From Antedon mediterranea (taxonomy: Eukaryota > Echinodermata > Crinoidea > Comatulida > Antedonidae): a stretch of 64,000 nucleotides of DNA. Location: positions 22,982,365 to 23,046,364 of the forward strand of contig NC_092678.1 of the NCBI RefSeq assembly GCF_964355755.1, written 5' to 3'. The notes under the pieces were generated by a model. The model was given only the letters and a program-made list of their open reading frames with translations. It searched no databases and had not been told where the DNA came from. Positions 1 through 64,000 of the stretch are shown here, piece after piece. The stretch's first letter is position 1. Every line of letters begins with the position of its first letter. Made by a program: the position numbers and the translations under genes.

Positions 1-95
1 AAATGTTAAGCTAATCTTGTGGTCTGTAAATTGTTGGTATTTTCTGGAAGGCATGTCCATATATACTAATTAAATATAATTTCTTCTGTCACCAG

Positions 96-2750
96 TCTTG
101 ATTGATGTGACCCCACCTGTGGAGGGACACCTTCTTGATGGTCTCTTACCTGACAACGAAGACCTTCAGTATTCGTCTGCTCCTGCTACAGTCTCTGGCC
201 AATGGTATAACTTCACAGATCCTGAATCTGGTATTGATGATGTTATCGTTACTATATATGGCAGACATACTCTGAGGTACACTTATACAATAATCATTTG
301 TATATACAGAACAGTCAACTCTCCCAATACCAGACTCTCTGAAAACCAAAATTGTCACAAAATCAGACTTTTCATGAGGTCCAAAAGGTCCCAAACTCTG
401 TTTTCAGAATACCAGACTAGATACCCAGACTTGCCCAAGGTTGTCCGATATTGGAAAAGTTGACTATGCTTGGAATATATTAGCATTTTATTTTATTTGT
501 TATTATTTTATCTCCGTAACCATTTTAATTACTTTTAATTTAGTGAGGAGTTCGCAGAATTTGAAATCATCCATGAATCTGAATCTGTTGAACCGAACGC
601 TACGTTTTTTGAATGGCATCACTTCCACCTGAAAGATGGCGATGACGTGTTCATCGAACTAGACGTTGTCAACCAAGCTGGCCTCTCGGTAACGCAAAGG
701 TCAGATGGTTTCAGAGTTGACCTTACACCACCGATCATGACATTTATCGGGGATGGAAGTACACCAGGAGAAGACATAGAATTTCAGGTTAGTTATGATT
801 TATAGTTTTTATGTAGATGATGTGAATCAAGTTATTATGTTTGAACAAACTCGCATGCGAATGTCTGCATGTTTAATAAACATTTAGTATAGGCCGATAA
901 TTGTTACCATAAAACTTTAAATGTTTCTCTGCCAGTACTACCCTGCAGACTAATGCAAGTCATGTTGAGAAATAAGAAGTAGTTGTAACAAGGTGCAGTA
1001 CTTTGAAACTCCAGAGATAAAGCTTAATACTCTTACTATATGCACGATTTTGTTTATTGTTTAATATGTTTATTTTTCTCAGTCGAATGACACATTGATA
1101 TCAGCAAACTGGAAATTCCACGACCCAGAGTCTGACATGAATCACTACAAATTCTCAGTTTCTGAAACCTACGGAGGAACCACACACCAAATATTTCCAA
1201 GTAAGTGAAATGATTTCAAGATGTCCAATTAACTTTGAACAAATAGTGCTATGGATGATTTCCTTCCCTCCTAAGGGTTCACTTTGTGTCTTAAATCTCT
1301 AACCAAACAGCGTTTATTCATCTCGCTCCAAGTGCTACAATGAGAGAGGCTGACATGTGCCAGTACACTGCAGTATACCCCTTCTCTAATGAATCTTGAC
1401 TTCATATTGTTTTGAGAAAATATGTATGCTTATTAGACGTTTACGTAACATTTTACTTTATTTCAGGTCCTCATTCTCACCCAGCATTTATAGAAGTGCC
1501 TCAATCCCAAGACGCTCATACAGAATATGATCTGACATTGAAAGAGGGCGGTCTGTACAACACCCGAATTTCAGGAGTAAATAACGCAGGTTTGACATCA
1601 CCACATGAGACCAATGGTGTCATCATAGATCCGTCTCCACCTTTGGTAAGCTGTTTTTGCATTTAGTTAAAATTCCTTAAGGATATCTACGAATACTTGT
1701 ATGGTTATGTTGATATTAGAAGTGTAATACTTCAAGGGACCAAAAATATTAGTTATCAATTTGTTAGTTTGTTAGTTATATTCAGTTTGTAAGTTTTTTA
1801 TCCAATTACATTTCAGCTGTCCAGCATCAAGGTTGGTGTCATGGATCCTGGAGAATCTGAAGAGTTTTTATTTGGATATGTTTGGCAAAGTGATCCAGAA
1901 GGAATCAGAGCTACGTGGAAAGCAGTGGATGCTGAGAGCGGTATTATATCCTATTGGGCTGCAATAGGAACTCAACCAGGTAACCAGAATAGATTAACTA
2001 TTATGAATTTTGAAATAGGGGGCTTTTGTTTTGGGGGTTACCAGAACTCATATGAACAGTCTAACAATGTACAGTAATTACTCTCTTTAGTACTTTAAAG
2101 TAACCTCTAATAATTGCAAATTATAAAGAAACCTCTAATAATTGCAAATTATTAGAGGTTGCTTTAATAATTGCAAATTATTGTAACAGTCTAAAAAGCT
2201 TAACTAGACGTACTTCAGTAGTCAAAGCAAATTCTCTAATAACTGCAAATTATTGTAACGGTCTAAAAGGCTTAACTGGAAAAAACTAATTCTCTCTTTT
2301 GTAGTTAAACCAAATTCTCTAATAACTGCAAATTATTGTAATGGTCTAAAAGGCTTAACTTGACAAACTGTTTCTCTCTTTTGTAGTTAAACCAAATTCT
2401 CTAATACTTACAAATGTTTGTAACGGTATAAAAGGCTTAACTGGACATACTTTTCTCTTAAGCAGTCAAACAAAATTCTCTAATAACTGCAAATTGTTAG
2501 AAAAATGTCATGTACTATTTTGTAGGTTCAAATGATGTACAGGATTTTACAAGTATGGGACCGGATGAATCTGCTTACATCAGTGGGCTAAATCTTACAC
2601 TCACTAATGCAAGCACATGTTCAGATTTTGAGTTCTTGGATTCCTGCCAGCCAGTTTACTACCTTACCGTCAAGGCAGAGAACGGGGCGCGATCTTTCAG
2701 CGAGCCAGCTATTTCGTCACCTATACGAGTTGTTGAAGCTGACAAAATTG
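96..2750 (+). CDS. Giant receptor, exons 1-6: first FN3-like modules
   Basis: Exons 96-276, 544-787, 1083-1200, 1467-1645, 1817-1979 and 2526-2750, visible residues 1-369. Each module has the same grammar: a linker ending in a D-x-(T/S)-P-P motif (IDVTPP, VDLTPP, IDPSPP), a Trp strand before an acidic turn (WYNFTDPESGIDD, WKFHDPESD, WKAVDAESGI), an AIGT strand and a strand ending in an N-x-A-G turn (VVNQAGL, VNNAGL). That spacing fits fibronectin type III beta sandwiches. Modules are split by introns near the strand boundary rather than being one exon each. Function: probably extracellular spacing or ligand contact. The FN3 assignment is by motif, not by profile search. Confidence 0.8.
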
Positions 2751-5700
2751 GTAAGCATTATACTTTATCAATTCATTTTATTTTAGAAAATTGACAAGGT
2801 TCTGTATATTTACAAAATGTATTTATGACCAAATATTAGGTTGAATTTATTCCCAAAACTTTTATTGTGGTTAGTTGAACGTCAAAGTAGTATTTCCTCA
2901 GAGAGCAATGTTAATTGGTCAGGTGTTTTGCCCTACTCTTACTTAATTGAAGTTACTCAGTACATTGAGAACACTTGCGAAGAATTATCAAGTAACTCTC
3001 AGATGATACACAAATTAGTTTAATTTGTTTTAATCAGTGTTCTCATGTCTGAATACTGTAGGCGTACTTTGACTACCACATGCCTGAATGCTTGTCAGTA
3101 TATCGTACGAGAGTGATGTGACACTTTGTAATTGTTTTTGTTAGTTTTTCATTTATCTGTTTTTGTAATATATCTAGGAGCAAATATAATTCCTAAGTAT
3201 GTTTTATATGCAAATGACAATAAATGGAAGTAATTTTGCACTGATGAATATACATCTTATATTATTACCAGTAATGGTGTTATAATCAATATTGTAGGAA
3301 TGGTTTGGGATGGAACAGAAACTGAAATTGTTGATGGTGTATTAATCAAAGCTCATGACATTGACTCACAGATGCAAAAGACAGAACTGTTTGTAATGTT
3401 CCATGGATTTGAGGTAGGCCTAACAAATTATTCATATTATATTCTATATAAAGTATATATAACCGGTCTAACTGTGTAGAAATATTGTTAGCAATCTCCT
3501 TTCTACTTGTTTTTTTCCAGAGTCAACTTGATGGCCTTACGTCATTTGAATGGGCAGTTGGTACAGAGCCTCGTTTGGATAATATTCAACCATTTTCTGA
3601 TTTTGGACTTGTCCTCTACGAAGACCCAAACAAGGCAGGAACAGGTAATTTGCACATAGATTATTAAAACTATTTCTGACACTGTTTTAGTCCTACTACT
3701 CATTAGTAGGAAAGAAGTAATCATGATGTGTTTGTTTTATGCCAGGTCTCCCAGGTTCAGGACATGGTTACACTACCCTCACACTAGACCATGGTGTTAC
3801 TTATTATGCAACGGTTCGAGCCATTACTGGTGCTGAAAACGTCCTAGAGGCAGTCTCCGATGGTGTTATAGTTGATCAAACTCCTACGAAAATCCATTCT
3901 CTTACCTTTGGACTTCCTGGTGAAAACGATACTGAGGTATTACTGCTCAAACATTTTTTATTTCTGTTTTACCAGGCTTCATGTAACTATGAAAGTCTAT
4001 AGTACCATGTAGAAATTATATATTTTCCTCATAAATGACTATAGTATAAGGTACCAATGTGGTTAAGAACATAGATCTGTTTATGTTCCAGGGGTGTTCT
4101 AGGAACTTTTTATTATTCGTATCTAAGCCCTCCCTCTGGAGAGCACAGGCTATGGTTTGGTTTATCCAGTTAAGCGGCACTCATTGACTACTAACACCAC
4201 TATTTGCTTGTGTAATCTAAGTATTTAACTGAAGTTGTATGTGCACAATTTTGCTTCTCTACCTTTTAGACTTTGGATCCTGAATTTACCATCTATTCCA
4301 AAACGGATGATGAACTTTTAGCTACTTGGCATATGGAGGAATCTGAAAGTGAATTATTAAGTGTCGAGTATTCCTTCGGAACTTTCCCGCTAGGAGATGA
4401 TATTTATCAACGCACTGAGATTGCTAACGTTACTTCGACTGCTAGCGTTTTCCAAATGCCTACTGGAAAAGGTAATATTACAATTATTTTATAAGTTAAC
4501 AAGTTACCACACTTAGCAAGTATCTGCCGTACAGTTTAGAAGAATATTTGATTGAATACAATGTATGTACAATGTCTATTTATTATTATTTGTAGGATCT
4601 TCAAACATTCTGAATATTTTCGTCACAAACACGGCAACATTACGAACTGAGCAGTATTCCAGTAGTGTCGTCGTAGATATAACTCCCCCTGGAGATGGCC
4701 AGGTGAGACATTTTATGATTTATTCTTTTTATGCTTCTTTAAATAATTTTATTTTATAATTAACAGTTACGTATGTTTGTCCTGAAAAATTGTTAAGTAA
4801 TTCTAAGATAGGACTTGAACCAATAACCTTTAGATCACTAGACTGGTGCTCATACCTGTAGACCGCCAACTTACACTTATAGCTACAGTTAGATAATGAA
4901 TCAATTGTACATTGCAAGTTTTTAAACTTTTAAAGTAAAATAATCTTTAAATACCATATATCAATTTATCCTACATATTTTTCAGTTCTTTAAAAGTTCT
5001 CTTCATTTATTTTTAGGTATTTTGCCCTGAGTATATTAGTGAGAAGAAATTGGAATGCTCGTGGGCAGGTTTTGTCGACATTGAATCTGGAATTGAGAGA
5101 TACACTTTTGCAATCGGTACGCAGCTTGGTGGAAATGACGTGTTCTTCAAAGACGATGTTCCTGCATATGGAGATGCTCTTATTGTAGAAGGTGATGCAT
5201 TTTGCATTTATACCATTTCAATTAAAAGGGTATTTACAGTACCCATGTGTGAATAAAACCCAGAACTTTTTGTATGTATGCTTGTTATGTAATGCCATGG
5301 AGAAAGAAGGTAGGTTCTATGGTAATGCTAATGTATTTAATTCTTAACTATTGATAAGGACTATAAACTGTAGGTCCAGTGCACACATCTGGCTCATGTG
5401 CACCTAGAGGACTTTAAAGCATAAGTCCAACATGACTCATGTGCGCTTTAAAGAACCTAGTACATCTTTCCAGACGAGTAGGAGGTTACCCCGGTGTATT
5501 AGTATACACACAGCCACTGTCACACACAGACACTTATCATAATTCATTATGAGGGCCCCTTGACTGTCAGCATACGCTGTTTAGGGTCAATCTCTATAAA
5601 TAAGGTTAAATAAAATAAATATGTTGTGTTTGTACATGTTTGTACAGTAGTGCATCTTTAGACTATTATGTATAAATTTCTTTTATTTTGCAGAATTTGG

Positions 5701-8700
5701 AATTGAACCTCTTAAACCAGAGCAGACATTCTTTGTAACAATGCAAGCCTTCAATAAAGTTGGCTTATCTACTACAGCCTTCTCTGATGAGATCTTGGTT
5801 GATAAGTCTCCACCAATCCCAGGCCATGTTATAGAAGTCTCTGACGTGGCACGCATAGGATCTAACGAACATCAGGATTCGCTAGCTGGTTCTCCAGAGA
5901 ACATTTGTGCTGATGAAGAAAATGGTGCAGGTACAAGTTGTCTTTAAATCTTATTTTTATTAGCTAATCGTGTGCTTCTATTCATTAGCCAATCATGTTC
6001 TTCAAATTCATGTAAACATTTTTTGATTGGATAATAATTTGCAATGTAATCATACTGTATGCAAATATATTTTACAGACTGCCAGGCCCAAGATGCTATT
6101 TGCCAGACATCACTGACCACTGTTGTAGTTGCATGGCAACCGTTTACTGAATTGGAATCCTATATAACAAGGTAAATTTAAACTAGTATAAATGCTTGTA
6201 TGTATGGAACATTGAAAATACAATATAAAACATATACATTCTAATTTTTATTTTCCAGTTATGACATTGCCATTGGATCTGAGGTTGGAAAGTCAGACAT
6301 TATGGAATTTAAGTCGATTTCTACAGATGAGACGTACTACGAAGCTACTGGATTAGACTTAAGTGAAATTCGTCAGGTAATCCTTTGATCATTGCATTCA
6401 AGATTTTCCAATCCATCTCATCTTTTTATATTCTTGCTGTGCATACTAATGTTGTATTTTTGTCTTTCTTGTTACCAAGGTTTTTGTTATGGTCAAAGGA
6501 AACAATGCAGCCGGTTTGTCAACCGTTGGCTTTTCGAACGGCGTCTTCATAAGCAGGATTTCGAGCGGTCGTCAACCACTCCGAAGCCCGATAGTAAATG
6601 ATGGAAACTCAACCGCATTTGACGTGTAAGAAGTTAAATTGAATATTAAGTCATAATTTCATGATGTACAAAATATATTTGATAATATTTGTAATTATTT
6701 TTCTTTACTATAGTGATTACCAAACCGATGCCAATGAAATCCGAGCATCATGGGACTTTAGCGGAGACCCTTGTCCAATTGTAAACTATGAATGGGCTAT
6801 TAAACGAATTGATGGGATGGTGATACAGGATTTTATCGATGTTAAAAGTGAGTCATCCTTGTTATTTCTATCACTTCTTTGTATATTGTATTGTATTGTT
6901 TTACTGTACTTTAAAAACAACATTGAAGATAGCAGCTGATTGTAATTAAGAATGTCAAAGGTCAACAACTCAACTGACTGACATGAACACAATTCAAAGT
7001 AATACACAGTTGCGCAAAATATCAAAATCTCAGTTTCAATTATAAGTAACTTGAATCACGTCACACATGCGGTATGATAACCATGACTAGTTTCAACAAA
7101 AGCATTTGTGCGCTTTATTTTTTCAGCGCCGCTCAGTTGTTTGAAAGCCGACATGAATGCCCTTGTGCAACTCGTTACTTGTGTCGACCTGTGTGTACAC
7201 ATTAGACTAGACACGTGATAATATTTTAGTCACAACCCATATTTATATTTTCAGCAAAAACTATGGCAGTAAATGAAGCTGTTGTAATGGCGGACGGACA
7301 GACGTTTTACAGCATTGTCCGTGCAACAAACCTGTTGGGTCATACTCAGGTCCTCAGAACAGACGGCTTGACACTGAGATTACAACCCATACTGCCTGGA
7401 CACGTGTATGATGGGGGCGTTATAGGATTCGACCTAAATGAACAAGCGTCAATTACGACACTCTCAGCCAATTGGGACGGGTTTGGTGTTGACGACCAGG
7501 AACAGAAAGTTGTTATTCAAGATGGTGAGTTGAGTAAAATCAACAATAATAATAATAATAATCAGATAAATATAATTAAATTTATTCCTTTTTGCAAACA
7601 AAATTTAAAGAACAGAGAGTACATTAATAAAAGTGTGTATGGTTGACCTGACTGTTTTCACATTTAATTTGTGGAGATTTATTTGTATGTCTAATCAGGT
7701 TAGTTTCTTAGTAAGCACTGTAAGCAACTTGGTAATTTTTATTTTACACACAAAATAAATACAGAATATGAAAATATATATATACAGTATATAAATCTTA
7801 TATTTTTTTTAAATAATTTTTGTTTTATTAACATAGGGTATACATATGCAGCCAATGACAAGCAGTTGATTGAATACTACAGCATTGCTATTGGAAATGA
7901 CCGTCGGTATCCTAAGACACGTGACAACATCGTGCCATTTACAAACGTAGAGTTGAACACTGTGTGGAAATTTGCCGACTTACTCTTAGATGAAAAGGCT
8001 ACTTATTACGCAACAGTCCGAGCTTACGGAGGGCAGTTAGCTTATGCTGAAGTAACATCGAATGGTATACAAGTTGGCAAAGGCTTAGGAGTTGAAGGTA
8101 AGTAGGCCTAGACATTCTTTTGTAGATAGAATTTGCAGTATGCTTTGTGAGACAGAAGCAATCATCAGAACACCGAGCGTGCCGTGCCAATATAAGAATT
8201 CGTAACAGTCTTTTAATCTGGGACAAATACCAACAGTACTGTTAATGGTCATTGAACTGATCGTGTTGCAGCCACAGATAGACCCTTTGATCTCCGGAGC
8301 TCGGCATCCTGTTGTTAGTTCAATTATGGTGTCAGCTCTTTGGCTCTCTTGTATGACATAATTTTAGGCTTTTTATTTTGCTGCCATGTTATCCTTACAT
8401 TCCTATTGAGGCTTCTCGGGAGTTAATTTCTGTTTTAAAATTGTAATTTTGTAAGTAATTTAATACAAAAAGTGTCTTCACAGGCAGTACCCAGGGCTTA
8501 CAACAAACTGCTACTTCAAGGCTGAAGGGTCTTTCACACCTGTTCCGACATTGTTCCGGTCCGGTGCCAGCAAATCCAATTGATCATAAATGCTTCGTTT
8601 TCTCATGGCTACGTATAGACGCGTAGAGCATTGCGAAAACGAAAAATTGACGCTATACTATACTATACATTATTATATATTGTATGTAACGCTTTCATTT

Positions 8701-11700
8701 CTGTGAAGGTGGAGAAATCGAAACAAAGCTGTTCATCAACCAAGACACAGGGACATCATTTTCTTGGTCTAACTTCATATCAGACCAACCAATGTTCTTC
8801 TATATGTACGGCATCTCAAGTAACCCAGAGGCTAGTAATATTGAATGTGACATCTTACAACAGGTTTGTAAATACATTATGATACTACAAATTAACTTAA
8901 CTAAGTATAATTATTTCAAGAGTTCTGTCCCAATTGTTTATGAAGTGTCAAGTTAGATTGTTTATGAAGTGTCAAGTTAAATTGTTTATGAAGTGTCAAG
9001 TTAAATTGTTTATGAAGTTTTAAGTCAATAAATTGATGAAGTGCCAAGTTAAATTGTTTATGAAGTGTCCAGTTAAATTGTTTATGAAGTGTCAAGTTAA
9101 ATTGTTTATGAAGTGTCAAGTTAAATGGTTTATGAAGTGTCAAGTTAAATTGTTTATGAAGCGTCAAGTTAAATTGTTTATGAAGTGTCAAGTTAAATTG
9201 CTTATGAAGTGTCAAGTTAAATTGTTTATAAAGTGTCAAGTTAAATTGTTTACGAAATGTGAAGTTAAATTGTTTATAAAGGGTCAAGTTAAATTGTTTA
9301 TAAAGGGTCAAGTTAAATTGTTTATGAAGTGTCAAGTTAAATTGTTTATGAAGTGTCAAGTTAAATTGTTTATGAAGTTTCAAGTTAAATTGTTTATGAC
9401 GTCTCAAGTTAAATTGTTTATGAAGTGTCAAGTTAAATTGTTTATGAAGTGTCAAGTTAAATGGTTTATGAAGTGTCAAGTTAAATTGTTTATGAAGTGT
9501 CAAGTTAAATTGTTTATGAAGTGTCAAGTTAAATTGGTTATGAAGTGTCAAGTTAACAAGGTTTGTACAAATCAAACAAGTGGTTTAAATTCCAGTTATT
9601 TCCTCAACTGACTTGATCCTTGCGAAAGAAAGCGAACACAAAAGAGATAGGCGCTGTCTGTTACAGCCCTGAATAGATTGCAAATATTACTATAAAACCA
9701 TGTGGTACAACAACATTTTGATAACTTGCAATGAAAGTTACCAAATATATTGATTTCGAAACTACTGTTATTACCACAGTTTATCTGTTATTTTTTCATC
9801 ACAGATGGCAAAGAGTGAATGTGTATCTGAGCCATGTAAAGAGGTAGAGTCATTGTTTGATGTTGCCACTGTCACTAATACAGGCAAGGATACATATGCA
9901 GAGGAAACATACCTGAGTCTGCAACACAATCACAACTATTATATTGTTGTATTTGGTGAGTTTCTTTGAGCTTGGTTCCTATTTCGTATTTCATTTCCAC
10001 TGGATATATGTGTGTTTAACAAATCTTATTATTATTTATTTATTTAACAACCAAGTGAACCTCAACTAAACTATGAAAATAGTATACAGAAATGATATAA
10101 TGATATAGAAAGGATTACTCTTTTGCAATGAAATCAAAAGAGATCTTGAAGCAACTTCCTCGTTCTATCCGTTACACTCCATCCCCTTTTCAATTCAAAT
10201 CTCTCCTGAAAACTCGCCTATTTCAATAGTTATTCTTTTCATGTTCTGCTGTCAGACTCTGGTAAAGAGTGCTTTATAAATGTTCGATATTATTATTATT
10301 ATCGCCATAATCTGTAATCAGTGTATCCTTTAAATTTCTTTTCTTCTAAGGAAACGACGAAGCGGGACAATGTAACAAAACAAGCCGATCGTTTAAAGTT
10401 GATATGACAAAACCAATTGAAGGACGAATTTGGCTTGAAAACAACCCTCATGTTCCTGGAGATTTTGTAAGTTTCTCATATAATCATTCTTAGATTCTTA
10501 AGTCTATTTCTTGAGATTTCTACCTTTATAGAATTTACCTGTATAGCAATCAGTCCCTCTTCTCTCTTTCTGTGATCATGTGCGTCTTGGAATATGATGA
10601 CATTGTCATGTATGAGAGACGTATATGAACTACTATGGCATCTGGACTATTCCATTTTCCATATTTGGAAGTAAATGTAGAGTCTCAGGTAGATATTTGA
10701 CCCATAGACTACCAACATCACTGTTGTGTATTCTGTTGGACATTCTATAGAAAAGGTAGATACAATACTACTGGTTTATGCAGTGTCGTAATGGAGGGGA
10801 AAAGTTCCTCTAGTTTAGCTAAGAAGTTAATCTGGGATGTTCATGCTCTTCTTAAGCTTTGGGACACCCAGTAATTGTGCTCATAGCATCACACCACTGG
10901 CTTTAATATGTTATACTTTGGTTTGTCTAGCCTGCTTGGTTTACTGCTGACTCGACATCGTTAACTATTCACTGGAGCGAGTTCAATGATCCGGAAAGCC
11001 AGATTGGTTATTACGAGATTGAACTACTGGTGGCGCCATCGTGTAAAGCTGGTGACGATGAAGTACTAACAACAGTCGTAGAAAAGGTCAAACTAGAAGC
11101 GCACATTTCAACTTATAGCTTCTATGGACTAAGTCTTAAGGTATGATAACAGAAATGAAAAACAGTAGATCCTTTTTATAACTACTCCCACAGTTTTAAC
11201 TAAAAATACCAAAGATAGGATAGAATTTGTGTACTTTTACTTTACTTTTTACATTCTTTTTTTTGTCTTTTACTTTTATTTTCTCTCTTACTTTTTCCTT
11301 TGCTTCTTCTTTCTCTGTTACCTTATGCTTTTATCGTTTTTATTTTCTTTAATTTTTATTCTTTTTCTGCTTTTGTTTTAATACATTTTCTTTCTTCTAC
11401 AGTTAGTTATGCAGTATAAATTTTATCATTCTAATGTTAACATTAAACTCTTTCTTCTAGTCATTAACTCCATATTTTGTCAAATTAACTACAACAAATA
11501 AAGCAAGTTCATATATCACCACGACATCGTCTCCAATATTCTTTGACGATTCATCTCCGACGGCAGGTTTAGTGGTTGATGGTCTAGATTTCAGGAAGGA
11601 TATGCCACACATTAGTTACGTTGATCACATGTCGGGTAAGATTTGAACAATCTTTTCTAAAAGCTTTTTAACTGTAAAGGCCAATTTACACAGACGAGCA

Positions 11701-14700
11701 GTAACTGTAATAAAAATATAGAATCTATGTTATTCCTTATGACCATTTACACACAAGGCGGAATGGATGGATGGTTTCCTCTCAGGATAGATACAGATCC
11801 TGCGTGAGTAAGACAAGCTACTCGGTTTTCCGTTTCTACAGGTGTAATTGGCCTTATGAAGAAGAATATTTATTCACTTTTATTGTCGTCTTTCAATTTT
11901 GCCTTTTACATCAGTCCGAATTTTTATTTCATTTTCTAGGCTCGTTTATTTTCCTACCGAATCCAAACATTGAACCATGTCCTGACCAACATGCAACGTT
12001 TGATGATGAATCTTGGCAAAGTGTGAATAGCAAGGGTATTTGGAATATGGATGGAAAAGATTGGAAAATACATTACGACCATGAACAGGTTTCATAAGCT
12101 TATGATTATTAATTTATTACAAAAATGATAACATATCCCTTTATAAATTTGCCGTAGTACACCTACGTTTCACCATTTACACCCTGGCCTACATTTAATA
12201 TAGTGTCTATAATGTTGTTTTTTCTATTTTTCATATATTTTCTTTCCTATTTTTAAGGATGCATGTTATTGTTAGCATAAAGATCTAACAAAAAAAGGTC
12301 CGTGCTCTGCATATTACCATGGAGAAAAAAGCTTTCAATTTACATAGAATGATGACCAAACTATGTCATGTTAATACATTGTGCGCATGTGATAATATTA
12401 GGATGTGTGTCCTCGCACTCTACCTTGGCGCAGGTTTGATGGTTCTAGGTCCAGACGGCGACCAACAATTCATCAATCGTTTCTCGGTCTTCGCAAATCG
12501 AAGGCTTTCTATTATCTCATAACTTGCATGCTCTATTGTATTTTGTATCTTTTTATGATGAAATTTATTTGAAATATTTTAATGTAGATAACGGTGACTG
12601 ACCCAAACAACATTGTTCTTACCATGGAGCCCGACATCCAAGAACCGTATGTGTTAGCAGGTGCAGTATCAAGACGTGTTGAAATTGGTGAAGGTGGAAC
12701 ATTTAAGGTTAGGACAATATAAATACATTTTCATTATTTTGTATTATTATTTTAGTTTGATTAAAACCTGTTTTTAGAATAATTTTTATACTTTTTTCTT
12801 GTATTTTATTGGTGTAAATGATAAAGCAAGAGCAGTTATTCTGTTTCAGTTCATTCATAATACTATGTAGTTTTATTGAAATATTGAAATATTTTATTGG
12901 TACTGGACGGCCTCTTCAGTCAAATGCTGGTTTCACGGAGTTATAATCAGTGGCTGTGTATGTACATGAACCCCCTACTCATCTCGAACGATGTACTAGG
13001 TTCTTTAAAGTGCACATGAAGTAGATGTGTACACTGGACCTATGGTTTATAGTCCTTATCCAAGAAGACTAATTCTACTACCAGAATCATGGAGTGAGTG
13101 AGCCTCAAACCCTTGCCATTTGTTTTATATATTAATATCATTTTTAGATGGACTTGAAAGCTGCTACCCAAGACATACCAGTTATAACGAGTGTGGTGTT
13201 CTGGGATGGACCTGATGGTGTTGTGGGTGACTTGATGGTTCCTACTGAAGAACTAGAACCTTGTTCATGTTGTTATGAGGAAAACAATGGTGTAAGTACA
13301 TCCAACAGTCATCAGTTACATCTCATCTTGTCTTCTATTTTATCCCATTTCCCTCTGTCATAGGCAAGGTAGTTTTTTCTTATCTGTTATATCTTTTTTA
13401 ACTTTGTGATCCATGTGGATTGTGGTCTTTCTCTTGACCATCTTACTATTCTATTTAGTTCATTTTTACTAATGAATATCAACAACATTTATTTAGAAAC
13501 AGTTCATGAAATAAAAACAGCATACATTAATTACAATAACTTAAATGGTAACATTAAATAAGAACTGTTTCAGGGATCAGAAAAAGAAGTAAAAGAACTT
13601 GTCAAATACCAACCCCTAAACAAAAACAACAACAAAGCAACTGCATGAAAAAATCATTAGCTAATATTAGTTCAATTTTGCAGGAGCTGATTCTTTGGGA
13701 AATTGTTGGTGTTTCTACCAATGTAATCTTCGTATTTAATTGTACAGCTCCAATGTGATAGTGGCTTGATATAAGTCACACTAGTACTAATACTACTAGT
13801 GTTGTAAAGTGAAGTTGTTAATTTTAATATAATATATATTCTATATAATTCTATATGAACAATTTCTTTTAAATATTGTTCAAATTATTTGTTATATTTA
13901 AGACCGGATGCGATTGTGATTGCTCCGCGGTCGGAGCTACTACAAGTCAGCGAATAACTACAATACTGCCACCAACCACCACGGTTCCATGGGAGATAAT
14001 TGAAGATGGAGAAGATGTTGAGTCTGGTGAGGAGTCTAAGAAACAGACAGCTGTCCAGCAAGCCTGTGGCTTACAGTTGTACGCAGGTAACTTTCTGTAT
14101 TTCTTGAATTTATGTTGAATTTATAACGTTTAAATAAACAGCATAACTAATATTTAATTCATTATTTTCTGTAAAAGTTGATTGTTGTTCATTATTCAGA
14201 TAAAGAAATACCATCCGCAACGTTATGGTGCCGATTCCATCAGGATAAGGTTGACTACTTATACAGCATATTTGATTTAACCTTTGACCCATCGAGTGAT
14301 TGGCATCATTATGAGTTTACATTTAAAGAAGAATACGATCCTGATCCAGCAAAGGTGGGAGAAACAATTTCTGTAGTCACATCATGCGAATATTCCTTTA
14401 ATAAACACCTCTTGAGTAAAAATGGAACAGTCAAACTATAAATGGCACTTTGTAGACAGAGAATCATGGTACCAGTTGACACTGGATGTCACATGGATCT
14501 CATATAATATACAAACAGTGTTTGGTTCACTAGACTTCAAGGCTCAATTAAATCCTTTATGCTTTTGCTTATTTCATCAACAGTATAAAAGATGATATTT
14601 TGTTTTAATTTAGGGAGGACTTAAGTATAACAAATCAAATAATAATGATTAAATTTCAATAGATTGGATACACAATACAACTGAGTGTGGATGGTAATCT

Positions 14701-17700
14701 TTTGGGAGATCTTTCTGGCGCACCTCGTCTCTCCAACAACACAAAACTAACTCTTCAACTGTGGAATGATAACAACTACGTGCCAGAATTCACAGACCCC
14801 TTCAACATTCCTAAAACCTCAGCTTATTTTGCTAATATTAGGTAAGCATTTGTAAGAGTATTCATGGTAGGTAGTGACAGTACTAGTGTCAAAGTTCAAT
14901 CAATGATAAACGTTTTTCAAATCATTTTTTTCACAAGACTGCAATTGCTATTTGTTTTCATTTAAGACTACCTCCTCCTAGTGAAGATCTTTGTAGCTAT
15001 ATATGTTAATGTATTTATAGAGCGCATTTCACAAACAATGTCGTCTCAATGTGCTGTGGACTTTTCAACAAAATTCTTCTTACCTAAGGCTCCCGTCATG
15101 TCAGTGTTGCCAACTACAGGACGGTTTCTTCTGTCTATGACATTAGCTGCCTGATCTTGAATCGGCCTAAACATTTGTTTTTCTTTAATTGAAGACTACC
15201 TCCTCCTAGTGAAGATCTTTGTAGCTATATATGTTAATTTATTTATATAGCACATTTCACAAACAATGCCGTCATAATGCGCTGATTTTTCATTTTTATA
15301 GCCAGGGATCTATTGAAGACAGAATTTGTGGGCTTAACATTTTTTTCTCTTTAAGACTACCTCCTCCTAGTGAAGATCTCTGTCGATATGGAAGCTCTTT
15401 TATCGGTGGACTTGCCCCAGCAGTCAAATTCCTTGCTGGAATCGGAACAGAGAAGGACACCACTGATTTTCAAAAAGATATTGAGGTAAAATAGTTGTTA
15501 CATTTCAAATAACATGGCCCTTGTATATTAATGATTAGGGGTGGATCCAGGATATGGCTTGCCGGCCCGCCAACAAAAAAACCAAGAAAATTGGTTGATG
15601 TTAGAGTTAAATGTGTCAACGTTTTTGTAGGTCTTCCTCCCGTGCTACCCCTGCTACAGTGAATGCGACAGATACTTCTGTGATCCCTTGTGCAAAGCCA
15701 GTGACATGCAACTTGTACAATTCACTATTGACAATTTGAAACTTGATGAGATGAGATGGTATAGTGATACAAACGGGACAGATGAGTACCTCCCGGCAAC
15801 TTATTACCTAAGAGGTATGTAAAATGGTTTCAATCTAATCGAAACAAAACACAGATGGTTGTTGCATGATGTTCAAAAAGAACAAGTGTGTTGTACATCT
15901 TTCTGGCTGTTTTACTTTTATTTTGTTTTAGCTTTTTGCTTATTTTATTTGTATCTCCATCGAGATACCGACAGCATTGTTATATTATTTTCTAGTATTT
16001 TGTCTCTAAATTTGTATCAATATAACACAATATTTTATTTCCTAGTTGAGGAAATATTAGCAAATGGAGTAACAACAAATTCTTCGTCTGATGGAATCTC
16101 CGTTGACACATCGCCACCAGAGTTTGATTACATGAGTTATTATGACGTCAGTCTTGACGAGAATCAACCAATCGCTGCTCAGTCTTCAAACTCCACAATC
16201 AAAGCATCATGGGAATTTCTTGATCAAGAGAGTCTAGTAGTGGTATGATGTCATTTATTTTTTGCTGTAATAAATGAAACAAAAGATACTCTGAATTGGG
16301 ATTATATTTAAGCAAATGTTTTACAAAATGAGATGTTTGATTAATTTACTTTTGTTTTACAAACCCAAATACCAACTTGATGTCAGTTGCTACCAGATGT
16401 CTCTATGCAGACGGTTACTTGAGCCAGTAACAGTCTACAGTTTTGTATCTTTTTCAATATACTGTTTTATGTTTTTATTTATGTTTCAATTTAAAGGGCT
16501 ACTATTGGGCTATTGGTACTAGTCCAGGTGGCACAGACGTGCAGCCTTTTGTGTACCTTGGTAATGTAAAAGAAGGAAGGAACGACGACCTAGAGGGCGT
16601 TTTAGAGAATCGTGCGTACTACTATGTTACTGTAAGGGCTGTCAATGGTGCTGGCCTTATGAAACTGGAAGAATTTGAAGGTAAAACAAGTAAAATGGCA
16701 ATGCTACACTGTGCACAGTAGTTAGTTTGCTAGAACAAGCCTTTGGGACACCCCTATTAAGGGACACTCATAAGGGACATCCACTATGTTAACCATGCCT
16801 TGTTCAGTGATTTCGAGCTCATGCCTCATGGGCGTCGCTTTCGATTCCCGGCATGTAGAACAAACCGGAAAAGAAATTCGTTTTTGCCAGTGGCCATCCG
16901 ACTCTTAAATTCTTGAACTTTGACTCTTGTTATATGGTACTGTGTATTGTGATTTTTGTATATTTTGTAAGATCATTTTAATCCAGACCTCCATGGAGAA
17001 TATGTACATAGTACAGTACTGTTGGTATTTGTCGCAGCCAGACATCAGATCAACAAGTTCCTATCTTGGCAAGATAAAATTTGTTTTTTTAAAATTCAAA
17101 AATTTCTTGAATGAGCTCGGTGTACTGTTATATTGCCTTATGCCTACCCTATTAAGAGGACATTTTGTTTGATCCCAAGTGTCCCCTCTTTAATATCAAT
17201 ACTGCTACTAACCGTTATCTGAATATAATTCTTTACGTTATACTATGAATACTTACGTGTGCATTTTCATTTAGCAATGACTAGATGTTAGTGGTTGCTA
17301 GGATTACTGTAGCTTTGCTAGTTGTAGCACGTCGAACATGTACGTATTTTATGGTTTAAAGTAAAGAATTATATACAGATAGTAAATATAAAAACGAGAT
17401 GAAAACATTTTTCGAAGAACTAACCGTTATATTAAATGTTTTGTAAACTTTTAACTACAATTTGTGTCTTGTGTCCATTAGGTGTTCTGGTTGTATTTGA
17501 CTATCCAACTGTTGAAGACGTTGAAGAAACTGTATTTTATGTTCAAACTGTGGATGATTTAAATGACGATAAATACGTCAGCTTTGAGCAGTCAAGACTA
17601 GGTTTAAGTTGGACAACCGCACACGATCCGTCAGTAGCTGAATACCGTATGTACACCCTACGTTTATTGTAGCACCAAGTGTTGTCATATATAATTGATA

Positions 17701-20700
17701 GTATGTTTCTATCTTCAAAAGATCACTCACTATAGAAATAATAAAAAAAAAGGCCTTGTCTTTTGAGGTGTGGAAGTGCGATCATTTGTCTAAAGCTCTG
17801 TCTACACTAGCAACATTTATGTGACTGCCCTTATATGGACATGATGTCACATCACTACCATATTAAGGCATACCACAACTATATTTGGGCACATCACACT
17901 TTTGTTGTCAAACTAGTTTGATAGTGTAGACAGAGCTTAACACACTTCTAACATGCCTACATCATGTATAATTTAAAGCCAACTTAACTTTAGTAATCTT
18001 CTTCTACACAATAAGATACAAACAGCACATCTACTGCACCCTAAATGTATTGCGGAGTGCATGCCTAGAATTTTCAAAAGACATGACCTGAAAAATAAAT
18101 AGTTATCACGAAAAAATAATTCTTTATTGTAACGACAACAAACATAGACAAACATGAAATGTAATTTCTTCTCTGTCTCCCCAAGGCTACTGCGTCGGCA
18201 GCTCACCTGACAAGGCTGATGACATAATCCCCTGCATTACCGTATCTAACGATGGTGGCGGAACAGTGGAGATTTACGATGGCAAAGTGTATATCAATGA
18301 TGTGGAATATAGTGATGTCAGTGATTTTAGAACACCGGACGAGAATGGAACAATGCCTGGAAATAACAAGTTATTGCTGGAACCGGGAAAGTTAGTAAAG
18401 TAGTACAGTCTTCTCTCCCAATACCTGACACCTTTGGGCTGGCGTAATATGTCTGGTTTTCTGGAAATCTGGTATTCAGAATGTGGTTTTGGAAGAGTTT
18501 CTGGTTTTTAGAGCGTTCGATATTGGGAGAGTTGACTGTATATTTGTTTATTGCAAAAGTGTTACAATTTGGACCTTGAGGTCACTGATGGTCAGGTCAC
18601 TGATGGTCATTATTAAGAACAAAATCAAGTGTGGTTGAAATGGTCAATGTACACACAGCTCAGCGACAAAGGACCTCAATGAAAATTAATTGGGCCGTCC
18701 TGAATCTATTTTGATTTTAGGACTGTTTTTCTTGTACTGTTTATTTATAGATTTGAAATAAAAACAAACAAAGTATCGACGGTATGAATTTGAGCAACCT
18801 TTCATGAATACATTTCATTGGTTAATTCGCCATATTTCTTATTCTGACGTAAGTGCAAAACTTTTGTAAAAATAAATACGTTTTCTTTTTAATTCACTTG
18901 CAGATGCGTGTTTACAACTCTTTCAATTTGCAATGAAGCTCATACGTGTGTAAACAAGACAGTCAATACAACAAATATATTAGGTAATTTGTGCAATACT
19001 TTATTTCAATAACAACTAGACCAGATTTGTGGAATTAATTGTAGAAAGAAAGAAAGAAAAGGCTCAAAAACAACCTAGTCGGCTACACTAACTGACTGGG
19101 TGAAAAAAGTAGCATTCAATTTTGCCATCTCTCATTACATTTTGTTTTTCCTTCAATACTTGTAAATTAAAACACATTTTATTTTAGGTCCTGATGATAT
19201 AATCATATCCTCTGATGATGGAAACGGAATATCATTTTCTTGGGGGAAAGACGTCTCTACAATGAACTCTGACCTGAACTCTGACCCACCAGTGGATACA
19301 TTCAGCATAGATATATCATCAATTGGAGGTAAAGTATCTTCTTTCATCTACAAAAAATGTGAAGCTATAGTGGTAATGTCATTTATTTGGTTGGCAAATC
19401 TGAGGATCTAATAATAATGAGACAAATTTTCATTCATTTTTTCATTTATCTTTTTATTTCGGAATATCATGGTGACATAATATTATATCCATAGCAAAAG
19501 AAGAGAGAAAAAAAAAATCTTAATCTAACAGCTCATAGAACAAAAACAAGGATATTTAAATATATAAAGTCAATGCAACAAAGCATTCCATTGTGTGTGC
19601 ATTCTTGACACATTAAGAACGTGGCGATTAATGGCCATGATCAAGGAATTACTACTTGCGTTCACACGATTTTTAAAACTAAAAACAGATTTTCTAATGA
19701 ACTCATCAATGTCTAACCTACAGTACAATAGATATGTTTTAATAAAGTATTCCTCCTTCTGGTTGCTGTTATCACTTGTATCACCCAAAATGTCAAATAT
19801 AACAATACTATGCAATTTTATAATATTGTTAAATATCAATGTTTATTGTTACAATGTGTTGGAGGGTCTAAAACAGTACAGTAAGCACTCAGGAAGACAC
19901 ATACAGTTGTTTAGTAATAATTAAATACATATTTATTGTTTTATCTCCATTTGGTCTTTGTTTTCAAGTGCTGCAACATCCCTCTTTTGTCCAGAATTGG
20001 TCGTGTAATTAATTTTATAATAGGTTAGAAGATATATGTTTTCTTTTATTGTTTTAAAGGCGTTGACCCTGGTTACTCAATGTCCTTTGGAATTTTATCA
20101 AATGATGACATTAACAAAGAATATACATCTGAGGCAACTGCAGAATATGTGCCGTATATCGTAAACCCATTGTATACGATGGACAGAGTTGAACGCCATC
20201 TCAGAAGCAGGTAAGACACACATATATCATGCCTATCTCTACTGTAGGCCTACTCTACTCAAAGGCTAGAGTAGGTGGAAGAAGGTAGGACTAGAGGATA
20301 GACTCTTAACTAGCCCAATTAATTCATGGTTCCCACTAAAGACGCAACACAAGGAGGTGACGCAACATAAGTGATTTGACCAATTACAAGCGATGGAACA
20401 TTCCAAATTTTGCTTGCGTTGAATCTACGTCCTTGCATTGTGTCCTAGTGGGAACCACGCTTAATGAAACTTACAGTACGCTAACATTCTGGAGTATTCA
20501 ATCAATTTAATAATGTTGATTTCTTTACAGAGTGAAAGCTGTATACGAACCAAGTTTTTACATGTCGCCACTTGGCCAGACGGAAATGAACGGACCATTT
20601 CAAATTATTGTGAAATTCAACAAAACTTCAGATTGGACAGATCAATATCCAAGCCTCGTCTATTGGAACAAAGGTAACATTGAAACTCGACATTTCATCA

Positions 20701-23700
20701 CCTTCCTGAATCTTCCATTTTTAAACATTTGATGGTTCTTTAAATTTAATTCAATGTCAGTTTCAATTCGTTTGATGGCTGCTCCATCAACCAACTCAAA
20801 TTATTTTGTTAGGATGAGTTTGTTCCATGTCTGTTCTCTTGTTAAGATATGATCTAGAGCTTATTTATTACTTTTCTTAGATGATGGTCAATGGAAGGAC
20901 GCTGGTCTGACGTGTCCAGATGAATTGCCGCAGTTTGATGAAGAAAAAGGAGAAATTACTGTTATGGTGAGTATTTGATATCATTTTGCTGATGTCATAT
21001 TACTACCATATTTGTGCTCATCACACTTTTTTTTTCAAACTAGTTTGATAGTGTAGACAGAGCTTTAAACCTCCATTTCACTTGTCTTTTATATGAATAT
21101 AATTTCAGTTATCATCGTTTCTTAGATGATTAAGATTACCTCTCTTTTCCAAACCGTCAATAAAAATATTGTAATTTTCAGATACAACAGAATCTTTCAC
21201 AGTTTCTAAAATTAATGTGAATTATCTATTTATGAATACTAAAGGTCTGTGGAACAAGTCTTACAGAAACCGAAACAGGTACCAGAAGAAGACGTGATAC
21301 CGATTCATACAACCCACAAAGTTATTTTAGTAAAGAAACACTTTTTACTGTCGCTGTTGTCGACAAGAACGCTGTGAACGATCCACCAGTAATTATAATG
21401 CAAGACGTCTTAAAAATACACGAAGATGCGGGTAAGAAACTTGTTAATACTTGCGTTTATTTGTCAAGAAATATTCAGCTTCTTTTTTCTTCCATTTCAT
21501 TAACATTTGTGAATAGTTTTTATAAGTAAGCTAAAACAACCTTGTGGAAAACACTAATCTGGTTAATGAAGTGTTGTATCCATTTTGAAATATTAAGTTG
21601 TTGTTATTTGCATTTTGCTGCATGGTGTTTCACTTGCCATCTAGCGTTTCAAGCATACATGGGTTTTACACAAACACGCAAGGAATCTCCCAATCAATTT
21701 GTAGCCATTTGCATGTTCTTTTTATCAGTTCCTTGTTTTTTGGACCCAAGTGGAAATAAGTTTTTAACTTTTCTTGGCATTCCTTGTAATAAAGGCCTGT
21801 GTTTCTGTGCAATTGTTTTTCTACTTGTTATGCATTGTATTGATTGTTTTTTAACCTTGATTACTAAATAAAGAAATTCAAAATTCAATTCAAATTCAAA
21901 CCATTCCACAAAAGTCCCCAGTGGTTTAATGGTAGAATGTCTGCAAATCAAGCATTTGTTTTCTTAAGTTCGAAACTGTGTTTGCGTTCCTTTTTCTCAA
22001 TCTCACAGATTTCTTAAACTCACAGATTTCTTAAACTGGGTGGTAAAGTAAATTTACAAACAAGTTTTGTTTAATTTCAGGAATTCTAGAGTACCAAATA
22101 CACGTCTCAGATTCTGATGATGATCCAGTTGTTTTGGAACTAGATTCTAAGTATCCTATAACAGAACTTGGAGAGATTGTGGAGTTAAGTTCAGACGGTT
22201 TCTTCAAATTTAAACCTTGTTTGGATTGTTATGGACAAGCAGTTATATTTATCAAAGGTTTGTGTGATACTTTGTAATTATATTAGTGATTTGTTGTTAT
22301 ATATGTGTGGTAGCTTTTTCTCCTTCTTACACTTTGTCTATAGTTTAGAGTTTACGTAAACTACTATTATTAGTAATGTAATCCTTTTAACGCAACAAAT
22401 ACTAGAAGAATTGCCTAGTATACATAACTGATCAGTATCATGAATTTTTCCTTCATGTTTCCAATGAGTTGTTTTTGTTTTGTTTGTGTCTGTTGTATTT
22501 TTCCTACATAAGTTTTTACTTTGTAGGTTTTTTTCACTTAAATATGGTTTCCTTTTTATTTTGACAATGTTCAGCTGTTGAGACACCAGAGAGTCCATTT
22601 ATAGAACCACTATCTTCGACCAAGAGTTTTGAGATCGACATATCATCTGAGCATGATCCACCAATTGTGTACTTCTGCACAAAGAAAACAGCCAACTCAC
22701 CTGCTGTCAATCAAAGATTCTATCAGGTAAGAATTGTTAGAAAACAAGTAATCTGACCAATCACAATCAATGGTTGGTAGTATGTCTCTTGTGATTGGTC
22801 AAAAAGAGTTGTGCCTTCTAAAGCTTAGTTCCCACTAGGTAGCAACGCAAAGACGTAAGCGCTACTAATTTGACCAATCATCGAGCTATGAATCATATAA
22901 AAATATTTCTTGTGATTGGTCAACTAACATGCGTTGAATGTATGCCATTTAGTTTATGCCATTGGTTGCGTGTACACCTTTGCGTTGTATGAACTATGCA
23001 TAATAAAGTATCTAATACCCTTTTCACATCTGCATAAATTGTAACAACCTGTAACAAATTGTAACCAGGTTTGATCTCCTGACTTATTACACGTTTTCAC
23101 ACATGCATACACGAACTTTGTGAAATCTCGGGAGTAAAGAAGAGTTGCGTGCTATTTGATTAATATGATTGGTCAGTTAATACCAGGGCAATACACACGC
23201 GCGGAGTGAGAACTCGGAACATCTCGGAACAAAAACACAGACCTCTTGCTGGTGTGTTTTTTTCCAGAAATTGTCTTCACACTATGCAAACCTGGTTACA
23301 AGTTGTTACATTTTGCAGATGTGAAAAGGGTATTAGAGACAGTACCACTAACATCCTGTTCAGACTGCTCAATTCTACTCAATGTATTCAGATCTGTCAT
23401 TGTCTGCTTATATACAGGTAACGATGGAAGAAAACACGGACACTAACATTGCTTACAGTGATTTGATTGGCTATGTTGGCGCGTATGACGTTGATTCAGA
23501 TGACCTGTTGAACCTCATGTTCCAAACGCCACCACAAGGACAATTCCATATAAAACCACCAGGAAGAGGTGTACCACCGGCGGATGAAGACTTGTGTCAA
23601 ATACAGTACCCTCATGCAGAGGTAAAAAATATGTTATATATTTGAATGGATTCTGTATTGATGGTTTATTTTTTTTTTTTTGAAGACACATAGTTTATAT

Positions 23701-26431
23701 CTTCCTGCCACTTTACATTCCATATTTGGGCATATTTTCCAGTTCTAGTGATAAAACATGTTGAATACTACATCCTTTGTTGCCATATATACTATTTATT
23801 ATTATTTATTCAATGCATTTTTCTTATTAGAGTTTGATGACCTGGGTGTGGACAGAGGTTACGTATAAACCAAATCCAGATTTCTACGGATCTGATTCGC
23901 TGTCAGTGTTTGCACTTGACAAGGACGGCTTGTATTCAAAAGTACTTGAGATAGATATTGCTGTTATGCGAAACCCCTGCTCTGTACATGGAATATGTCA
24001 AGGTAAATCATAGAAATATTTTTGTGGAAAATCCCGGAACATTGTATAAGTGAGCTCTAAAGCTTGGTTTCCACTAGAGACGCAACACAAGGATGTAATG
24101 CAACGTAAAGGATTTGTGATGAAATATTCAAACTGTCGCTTGTCATTAGTCAACTCGCTTGCGCTGCATCTACGTTCTTGCATTGCGTCTGTAGTAGGAA
24201 CCAAGCAGTCTATGAGTTGAAAGGAGAAAGAGAACCTATTGTGTATCATGTCATTGACATGGGCTTACACGTAGACTGCCTAGTGTCTGCCTTCTTTCTT
24301 AAGCGTGGTTCCCACTAGCGACGCAACGCAAGGACGTAACGCAACGCAAGAGAATTGACCAATCACAAGCGATGGCTTATTCGCTTGTGATTGCTAACTG
24401 TCTATAACTTCGCTTGTCATTGGTTAAAACGCTTGCGTTGCGTTTACGTCCTTGCGTTACGTTCTAGTGGGAACCAAGCTTTACAAACGATTTAAAACCA
24501 ACTTAAATTTTGTATTGTTTGATTCTGGTACTGAGTCTCCAAAATGTATTTATAATTCTGATCTATTGTGTACCATTTTGAATGTCAATTATGCGATGCT
24601 TTAGGATTTTTACCGCGGAGAAAAACAATATAAATGGCGCACTCTATAGAATGATTACGACTGTTTGACGACATTGATCTTAACCAGTCGTCCTATCGTG
24701 TGAGAGAAATTTATTTTTAAAAGCTTTTAACGTTTGTTAGTACCGTTTATTAGAAGTAATGTATTGTTAACAGGGGTGTTCAATGACACAAAGTGTGAAG
24801 ATCCTAAACGTAAAAATGGATTTGATGGATACAATTGCTCATGTGAATTCGGCTGGCAAGGAGAATACTGTGAAAGTGATCGAGATGAGTGCCAACTTGA
24901 TGATCCGTGTGCTAGCCCGTATATATGCACAAATGAACCAGGTGGTTTCCGCTGTGCCTGTCCACCTGGAAAATCAAATTGTGATATGGAAGCGTAAGTA
25001 ATACTTAAAATCAGCGTAAGCATATTTGTGTATATTGCTTTTCTTCTACGTTTATGGCTGCAGTGTCCATACTGCGTGAAAAACGCCAACATCCTTAATT
25101 ATTCTGTAAGCGGAATGTATTATTAAAATGTATCAACATTTACATACAGGTGGGTGATAAGTTTAATAAGCCTGGCTGTTGGTGCAATTATATTCGGTAG
25201 CCTGGCAGGTATTGCTTATTGGTATAAGAGAAAGAACAGGTAAGTTGCTTTATATGTAGTGTTCTTAATAATATTATAGCGTTATCAAAATATATATTAT
25301 CCATGTGATTTTATGTATGCGATTAAAATACAAATATAATAAGCAGAAATGTTAGAGTAGACTTTAGGTTTATAGTTAATTAAGTTTTACTTTTGTTAAC
25401 ACGATGTTCATACAATTTATCTAGTAAAATAGACTTTGATGAAAGTGATGAAGATCATATTAATGTACTACCTATGGATAAGTAAGTATTAAACTTAATG
25501 GAAAAACCTTTTAATATGGTTATACATATAAAGGCTGTAGTAGTAGTTGATGTGACAAGTCATAGTCTACTAGTTATTTTGAATTGATATATATAGGATA
25601 ATTACATTTCTCTATTAAACTATGTCCGTCTATATAATAATACTATTTTTGTCTTGTTAAAGCGAAAGCCAAGTTCAGCTGGAAACATTTGATGGCAGCA
25701 ACGCTATTGAAGAGACTGTGAATGGTGAAACATCTCTTCAGTCCAATATTGTATGTGTTCCTATAGAGGGAACGAGTGATACGAAGAATACAGGCGACAA
25801 TACACAAAAGAGAAATGTCACTAAACCAAAGCGAAATCAAGTTTCACCACAACCACCTAAAATAGAGAACGAAGACGAAGGAAAAAGGTCTCCAACTGAC
25901 GAATTCAAAAGACCAATGAGTTCTCCGAGAAATCAGTTCCTAGCTTCTACCGATGTTGATGATGATGCTATAAGTTTATCGTCTCTTGGCGATGTGAAAG
26001 AAGGCCACAATTTAAGTCACTCACTGGATGGACGCGTGTCTCAGAATGAGCTGAAGGTAGCGTTTGCTCCTACTAAGAGATTACCAAAGAAGCAAGCCAG
26101 AGTAGTTGGTATCGACAAGGTTTATGATGATGTTGAAGAATTTGTGGATGATGGAGAGTTACAATCATCTGGAGCAGTTGAAAAACCTCACATGGCATCT
26201 GAAGAACTTGAGAGAACCACTCTAGTTGATTCCCTAATTGCTGAAACAGAACCTGTAAATCATCAGGTGGCACCTGAAGATCTGCAGAAAACCACTCCAG
26301 CCGATTCCATAATCGTGATGACTCAAGACCCATCTGAAATGTCTGAGGAGGCACCTGAAGATCTTCAAAGAGCCACTCCGTTCCTCCCCGGTGTCATTGA
26401 CGATGGGTTGATGTCGGAGGATGTTGTTTAG
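96..26431 (+). CDS. Giant modular single-pass membrane protein (FN3-like / cadherin-like / EGF / TM), 3' part of gene, 50 exons
   Basis: Fifty exons, listed in the group entries below, are joined by GT-AG introns with matching phases throughout. Joined length is 8717 bases: 2 leading bases, then 2904 codons and a TAG stop. The first exon opens inside a module and has no start codon or signal peptide, so the gene begins before base 1. Order of parts: repeated FN3-like modules, a jelly-roll-like insert, more FN3-like modules, a basic cleavage-like site, cadherin-like modules, two EGF domains, one transmembrane helix and an acidic cytoplasmic tail. This predicts a type I surface receptor or adhesion protein with a very large ectodomain. 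No family name is recognised; VWDE-like and other FN3-rich invertebrate receptors show similar modules. The gene model is well supported by phase; the function is inferred only from architecture. Confidence 0.85.
311..466. mobile_element. MITE-like element, family A, intron 1
   Basis: Ends are inverted repeats: left agtcaactctcccaatacc, right ...gatattggaaaagttgacta. A second member lies in intron 36 (18403-18541). Probably a non-autonomous DNA transposon. Confidence 0.6.
2097..2508. repeat. 79-83-bp tandem repeat in intron 5
   Basis: Units starting caaattctctaataactgc recur near 2228, 2311, 2393 and 2472, each with ttgtaacggtctaaaagg; spacing is 83, 82 and 79 bases. At the 5' edge (about 2130-2160) the unit core forms the palindrome cctctaata...tattagagg. 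Confidence 0.75.
3298..8863 (+). CDS. Giant receptor, exons 7-20: central FN3-like modules
   Basis: Exons 3298-3413, 3521-3644, 3746-3936, 4270-4471, 4596-4702, 5017-5191, 5694-5930, 6078-6171, 6259-6376, 6480-6625, 6714-6847, 7255-7524, 7837-8097 and 8709-8863, visible residues 370-1146. The repeated signature is clear: FEWAVGTEP, YTFAIGTQLGG, YDIAIGSEVG and YSIAIGND on one strand, then TYYATVRA near residue 465 and again in exon 19, and VDITPP or VDKSPP linkers. Exons 13-14 carry extra cysteines (NICADEE, DCQAQDAICQ), so one module may be disulphide-braced. The acceptor of exon 16 (ccaag) is poor in pyrimidines but keeps the frame. Confidence 0.8.
4795..4880 (-). repeat. tRNA-derived SINE fragment, intron 11
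   Basis: On the minus strand the sequence contains a box-B-like ggttcaagtcc preceded by a tRNA-like arm (gtctagtgatctaaagg). No complete cloverleaf is clear, so it is read as a SINE head rather than a tRNA gene. Confidence 0.4.
5352..5560 (+). repeat. Dispersed repeat, intron 12 copy
   Basis: The stretch with ggactataaactgtaggtc and gtgcacacatct matches, in reverse complement, 12905-13075 of intron 26 (agatgtgtacactggacc, ggtttatagtccttatcc). The copies are inverted, as for a transposed element. Confidence 0.5.
8929..9556. repeat. 24-bp minisatellite in intron 20, about 26 copies
   Basis: Unit core ttgtttatgaagtgtcaa plus gttaaa, repeated with scattered point changes. As 24 is a multiple of three, long ORFs open on both strands (KCQVKLFM or NLTLHKQF repeats). 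They lie between exons 20 and 21 of the giant gene and are not taken as genes. Confidence 0.9.
9805..11635 (+). CDS. Giant receptor, exons 21-24: FN3-like modules before the insert
   Basis: Exons 9805-9955, 10351-10466, 10931-11140 and 11461-11635, visible residues 1147-1363. Exon 22 has the linker VDMTKP and exon 23 the strand HWSEFNDPESQIGYYEIEL, which is the clearest FN3-like core of this part. Exon 24 ends a module (LTTTNKASSY) and starts the next linker (FFDDSSPTAGLVVDG). The intron before exon 21 holds the 24-bp minisatellite and is one of the longest in the gene. Confidence 0.8.
10145..10310 (+). mobile_element. 3' end of a non-LTR retrotransposon, intron 21
   Basis: The sequence translates SPFQFKSLLKTRLFQ then stop, the typical C-terminus of CR1/L2-type reverse transcriptase ORFs. 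It is followed by gctttataaatgttcgatat and an (att)n tail. Confidence 0.55.
11940..15814 (+). CDS. Giant receptor, exons 25-32: jelly-roll-like insert with Cys-rich and Thr-rich linkers
   Basis: Exons 11940-12088, 12588-12707, 13148-13291, 13903-14086, 14200-14354, 14663-14841, 15356-15485 and 15631-15814, visible residues 1364-1778. FN3 signatures are absent here. Exons 25-27 read as a beta-rich fold (WNMDGKDWKIHYDHEQ, then VVFWDGPDG). Exons 27-28 contain clustered cysteines (CSCCYEEN, then CDCDCS) and a Thr/Pro-rich mucin-like stretch (TTILPPTTTVP). Exons 29-30 (SDWHHYEFTF, then YTIQLSVDGNLLGDL) resemble a LamG or concanavalin-like sandwich. Exon 32 has eight cysteines near its start. Exon 29 uses a weak gtggga donor. 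The fold is inferred; the domain could be novel or a diverged lectin-like module. Confidence 0.72.
12905..13075 (-). repeat. Dispersed repeat, intron 26 copy
   Basis: Inverted partner of the intron 12 repeat at 5352-5560; the shared segment includes gatgtactaggttctttaaa and gtgtacactggacc. Confidence 0.5.
14958..15290 (+). pseudogene. Two decoy copies of the start of exon 31
   Basis: The first bases of exon 31, actacctcctcctagtgaag then atct, with their AG, occur at 14965 and 15195 as well as at the true exon (15356). The copies then read tttgtagctatatatgttaa, giving an in-frame stop if spliced, and continue with a shared downstream segment (cacatttcacaaacaatg). This is a local tandem duplication of the intron-exon border. 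Use of either copy would truncate the receptor. Confidence 0.7.
16046..20966 (+). CDS. Giant receptor, exons 33-41: late FN3-like modules and membrane-proximal beta-rich region
   Basis: Exons 16046-16242, 16497-16680, 17482-17646, 18186-18390, 18904-18983, 19188-19328, 20060-20210, 20531-20673 and 20881-20966, visible residues 1779-2229. Exon 33 returns to the linker VDTSPP, exon 34 reads YYWAIGTSPGGTDVQPF and later YYYVTVRAVNGAG, and exon 35 has the LSWTTAHDPSVAEY core. Exons 36-41 lose the FN3 pattern and carry spaced cysteines (EPGK-CVFTT, NEAHTC). Donor choice at 18391 is set by phase, because the stronger-looking donor at 18395 would force a stop in exon 37. Confidence 0.78.
16795..16880 (+). 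repeat. tRNA-like SINE fragment, intron 34
   Basis: Contains a box-B-like ttcgattcccggc after gctcatgcctcatgggcg. The neighbouring sequence repeats ggacac/aagggacat words. Read as a SINE remnant. Confidence 0.35.
17792..17940. mobile_element. MITE family B, intron 35
   Basis: 149-bp element with about 20-bp terminal inverted repeats: aaagctctgtctacactag at the left, ttgatagtgtagacagagct at the right. A 5'-truncated copy lies at 20985-21068. Confidence 0.75.
18403..18541. mobile_element. MITE-like element, family A, intron 36
   Basis: Second member of the family at 311-466, with ends acagtcttctctcccaata and attgggagagttgactgta. It starts only about a dozen bases after exon 36. Confidence 0.6.
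20328..20457. mobile_element. MITE family C, intron 39 copy
   Basis: Ends ggttcccacta / tagtgggaacc with inner acgcaacacaagg and cttgcattg arms. First of four members in introns 39, 44 and 46. Confidence 0.7.
20985..21068. mobile_element. MITE family B, truncated copy, intron 41
   Basis: Matches the right half of 17792-17940, from atgtcatattactaccatat to gatagtgtagacagagctt. Confidence 0.65.
21245..24002 (+). CDS. Giant receptor, exons 42-46: basic cleavage-like site and two cadherin-like modules
   Basis: Exons 21245-21431, 22081-22257, 22575-22726, 23418-23621 and 23831-24002, visible residues 2230-2526. Exon 42 has RRRR followed by Asp at residues 2243-2246, which fits the furin consensus R-x-(K/R)-R. 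It then starts a module with NDPPVI, HEDAG and SDSDDDPVVLEL. The second module runs VTMEENTDTN, YDVDSDDLLNLMF and PNPDFYGSDSLSVFALDKDG. These are hallmarks of cadherin-like, Big_9/VCBS-type modules with Asp clusters suited to calcium binding. If cut at RRRR, the FN3 part could be released or stay attached non-covalently; this is inference. Confidence 0.78.
21908..21985 (+). repeat. tRNA-like SINE head, intron 42
   Basis: Box-A-like gtggtttaatggtagaatg resembles the D arm of tRNA-Gly; a box-B-like aagttcgaaac follows. The arms between them do not fold well. Confidence 0.4.
22821..22994. mobile_element. MITE family C, intron 44 copy (degenerate)
   Basis: Left end aagcttagttcccactag with gcaacgcaaagacg; the right part keeps gcgttga and tttgcgttgtat but has lost a clean right end. 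Confidence 0.55.
23011..23338. mobile_element. MITE family D, intron 44
   Basis: 328-bp element with long inverted ends: ctaatacccttttcacatct at the left, agatgtgaaaagggtattag at the right, then tgtaaca/tgttaca arms. It ends about 80 bases before exon 45. Confidence 0.75.
24061..24206. mobile_element. MITE family C, intron 46, first copy
   Basis: Ends agcttggtttccactagag / gtagtaggaaccaagc; internal gacgcaacacaaggatg and cttgcattgcgtc. Confidence 0.7.
24301..24482. mobile_element. MITE family C, intron 46, best preserved copy
   Basis: Ends aagcgtggttcccactagcg / ctagtgggaaccaagctt. Long inner arms (acgcaaggacgtaacgc / gcgtttacgtccttgcgtt) can fold as a hairpin over most of its length. Confidence 0.75.
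24774..25239 (+). CDS. Giant receptor, exons 47-48: two EGF domains and transmembrane helix
   Basis: Exons 24774-24993 and 25150-25239. The first EGF starts in exon 46 (NPCSVHGICQ) and ends CSCEFGWQGEYC. The second begins DRDECQLDDPC and ends FRCACPPGKSNC; its D-x-D-E-C start resembles a calcium-binding EGF. Exon 48 encodes one hydrophobic helix, about residues 2601-2625, starting WVISLISLAVGAIIFGSLAG and followed by the stop-transfer YKRKN. This is the only strong membrane segment in the visible protein, giving type I topology with the repeats outside the cell. Confidence 0.88.
25425..26431 (+). CDS. Giant receptor, exons 49-50: cytoplasmic tail and stop
   Basis: Exons 25425-25481 and 25663-26431; TAG at 26429-26431. 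The roughly 280-residue tail is acidic and low in hydrophobics. It has Lys/Arg patches (KRNVTKPKRNQV, TKRLPKKQAR), a VYDDVEEFVDD stretch and a threefold motif: SEELERTTLVDSLI, APEDLQKTTPADSII, APEDLQRATP. No kinase, TIR or death domain is visible. The repeated E-D-L-Q motif could be a docking or phosphorylation site array. Degenerate copies of part of exon 50 occur downstream at 32.9-34.2 kb. Confidence 0.85.
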
Positions 26432-26490
26432 AATGTATATGGCATAAACGCCCAACGAGAGATCCTTCCTAATCAAGTGTTCTGTTGACA

Positions 26491-26505
26491 AATAAATGAA
26501 ATAAA
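26491..26505 (+). terminator. Polyadenylation signals of the giant receptor gene
   Basis: Two AATAAA hexamers (26491-26496 and 26500-26505) lie about 60-75 bases after the stop codon, followed by an A-run and a T/G-containing stretch. This sets a very short 3' UTR. Confidence 0.7.
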
Positions 26506-26966
26506 TTTCAGTAAAAAAAATTTAATACATGATTGTAGATTGCATACTGAAATTTGCATATATTAGCATATACAACATTACTGAATGTGCGATTCAGATC
26601 CGCTGTGCAGCAATTGTAATATTTTAGTGTTGGTACGCATTTGATTCAGTTACCTTTACTATATGTGTTCATATAATCATTTAGTATTTCTCTGTTTAAT
26701 GGACGCCAACTTCGACAGTGGTTGTAGGTCAATCTAATGACCCAAGGTGAAACTAATGACCTGAAGTATGGTCAGTAACTAAAGTAACTCAAAAGTATTA
26801 TAAGTAGTCAAGAATAGTTTCGCCTCACATAGGTGTCATTTTGACTTATGAATATTCATTAGTAGGTGTCTATGAATATTCATTAACAGTTCGTTTAGAA
26901 ACGACACCTATGTTATGGGATAGTATTGTGAGTACTTCATAACCGCCAGCAGTGTAATCGGGTGAC

Positions 26967-27047
26967 GATTCCTGTGCTGCACGCGTAAAGGTATGTGGTC
27001 ACTCGTCTCCCCGGAGTGCGATCATAGCTTTACGTATCACAGGAATC
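26967..27047. other. 81-base hairpin, first tandem copy
   Basis: gattcctgtg pairs perfectly with cacaggaatc; inside this, gcgtaaag pairs with ctttacgt and cactc with gagtg around a ctccccg loop. An almost identical hairpin lies at 27511-27591. It could be a structured RNA or a transposon subterminal region; no known RNA family is recognised. Confidence 0.5.
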
Positions 27048-27510
27048 CGAAGTCCACCTAACCGTCCGTGTTTTTGGATTCATATTCCATCATTGTTGTT
27101 GTCTTATTACGTACATACTGTATTATAATTTTCATGTGACATAATTATTATTGAAGCCGGCGGCTTCTACAGACCCAGTTTTTAAGGTCAAAGTTCGTGA
27201 TCGCCTTACCAGGTGACTGAATACATAATTAAGTAAGTAAAGATATGGAAATAAGTAAAGTAACTCAAAAGTATTATAAGTATTTTAGTGTGGGTTTGCT
27301 TCACATTGGTGTCATTTGAACTTCTTAATGAACAAACTCAGTTGGACTTCGTACGCAGTCCATAAATCATTAATATTCATTAACATCAAAAGCGTAAAAT
27401 AATGAATATTCATGATTTGATTAACTGTCAATAAGTAATCCCAAACGACACCTATGTTATGGGATAGTATTGTGAGTACTTAATAACCGCCAGCAGTGTA
27501 ATCGGGTGAC

Positions 27511-27591
27511 GATTCCTGTGCTGCACGCGTAAAGGTGTGTGGTCACTCGTCTCCCCGGAGTGCGATCATAGCTTTACGTATCACAGGAATC
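27511..27591. other. 81-base hairpin, second tandem copy
   Basis: Same length and stems as 26967-27047, with a single visible change in a loop (gtatgtgg to gtgtgtgg). Confidence 0.5.
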
Positions 27592-27956
27592 CGAAGTCCA
27601 CCTAACCGTCCGTGTTTTCGGATTCATGTAAAATATTCATAAATATTCCATCATTGTTGTCTTATTACTTACATACTGTATTGTAATTTTCATATGACAT
27701 AATTATTATTGAAGCCGGCGGCTTCTAAAGACCCAGTTTTTAAGGTCAAAGTTCGTGATCGCCTTCCAGGTGACTGAATACATAATTAAGTAAGTAAAGA
27801 TATGGAAATAAGTAAAGTAACTCAAAAGTATTATAAGTATTTTAGAGTGGGTTTGCTTCACATTGGTGTCATTTGAACTTCTTAATGAACAAACTCAGTT
27901 GGACTTCGTACGCAGTCCATAAATCATTAATATTCATTAACATCAGGTGTTAATTA

Positions 27957-28997
27957 ACATAACAGCTACCTACTGACGTCACGTCTTACTTGACATACCA
28001 CTTGCATACGTACGTCACACCTGCAGGGCATGCGCGCATACAGGATGATAATAATGTGTGTGGCAAAATCTTGAAAAGTACAGTTTAATTTCAAATAAAA
28101 TGGTGAATTGACAGAAAACTACCTCCATGATTTGGTGTTTAGTATTGCAGCCTATTGAAATAGTGTATATTTCGTTTAATTCTTTATGCAAAACGTTTCG
28201 AAAAAGACCAGTAATTTTGAGCCGGCCAGTACAACTAGGCCTATGCCTACGTGTACGACTGCTGCTGCTGGTGGACGTGACACGTGGAAAGTCGCGGTTC
28301 ACTCAAATGGTTAAAATTAACATGCTTGTTGTAGCAATTATCATTGTAAGTACATTATTATTATTATTATTACGGCATGGATGGGGGTAGGCCTAGAGTA
28401 GGCTACGGCGAGTTAGCCTAGGCCTAGCCAAGTTTGGTGCAAATGCTATGCTATGTATTCTAATACAAAGGTTGATTTCTAAATTATAAATGTCATTCAG
28501 ACATTACGTTTCCAGGACATTTTGGCCTTTCTGGTGGTCTTTTCTGCCTGCCAACTCCACGCATAAGGCCCAATTTTGGTTATGCCTCACACGCATGGCT
28601 ATTTGGCTAAAAATCAGGAAAAACATTTTGAAATTAACTTGCCTAGATAGTATTTATGTAATTAATTTGACATGGTTGATCCCGTCGTTGATGTGATGTA
28701 GTGCAGGAAAGCTCGTGTCCAAAAATTAAACATAGTGGGCGTATTATTAGTTGTTTTTTGTATTCGATTGGGACTGTTAATCGGCACAGACATGTGATAT
28801 ATAGAAAACACAATTAGGTCAATAAAATGCCATTCATAACTGAATGTTTTTGTACATCATTCAGATATTTGGTTTTCCATGACCTTTTGGTCTTTCTGGG
28901 GATTTTTTTACTTTTCAATGTTTTTTAATAATTGCTGTAGTATAATTTAGTTAGATTAGTTTGTAATGTACATTGATATTTCATTATTAATTCCAGG
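27957..28997. other. Intergenic stretch with a possible promoter and a short duplication
   Basis: Contains a CRE-like tgacgtca near 27974 and a CpG-bearing stretch to 28020. Two similar segments about 350 bases apart (28495-28550 and 28848-28905, cattcaga...cctttctgg) mark an old duplication. Small ORFs on both strands have no recognisable content. Confidence 0.35.
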
Positions 28998-29079
28998 GTC
29001 TTTTTGGAATATAACATGTTTCTCACAAAGACGCAGAACATTCAGCATTTGGATTTAACTCATCCAGAGGATAGCCAGG
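28998..29079 (+). CDS. Possible short + strand exon
   Basis: It has a good acceptor (attaattccag) and donor (cag|gtaaga). From an internal ATG it reads MFLTKTQNIQHLDLTHPEDS, open to the donor. No phase-matched partner exon is found, as the next 2.6 kb is minisatellite, so this may be an orphan exon of a decayed gene. I do not recognise the peptide. Confidence 0.2.
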
Positions 29080-29354
29080 TAAGATATTTCAAAAACTGAA
29101 TGTTAAGCAAGCTTAAACTTAAATAGCAAAAATCAAGAAAGATATTTCTTTTTCATAGCATGGCTATGAAAGGTTAGATACTTTTTTTTATTCTACGGCA
29201 TCCCATACCAAAATAAAAGCGTGTTCAGCAAAGAGTTTTTCTGTCAACCTCCTTCTGTTCTCGGTACTTTTGCCAGATATAGTGAGAACAATAACTGGGC
29301 TCAGAAAGCAAACTTTGTTGTAAAAGGTTCACTTAGTTGTAAACTAAACTTTTG

Positions 29355-31665
29355 GTAGAATCGAGACCATGTGTAGTTCGTCGTCTTAGTGAGATCTGTT
29401 GCATGCGTATTAGTTTTTTTGTCTTCTAAACTTTTTTTTGTAGAATCGAGACCATGTGTAGTTCATCGTCTTAGTGAGATCTGTTGCATGCGTATTAGTT
29501 TTTTTGTCTTCTTAACTTTTTTTGTAGAATCGAGACCATGTGTAGTTCATCGTCTTAGTGAGATCTGTTGCATAGCGTATTAGTTTTTTTGTCTTCTAAA
29601 CTTTTTTTTGGTAGAATCGAGACCATGTGTAGTTCATCGTCTTAGTGAGATCTGTTGCATAGCGTATTAGTTTTTTTGTCTTCTGAACTTTTTTTTGGTA
29701 GAATCGAGACCATGTGTAGTTCATCGTCTTAGTGAGATCTGTTGCATAGCGTATTAGTTTCTTTGTCTTTTAAACTTTTTTTTGTAGAATCGAGACCATG
29801 TGTAGTTCATCGTCTTAGTGAGATCTGTTGCATGCGTATTAGTTTTTTTGTCTTCTAAACTTTTTTTTGTAGAATCGAGACCATGTGTAGTTCATCGTCT
29901 TAGTGAGATCTGTTGCATAGCGTATTAGTTTTTTTGTCTTCTAAACTTTTTTTTGGTAGAATCGAGACCATGTGTAGTTCATCGTCTTAGTGAGATCTGT
30001 TGCATAGCGTATTAGTTTTTTTGTCTTCTAAACTTTTTTTTGGTAGAATCGAGACCATGTGTAGTTCATCGTCTTAGTGAGATCTGTTGCATAGCGTATT
30101 AGTTTTTTTGTCTTCTAAACTTTTTTTTGGTAGAATCGAGACCATGTTTAGTTCATCGTCTTAGTGAGATCTGTTGCATAGCATATTAGTTTTTTTGTCT
30201 TCTAAACTTTTTTTTGTAGAATCGAGACCATGTGTAGTTCATCGTCTTAGTGAGATCTGTTGCATGCGTATTAGTTTCTTTGTCTTCTAAACTTTTTTTT
30301 GGTAGAATCGAGACCATGTGTAGTTCATCGTCTTAGTGAGATCTGTTGCATGCGTATTAGTTTCTTTGTCTTCTAAACTTTTTTTGGTAGAATCGAGACC
30401 ATGTGTAGTTCATCGTCTTAGTGAGATCTGTTGCATAGCGTATTAGTTTTTTTGTCTTCTAAACTTTTTTTTGGTAGAATCGAGACCATGTTTAGTTCAT
30501 CGTCTTAGTGAGATCTGTTGCATGCGTATTAGTTTCTTTGTCTTCTAAACTTTTTTTTGGTAGAATCGAGACCATGTTTAGTTCATCGTCTTAGTGAGAT
30601 CTGTTGCATGCATATTAGTTTTTTTGTCTTCTAAACTTTTTTTTGTAGAATCGAGACCATGTGTAGTTCATCGTCTTAGTGAGATCTGTTGCATGCGTAT
30701 TAGTTTCTTTGTCTTCTAAACTTTTTTTAGGTAGAATCGAGACCATGTTTAGTTCATCGTCTTAGTGAGATCTGTTGCATGCGTATTAGTTTTTTTGTCT
30801 TCTACACTTTTTTTGGTAGAATCGAGACCATGTGTAGTTCATCGTCTTAGTGAGATCTGTTGCATAGCGTATTAGTTTTTTTGTCTTCTAAACTTTTTTT
30901 TGGTAGAATCGAGACCATGTGTAGTTCATCGTCTTAGTGAGATCTGTTGCATGCGTATTAGTTTCTTTGTCTTTTAAACTTTTTTTGGTAGAATCGAGAC
31001 CATGTGTAGTTCATCGTCTTAGTGAGATCTGTTGCATAGCGTATTAGTTTCTTTGTCTTCTAAACTTTTTTTTGTAGAATCGAGACCATGTGTAGTTCAT
31101 CGTCTTAGTGAGATCTGTTGCATAGCGTATTAGTTTCTTTGTCTTCTAAACTTTTTTTTGTAGAATCGAGACCATGTGTAGTTCATCGTCTTAGTGAGAT
31201 CTGTTGCATAGCGTATTAGTTTCTTTGTCTTCTAAACTTTTTTTTGGTAGAATCGAGACCATGTGTAGTTCATCGTCTTAGTGAGATCTGTTGCATAGCG
31301 TATTAGTTTCTTTGTCTTTTAAACTTTTTTTTGTAGAATCGAGACCATGTGTAGTTCATCGTCTTAGTGAGATCTGTTGCATAGCGTATTAGTTTCTTTG
31401 TCTTCTAAACTTTTTTTTGTAGAATCGAGACCATGTGTAGTTCATCGTCTTAGTGAGATCTGTTGCATAGCGTATTAGTTTCTTTGTCTTCTAAACTTTT
31501 TTTGGTAGAATCGAGACCATGTGTAGTTCATCGTCTTAGTGAGATCTGTTGCATAGCGTATTAGTTTCTTTGTCTTTTAAACTTTTTTTGGTAGAATCGA
31601 GACCATGTGTAGTTCATCGTCTTAGTGAGATCTGTTGCATAGCGTATTAGTTTCTTTGTCTTCTA
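29355..31665. repeat. 86-bp minisatellite, 27 copies
   Basis: The word gaatcgagaccatg recurs 27 times between 29357 and 31593, a mean spacing of 86.0 bases. Units differ in a few places (gcatgcg or gcatagcg, tttttttg or tttctttg, length of a T-run), and variants are interspersed. There is no coding signal, although unit 3' parts (ttttgtcttctaaac, T-run) resemble a polypyrimidine tract. Confidence 0.9.
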
Positions 31666-32894
31666 TGGGTACATGACCTTTTGTTTGTATGTATTTCTTT
31701 TTTTCAGTTGGCGTACAGTATCATCTGATAAATTCTAATTAAGTGTATCTGTCCATACCATTTGAGGTTGAATATACAGTAATGTACATATTTCATTGGG
31801 CACAACTGAAAGACAGTTTTGGCTAGACTTCTCAGTCGACGGTTGGACTCCTTTGCAGCCACTGCATGGTTCATTCTGTGAACAAACTTCTGATATCAAA
31901 CTTCTATCAACTTTTGATATTTGAAACTGTTTGGAAGCCAGGCGTGTCATTTTGCGGTACCCAATCCGAAGCTGAAATAGGGTTACTTACTCAATGATTG
32001 TATAGAATAGGGATGTTCATTATTAATACGCGATACTACACATTTGGCTAATTAAAAAGGGGAAAAATTGTCTTGTGATTTACAAATACAGTATGTTGTG
32101 GTGCTGTATTCTTCGTGAGAAATTGGTTGTAAAAGGTTCACTGTAACATCTCAGACTCCGAATTTTTTACTAGAATAGTCGTCTTAGTTAACTACCATAC
32201 CATACCATACCATATAAGTTTCCCCAACTAACTGAGTACTGACAGGTACAGTATTAAAACCTTCTTTGCTAGTACTGTAATGTTTTTATTTATTTCATAT
32301 TTTCGTAACATTATTTAGTGGGATAACTGATCTGTAGTTTCACTGTATCCCTGTCCCCTTGGGTAGACCTCGTCATGCCACTACATGGTTCATTTCTTTA
32401 CTATTACTACTTTGAAACCACATGTTTAAAAAAATGAATGCATTTAGTAAAAGTTTACTTTTATCAACTGTGTAAATAATATTTGTACTTAATTATTTGC
32501 TACTGTAAAAACTGTTTAAAAATGAGAGGTAATGTTGAAAGAGATAAAGCAATGCTGAAACTTTTGTGTAGCTACACTTTGTTAGCCAATGATGCGACAG
32601 AATAGGGATATTCATTATTACTACTGTATGTGATACTACACATTTGAAATTTGTATTATTCAGTGTAGGTACTCATTGATATTGTTCAGTCCTGGTTTTG
32701 TGATTGCCCCACCTGTAAAGATCTGTGTTATACTGTATGTAGTAACAATTGTTTAAATCATTTTCTAGATTCTACCGATGTTGTTTGAAAATTTGTATTA
32801 TTCAGTCCTGTTTTTGTAATTGGTCATGTGAAAGCAGTAACCTGTAAAGGTCGGTGGTATACTGTATGTAGTAATAATTACTTTGTTAAATCAT

Positions 32895-33065
32895 TTTTCA
32901 GTTTCTACTGATGTCGATGACTCCATTTACGTATTTAAGTAATGTGAAGGATTGGACGTGTAGCTCAGAAATTTGTGCGTTGGCTTTTACTAAAGAGTAC
33001 CAAAGAAGCAAGCTAGATTTATGATATTGAAGAATTGGTGGATCATTTGAAGATGAACACCGAAA
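32895..33065 (+). pseudogene. Decayed copy of giant receptor exon 50, copy 1
   Basis: Matches exon 50 from about 25950 to 26160 with deletions: tctactgatgtcgatgac, a shortened middle, ggacgtgtagctcag, taccaaagaagcaagct and gatattgaagaattggtgga. In-frame stops and gaps make it non-coding. Confidence 0.7.
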
Positions 33066-33177
33066 TAATTATTTAGTGTAGGTAGTCATTGATGTTGTTC
33101 AGTCCTGGTTTTGTGATTGCCCCACCTGTAAAGATCTGTGTTGTACTGTATGTAGTAACAATTGTTTAAATCATTTT

Positions 33178-33355
33178 CTAGATTCTACCGATGTTGATGA
33201 CTGCATTAACGTCTTTGGGTAAGGTGAAGGAATGGACGTGTGGCTCAGAAATGTTGGCGTTGCCTCCTACTAAACAGTACCAAAGAAGCAAGCTAGATTT
33301 ATGATATTGAAGATTGTGTGGATCATTTGAAGATGATGAACACCGAAATAATTAT
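33178..33355 (+). pseudogene. Decayed copy of giant receptor exon 50, copy 2
   Basis: Same match as copy 1: tctaccgatgttgatgactg, ggacgtgtggctcagaa, cctcctactaaacag, taccaaagaagcaagct, gatgatgaacacc. It carries the same deletions as copies 1 and 3, so the copies arose from one damaged ancestor. Confidence 0.72.
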
Positions 33356-33867
33356 TTAGTGTTGGTAGTCATGGATATTGTTCACTCCTGTTTTTTTTTT
33401 TAAACATTACCTGTTACTACTTTGAAACCACATGTTTAAAAAAATGAATGCATTAGTAAAAGTTCACTTTATCAACTGTGTAAATAATATTTGTACTTAA
33501 TTATTTGCTACTGTAAAAACTGTTTAAAAATGAGAGGTAATGTTGAAAGAGATAAAGCAATGCTGAAACTGAAAGACCCTTTTGTGTAGCTACACTTTGT
33601 TAGCGGATGGTTGGACTTCTTTTGATATTTGAACCTGTTTAAATTCCCAATATTGGCACTTAATTATTTGCTACTGTATGCCAGGCGTGTGTCATTCAGC
33701 AGTACTCAATCAAAAGCTGAATTAGGGTTATTACTTATCAATGATGCGACAGAATAGGGATATTCATTATTACTATGTGATACTACACATTTAAAATTTG
33801 CCAAGTTGAAAAGGGGAAAAATTGTCTGGTGTGGTGTAGTGTTTCATACTAGGTTCATTATAGTGTA

Positions 33868-33910
33868 CCAAAAAAGCAAGGTAGAAGAAGATGAACACCG
33901 AAATAATTAT
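33868..33910 (+). pseudogene. Decayed copy of giant receptor exon 50, short fragment
   Basis: Only gtgtaccaaaaaagcaaggt and gaagaagatgaacacc remain of the block seen in the longer copies. Confidence 0.45.
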
Positions 33911-34019
33911 TTAGTGTAGGTACTCATTGATATTGTTCACTCCTGTTTTTGTAATTGCCCTACGTGAAATGAATAAAACAAGAATTCCTGTACGTAGTAA
34001 TAATTGTTAAATAATTTTT

Positions 34020-34192
34020 CAGATTCTACCGATGTTGATGACTGCATTAACGTGTTTGGGTGAGGTGAGGGAATGGACGTGTAGCTCAGAAATGTTTGCG
34101 TTGTCTCCTACTAAAAAGTACCAAAGAAGCAAGCTAGATTTATGATATTGAAGAATGTGTGGATCATTTGAAGAAGATGAACACCGAAATAA
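34020..34192 (+). pseudogene. Decayed copy of giant receptor exon 50, copy 3
   Basis: attctaccgatgttgatgac, then ggacgtgtagctcagaa, ctcctactaaaaag, taccaaagaagcaagct and gatattgaagaatgtgtgga. Preceded by tttttcag, which looks like an acceptor but corresponds to exon-internal sequence in the parent. Confidence 0.7.
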
Positions 34193-34627
34193 TTATTTAG
34201 TGTAGTGTTCATTGATTTTTTAGTCCTGTTGTTGTAATTGCCCTACATGAAGTGAATAAAACAAGAATTCCAACATATATAAACTTGATTTAGACACGAG
34301 ACTGATGTGCAGTACAACTCGTTCAATCAATATTGATTGTTTTTACACAAGTTCGTGATACTGTATTACCAAAAAAAAATCAACACCATATAAATACGAC
34401 AGAAAGAAACAAAATTACAGCAGAATCCCCCCGAGAAGTACCATACCGGTACTTATCGTGTAAACGGAAACCCTTATCGAAGTGTATAATTTATGGGGCT
34501 TCTACTGTAATACATAATAAATCTTTTTACCTTAAAATAAATTAGTGAGAAAACACACATTTTATATAGTATTTAGCCATTTTAAAAGTTGGATGTACAC
34601 CATCGTAGATTACCATACCATGATGTT

Positions 34628-35376
34628 TTACAATGCATTTTTCAGATACGTTTTAAACAACTTAACTGAATTTGGAAGGGTGTCAACATTGAGACTATTC
34701 CATATAATTGCTCCACGATAAGACAGACTTTGTTTTTTAAAATCGGTTTTTGGCTTCGGGATGAATAGATGTGTATCACTGTGCCTTAGATTATAATTTA
34801 TATCATTGTATGTAAATACATTATTTAGGTAAGGTGGGGCATTATCTGTCGAAACCTTATATATAACCATACAACATTCATATCTACCTTGATATAATAA
34901 AGGTGACCAATAAATTTGTCCCATGTTAGACCACACACGATTCGAGGTGTTCTGTTTTGGATAGTTTGAACTCTTTTCATTAGAGTTTGACTACTATTTA
35001 AAATAATAGCTACATCGTCTGAGCATATCCAATCCATTTAGAGCGTTACCTCGAATGTATTCATGATAAATGTTGGTCTGTTATGATACCGAGATGTTTG
35101 CAATATCGAACGCGTGGTACAGCATCGTTATTCAATTCAAGGAACATTTATTCACGTCCAAAAGACAAAAAGTAGCAAAAACAAAATGGCAAGTGATAAA
35201 ACAAGAAAATGGACGAAGGCAAATCCCAAAAAGATTACAATCTTGTGACGGGATTGCCTTTACAAAATATTTGTTTTTTTTTAGCCAATCGTCGGTTTGT
35301 AGAAGTTCTTCATTTATATATATTTCATTTTCATTTTTTGAAGAACAATAAATTATAGTATCGTCAGCATACATTT
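34628..35376 (-). pseudogene. Broken LINE (non-LTR) reverse transcriptase, C-terminal part
   Basis: Read on the minus strand from 35374: YADDTIIYCSS, which holds the catalytic Y-A-D-D motif, then LLQTDDWLKKN. An unrelated block follows (about 35130-35250), then MKRVQTIQNRTPRIVCG and, in another frame, NAPPYLNN, NLRHSDTHLF and SYRGAIIWNSLN. This order is standard for the C-terminus of CR1/RTE-X-like ORF2. Frameshifts and the inserted block make it non-functional. Its upstream part is missing: the 25-bp satellite begins about 15 bases beyond the YADD motif. Confidence 0.8.
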
Positions 35377-35391
35377 ATATATTGGATGTGT

Positions 35392-38300
35392 GTATAGTAA
35401 ATAATTTTTCTTGTACTTATAGTAAATAATTTTTCTTGTACTTATAGTAAATAATTTTTCTTGTACTTATAGTAAATAATTTTTCTTGTACTTATAGTAA
35501 ATAATTTTTCTTGTACTTATAGTAAATAATTTTTCTTGTACTTATAGTAAATAATTTTTCTTGTACTTATAGTAAATAATTTTTCTTGTACTTATAGTAA
35601 ATAATTTTTCTTGTACTTATAGTAAATAATTTTTCTTGTACTTATAGTAAATAATTTTTCTTGTACTTATAGTAAATAATTTTTCTTGTACTTATAGTAA
35701 ATAATTTTTCTTGTACTTATAGTAAATAATTTTTCTTGTACTTATAGTAAATAATTTTTCTTGTACTTATAGTAAATAATTTTTCTTGTACTTATAGTAA
35801 ATAATTTTTCTTGTACTTATAGTAAATAATTTTTCTTGTACTTATAGTAAATAATTTTTCTTGTACTTATAGTAAATAATTTTTCTTGTACTTATAGTAA
35901 ATAATTTTTCTTGTACTTATAGTAAATAATTTTTCTTGTACTTATAGTAAATAATTTTTCTTGTACTTATAGTAAATAATTTTTCTTGTACTTATAGTAA
36001 ATAATTTTTCTTGTACTTATAGTAAATAATTTTTCTTGTACTTATAGTAAATAATTTTTCTTGTACTTATAGTAAATAATTTTTCTTGTACTTATAGTAA
36101 ATAATTTTTCTTGTACTTATAGTAAATAATTTTTCTTGTACTTATAGTAAATAATTTTTCTTGTACTTATAGTAAATAATTTTTCTTGTACTTATAGTAA
36201 ATAATTTTTCTTGTACTTATAGTAAATAATTTTTCTTGTACTTATAGTAAATAATTTTTCTTGTACTTATAGTAAATAATTTTTCTTGTACTTATAGTAA
36301 ATAATTTTTCTTGTACTTATAGTAAATAATTTTTCTTGTACTTATAGTAAATAATTTTTCTTGTACTTATAGTAAATAATTTTTCTTGTACTTATAGTAA
36401 ATAATTTTTCTTGTACTTATAGTAAATAATTTTTCTTGTACTTATAGTAAATAATTTTTCTTGTACTTATAGTAAATAATTTTTCTTGTACTTATAGTAA
36501 ATAATTTTTCTTGTACTTATAGTAAATAATTTTTCTTGTACTTATAGTAAATAATTTTTCTTGTACTTATAGTAAATAATTTTTCTTGTACTTATAGTAA
36601 ATAATTTTTCTTGTACTTATAGTAAATAATTTTTCTTGTACTTATAGTAAATAATTTTTCTTGTACTTATAGTAAATAATTTTTCTTGTACTTATAGTAA
36701 ATAATTTTTCTTGTACTTATAGTAAATAATTTTTCTTGTACTTATAGTAAATAATTTTTCTTGTACTTATAGTAAATAATTTTTCTTGTACTTATAGTAA
36801 ATAATTTTTCTTGTACTTATAGTAAATAATTTTTCTTGTACTTATAGTAAATAATTTTTCTTGTACTTATAGTAAATAATTTTTCTTGTACTTATAGTAA
36901 ATAATTTTTCTTGTACTTATAGTAAATAATTTTTCTTGTACTTATAGTAAATAATTTTTCTTGTACTTATAGTAAATAATTTTTCTTGTACTTATAGTAA
37001 ATAATTTTTCTTGTACTTATAGTAAATAATTTTTCTTGTACTTATAGTAAATAATTTTTCTTGTACTTATAGTAAATAATTTTTCTTGTACTTATAGTAA
37101 ATAATTTTTCTTGTACTTATAGTAAATAATTTTTCTTGTACTTATAGTAAATAATTTTTCTTGTACTTATAGTAAATAATTTTTCTTGTACTTATAGTAA
37201 ATAATTTTTCTTGTACTTATAGTAAATAATTTTTCTTGTACTTATAGTAAATAATTTTTCTTGTACTTATAGTAAATAATTTTTCTTGTACTTATAGTAA
37301 ATAATTTTTCTTGTACTTATAGTAAATAATTTTTCTTGTACTTATAGTAAATAATTTTTCTTGTACTTATAGTAAATAATTTTTCTTGTACTTATAGTAA
37401 ATAATTTTTCTTGTACTTATAGTAAATAATTTTTCTTGTACTTATAGTAAATAATTTTTCTTGTACTTATAGTAAATAATTTTTCTTGTACTTATAGTAA
37501 ATAATTTTTCTTGTACTTATAGTAAATAATTTTTCTTGTACTTATAGTAAATAATTTTTCTTGTACTTATAGTAAATAATTTTTCTTGTACTTATAGTAA
37601 ATAATTTTTCTTGTACTTATAGTAAATAATTTTTCTTGTACTTATAGTAAATAATTTTTCTTGTACTTATAGTAAATAATTTTTCTTGTACTTATAGTAA
37701 ATAATTTTTCTTGTACTTATAGTAAATAATTTTTCTTGTACTTATAGTAAATAATTTTTCTTGTACTTATAGTAAATAATTTTTCTTGTACTTATAGTAA
37801 ATAATTTTTCTTGTACTTATAGTAAATAATTTTTCTTGTACTTATAGTAAATAATTTTTCTTGTACTTATAGTAAATAATTTTTCTTGTACTTATAGTAA
37901 ATAATTTTTCTTGTACTTATAGTAAATAATTTTTCTTGTACTTATAGTAAATAATTTTTCTTGTACTTATAGTAAATAATTTTTCTTGTACTTATAGTAA
38001 ATAATTTTTCTTGTACTTATAGTAAATAATTTTTCTTGTACTTATAGTAAATAATTTTTCTTGTACTTATAGTAAATAATTTTTCTTGTACTTATAGTAA
38101 ATAATTTTTCTTGTACTTATAGTAAATAATTTTTCTTGTACTTATAGTAAATAATTTTTCTTGTACTTATAGTAAATAATTTTTCTTGTACTTATAGTAA
38201 ATAATTTTTCTTGTACTTATAGTAAATAATTTTTCTTGTACTTATAGTAAATAATTTTTCTTGTACTTATAGTAAATAATTTTTCTTGTACTTATAGTAA

Positions 38301-39654
38301 ATAATTTTTCTTGTACTTATAGTAAATAATTTTTCTTGTACTTATAGTAAATAATTTTTCTTGTACTTATAGTAAATAATTTTTCTTGTACTTATAGTAA
38401 ATAATTTTTCTTGTACTTATAGTAAATAATTTTTCTTGTACTTATAGTAAATAATTTTTCTTGTACTTATAGTAAATAATTTTTCTTGTACTTATAGTAA
38501 ATAATTTTTCTTGTACTTATAGTAAATAATTTTTCTTGTACTTATAGTAAATAATTTTTCTTGTACTTATAGTAAATAATTTTTCTTGTACTTATAGTAA
38601 ATAATTTTTCTTGTACTTATAGTAAATAATTTTTCTTGTACTTATAGTAAATAATTTTTCTTGTACTTATAGTAAATAATTTTTCTTGTACTTATAGTAA
38701 ATAATTTTTCTTGTACTTATAGTAAATAATTTTTCTTGTACTTATAGTAAATAATTTTTCTTGTACTTATAGTAAATAATTTTTCTTGTACTTATAGTAA
38801 ATAATTTTTCTTGTACTTATAGTAAATAATTTTTCTTGTACTTATAGTAAATAATTTTTCTTGTACTTATAGTAAATAATTTTTCTTGTACTTATAGTAA
38901 ATAATTTTTCTTGTACTTATAGTAAATAATTTTTCTTGTACTTATAGTAAATAATTTTTCTTGTACTTATAGTAAATAATTTTTCTTGTACTTATAGTAA
39001 ATAATTTTTCTTGTACTTATAGTAAATAATTTTTCTTGTACTTATAGTAAATAATTTTTCTTGTACTTATAGTAAATAATTTTTCTTGTACTTATAGTAA
39101 ATAATTTTTCTTGTACTTATAGTAAATAATTTTTCTTGTACTTATAGTAAATAATTTTTCTTGTACTTATAGTAAATAATTTTTCTTGTACTTATAGTAA
39201 ATAATTTTTCTTGTACTTATAGTAAATAATTTTTCTTGTACTTATAGTAAATAATTTTTCTTGTACTTATAGTAAATAATTTTTCTTGTACTTATAGTAA
39301 ATAATTTTTCTTGTACTTATAGTAAATAATTTTTCTTGTACTTATAGTAAATAATTTTTCTTGTACTTATAGTAAATAATTTTTCTTGTACTTATAGTAA
39401 ATAATTTTTCTTGTACTTATAGTAAATAATTTTTCTTGTACTTATAGTAAATAATTTTTCTTGTACTTATAGTAAATAATTTTTCTTGTACTTATAGTAA
39501 ATAATTTTTCTTGTACTTATAGTAAATAATTTTTCTTGTACTTATAGTAAATAATTTTTCTTGTACTTATAGTAAATAATTTTTCTTGTACTTATAGTAA
39601 ATAATTTTTCTTGTACTTATAGTAAATAATTTTTCTTGTACTTATAGTAAATAA
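35392..39654. repeat. 25-bp satellite, about 170 identical copies
   Basis: Unit is the core acttatagtaaataa (15) plus spacer tttttcttgt (10). No variant was seen in about 4.2 kb, so the array is either very young, under active homogenisation or partly an assembly construct. Both strands carry stops in the repeat, so it is not coding. Confidence 0.95.
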
Positions 39655-40624
39655 CCCGAGCTTGGTGGCGCTATTACTTATAGTAAATAACCCGAGCTTG
39701 GTGGCGCTATTACTTATAGTAAATAACCCGAGCTTGGTGGCGCTATTACTTATAGTAAATAACCCGAGCTTGGTGGCGCTATTACTTATAGGAAATAACC
39801 CGAGCTTGGTGGCGCTATTACTTATAGGAAATAACCCGAGCTTGGTGGCGCTATTACTTATAGGAAATAACCCGAGCTTGGTGGCGCTATTACTTATAGG
39901 AAATAACCCGAGCTTGGTGGCGCTATTACTTATAGGAAATAACCCGAGCTTGGTGGCGCTATTACTTATAGGAAATAACCCGAGCTTGGTGGCGCTATTA
40001 CTTATAGGAAATAACCCGAGCTTGGTGGCGCTATTACTTACAGGAAATAACCCGAGCTTGGTGGCGCTATTACTTACAGGAAATAACCCGAGCTTGGTGG
40101 CGCTATTACTTACAGGAAATAACCCGAGCTTGGTGGCGCTATTACTTACAGGAAATAACCCGAGCTTGGTGGCGCTATTACTTACAGGAAATAACCCGAG
40201 CTTGGTGGCGCTATTACTTACAGGAAATAACCCGAGCTTGGTGGCGCTATTACTTACAGGAAATAACCCGAGCTTGGTGGCGCTATTACTTACAGGAAAT
40301 AACCCGAGCTTGGTGGCGCTATTACTTACAGGAAATAACCCGAGCTTGGTGGCGCTATTACTTACAGGAAATAACCCGAGCTTGGTGGCGCTATTACTTA
40401 CAGGAAATAACCCGAGCTTGGTGGCGCTATTACTTACAGGAAATAACCCGAGCTTGGTGGCGCTATTACTTACAGGAAATAACCCGAGCTTGGTGGCGCT
40501 ATTACTTACAGGAAATAACCCGAGCTTGGTGGCGCTATTACTTACAGGAAATAACCCGAGCTTGGTGGCGCTATTACTTACAGGAAATAACCCGAGCTTG
40601 GTGGCGCTATTACTTACAGGAAAT
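39655..40624. repeat. 36-bp satellite, 27 copies, sharing its core with the 25-bp array
   Basis: Unit is a 21-bp spacer starting cccgagcttgg and ending ggcgctatt, plus a 15-bp core that is identical to the 25-bp array's core in the first units. Three ordered variants: tatagt next to the 25-bp array (3 full units), tatagg (7), tacagg (to the far end). One + strand frame is open (323 codons, 39662-40633, VALLLTGNNPSL repeats) because 36 is a multiple of three. It is not taken as a gene. Confidence 0.93.
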
Positions 40625-40632
40625 CTGCGCTA

Positions 40633-40890
40633 ATGTCAGTTAGTGCAACAGTTGCTCATGGTCCCAACAACTTCCTATCGGACATACCGGAGCCGTCAAC
40701 ACCACCCACCACAGGTGGCTCTGTCTCATACGGTCCATCCACACTTGACCTGAATAAGTGCAATCAGTATCAAGCACCTACATCTGTCGTTCTTGCTACC
40801 CCACCGGGGTACCAACTATCCATCACCCACTCCAAAGCCATCCAGGGTAGAACATCTACATCCCGGACACCCGGAGTCAAATTGCACTAA
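40633..40890 (+). CDS. Small hypothetical ORF after the 36-bp array
   Basis: 85 codons from ATG 40633, which overlaps the stop of the repeat-encoded ORF (TAATG). The product is Ser/Thr/Pro-rich (EPSTPPTTGGSVSYGP) with no membrane segment or known motif. Base composition is richer in C and G than the flanks. It could be the tail of a retroelement ORF; no match can be named, and chance is possible. Confidence 0.25.
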   Translation: MSVSATVAHGPNNFLSDIPEPSTPPTTGGSVSYGPSTLDLNKCNQYQAPTSVVLATPPGYQLSITHSKAIQGRTSTSRTPGVKLH

Positions 40891-41280
40891 CCAACTATCC
40901 TCAACAACTCAAACTTGCATATACATACTCATATACACCATGACAACAAACAAGTGTCGTCCTGCCACTTTATTTCACACTATCGCCCAACAAAGAAACA
41001 TGCATATTCATGCACACATATTAATACTGCCTACTAACGACGCATAAACTCAACAACCTACTTCCAACAACATTATGCACATACATATATACTTCCATAA
41101 CAATTTACATATTCATTACCCACCTCCTGCCTTTTCATTGGTCTATTATAGTCAACCACTGAGTCCATTGACTCAAATCCCACTGCCTTTTTTACACTAT
41201 TAACCTACGCGCCTCCTGCTTCCTCATTGGCCGCTTAACATGATTCCATCCCTCAATTTCTAATTAACCCAATGATTCTA
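40891..41280. other. C/A-rich spacer
   Basis: Strongly G-poor on the + strand. Contains the first copy of the block that precedes each tRNA-like unit (cctcattggccgc, ccctcaatttctaattaacc). No gene seen. Confidence 0.4.
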
Positions 41281-41290
41281 TTAACTTTCC

Positions 41291-41355
41291 TTGATGACTC
41301 AATGGAGTAAACGTGTGCTTACAGCCCAGAGGGTTGTGGGTTCGAATCCCAAGCC
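41291..41355 (+). repeat. tRNA-like unit 1 of 3
   Basis: gatgactcaatggagtaaac then a perfect box B, gggttcgaatccc. The T arm pairs (tggg/ccca), but a canonical anticodon arm and acceptor stem are not formed. Confidence 0.5.
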
Positions 41356-41574
41356 TACCTCCTTTCTTTTTACTTCTCCACTGTTTTCATACCTCCGCTT
41401 CTACATATTATTCATAGTTACTTGCCTGCCGGTTAATTTACGCCGTATCCACAAATCACCATCATTTCACATAACATATTATAATTACAATACGTACGCG
41501 TCTCTTGCGTTCTCATTGGCCGCCTAAAATTATTCCATCACTCAATTTCTAAATACCCCACTCAGTTTATTGAC

Positions 41575-41650
41575 TTGCCGCGATGACTCAATGTACTAAA
41601 CGTGTGCTTACGGCCTACAGGGTTGTGGGTTCGAATCTCTCCAAAGGTAA
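41575..41650 (+). repeat. tRNA-like unit 2 of 3
   Basis: 76 bases: ends ttgcc / ggtaa can pair; box-B-like gggttcgaatctc. The anticodon region gtaaacgtgtgcttac folds with an eight-base loop, not seven, so a working tRNA is unlikely. Confidence 0.5.
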
Positions 41651-41915
41651 CTTCTTCCTCTTCATTTCTTTTCCACCGCCTGATTTCATACCTCCGCATT
41701 ACGTATTACTCGTAGGTACGCACATGCCTTCTTCTGCATTTATTAACATAATTACGCGCTATCCGCCCTTTCAACATAACACCTTCATATATTCATCAAC
41801 GCCATTACCAATCACAATACGTATAATTATATCCTGTACTCACGTACGCGTCTCGTGCGTTCTAATTGGTCGCTTCCATCCCTCAATTTCTAATTAACCC
41901 AAAGATTCTATTGAC

Positions 41916-41991
41916 TTGCCGCCATGACTCAATGTAGTAAACGTGTGCTTACGGCCTACAGGGTTGTGGGTTCGAATCTCTCCCACGGCAA
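41916..41991 (+). repeat. tRNA-like unit 3 of 3
   Basis: 76 bases: ends ttgccg / cggcaa pair over six bases; box-B-like gggttcgaatctc; a T-run (cttcttttttccccc) follows about 25 bases on. Units repeat every 290-340 bases with their flanks, as a tandem SINE-like array. Confidence 0.5.
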
Positions 41992-42379
41992 CTTCTTTCC
42001 AATTTCCTTTCTTCTTTTTTCCCCCACCACTGTTTCTATACGTCCGCATTACGTATTATTCATAGACTTAAAACAATAAAACTATTAAATACAACATTAC
42101 TGGCGGTGTCCCTTTCTACGAATTTATTACCAGTAACCACAATTATTAATAGTTACCGCCCGGTATCCTCCCTCTGAAACAATCCGCATCATTTCCAAAT
42201 TCAACATCTTACATTCGGAGGAGAACAGCTTATTAGGCTTACTAATCATTCTTGGATAATAACTTCCTTACAGGGACGACACGTGTACAGAAGTTACTTT
42301 CTATGACGCGTTATACTCCCATTGCAACATTCCGCATCATTTCCAACTCAACTATATTTACAAGTCTGTCCACGTTCAA

Positions 42380-43835
42380 CGCAACTTCATACGATTACCC
42401 CGTGCGTGTGGTACGTACGTCACTACGCTTGCGTATATTTTATATGATATATTTCAGCCCCCGATCACATACAACAAAAACTTACAAAGGTCCTACTTCA
42501 ACGCAACTTCATACATTTACCGCTTGCCCGTGCGTGGGGTACGTACGTCACTACGTTCGCGTATATTTCACATAATACATTTTAGCCCCCAATCACATAC
42601 AACAAAAACTTACAAAGGTCCTACTTCAACGCAACTTCATACATTTACCGCTTGCCCGTGCGTGGGGTACGTACGTCACTACGTTCGCGTATATTTCATA
42701 TAATACATTTTAGCTCCCGATCACATACAACAAAAAGTTATAAAGGTCCTACTTCAACGCAACTTCATACATTTACCGCTTGCCCGTGCGTGGGGTACGT
42801 ACGTCACTACGTTCGCGTATATTTCACATAATACATTTTAGCCCCCAATCACATACAACAAAAAGTTATAAAGGTCCTACTTCAACGCAACTTCATACAT
42901 TTACCGCTTGCCCGTGCGTGGGGTACGTACGTCACTACGTTCGCGTATATTTCACATAATACATTTTAGCTCCCGATCACATACAACAAAAAGTTATAAA
43001 GGTCCTACTTCAACGCAACTTCATACATTTACCGCTTGCCCGTGCGTGGGGTACGTACGTCACTACGTTCGCGTATATTTCATATAATACATTTCAGCTC
43101 CCGATCACATACAACAAAAAGTTATAAAGGTCCTACTTCAACGCAACTTCATACATTTACCGCTTGCCCGTGCGTGGGGTACGTACGTCACTACGTTCGC
43201 GTATATTTCATATAATACATTTTAGCCCCCAATCACATACAACAAAAACTTACAAAGGTCCTACTTCAACGCAACTTCATACGATCACCGCTTGCCCGTG
43301 CGTGGGGTACGTACGTCACTACGCTTGCGTATATTTTATATGATATATTTCAGCCCCCGACCACATACAACAAAAACTTACAAAGGTCCTACTTCAACGC
43401 AACTTCATACGATCACCGCTTGCCCGTGCGTGGGGTACGTACGTCACTACGCTTGCGTATATTTTATATGATATATTTCAGCCCCCGATCACATACAACA
43501 AAAAGTAACAAAGGTCCACATTCAACGCAACTTCTTACGATTACCCCGTGCGTGTGGTACGCACGTCACTACGCTTGCGTATATTTTATATGATATATTT
43601 CAGCCCCCGATCACATACAACAAAAACTTACAAAGGTCCTACTTCAACGCAACTTCATACGATCACCGCTTGCCCGTGCGTGGGGTACGTACGTCACTAC
43701 GCTTGCGTATATTTTATATGATATATTTCAGCCCCCGATCACATACAACAAAAAGTTACAAAGGTCCACATTCAACGCAACTTCTTACGATTACCCCGTG
43801 CGTGTGGTACGTACGTCACTACGTTCGCGTATACT
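42380..43835. repeat. 122-128-bp tandem repeat, 12 copies
   Basis: The word gg(g/t)gtacgtacgtc (one copy gtacgcacg) ends at 42412, 42540, 42668, 42796, 42924, 43052, 43180, 43308, 43436, 43558, 43686 and 43808: spacing 128 except two of 122. Each unit has the palindrome acgtacgt and a TATA-like AT stretch. Two subfamilies differ in phase: cgttcgcgtatatttca and cgcttgcgtatattttatat. Confidence 0.92.
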
Positions 43836-44214
43836 TTCTTTGCTACAATGTATCTTTTGCATTAAGTAATATCTATATATCATTACTAACCACTTCAACA
43901 GCACATTTTCTCTTTGCCCACATTGCCAAATGTTCCAGCGTTCCACTTGCAAAGTACACAATATTCCCGTCTGCGTCGACACCCCCCTATTCTCCACACG
44001 CCCATGTGTGCGTACTTCTTCAGGGGCCATTCCAAACACTCTCTCAGACAATCCCGATAGAAGCCCTCCCAACCATCACTTATTAAAACAATTCTCCTCG
44101 GTATCTCTTCACCTACGCAATTCAATTATACATCTTCACGTAACGGTCGTGTCATACATACGTGTTTCCAAACACTACATCCCTTGACTCTAAATTAAAT
44201 CTTCCCATACCTGA

Positions 44215-44335
44215 AGATATCAACGTAGCTGAGTAGTAGTAATTTTGTTTATTTTATTTATTTCATTTATATGTAATTTACTTTCTATGGACCAGAGTTT
44301 CCGAAATAAAATATTGAATGAATGAATATATATTT
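44215..44335 (+). mobile_element. 3' tail of a retrotransposon
   Basis: Ends tggaccagagtttccgaaat, aaaatatt, then (gaat)n. This is a common 3' end for LINEs with short simple-repeat tails. No matching ORF is seen upstream. Confidence 0.5.
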
Positions 44336-45720
44336 CAATTACCGTTGCCTTTCGTCTGCTTCAATATGCTATAACAGGGTCATTAAAAATCATCAATATC
44401 ATTTATTTTCCAATAATGTTACATAACTTTACAGAAAACATCAGTTGTTGACTTACTCATGCTTACAATACAATATTTATTCCCTTACCAAAACATACAT
44501 TTCCAAATACAATCATAATGTGCCACAGTTACATTTCTATTTCTTAAACTTATTTCTCACATTTATTATTCTCTTATTCTCACTATTTACATATCTATCA
44601 TTAGCAAACGATATGTCATGGAAATGTTTCTGGGTTGGTATAAGAAGTTCTTTTACTTCTTCATCTCATCTCTCAAACAGTTCCTATTTATCGTTACCAT
44701 TTAACTTAATGTAAATGTCCATTTGTTGGACTGTTTCAAATAATTGTTAAAGACATATGAATATTACTACATAATTATATTACACACTTATACTACCATT
44801 CTATTCTAACTCATCTCCTATATAATACAATTTACTGTACAGAAACATCAACTTAAGTATTATTATGAATGCCGTATTCTTGTCAGACAGTACAACCTCC
44901 ATAAGGGGACACCTTCGAGACCCAACTAATTCCACCCTGGAAAGTCCAAACAACAAATACACCAAAATGAAAACTAAAGAAATTCAGAAGATTTCAAACT
45001 TACAATGGTATAAATGATTACAATATTATAATTTACTGTCTCCAGATTAGGGGTTTCTCACTGGTGAGCTTGTACTGTATTACGATATAACAGATTCAAC
45101 TCACTTAAAGACAAACAAAACCTGTCACTAATACACAAGAACATACTTCAACCTACTATACAACACCATAACTATCAACATTAATGTTAATATAGACTAT
45201 TGACTGCTACTACCATAGCATCAACGTGAATACAATTTACAAACATTTACTGGACCGGTCTTTCACATGTAAACTCCCTCAACTGTCGCATCAAAACATC
45301 CATTTACAAACACTGAGTGCACTGGTCCGGTCACTCATAAGTCACTATAGGAACTTCTTTAATTTGTTTGTTTATTCTGAGTATATAATGTGCATATACA
45401 CTCATATGCCTTCAACAAAGTATTTTCTACTCTACTATTTACAGTCAAACAAAAGATCCTTCAAACACTATAATTAATATACAATATAACGATCTGTGCT
45501 GGGGAATTGGGGTGGCTGCTGACAATACAAACCGGACACTATTTACACACACAGGCCGTGGAGAATCGATGCCTCATTCTTTACCAGGGCTGGAACTTTT
45601 CTTGATACGTTTTTCTGTACAACTTCAAAATTATTCATTCTAAATTCATGGCTTCTGCCCCTTATGTCTTGTGCCTCTACTGACTATAACTACAGACTTG
45701 TAGGTTCATGAATATTGAAA
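44336..45720. other. AT-rich stretch 3' of the minus-strand gene
   Basis: No supported gene. On the minus strand it lies after the stop at 45721, so part is probably 3' UTR; AATAAA (as tttatt) occurs near 45370. Confidence 0.3.
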
Positions 45721-46995
45721 CTATTCAATTTTTACTTCATCCTGGTTCACTGGCTTCATAAAATCAAATAAATTCTTCCACATGTCTTTATGCTTTATTA
45801 GAACTTCTAAAATTTTTTTGCTGAGCTACAGAAATAATTTCAACATATTATTATTAATATTATTTATTATTTTAATCCTAATATTATGGGAAAAGCTGGC
45901 TTCTGCTGGAGTCATTAACTTCTTTTTTGCATTACAACCCCGCCATTGAAACCTACAGAACAATCTATTCCAATCTATGTTCCTATATGTCTGTTCAACT
46001 ATGTGACTTTTCTTCGCCTGTCACATTTCAAGGACCTATAACTTTATGTTTAGTACATACAAAATACTTACTGCTTCAGCCAATAACATCAATATGTTAA
46101 TTTCTTCGTCAATCCTGCAAATGCAAATGCAATACCAATTATTATATATATTATTATTATTTCGGAATTATTCATGACTTCCACTGTTTCACACACCTCC
46201 CTATTTCAACATAACATAATGCCAGGGAATCTTTATACCGACAGATCAAACTACATTTGTTGCTATCCCAAACACAGAGCCACCTTCTCATTTCACTTCT
46301 TATGCATAGATATTACTACACTACTAAGGCGTCCATAAAACACAATTTATCACTTTCATAACTTGGACTGCATTAATGTGTTTAACCATTACAACATCAG
46401 ATCTTCTCCAACGTGTGTTTTTGCACAATGAACATACAAAACTATGTTTCAAGTTACAAATACTATAGGACACTCATACTTCAATCATACTACACAATCG
46501 TCAATCAACTTGATCGATCACTAAACTATAAACCACTGTACTATTTAATTATATTACAAGCAGCTCTCAACTTCTTACCCCTCATGAACATCTTCTTGAT
46601 TGTCAATACGAAGTTTAAGCTGCCAAAACAAAAACAAACAGATTTCTACTTATTATTCTTCCTTGCAATTGTCTTAATGTTAAGTTCGGTTACCTGCATA
46701 AATAAATACTTACTTGTTCAAACTTCTGTTGATATGCTCTTAAAGCATAATTTGACTTTTTTCTTTCAATTTCTATCTTTTTTGAGGTCATTAACCCTTT
46801 CTGCCATTCGTCCACTTCATTGTTTCTTTCTATTGATAGCTCGAGATATATCTTCACTCTTTCCATATTTGATACTCTCATTTTGGGATTCATATTTTCT
46901 ACAAAACATAAAAAGACAATGTTCACATCTAAAACTGATACACAGTATCTTAAAGCCATCTTCACTTCATCTGGTCCTACAACTGTTCTTAATTC
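45721..46995 (-). CDS. 3' end of an unrecognised coiled-coil protein gene, four exons
   Basis: Exons in transcript order: 46995-46714, 46619-46579, 46114-46072, 45825-45721, ending in TAG. Phases agree (0, 0 to 2, 2 to 0, 0) and donors are gtaagt, gtaaga and gtaagt. Acceptors are strong for exons 2-4 (tttgttttggcag, gcatttgcag, ttatttctgtag) and weaker for the first (ttttacaatag). The 157 visible residues start ELRTVVGPDEVKMALRYCVS. They then become highly charged and helical (MERVKIYLELSIERNNEVDE, IEIERKKSNYALRAYQQ) and end WKNLFDFMKPVNQDEVKIE. This looks like the C-terminal coiled coil of a larger protein, family unknown. Upstream exons are not resolved; see the weaker candidates at 47445-47513, 52563-53336 and 62005-62088. 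Confidence 0.65.
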
Positions 46996-47285
46996 CTATT
47001 GTAAAATGGAGAGTTTATAGTTAGTAAGTCTGGTAGATTAAGAATGATGCGTATTAAAACAACTCGATTTAGGAATTCCTTTCTACCTTTAATAAAAACA
47101 AACCTAGATAAGATAATTATAATTTTCATTGTTGAAAAAAATTTTGGAATTTTGCAAGTTTTGTAAATTTTTTCTACTAATTGAGTGTATTCTTTTTCGC
47201 AACAAGAAGACAAATTTCATACTGTACTATTTTGGTTTGTATGACAATAAAAGATCTGTATCTGTATCTGTATATAGACTCATAC
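46996..47285 (+). mobile_element. LINE/SINE 3' end with (gatctgtatct)n tail
   Basis: Ends tttgtatgacaataaaagat then ctgtatctgtatctgtat, a typical 3' tail of invertebrate non-LTR elements on the + strand. The preceding 200 bases are A/T-rich without a good ORF. Confidence 0.4.
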
Positions 47286-47444
47286 AATGTTTACACTCAC
47301 TTTATTGTTATGTTTCCCCAAATTAGTGCCTCTCATATACATATACCTTCATTTACACATGGGTTAATTTATATTAATTTAATTTTGCATTAAAGCAAGG
47401 CTATAAAAAGTGTTTTTGTTTTGTTACCCACTGCTGTCTCTTAC

Positions 47445-47513
47445 TAAACATTTCAATATGCCAATTGCCCAATCAAAAATCAGTCTAGGGGGTGGAGACT
47501 GATCGTTTCCAAA
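47445..47513 (-). CDS. Possible upstream exon of the minus-strand gene
   Basis: 69 bases, phase 0 at both ends, acceptor tttacctgtag and donor tta|gtaaga. Reads FGNDQSPPPRLIFDWAIGIL then KCL, and would join in frame to the exon starting ELRTVV. The CCAAT-like words inside are a warning that this could be regulatory or chance. Confidence 0.3.
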
Positions 47514-48129
47514 CTACAGGTAAACCTTTGGATCTCTCTGCGTCCTACATATTGCTCTTCCCGTATAAACACGGTATTTGATTAAGCAACAGAGGCAACA
47601 AGTTCACGTTTGTTTTATTTCTCTTTCTCTTATTGGGTATTTTCAGATTTTAATTCGACGACCACCCACTCATTTCACAGGTTAGTTTGGAGCACAAAAT
47701 GCAGCCTATATACAACTTTATTTCTCATATCGATGCCTTCCATGCAGCAGAAACACACTCTTCTACATTGTACATAAAATACTCATTGTTATTTTATGCT
47801 TATTATATAGCTCCTCTTAAATACTGATAATATCTCACTATTCAGTGAACCATTATTTTGTACTTCCCTAACCACTAACAGTTGCATAGATGTTTTATAT
47901 CCTTTAAACACAGTACAATCTTTGTATACACAGGTTATGAATTACTTCCCTCGTGGGTGGGTAAATATAATACTAAGCATATAAGGAAGTAAGCACATTC
48001 TACCTTCCTTCTGGTACTACTAGTACGACTTGTCTCAAATCTTATTCAAAGGACATAATACTGGATATAGATTTGTGTTATTTTAATTTCGTAAGTATTC
48101 CATTAATGATTATTATTTCATTTTTCGGC

Positions 48130-48345
48130 TATGTCAGTTTATCCAGGTAAGCTAGGAATGAATACAGTAGACTACATAAACCAGAAAGGGTGTTGGTAGT
48201 CTATCATTGCCTGGATACACACCCTCCCACTGCCCACTCAACAACAGGTCTTCATGACGACGCTGATACGTTGCCACCAGAGGGTGCCATAGCGGACGGG
48301 TAGGGGTGTTCCACTTCGTGGTCCATGTTCGTTTATCTAGGTGGC
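48130..48345. repeat. Dispersed repeat with tttatccaggtaagc ends
   Basis: Shares tttatccaggtaagc, aaccagaaa-ggtgttggtagtctat and a tccgctat/gccctct block with 59735-59910 in the opposite orientation, and its end with 55930-55950. Confidence 0.5.
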
Positions 48346-48764
48346 CTCAGCGTGCATTGCAATACACTTATTACACATATTATTGTACTAAAAACATATG
48401 GTTTACTGCACTAACTGCAGAACTACAACACACCTAACCAGCAAGCAACCAAGTAACTAACTAACTATTTGCAGTGTGGAAAATTGCCCCTTCAACGGAA
48501 TACAGTACGCACCATCACAAACATTTCTACATTTACAGACTCAGAAGGTCTACAAATTCACCGTAAAATCATCAATGTTACGATTAATAACAGTAAACAG
48601 CAATACAAACACATTTCTGGCCAGTTTTTACATTATTAAATAACATAATATACTGTACGGTTCATATATTTCCTCAACATTTCAAATAAACAAAATAACA
48701 TGTTTTGATGCGACTAATGTTTTCATTATAAAATACAAATAATTTAAGGATAACGACGCTGAAC

Positions 48765-48850
48765 AGACCAGGGGTGGATCCAGGATGTTGTAAGAGGGGG
48801 GCTCAGACAGAACCCCCACGGTTAGACCTGTGGCAAAGAGAATTTCGGAC
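48765..48850. repeat. Transposon-derived segment (ggggtggatccagga)
   Basis: The word aggggtggatccagga also occurs in intron 31 of the giant gene near 15537. It looks like a shared transposon end; limits are uncertain. Confidence 0.35.
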
Positions 48851-49734
48851 ATGAAATCGTACTTTCGCACATAACATTCATGATAAAATGGCACCGTCCT
48901 CCATCTACTTGCCCTGGAAATGACACAGAAATCAGCAAAATGATCAAACTTTTTCTGTCTGGTAAACACAATGACTAAACATTTGTTTGCATATGTTACA
49001 CTTACTACAGATGCGTGTTCTTTTTATGGGAACCGTTGATTGTTCAGTCAATCATTATTACTTTATTTCCACTAGATAATGATTCAGTACATGATATTGA
49101 TTGCTGTTATACTCAAAATTGTGTATAGCCCCCTCTATTACAATACATTCCACAAACATAACTCTGACTCACCTCATGTTTGTATTGTAATCAATATTGG
49201 CCTACGTTACTATTATACATACAGTAAATCTTCTAATTGTAACCCTGAGTTTTATTTTTAGGGTGGGACTATTAGAAGGGGGGTTACTATTACTAATCTT
49301 AAATTAGGCACTTGAAAATAGTAACCCACCTCCAAATTCTCCCATCAGCAACTCATAGCAAAATAATAAAACAGTACAAATAAACAAATTTGGGTGAACT
49401 ATAACTTTATTTTATAAACTCAAAAATACTCAATCCTCCCTCACTCCCGAGATCAACATGCATTATCTCCTTATTTTCAAAATTACTTACTTGAACAGCC
49501 CATCAGGGATTACCATTGCCTCAGTATAGATTTACTATATTTCTTTATCTCCTTTCAGGTTTCACTTCATAACCACATCAACTCACATAACAATTATTCG
49601 CAATAAATTGACAGCTGAGTAAAGAGCTCAATAATGTACTGAAGTGTATTTACTCTCATTAATGTATAATAATACAATAATGTATTTATTTAATAATGTA
49701 CAGTATTTACAATAATGTATTTATATTTAAGTGT

Positions 49735-49820
49735 GTATGTATTATTTTTCACTGTAAACTTGTTGCACTGAGACTGTGCCTCTGATTTAAAAGAGATACA
49801 ATAAAAGTTCAGTTCAGTAG
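49735..49820 (+). mobile_element. Retrotransposon 3' tail
   Basis: tgcactgagactgtgcctct, then agagatacaataaaagttca with a gttca repeat. Typical short 3' end of a LINE or SINE. Confidence 0.4.
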
Positions 49821-50202
49821 GCTATACAGCTTAACAATTCAATAATCAATTCTAATCTATAATTTATCACTTCTCGGTATCAATTGTGTTGTATATTTTC
49901 ATATCTAGATTCTAGGTGGTATTTCTTTGATCACACAAGTTACCATATGACACCCAAAAAAAGAAATGGCTCTCCACAATAAATGCCTCCCTCCCGGGAA
50001 CAATTAACACCTCAGGTCGTATATTAATTAGTGTACATACAGCTACATACTGTATAATATACCATGGTGAAATGATGTGTGACAAATCAGATTATGCTTA
50101 ATAATTGACACACCATGAAGTATCTCCATAAACACGTGCCGTGGCAATCAATTCACAGTACAATAAAAAACATAAACAGGTAACAAGCAAATCGATTTGG
50201 TT

Positions 50203-50300
50203 TTTACCGTCTTGTTTCTGCTGCTAAGAAATTAGGGTTAATTTCACACGGTTATTAACCTGTTACTTTTTTGCAGCAGAAACAGGACATTACACGTGGT
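50203..50300. repeat. Short inverted repeat (tgtttctgctgc / gcagcagaaaca)
   Basis: Two perfect 12-base arms about 55 bases apart. On the minus strand an ATG-led reading (MESPHAPRV) runs through the right arm to a gtaaca; no partner exon was found. Confidence 0.35.
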
Positions 50301-51364
50301 GCGTGCGGCGATTCCATCTTCCCCCCGGGAATAAAAATTGCTCAAACATCTGTTTGATGTTATGTCATGCTAAAGAGTTCAAAAGATTCCATAATAATAA
50401 CAATCAAACATTCATATTGCGGCAATTTTAATTTTATTTATTCTACTTTTTAAAAGAATCAAAAGTGCGTATAATGTTTGACAAGAGGGAACAATTTAGA
50501 TTAAAGCTGAGGAATTCAACTGAATCACTGGTTATGCTAAATTAAATTTCTTCCCAACAATCTGAAAACACTACATGTTTTTTATTCTGTTTTCATTCTG
50601 AAAGTCAGATGTTCCGGCGTTTGTAAACAAGACAATATCCTAAATATAGGTGTGAGGCAAGGTCACTCACATCTGTCTAGCTACTTGAAAATTAATTACT
50701 TAAACAGATCATTTGATCTGGTTCAATGTCCAGTGTCTTCCTCAAAGTCCAGTTTTCACAACATAACCAAGGCTGTGTTCAGATGTTAACCTGTGTCTTA
50801 AGGTGTAAAAGGTCACTTGGATCATCTGTATGGTTACATTACAACGTACTACCCATACATATTTTAACTGCCTGCTCTCTTCCATCCAGTTTCCCCACAA
50901 TTCAGACTTTTACAGTACAGTTAGTAGTAGATGTAACACATTATCATAATCATACTCCAACACTCCCGGTTTTGCACGAATGGAAAGGATATTCCCCACA
51001 CATACCCACCACGCGATATCGCTTGTGACATCTTACACTGACAGATAGAAGCCGCTGTTGACACCAACAAAAACATCATCTCCCGATTGTTTAATTTCAG
51101 ATATTGCTATGTATGCATTATTCAAATGTTTTCAATCAAAACCAAATCCTGTGTAAAATTATATATATACTATTCACACTTCCATACTGTATCTTTATAA
51201 AGCACACACCGACTACTTGTTAACCACTAAATAATTATTTGCATTGTGAATGTGATTACCTTTATGGATCACCTAAGCTGTTGATAGACCGTGTTTATAT
51301 TCAAAGCATCCACATAATCTTGTCTGTTGTACAAACAAGTCAACAGATGTCAATGTTACTATCA

Positions 51365-51450
51365 ATCAATATTTATTTATTTATTTATTTATTTGGAATT
51401 ACACCTTTAGATCGGTGGCACACTTAGCACAAAGGTGCATCCTTCACAAT
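51365..51450 (-). mobile_element. Minus-strand retroposon 3' end with (aaat)n tail
   Basis: Read on the minus strand: gctaagtgtgccaccgatct, aaaggtgtaattcc, then aaataaataaataaat. Poly-C runs and other old repeat debris lie next to it. Confidence 0.45.
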
Positions 51451-51649
51451 ATAAAATATAACAATTAACAGAAAAGTAAAAAAAAGGCAAAAGCAACTAA
51501 CTATCAACCCCTATCCTACCCCTACCCCCCCCCCCAATTTACATCGATACATACAGTAGATCATTACTTTACACAATGAATACAAAACAAGATATAGTAA
51601 AAGTGTATGAAATAAAATAAAATCAACTGATAAACACAGCTTATTACGA

Positions 51650-51673
51650 AACCCCCCCCCCCCCCCCCCCCCA
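51650..51673. repeat. Long C homopolymer
   Basis: More than 20 consecutive C, with a second run of about 10 near 51530 and a T-run just after. The complementary G-run could form a quadruplex. Confidence 0.85.
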
Positions 51674-51773
51674 CTTTTTTTTTCAATTTACTACCAGCAA
51701 CATGCATGACTTAACATTATATGGCGATTAATCAATTATGTCTTAACATATAATTCATTAATTATACCTCAGC

Positions 51774-51812
51774 GTTTATCTGTAATTATTGCTGTCATCA
51801 GCAGAATTATTT
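51774..51812. repeat. Left arm of a 1.27-kb inverted repeat pair
   Basis: gtttatctgtaattattgct, then gtcatcagcagaattattt. The reverse complement recurs at 53017-53054 with one visible change. The pair may be the ends of a DNA transposon or an old inverted duplication. Confidence 0.65.
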
Positions 51813-52562
51813 AGAAAACAAACCATGAAATTGAAACCAATAAGTACAGTAATTTATTTCTTTGTAAAGCCTACTTTAAATAACCCTAACAACTTTGTAA
51901 AGCAATCGCCTTTCCAGGATGCATCACATATAAAATATTTGTCATTGTTGTCTTTGGTTTATTTCAGAAATATTTATTTCATTTACTCTAAATATCAGAA
52001 CAAGTCAATAACAAATTAATACATTTATTCATCACATTAATGACAATATGGAGCGAGTCAAATGAATAATTTTATAGTACTGTCCCATTGACCATAATTA
52101 TACCTACAGTAATAACAACTTCTATATTTTAATACATACCTGATAGTTTATGTATAGTACTACTATGTTACAGAATGTATCTAGTTATAACAACATCAGA
52201 CAGCAGCTCCTACTGTACAATACACGGTATACACGGTTCACAGGTATTTATAACAAGATTATAGGTCACTGATCTGTGGAAAATGTGGCCAGTAGGCGCG
52301 ACTTAATGATTGACATAATCTCATAATTGACGTAACATATCAAGTATTAATCCTTTCCCTCCATTCAGAATCTCTATCAATAATATTTACAATCAATTGA
52401 TAGTCAAGTACAATGACAATTCATGGTAAATATTATACTGTAACTCAATATGCAAAGTGTATTATGCCATTACCGTTCTACCATCTTTTATACCTCCATG
52501 GTTCTACTGATTCAATAACTTAAGATATACTGTAATAATCCACGTCTATATTGTGGCCAAAC

Positions 52563-53336
52563 CTGATCAAATGCATATTCTGTTTTCAGAAATTTGCTAA
52601 ACAAAATGAGTATTTTTATTAACATTTTTTTATAATACATCACAAATATTGGATTTCCTTCCAAATAGCCTACCGTATTAATATAGTAAACTAAGTAACT
52701 TGGTAGTTGCTCTAAACATATTGATAGAAAAACGTCAAGAAACTCAACAGTTCTTTTCACAACTAATATACCAAATCACCTTGTTGACACACGATAGGAT
52801 ATCACCTTTTGGCCAATCTATCTCCAAAAATATCTCTTTCACAAAACCACATTTGGCCTTTTGTAGACAAACAAAAGAAAACGTCCACAACGTACTGTAG
52901 GTGTGATGCAAGATCACTCACATTAATTATCTGTCTGGCTACTTGTTGTATTTATTGAAACTAATATTATAACATCAATTCCCTTATTGTTTTCAATTAC
53001 ATGGCTTCCTCCCCAAATAATTCTGCTGATGACAGCAATAATCACAGATAAACACCATTGTTATTGTTATTATATGCAACAACATTCAGCATGAGGGAAT
53101 AATTTATTTCGCTCACCTTTCTGGGATCACTCAATCCACTGATGTGACATATTTGTCTTTGTTGATACAAATAAAAATAAATAATGGCCTGATTAATGTC
53201 CTGGGTTATTTCTGATTTATTGATTTCATTTAACAGAAGTGCCAAATGTGCCACAATTGAAGAATTGCACGACAGAAATGAACAATTAATAAACACGACC
53301 GGAAATCACCTTGAATCCAAAATTTCCCATTTTCCT
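52563..53336 (-). CDS. Candidate minus-strand exons, structure uncertain
   Basis: Open, protein-like blocks read on the minus strand: 53336-53310 (ENGKFWIQ), 53211-53117 (ITQDINQAIIYFYLYQQRQI... to SDPRK|gtgagc), 52857-52806 (AKCGFVKEIFLEIDWPK) and 52762-52563 (VKRTVEFLDVFLSICLEQLP... to AFDQ|gtttgg). Phases can be made to agree, and the last would join in frame to the exon starting ELRTVV at 46995. Against this, the implied intron 52763-52805 is only 43 bases and some acceptors lack a pyrimidine tract. It may be a decayed or partly real gene. No family recognised. Confidence 0.3.
53017..53054. repeat. Right arm of the 1.27-kb inverted repeat pair
   Basis: aaataattctgctgatgaca, then gcaataatcacagataaac. 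See the left arm at 51774-51812. Confidence 0.65.
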
Positions 53337-54050
53337 CTAAAGACATTATTAAACACAATATTGTTTCATGGTTTGCATGGCAAGGAAATCAACCAACTTC
53401 CTAATCTCTGTTCACTTTCTTTACAACCAATGCAATAAATTCAAAATTATACAATACATTCCCATCAACAAAATTGTTTCCAAGTCCACATTTTATGGTC
53501 ACAACTTCATTGTCATTTATTCAGTGTGTTACTTCAAAATATATTTATATTTCAATAGTTCTGATTATTGTTTTGTTTTTTTATGATGATTAAACTCCTA
53601 TCATTATTTGAACGGCTATTGAAACTAATTCCTTTGTGCTTATATACAATGACAGTTATTAAACAAATATTCCATAACTAGTTAAACCTATGAACAATGT
53701 GTAGAGGTATATCAGCTCATTACGCTTAAATCCGATACTAGTAATAGTTGAATACATTTGGGAAAATTACACTTAAACCAACAGTAGTGTTGTTGTTTAC
53801 TGCCAACAAATTATTATCTGAATTAAATATGATACAGTAGTAGACACCCGCCCATCACTATGGAAACCAATGTGATTTTACTTGTTTAAAAACATTGATG
53901 TTACCGAAGGCTTCTATAAGTATTCCCAAGTTCACTTATTCACGCACTTGATATTCCCCCAAATGCCAAATGTTTCCAATTGCAACTTATCCCAGATTTT
54001 TAATAGTGACTCTGCCTCTCGTTTGGTTCATTCCCACATTGCAATTTGCC

Positions 54051-55553
54051 ACTTTAAAGGGGGATTCTGGGTTTAAAATTGCTTTTAAATATCGTTTATT
54101 TATTAAATAAAAAAAAATATAACAATATAGACATGTCGGAATGAAGAAGTAATAACGAGAAATTTAAAAAATTTAATTTCATATACATTTTAGGGTAAAT
54201 TCATGGAAAGTCCTGTTTTTCAGCAGCTTAGGGAAGCTCATTAATATTCATGAGATATTCACAAAATCACGTCACCAGTGGATTCCAAACTCGCGACGTC
54301 ATGTACGTTGTGTTTGTCAACTAGGCCTAATTTACATCTCTCTTCCCTGTCAAACGACGACCACCCGATCATTGTGAAATACATTTTTTGTAGATTTTCT
54401 AAGCTAGGCCTAAAGTGTAATAATAACAGTAGTAGCATATATTTATTTGACATTTAATGAAATACAAAATTTAGTACAAATTACGGAGTCATAAAGTATA
54501 CTATTTTTATACCTCTATAGTACAGATCGTATTATCGGCTTCACGTACAATACTACTCTAGGCCTAGCCTAATGGGCGAGAGCCATTCTGACTATAGGGA
54601 TTCCATGCCACGATGGCTACGTTAAAACAATGGGGCCCATGGGCCTAGCTAGCCTACTGCTACTAGACGATTGGCCCATAAATAACAAAACCCATCCTAT
54701 CAACCAAAACAATCTAAACCTAAAAGTTAAAACGTTCTACAAAATCGGCTGTAAATATTGAAGCAAAACAAGGTCCGATCGCCGTCCACATGTATGGTGT
54801 CCCGATCGTCTAAGTAGGCCTAAAATAGGCTTAGTTTACTCTCCAAAAAAGCGGATACTCATGCATCAAGCAAGTAGACCAGGTAGTAGGAAGGAGATCT
54901 AGCTGATCCGGCCCAGTTAAAAATTGAGCTAGAGTGTAGTAGACCCTATGCGAATTGATACTACCAGGCCTTTTACTATAGGCTGCACTACAAAAATATT
55001 CCAACTCTCTCATTCGAGCTATATTATCTATACCATTCCGGTCGGTCGAGTTGACCTTCCATCAAATACTGTACATCGTTCATGTTGTGATTATAGACGG
55101 GGTATACTCGACCCGACCAGTTTGGTATTGTATATTGTATCTGCTTATCACGTGACGATGCCAGGCATGGTGGGCAGCAGAGAGAGCACGTGTATCGTCG
55201 TCTCGCTCGATCGATCCTCAGCAGGAGGAATGTACAGTATACGTTACGCTTCATTGATTTTGATTTTTCCCTAAGTCGGTGCGAAACATATCTAATTTTT
55301 CACTGTTACAAAAGTAATTGATATGGTTAATGATAACGAGTCGTCGGAAGATGGACCATTTCACGAATTTCCTATTTTGTAACCACAGTGTGATTTTGCC
55401 GTAGCTGCACTTGTAATCTGGCCTGATTTCACAGCCTTCGTTCTGCTTCACTGGGCGCTTATATAAATTGAAACTTTTACCGTTCAAGAGACAAACAAAT
55501 ATATTTTACATTTTTTACTATTCATTTTAAACCCGGAACCCCCCTTTAAAGTA
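54051..55553. mobile_element. 1.5-kb DNA transposon with terminal inverted repeats
   Basis: Left end actttaaaggggg then gggtttaaaa; right end ttttaaaccc then cccccctttaaagt. The interior is richer in C+G and in aggcct words than its surroundings. Short ORFs (such as 54948-55274 +) have no transposase motif, so it is non-autonomous or decayed. Confidence 0.7.
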
Positions 55554-55919
55554 CCGTTGAGTTTCATGTTTTAAATTCAGCTCACTGTTTCTTTTACATA
55601 ACCTACTGTACAGTATGTTTTTTTTATTTTTAAAGTATCAGTTATTACTCGCATGTTAACTCATATTTCAAGAATAAACATTACTGTATTGGTCATGGAA
55701 TCTGTGATAGTGTGAAGCCCTTTTTATTTCATAACGATGTTGATAATATTTGTAGACTTCCATTGCCTTTTTAACCTTTTTAAAATCTTATTCTTGTCTT
55801 TTAAATATCTGTATTTCAGCCTTCTCATTTGGGGGATTTACAAAATAAATAATGGTTCATGGACTATACCATTTGTGGAGAGAGGCTTTCAATGAAATGT
55901 TCTGCTCTTCGAGGAGAAA

Positions 55920-56800
55920 GGGCTATTGTCGTTTTATCCAGGTAAGCTAGGCACGAAATAGACAAATAAATATCACACCTGGAATTCTATATAAAATACT
56001 AATAACAAAAATGAGTCTTCAATCTATTGTGAATAATTGGGATACCAGTATCCTTAGCTTACACAAATGTAGCTACCCGTCTTGCTTAATCACTTCATCT
56101 GTTACCTACATGTACAGTACAGTACTATATGGCTATGGGGGTCAACAGGGGACACAACATAACATGTTGGAATGGGAAAAACCTACAACAAACATAACAT
56201 TGTATGAACACTGGGATTAAAATACAACAATTCTTTCTCAATTACTTCATCTTCCATTTGCCTAATTCATAATTCAGAAAATCTTTAATACACTGCAGTA
56301 AAAATACGTAAAAAAAAAATACAGACAATATGTACAACTACAAGTTATAAAAAAAACTTTGGCAACATTTATACAAATAATTTAAATCAGTATGATGATC
56401 CAGATGTTCTCTCCGTAAGTGGGTAAATTATCTTCAGACATGAGTAGCAATAGATTGAGAAACGAAAGTCTTGTTATAACGTTTAGTACGACTACGAGAT
56501 TGACGTATACAAATATTAGATGGGAGTTAAGTGTATTCTTTTAAAGAGGGTAGTCGTTTGGGAGAGAATACATTTAACCATTGAGAGAACACCTGCATCA
56601 CACACTTCAATTAAAGGCCCTGCACTTTTTAGTGATCAACATAATCTAGCCTCCCAAATGACCAGACAGAAAGAAATTAAAACCATCTGGTTAATGGATT
56701 GAATCTGAGTGTAAAGTTATACAATACATTGACCTTACATATGTAAAATTCAAAAATTTTTAAATACAAACCATGATACAGCAATAAATGAATTATAATT
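55920..56800. repeat. Segment similar to 59335-59695
   Basis: Shared words in order: cctggaattctata, caatctattgtgaata / tattgtattgtgaat, atccttagctt, gggtcaacagggg / gggtcaataggggtcacaa, and cagcaataaatgaa-taatttagaaac. An old duplication about 3 kb apart; no gene. Confidence 0.5.
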
Positions 56801-57319
56801 TAGAAACACAATTTCCAGGCAAATATGGTTTTAATAAAAACAAAAAATGAGAACAGGATATGATATGATATCCCCAAGGTATCCCCATGTTAATACTGTT
56901 TATTCAATTCAGTTAGATTAAAAAAAACGTTAAACAAAGTTAATAACACGCGACTAATTTTAATAGAAAATTTGAATTATACAGACTTTAACATTTATAT
57001 TTTAATGTTGTTGTTCCAACAATGCACCTAATCTATGATTAGTACTACTGTACCAGAGAATTTCATTCACAATATAACTAACAACTTTCCATCACAAATA
57101 CGATTTACAAATTTCATTCACAAATTCGATTCACAAATATGGTTTAAACTGATTACATTGGAATTTCACTTAATCATTTAACAAATGATTTGATTACAAT
57201 ACCTAGGTAGTTTCAAGATTTAATAGCTGTCTAAATTATTTGATTGAAGGCACCCGTACAACAAAAATGCTGTTCTGAAGAGAATAGGGTTCAGCGGGAA
57301 ATGGCTCTCTCTTGGGAAA

Positions 57320-58437
57320 TCGATGCTAAGTGGCTACTTATACACTTAAGTGGCTACTTATACACAGAAGTGGCTACTTATACACGTAGGGCCTGTTTCT
57401 ATTGAAAAATAAAAAAAGAACGGTTTTTTGGAAACCGGTTTCGGCTGTTGTTTATAAATAAAGATCGCGTTGCAGCTCAATTTTTACTCCAATAAAACCG
57501 GTTCCGTCCATGTGCGTTCGTTATGAATGACGTCATTATATACACCACAATGCAGTTCGTTAGGCGGAAGCGCGATTTGATCGTGGTCATGTTTACTTTT
57601 TTTCGCATAGCGCGATCCCCAAGAAATAGCATCCATTTCATCATAGAAGGGGAATTATTACCTGAAACGTTATTGTGGTCCTTGGTTAAAGTATAGGTAC
57701 GTCGCACCCTCTGATATTGTCAAGTTGAACTCGTCTATTTTTCACACGCTTTACAATATTCTTAAAAACATGTAGGCCTATACGTGAGTCTTTCTTCCGA
57801 CTCCCGACAAGTCCCCTCATCTTCTTTCCTTCACATATTTTTTACGAACCTCGTAATGGCATCGGTCAACATTTTTTAGTTAAATAAAATACTCACTATC
57901 TAGAGAAATAAAAATGACTTAGGCCTAGGTCCTATCGCGCGAGTTTGACTGCGAGATGACCGCAATCATCCCAGTGCAGCAGACTGCAGAGTTCAGTTTT
58001 TGGGGTCAAATTGAGACCGCGATTGTGTTGCAGCTAAAAATTGCTCCGCGGAAACCGGTTTCAGAACGGTTCTTTGCGATCGAGACCGCAATCAATTGGG
58101 GTTTTTGAAACCGTTTTTAAGATCGGTTCTTTTTTGTGGTTTTTTGTGGGGACCCATTTCTGCTGGCAAGAAAAAACGGTTCTTGAAAAGAACGGTATTC
58201 AAAACCGTATTCTCTGCTCTATAGAAACAGGCCCTTAAGTGGCTACTTATACACTTAAGTGGCTACTTATACACTTAAGTGGCTACTTATACACTTAAGT
58301 GGCTACTTATACACTTAAGTGGCTACTTATACACTTAAGTGGCTACTTATACACTTAAGTGGCTACTTATACACTTAAGTGGCTACTTATACACTTAAGT
58401 GGCTACTTATACACTTAAGTGGCTACTTATACACAGA
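57320..58437. repeat. 20-bp minisatellite split by a transposon
   Basis: Unit ttaagtggctacttatacac: about three units at 57327-57386 and about eleven at 58214-58437. The intervening 0.83 kb is the element described separately. Confidence 0.88.
57387..58213. mobile_element. Non-autonomous DNA transposon, PIF/Harbinger-like
   Basis: Perfect ends gggcctgtttctat / atagaaacaggccc. The insertion lies exactly within the 20-bp minisatellite, with gta on the left and tta on the right, which suggests a TTA target duplication as used by PIF/Harbinger (inference). The interior has many aaccggtttc-type palindromes and higher CpG content than the flanks. No transposase ORF. Confidence 0.75.
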
Positions 58438-59334
58438 AGTGTGATTAATAAATATTAATACGTCCACAGGTGGTCTAGCAGAAGCCAGCAATAAGGGCTT
58501 TTTCACACATACAGTACAGTAGGCCGGAGTTCATGAATTACTGCAATATTACCGTCTTACAGCTCTGTGTGAAATGGGCTTTAGTGTTACTGATTAGCTC
58601 TAAAACTGACATATTACACTAAATAGTAAACTATGTTTTATTATTTATTATCCTTTAATTCCTTATACTTAAATAGTTTACAGTTGCATCAAATGCTTAA
58701 TAGTATAGACATCAAATAACAATTACATTGCTATACAGTGAAACTGTAATCCTTGTAGAAGAACACCTTTATGGTGACACAAGCTTTTCCGTGTTAAAAT
58801 AAAGTATTTATTATTATTATACAACATAACTCTTTTCCATAATTTCCAGAATTAATTAATGTAGCCGACAAGTGTCACATGTCCATGCATGAACTATGAA
58901 TATACCTTCAATGATTATCTAGTCACCACAATAAATGAGTGGGTGGGTGTTGCATTGTATTCACAACAATTACAGCCTGGTACAGCATTGTACTATAGTC
59001 AAATAAACAGATCGGAAAAGAAGGGAGGGCGGTTAGGAAGCAAATTGCTTTATTTCAGACTTCATTGTTTCTGAGATTAAAAATGTATTAACATAAATTA
59101 GGAAAACACTTCCAATCCATCAACCACTACTGTAAACTACACTAAATATGTTTCTTGATAATGTGATAACAGTAGGTTATTGCATAGCTTGGTAGAATCA
59201 GTTTCTCTGAGTGAGAGTTAATCTATTTTGGTACTATGTGGTTAGTAAGAGCTTAACTACGTCTACATATTAGTTAAATTGTTTATGCCAACAAACTATT
59301 TTTCGACACCCACATTTTAATGCCCATATAAGGA
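58438..59334. other. AT-rich intergenic or intronic stretch
   Basis: No gene or clear repeat seen beyond short simple-sequence tracts (tattattatta near 58810). Confidence 0.4.
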
Positions 59335-59695
59335 AAATCTAATATAGGTACCTGGAATTCTATACAAAACAATTTTCTAATAACTACAATTAATCATCTA
59401 TTGTATTGTGAATATCACCCCACATGTATATCCTTAGCTTCAATTTGTCGGCCTGTGTTCCTTAACAGATAGATCTTTTACAACCTAGAACTTCAACTAT
59501 GCAGGTCATTAGGGTCAATAGGGGTCACAATATAAAGACACTGTTGTAAAGACAAAAATCGAATACATACATACAGTACATATGTATGACAAATGAGAGA
59601 CCTTCATAAGACTTTGTGTTTATCACAACAATGTACATGTTAACAACAATGACACAGCAATAAATGAATAATAATTTAGAAACAAACACACAAAA
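59335..59695. repeat. Segment similar to 55920-56800
   Basis: Partner of the duplication described there. Confidence 0.5.
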
Positions 59696-59734
59696 ATTTT
59701 AATTAATAAGTAGATTAAGAAATTACACAAACCA

Positions 59735-59910
59735 GAAATGGTGTTGGTAGTCTATGAGTGCCGCTTACCTGGATAAACCCGTCATTAGCCCTTTTCCACG
59801 AAGTGCGAAACAATTACGAAAAGAAGAATTTTGCGGTAGCTCACCTCCATGATAAATGGGATAGTCCGCTATAGCGCCCTCTTGTGGGACCACTCCCACG
59901 TAATACCGTC
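59735..59910. repeat. Dispersed repeat, inverted copy of 48130-48345
   Basis: Contains ggtgttggtagtctatgag, cgcttacctggataaacc and tccgctatagcgccctctt. Confidence 0.5.
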
Positions 59911-60754
59911 ATCATTTCTTTTCGTATCGTCATATCGACAAGACACAAAGTTTTGAAGAGAAGATTTCTCGAATTCTAAAGAATTCAGCCAAGAAGCTAG
60001 CTAAGGCTAAATATGTTCAACACAGTCAGTTTAAACATGCGAGTAATTTTTTATTTAATAGATGGATGCATTATACGGACCAACCTATATCGTTGTATCA
60101 AATGATTATTTCCTAATGTTGTTACTAATATATACTTTATCAACACACACTTAACTTATAAAGTGGCACAACATTGAATTCAACCAATAGCTAAATTTAA
60201 GACTTTAGTCATTTTAGTAATATAAATTAATGATCATCATACTATAATTGAATTACCCTCATAAAATAACTGGCTATCCTTGGATTTACTTCTAAATCCA
60301 AGCAGCAATAATTGTCCACAAAAAAAACCATCTTCCGGACATAATTGAGCATTCACAACCAAATTATGGTGAGATCATATAGATAATCGAGTTAAATTAA
60401 CTAGCCATAGTTCGATGTGAATGCCACTATGGAGAAATGATGTATAGTATGACAAATACTATGATTGATCATTTGATCTATTTAACTAAATCGGATTACG
60501 CTTATGAACGCACCATGCATGGAGAAGCGCCATGACCGCGTGTGCATTGTCATTGTACAAAATGACAATGCATGGTATTACTATTAGAATCACTCAATAA
60601 GGTACTGTACTAAAGAGAGCAACAGCAATTAAACGTTTGCAGCTGATTAAATCTTGCCCAAAGGAATAACAATGTTAACAACATCAAACAGCATATATTC
60701 AACAGATGTCATTACCTACTGTACAGACTTTAATATTATTAAATTAAAAATATA

Positions 60755-60995
60755 ACAAAAACATTAATAATAATAATAATAATAATAATTATTATAAAAC
60801 ATTTAATTCAATTCAATTCAACTTAACATTTATTTCTTCCTTCAAGAAAATGAGGTAAACATTATAAATTCCAGTAAAATATAAAACGAGTCAAGAATGA
60901 AAAAATTGATGATTAAAAAGTATAATACAGTTATCAATAAAAGGAAGTAGGCAGTACCCAAGAAGATAGAAATCTTGTGGCGGGCCAGCCTATTA
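60755..60995. repeat. (taa)n tract and retroposon remnant
   Basis: An (ata)n run is followed by attcaattcaattcaac-ttaacatttatttct and, 120 bases on, agaaatcttgtggcggg. Both words also occur in the block inserted in the LINE fragment near 35130-35260, so they mark one dispersed element. Confidence 0.5.
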
Positions 60996-62004
60996 CAGAT
61001 ACAGGTAATACGGACTAAATTTCAAAATAACAGGATGTATGGACAGGGACATTTATATTGCGGCAAAACAAATTCAATTATCAAAGGCGCACTGTCCCCT
61101 AAAATATGCTAAACAAATAAGAATAAACAGTGGGTGTAAAGAGACAATGCACCAACTCGGGGTCCAACTACAAATGGCTTCTTTAAACATTCATACATAA
61201 TGGTGCTTTTTTCAATAAATTAACCTATTAAAATTAAATTTCAATTCCTAGATCCATTGTTTAATAATGTACCAAGTGATAATTAAATATGTATTTTCAT
61301 AATCTTTGAGGACAGAACATTGATACACTTTACAACACTGTACAAAGTCAATAAATATAATTGATCCATTCACATCAACGAACTAATCAAATACCTAATA
61401 CAGTAGCTGTTAACAGTAAACAGATTATCATAATGACCTGCTGAACTGAAATTAAAAAATTGTTAACATTACACTTAAAATGAAAGAGTAAACATGTCTT
61501 CAAGGTTACTGTACATTGACACTGACAGAATTATAATATCTAGGTGGATTTCATATTAAACAAACAATGTAGGAAATACTGTAGGAAATACTTTAGCAGA
61601 CAACATACCACAATTGACTTTTGAAACTCACTAATTCCTCTAGGCATTAAATGTCATTACTGAATAGTAGGACTTAAAGTTACCTCACAAGAAAAGTACC
61701 AGCTTAGTTTTATTGCTTTTAAATAATGACTATAACCATTTCTTTTTTTCATTGTTATTGTTTTATGGTTAATAATTAAATTTACTATAAATTGAGCAGA
61801 ACTCCAAATATCATTTTGATTGATTTATTTTATCAACATAGAATCAATACAACATAATTTTAACAATGCTAGCCAGGGGCAGTTTCAGCAATATACATGT
61901 GTACTCAAATGAACCACCTACTGTAGGCCTCGTAAATTATATATTTATATCAACATTATAAAATGAATTAATTTAAAAATAACATCATACATGCCAATAC
62001 TCAC
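60996..62004. other. AT-rich stretch
   Basis: No gene, repeat family or RNA seen. Confidence 0.4.
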
Positions 62005-62088
62005 ATTTGGCTTAACATCGTGCTCGTGGTTTTCCACATTTCCGATAACTGAATGTTTATGTATATGCGTTGTTTTCTGCATTAAAAT
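62005..62088 (-). CDS. Candidate minus-strand exon
   Basis: 84 bases, phase 0 at both ends: acceptor gaactttgttgag, donor aat|gtgagt. Reads ILMQKTTHIHKHSVIGNVEN then HEHDVKPN. The strand agrees with the base skew of this region. It could be an internal exon, or a first coding exon from the internal ATG. No partner exon found. Confidence 0.3.
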
Positions 62089-64000
62089 CTCAACAAAGTT
62101 CACAACAGATGTTTGTTATTTCTGTGGCAATAAATTTTCACAACGGAAAGGGGATTTCCCTAATATAGCCATCATGGGAATGATATTGATAATCAATAAA
62201 AAAAATTATTATTTTACTTACAATTAATTAGCAACGGCTTTAATAGTGATCTAGATGTATAGTATTAGCAGATAGCAAATAATTAACCCACGGATTACAG
62301 TACCTCTATGTATTTATGAACGGACTTGGTAAGAATGAATGGAGCTGGCGAAATATATTATCGCTACCTTATTGGCTGTTGGTATAGTTTCATTTCATTG
62401 ATTATTATTCATCGCCTATAGTCAATAAACCATGTTTATATTCAAAGCATATTCTACATAATCTGTTTATACAACAGATGTCAATATAGATCAATCAATG
62501 TCTATTTCCTCTTTCAACAGGTATGGTGTATAATTACATGGTAATTAGTATTTATTATGTTAGGTGGACTTAACTAAACAATTCCATTCAAGTTCAAATT
62601 TATTTACTCACACAACAAAATTATCAATCTATCAATAACGACATGCCTGACACTACTAAAGTATGTAATGAATACTAATTTGTTTCCCAATGTTTTAATT
62701 AAGCAAGTTTACGACTTCACCAGAGATTGTACTTACTGATTCATATACCTATTGCCTTAGATTTTATTAGTTATAATATCTAAGTAATTTTTTAATTGAA
62801 TGTATTGAATGGTGAAAAAGTTTTCGGTTGATTGTCCTCAGGATTGACAATGTAATTCTAAAGCTACTGTAGCAAGTTCAAGTTTCAAGTTTATTGTTTT
62901 CACACAATACAAAATACAATATAATAATATTATATTGTATTTTGTATTGATACAGAACATAAATTAATAAATACAATGAGGATGCATTAAACCACTTGGC
63001 TTTAAATTTGGTCCTCCAAAAATACAATAAAAATTATGGCTTGGAATTTCTTACATTGACCCAAGCATATTTTATGGTAAAAGTGTTCATACTGGTGATT
63101 TGAAAAATACAAATTCAAATCCCAAGGAAGGAAAAAATAAGAAATATTCATAAATAAACATTAATTAAATATTACTACTATAATCTAATCTATAATCTAC
63201 TTAATTGTTTGTAAATACCTGTGCCTACTATCTTCTATTTACTGTGCAGTCTATCAACCTGTTGGCTCCTTGAGTATCAATGCAGAATTTATGATCTCAT
63301 AATTGTGTGTGATATAATAGTACCTAGTTATCACTACGTCACCTGGTTCTTAAATCTGATTGGCCAACACAGTGAGTGGTTGTACACAGCTGTATAGTAC
63401 CGTCAGATGTAGTGTATGATGTTTGCTAGGCTGATGTTTAATTTCAATTAATACGGAAACTACACTACCGGTAATACAAAAGAAACTCAAAATAGTTTTT
63501 TAATGGATTTTAAGGACATCAAATTGAAACACAATTTCTAAAATAATTTCAAAGGATTATCTAACAATTACACTTTCAAACTAAATAAGACTGATCTTCA
63601 ACAACATGCACTTATTTTTTCAATCATATAGGGACCAGTGTTGTTCATGCAGAGTTTCAAACTCTCATGTTGAAAACAATGTTTTTAATTCACTTATTCA
63701 CTTCATATTTCATACATATTGGAGAAATGTTCACAAATGCTAGGAGGCTAAAGTTGGTTGGTAAATTACACCATTTCCTCACAATGTATGGCCTACTGTA
63801 CATCATCCAAAAAGGTTATTAATTGACATACAGTCAACTAAACTAATTAACCAGTTACTAGGCATTTTCATAATTAATTTCAAAATGTAATTTCACCTAT
63901 TACATTAAGTACTCTGTAGAACTTAATATTTGCCACATTTGTGTTTCCTTATTAGTTATGACCGATACTAAACTATCCTATTGTTTACAAAAATCCAGGA
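62089..64000. other. AT-rich stretch with retroposon tails
   Basis: Contains words also seen near 51290 (accatgtttatattcaaagc) and short LINE-like tails (caagttcaaatttattta near 62590; caagtttcaagtttattgt near 62878). No gene supported to the window end. Confidence 0.35.

Follow-up and report, generated by a model that had tools for sequence, protein, structure and literature searches.

Concerted evolution by unequal crossing-over is the textbook model of tandem arrays that are homogenised in blocks, and the CENP-B-box type is the model for a modular satellite bound by a protein. In autosomal human minisatellites of the MS32 type, mutation is polar and growth is biased to one edge of the array. 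The closest known organisation to the array reported below is that of the human Y-chromosomal minisatellite MSY1, whose locus name is DYF155S1. MSY1 is described as having a 25-bp unit of 75% A+T, its variant units being grouped blockwise, as in (1)15 (3)42 (4)20 (PMC2599865). Length mutants recovered from sperm lie within 3 repeats of their progenitor, 'boundary switch' mutations occur between adjacent blocks, and length changes reportedly favour neither gain nor loss, their apparent polarity falling short of significance (PMC2599865). According to the same study, MSY1 units of other lengths were never observed, the unit is predicted to form a hairpin, and autosomal human minisatellites are GC-rich, many of them with interspersed variants (PMC2599865).

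The array analysed here lies in a stretch of 64,000 nucleotides of Antedon mediterranea DNA (C9:22982365-23046364, referred to as the window in the rest of the text). Like MSY1, it has a 25-bp unit and variants in blocks. It differs from MSY1 in its two unit lengths and in the absence of a hairpin signal on folding, where MSY1 has a single length and a predicted hairpin, and in the edge-biased growth that we propose for it, MSY1 being without gain or loss bias and without significant polarity; growth at one edge is the feature that would liken it to the MS32-type minisatellites. MSY1 is haploid, a possible further difference. Autosomal minisatellites are GC-rich with interspersed variants, whereas the blocks of the window array are pure. 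Arrays under concerted evolution resemble it in being homogeneous within block and locus with fixed differences between loci; in contrast, the window array and its duplicate described below keep two unit lengths in separate, same-order domains at two loci. A literature search at the level of titles and the starts of abstracts met no description of a two-length array of this sort, which does not prove that none exists.

Results

The composite array spans positions 35393 to 40624 of the window, which is without any N, and consists of 25-mers followed by 36-mers, joined directly at 39654/39655. The first-pass annotation had given its limits as 35392 and 40624; the right end stands, but base 35392 misfits the unit and the array starts one base later. 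The 25-bp part (35393-39654, plus strand; unit ACTTATAGTAAATAA+TTTTTCTTGT) begins mid-core with TATAGTAAATAA and comprises 170.5 copies according to TRF, with 169 identical consecutive units counted from 35415. It contains no variants, comparison at lag 25 yielding 0 mismatches over 4,262 bp. The core at 39640-39654 (plus strand) is common to the last 25-mer and the first 36-mer, and the 21-bp spacer of the 36-mer (CCCGAGCTTGGTGGCGCTATT) follows it immediately, which bears out the direct switch at 39655 that had been claimed. Twenty-seven full 36-mers then fill 39640-40611, followed by 13 bases of a further core up to 40624, and comparison at lag 36 yielded 2 mismatches over 985 bp. The exact 15-bp core occurs 173 times in the window, compared to 0 times in 100 shuffles.

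The 27 36-mers vary at two sites only, both of them in the core, while the 21-bp spacer is invariant. The three core types form three contiguous runs that contain, from the junction rightwards, 4, 7 and 16 units. Block C (39640-39783, plus strand) comprises 4 36-mers whose core ACTTATAGT is the exact core of the 25-mers; block B (39784-40035, plus strand) comprises 7 with the core ACTTATAGG, which carries T9G; and block A (40036-40624, plus strand) comprises 16 with the core ACTTACAGG, which carries T9G and T6C, plus the 13-bp terminal partial core, in which both changes are present. The statement that both units contain the same core holds for 4 of the 27 36-mers and fails for the 7 with T9G and the 16 with T9G and T6C.

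A DNA search of the genome (354 Mb in 18 contigs) with the right flank of the array (40612-41300) returned one long match other than the query itself, C9:23077928-23078453, which is 96% identical and lies 54.9 kb downstream, as well as three shorter matches (61-98 bp) of the far end of the query, located in the window or adjoining the long match. The common right flank occupies 40635-41154 of the window (plus strand; 505 of 526 aligned columns, 96%). Immediately adjoining this match on its left is a second array (L008) made of four 25-mers, seven 37-mers and a terminal core, each part being 100% by TRF. Its 25-type unit is the core plus TTTTCCTTGT, the first of the four having an incomplete core, and its 37-mer is the core plus ACGGAGCTTGGTGGCGCCTTGT; the terminal core is half-decayed (ACTTATAGTAACAA), and all cores of the duplicate carry T6 and T9. 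At both loci the 25-type units are on the left and the 36/37-type units on the right, with about 170 versus 4 25-mers and 27 versus 7 longer units in this one assembly. A further, decayed 36-type unit suspected by eye left of the duplicate's array (CCCGAG) was rejected as within chance, 1165 of 5000 random draws scoring as well.

Collinear homology between the two loci extends on both sides of the array, from about 28905 to about 49200; its blocks are 70-96% identical and alternate with unmatched stretches. The left part of this segmental duplication (28905-34276, plus strand) consists of several such blocks, the best of which are 85-93% identical, and the copy begins near C9:23073495. A diverged segmental duplication thus contains the composite array twice, with its parts in one order. 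The alignment with the duplicate is poor over the 10 bp that follow the array on the right (40625-40634), and the right array edge may not be strictly one site in the two copies.

The stretch between the left part and the array (34277-35374, minus strand) has no match in the duplicate (E up to 1e-8, alignment rows of at least 50 bp), nor was any match to it found between the duplicate's left block and its array. The right part of this stretch is a piece of a reverse-transcriptase element in antisense orientation that ends at 35374, 18 bp left of the array. Of 32 other matches of the element, 27 stop exactly there, two extend a few bases further and three stop earlier; the end probably reflects 5' truncation. 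The RVT_1 match in the element (E 0.017, frame read by eye) is below the Pfam cut-off, the frame at 34631-34990 has no Pfam match, and a search for a target-site duplication gave 7-8-bp matches only. Inside the reverse-transcriptase stretch sits a dispersed element of about 143 bp (35130-35272, no strand assigned) with at least 39 other copies of 97-99% identity, 40 of 198 candidates, the window's own included, having been scored.

The duplicate bears directly on whether the junction, or the copy number, is an artefact of assembly. A perfect 4.26-kb array is hard to assemble, and its copy number could be misjudged. However, the separate locus 55 kb off repeats this order with a clean junction, each of its two spacers differing in bases from its counterpart in the window, and single-base block variants were resolved within the window. 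Since the same order recurs beside the same right flank, an assembly join is very unlikely, and we give an artefact of either kind very little weight. The occurrence of the composite at both loci is most simply explained if the switch predates the duplication, and the array switch is probably older than that event. Because both unit types are also found in the duplicated copy, the earlier proposal of spacer replacement in a growing array is not supported as a recent event.

Comparison of the units from the two loci revealed that the 25-mers differ at 1 base in 25, and that the 36-mers of the window are one base shorter than the 37-mers of the duplicate and diverge from them at several positions. 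Both spacers of the duplicate end in CCTTGT; what sets its two types apart is an inner segment, 4 bp long in the 25-mer and 16 bp in the 37-mer, and the stretch common to both unit types is 21 bp in the duplicate and 15 bp in the window. The 21-bp spacer had been called unrelated to that of the 25-mer, which is too strong, given that the last six bases of the duplicate's two spacers are in common.

The same comparison speaks to the suggestion that the core is a protein-binding site under selection, with the spacers as exchangeable modules. The 25-mers and block C agree with the duplicate in all 15 core bases, as a binding site would predict, but 14 bp of the 36-type spacer (GAGCTTGGTGGCGC) are equally conserved between the loci. 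Moreover, the location of both variable 36-mer sites in the core, with none in the spacer, speaks against a core protected by selection, and no motif stands out above the rest of the unit as in a protein-bound modular satellite. Outside the two arrays, the exact core occurs at 2 stray places in the genome, versus 28 matches for a control with the reversed pattern. The evidence is against a protein-binding core, and we consider this explanation highly improbable.

These strays come from genome-wide pattern searches, in which the core gave 185 exact matches: 173 in the window, 10 in the duplicate (counted in its units) and the 2 strays, obtained by subtraction, the first 100 of the 185 having been listed by position. 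The 36-type spacer, allowing up to 3 mismatches, was found in its 27 window copies and at 3 stray places on C1, C2 and C8, compared to 0 for its control. Within 80 bp on each side of these 3 strays and of the listed stray core on C1, neither an array nor the other module adjoins. An 18-bp part of the 37-type spacer gave 71 matches at up to 3 mismatches, compared to 19 for the control; the window accounts for 27 of the 71 and the duplicate for 7, and the other 37 are scattered, each with 3 mismatches. A DNA search with the duplicate's array, by a method that skips very common words, returned 34 matches, all at the two loci. Neither the pattern searches nor the DNA search found a third array, and a genome-wide satellite or library is not supported. 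As far as searched, the units of 25, 36 and 37 bp form arrays at two linked loci only, as expected of a locus-specific minisatellite, whose tandem unit of some 10-100 bp occupies one locus or a few. What had been described as two satellites are, within the reach of these searches, minisatellites of one duplicated locus rather than genome-wide satellites, and a modular satellite system is not supported, given that core and spacers were found in arrays at these two loci only.

Coding capacity and RNA structure were also considered. A unit of 36 bp is divisible by 3, and both strands of the 36-mer array are open between stops (335 and 345 codons, with 211 in a second plus-strand frame). However, 25 and 37 are not multiples of 3, and the duplicate's 37-mer array therefore cannot hold one frame across its units. 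Rfam searches gave no match at gathering scores, and in none of 5 stretches did DNA folding improve on the mean of the shuffles (z 0.27 to 1.62). On the grounds of unit lengths, Rfam and folding, we rejected a coding sequence, structural RNA or hairpin as the explanation, leaving it almost no probability.

Several other features were noted in the two copies. The sign of the GC skew flips at the array in each copy (window 28000-48000; duplicate about C9:23074000-23088000), from about +0.10 to +0.15 on the left (28-35 kb) to -0.24 to -0.35 on the right (40-48 kb) in the window, and from +0.07 to +0.20 to -0.14 to -0.29 in the duplicate; convergent transcription is one option for what lies behind it. 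An 86-bp array of about 27 copies (29350-31665) has no match in the part of the duplicate that was fetched (E up to 1e-3). A 128-bp array of 11.3 copies (42399-43838), for which the duplicate has about one broken copy, is a second case of unequal expansion between the two. At 41239-42027, three places in succession match a single short block of the duplicate (about 110-150 bp), which looks by eye like a tRNA-type SINE; ARAGORN found no tRNA gene in 40600-44000, and short tRNA-box search words also had no match there. Further left in the window, plus-strand exon-like frames between 80 and 26428 with recurring 'VD-[TS]PP' motifs (by eye) may perhaps belong to one large secreted or membrane protein. 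One of these frames contains a calcium-binding EGF domain (PF07645, 27.2 bits, the cut-off being 27), whereas Pfam gave no match for a tail frame of 256 codons. A 24-bp array of 26 copies (8932-9556) is open on both strands, and nearly one 20-bp unit is shared by two short arrays about 850 bp apart (57327-57385 and 58234-58434).

Discussion

Taken together, the description of a composite array with a direct switch is confirmed, and the wording on core, spacer and satellite had to be corrected. Of the interpretation attached to it, one array family with two spacer versions and a direct changeover is supported, and the rest finds no support as stated. We think it probable, taking all its parts jointly, that an old composite whose two unit types were amplified separately, with single-unit growth at the right edge of the 36-mers, accounts for this non-coding, locus-specific and block-structured minisatellite of a known kind, for which no function is needed.

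The 25-mer and the longer unit would be two length variants of one ancestral unit in which an inner segment was replaced (TTTT/TTTTT versus a 16-bp sequence). Both variants would have stood side by side before the duplication to about 55 kb away, and would have been inherited at both loci rather than transferred later. Each type would then have been amplified and homogenised within its own block, presumably because in unequal exchange or replication slippage a unit pairs most readily with others of its type. The core would simply be the segment that has stayed alike in both types, with no binding factor needed.

The window 25-mers would have been amplified to about 170 very recently, from a small number such as the duplicate still has, since 0 variants occur in 4,262 bp. 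The right flanks of window and duplicate differ by 15 substitutions in 520 bp, and a divergence of 0.03 predicts about 64 private changes for 4,262 bp of unhomogenised units, compared to the 0 observed. If rates are equal, the present 25-mers would accordingly trace back to a common ancestor no older than about 5% of the time elapsed since the split of the flanks.

The 36-mers, in turn, would have grown largely by single-unit steps near the right edge, two successive core mutations being carried into the later units. Since all cores of the duplicate carry T6 and T9, the window blocks can be read from C to B to A, that is rightwards, as two successive substitutions. This direction may be affected by its dependence on one outgroup that could itself be homogenised, and pure end growth from the duplicate's state would need the loss of units, block C having 4 units versus 7 in the duplicate.

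To gauge step size, growth was simulated under eight models with 60,000 runs each; we kept runs with exactly two variants, at least 3 copies of each and no rarer variants, and counted ladders towards either edge (counts derived from fractions). Among these two-variant arrays, random single-unit growth produced a ladder in 9 of 301 cases without deletions and 12 of 383 with deletions, and random multi-unit steps in 0 of 234 and 0 of 930. Single-unit growth at the end produced it in 52 of 52 and 18 of 18 cases, and multi-unit growth at the end in 0 of 94 and about 1 of 529. Within the models simulated, these results support single-unit, edge-biased growth.

The main rival, for which the same gradient is expected, places the origin of the ladder at the junction side: the ancestral 36-mer core would have been ACTTACAGG, and exchange with the adjoining 25-mers would have converted the nearest 36-mers stepwise, giving blocks B and C in the window and the whole array in the duplicate. 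The gradient does point to the 25-mers, the cores being fully identical at the junction; block B would follow directly from a breakpoint between core bases 6 and 9; and all 7 of the duplicate's 37-mers have 21 bp in common with the 25-mers. However, conversion requires that every core of the duplicate was converted, the half-decayed terminal core included, where right-edge growth requires two substitutions, and the units of blocks B and C are flanked on both sides by 36-type spacers except at the junction itself. We therefore regard conversion as unlikely, though well ahead of the artefact and binding-site explanations, and favour growth at the right edge.

The array seems to be a genuine yet unremarkable example of a repeat that grows locally, and does not indicate a new kind of element. 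More tentatively, and with somewhat less than even confidence in the combination, the locus may preserve a readable record of growth, in which one edge was extended by one unit at a time and two unit lengths were kept through a duplication in separate domains of the same order, pairing between unlike units being suppressed despite 15-21 bp in common. A direct switch between two repeat lengths can be old and inherited, and neither an assembly join nor a fresh event. With its ordered ladder of mutations and a short sister array 55 kb off, the locus offers a compact natural case for the direction and step size of array growth.
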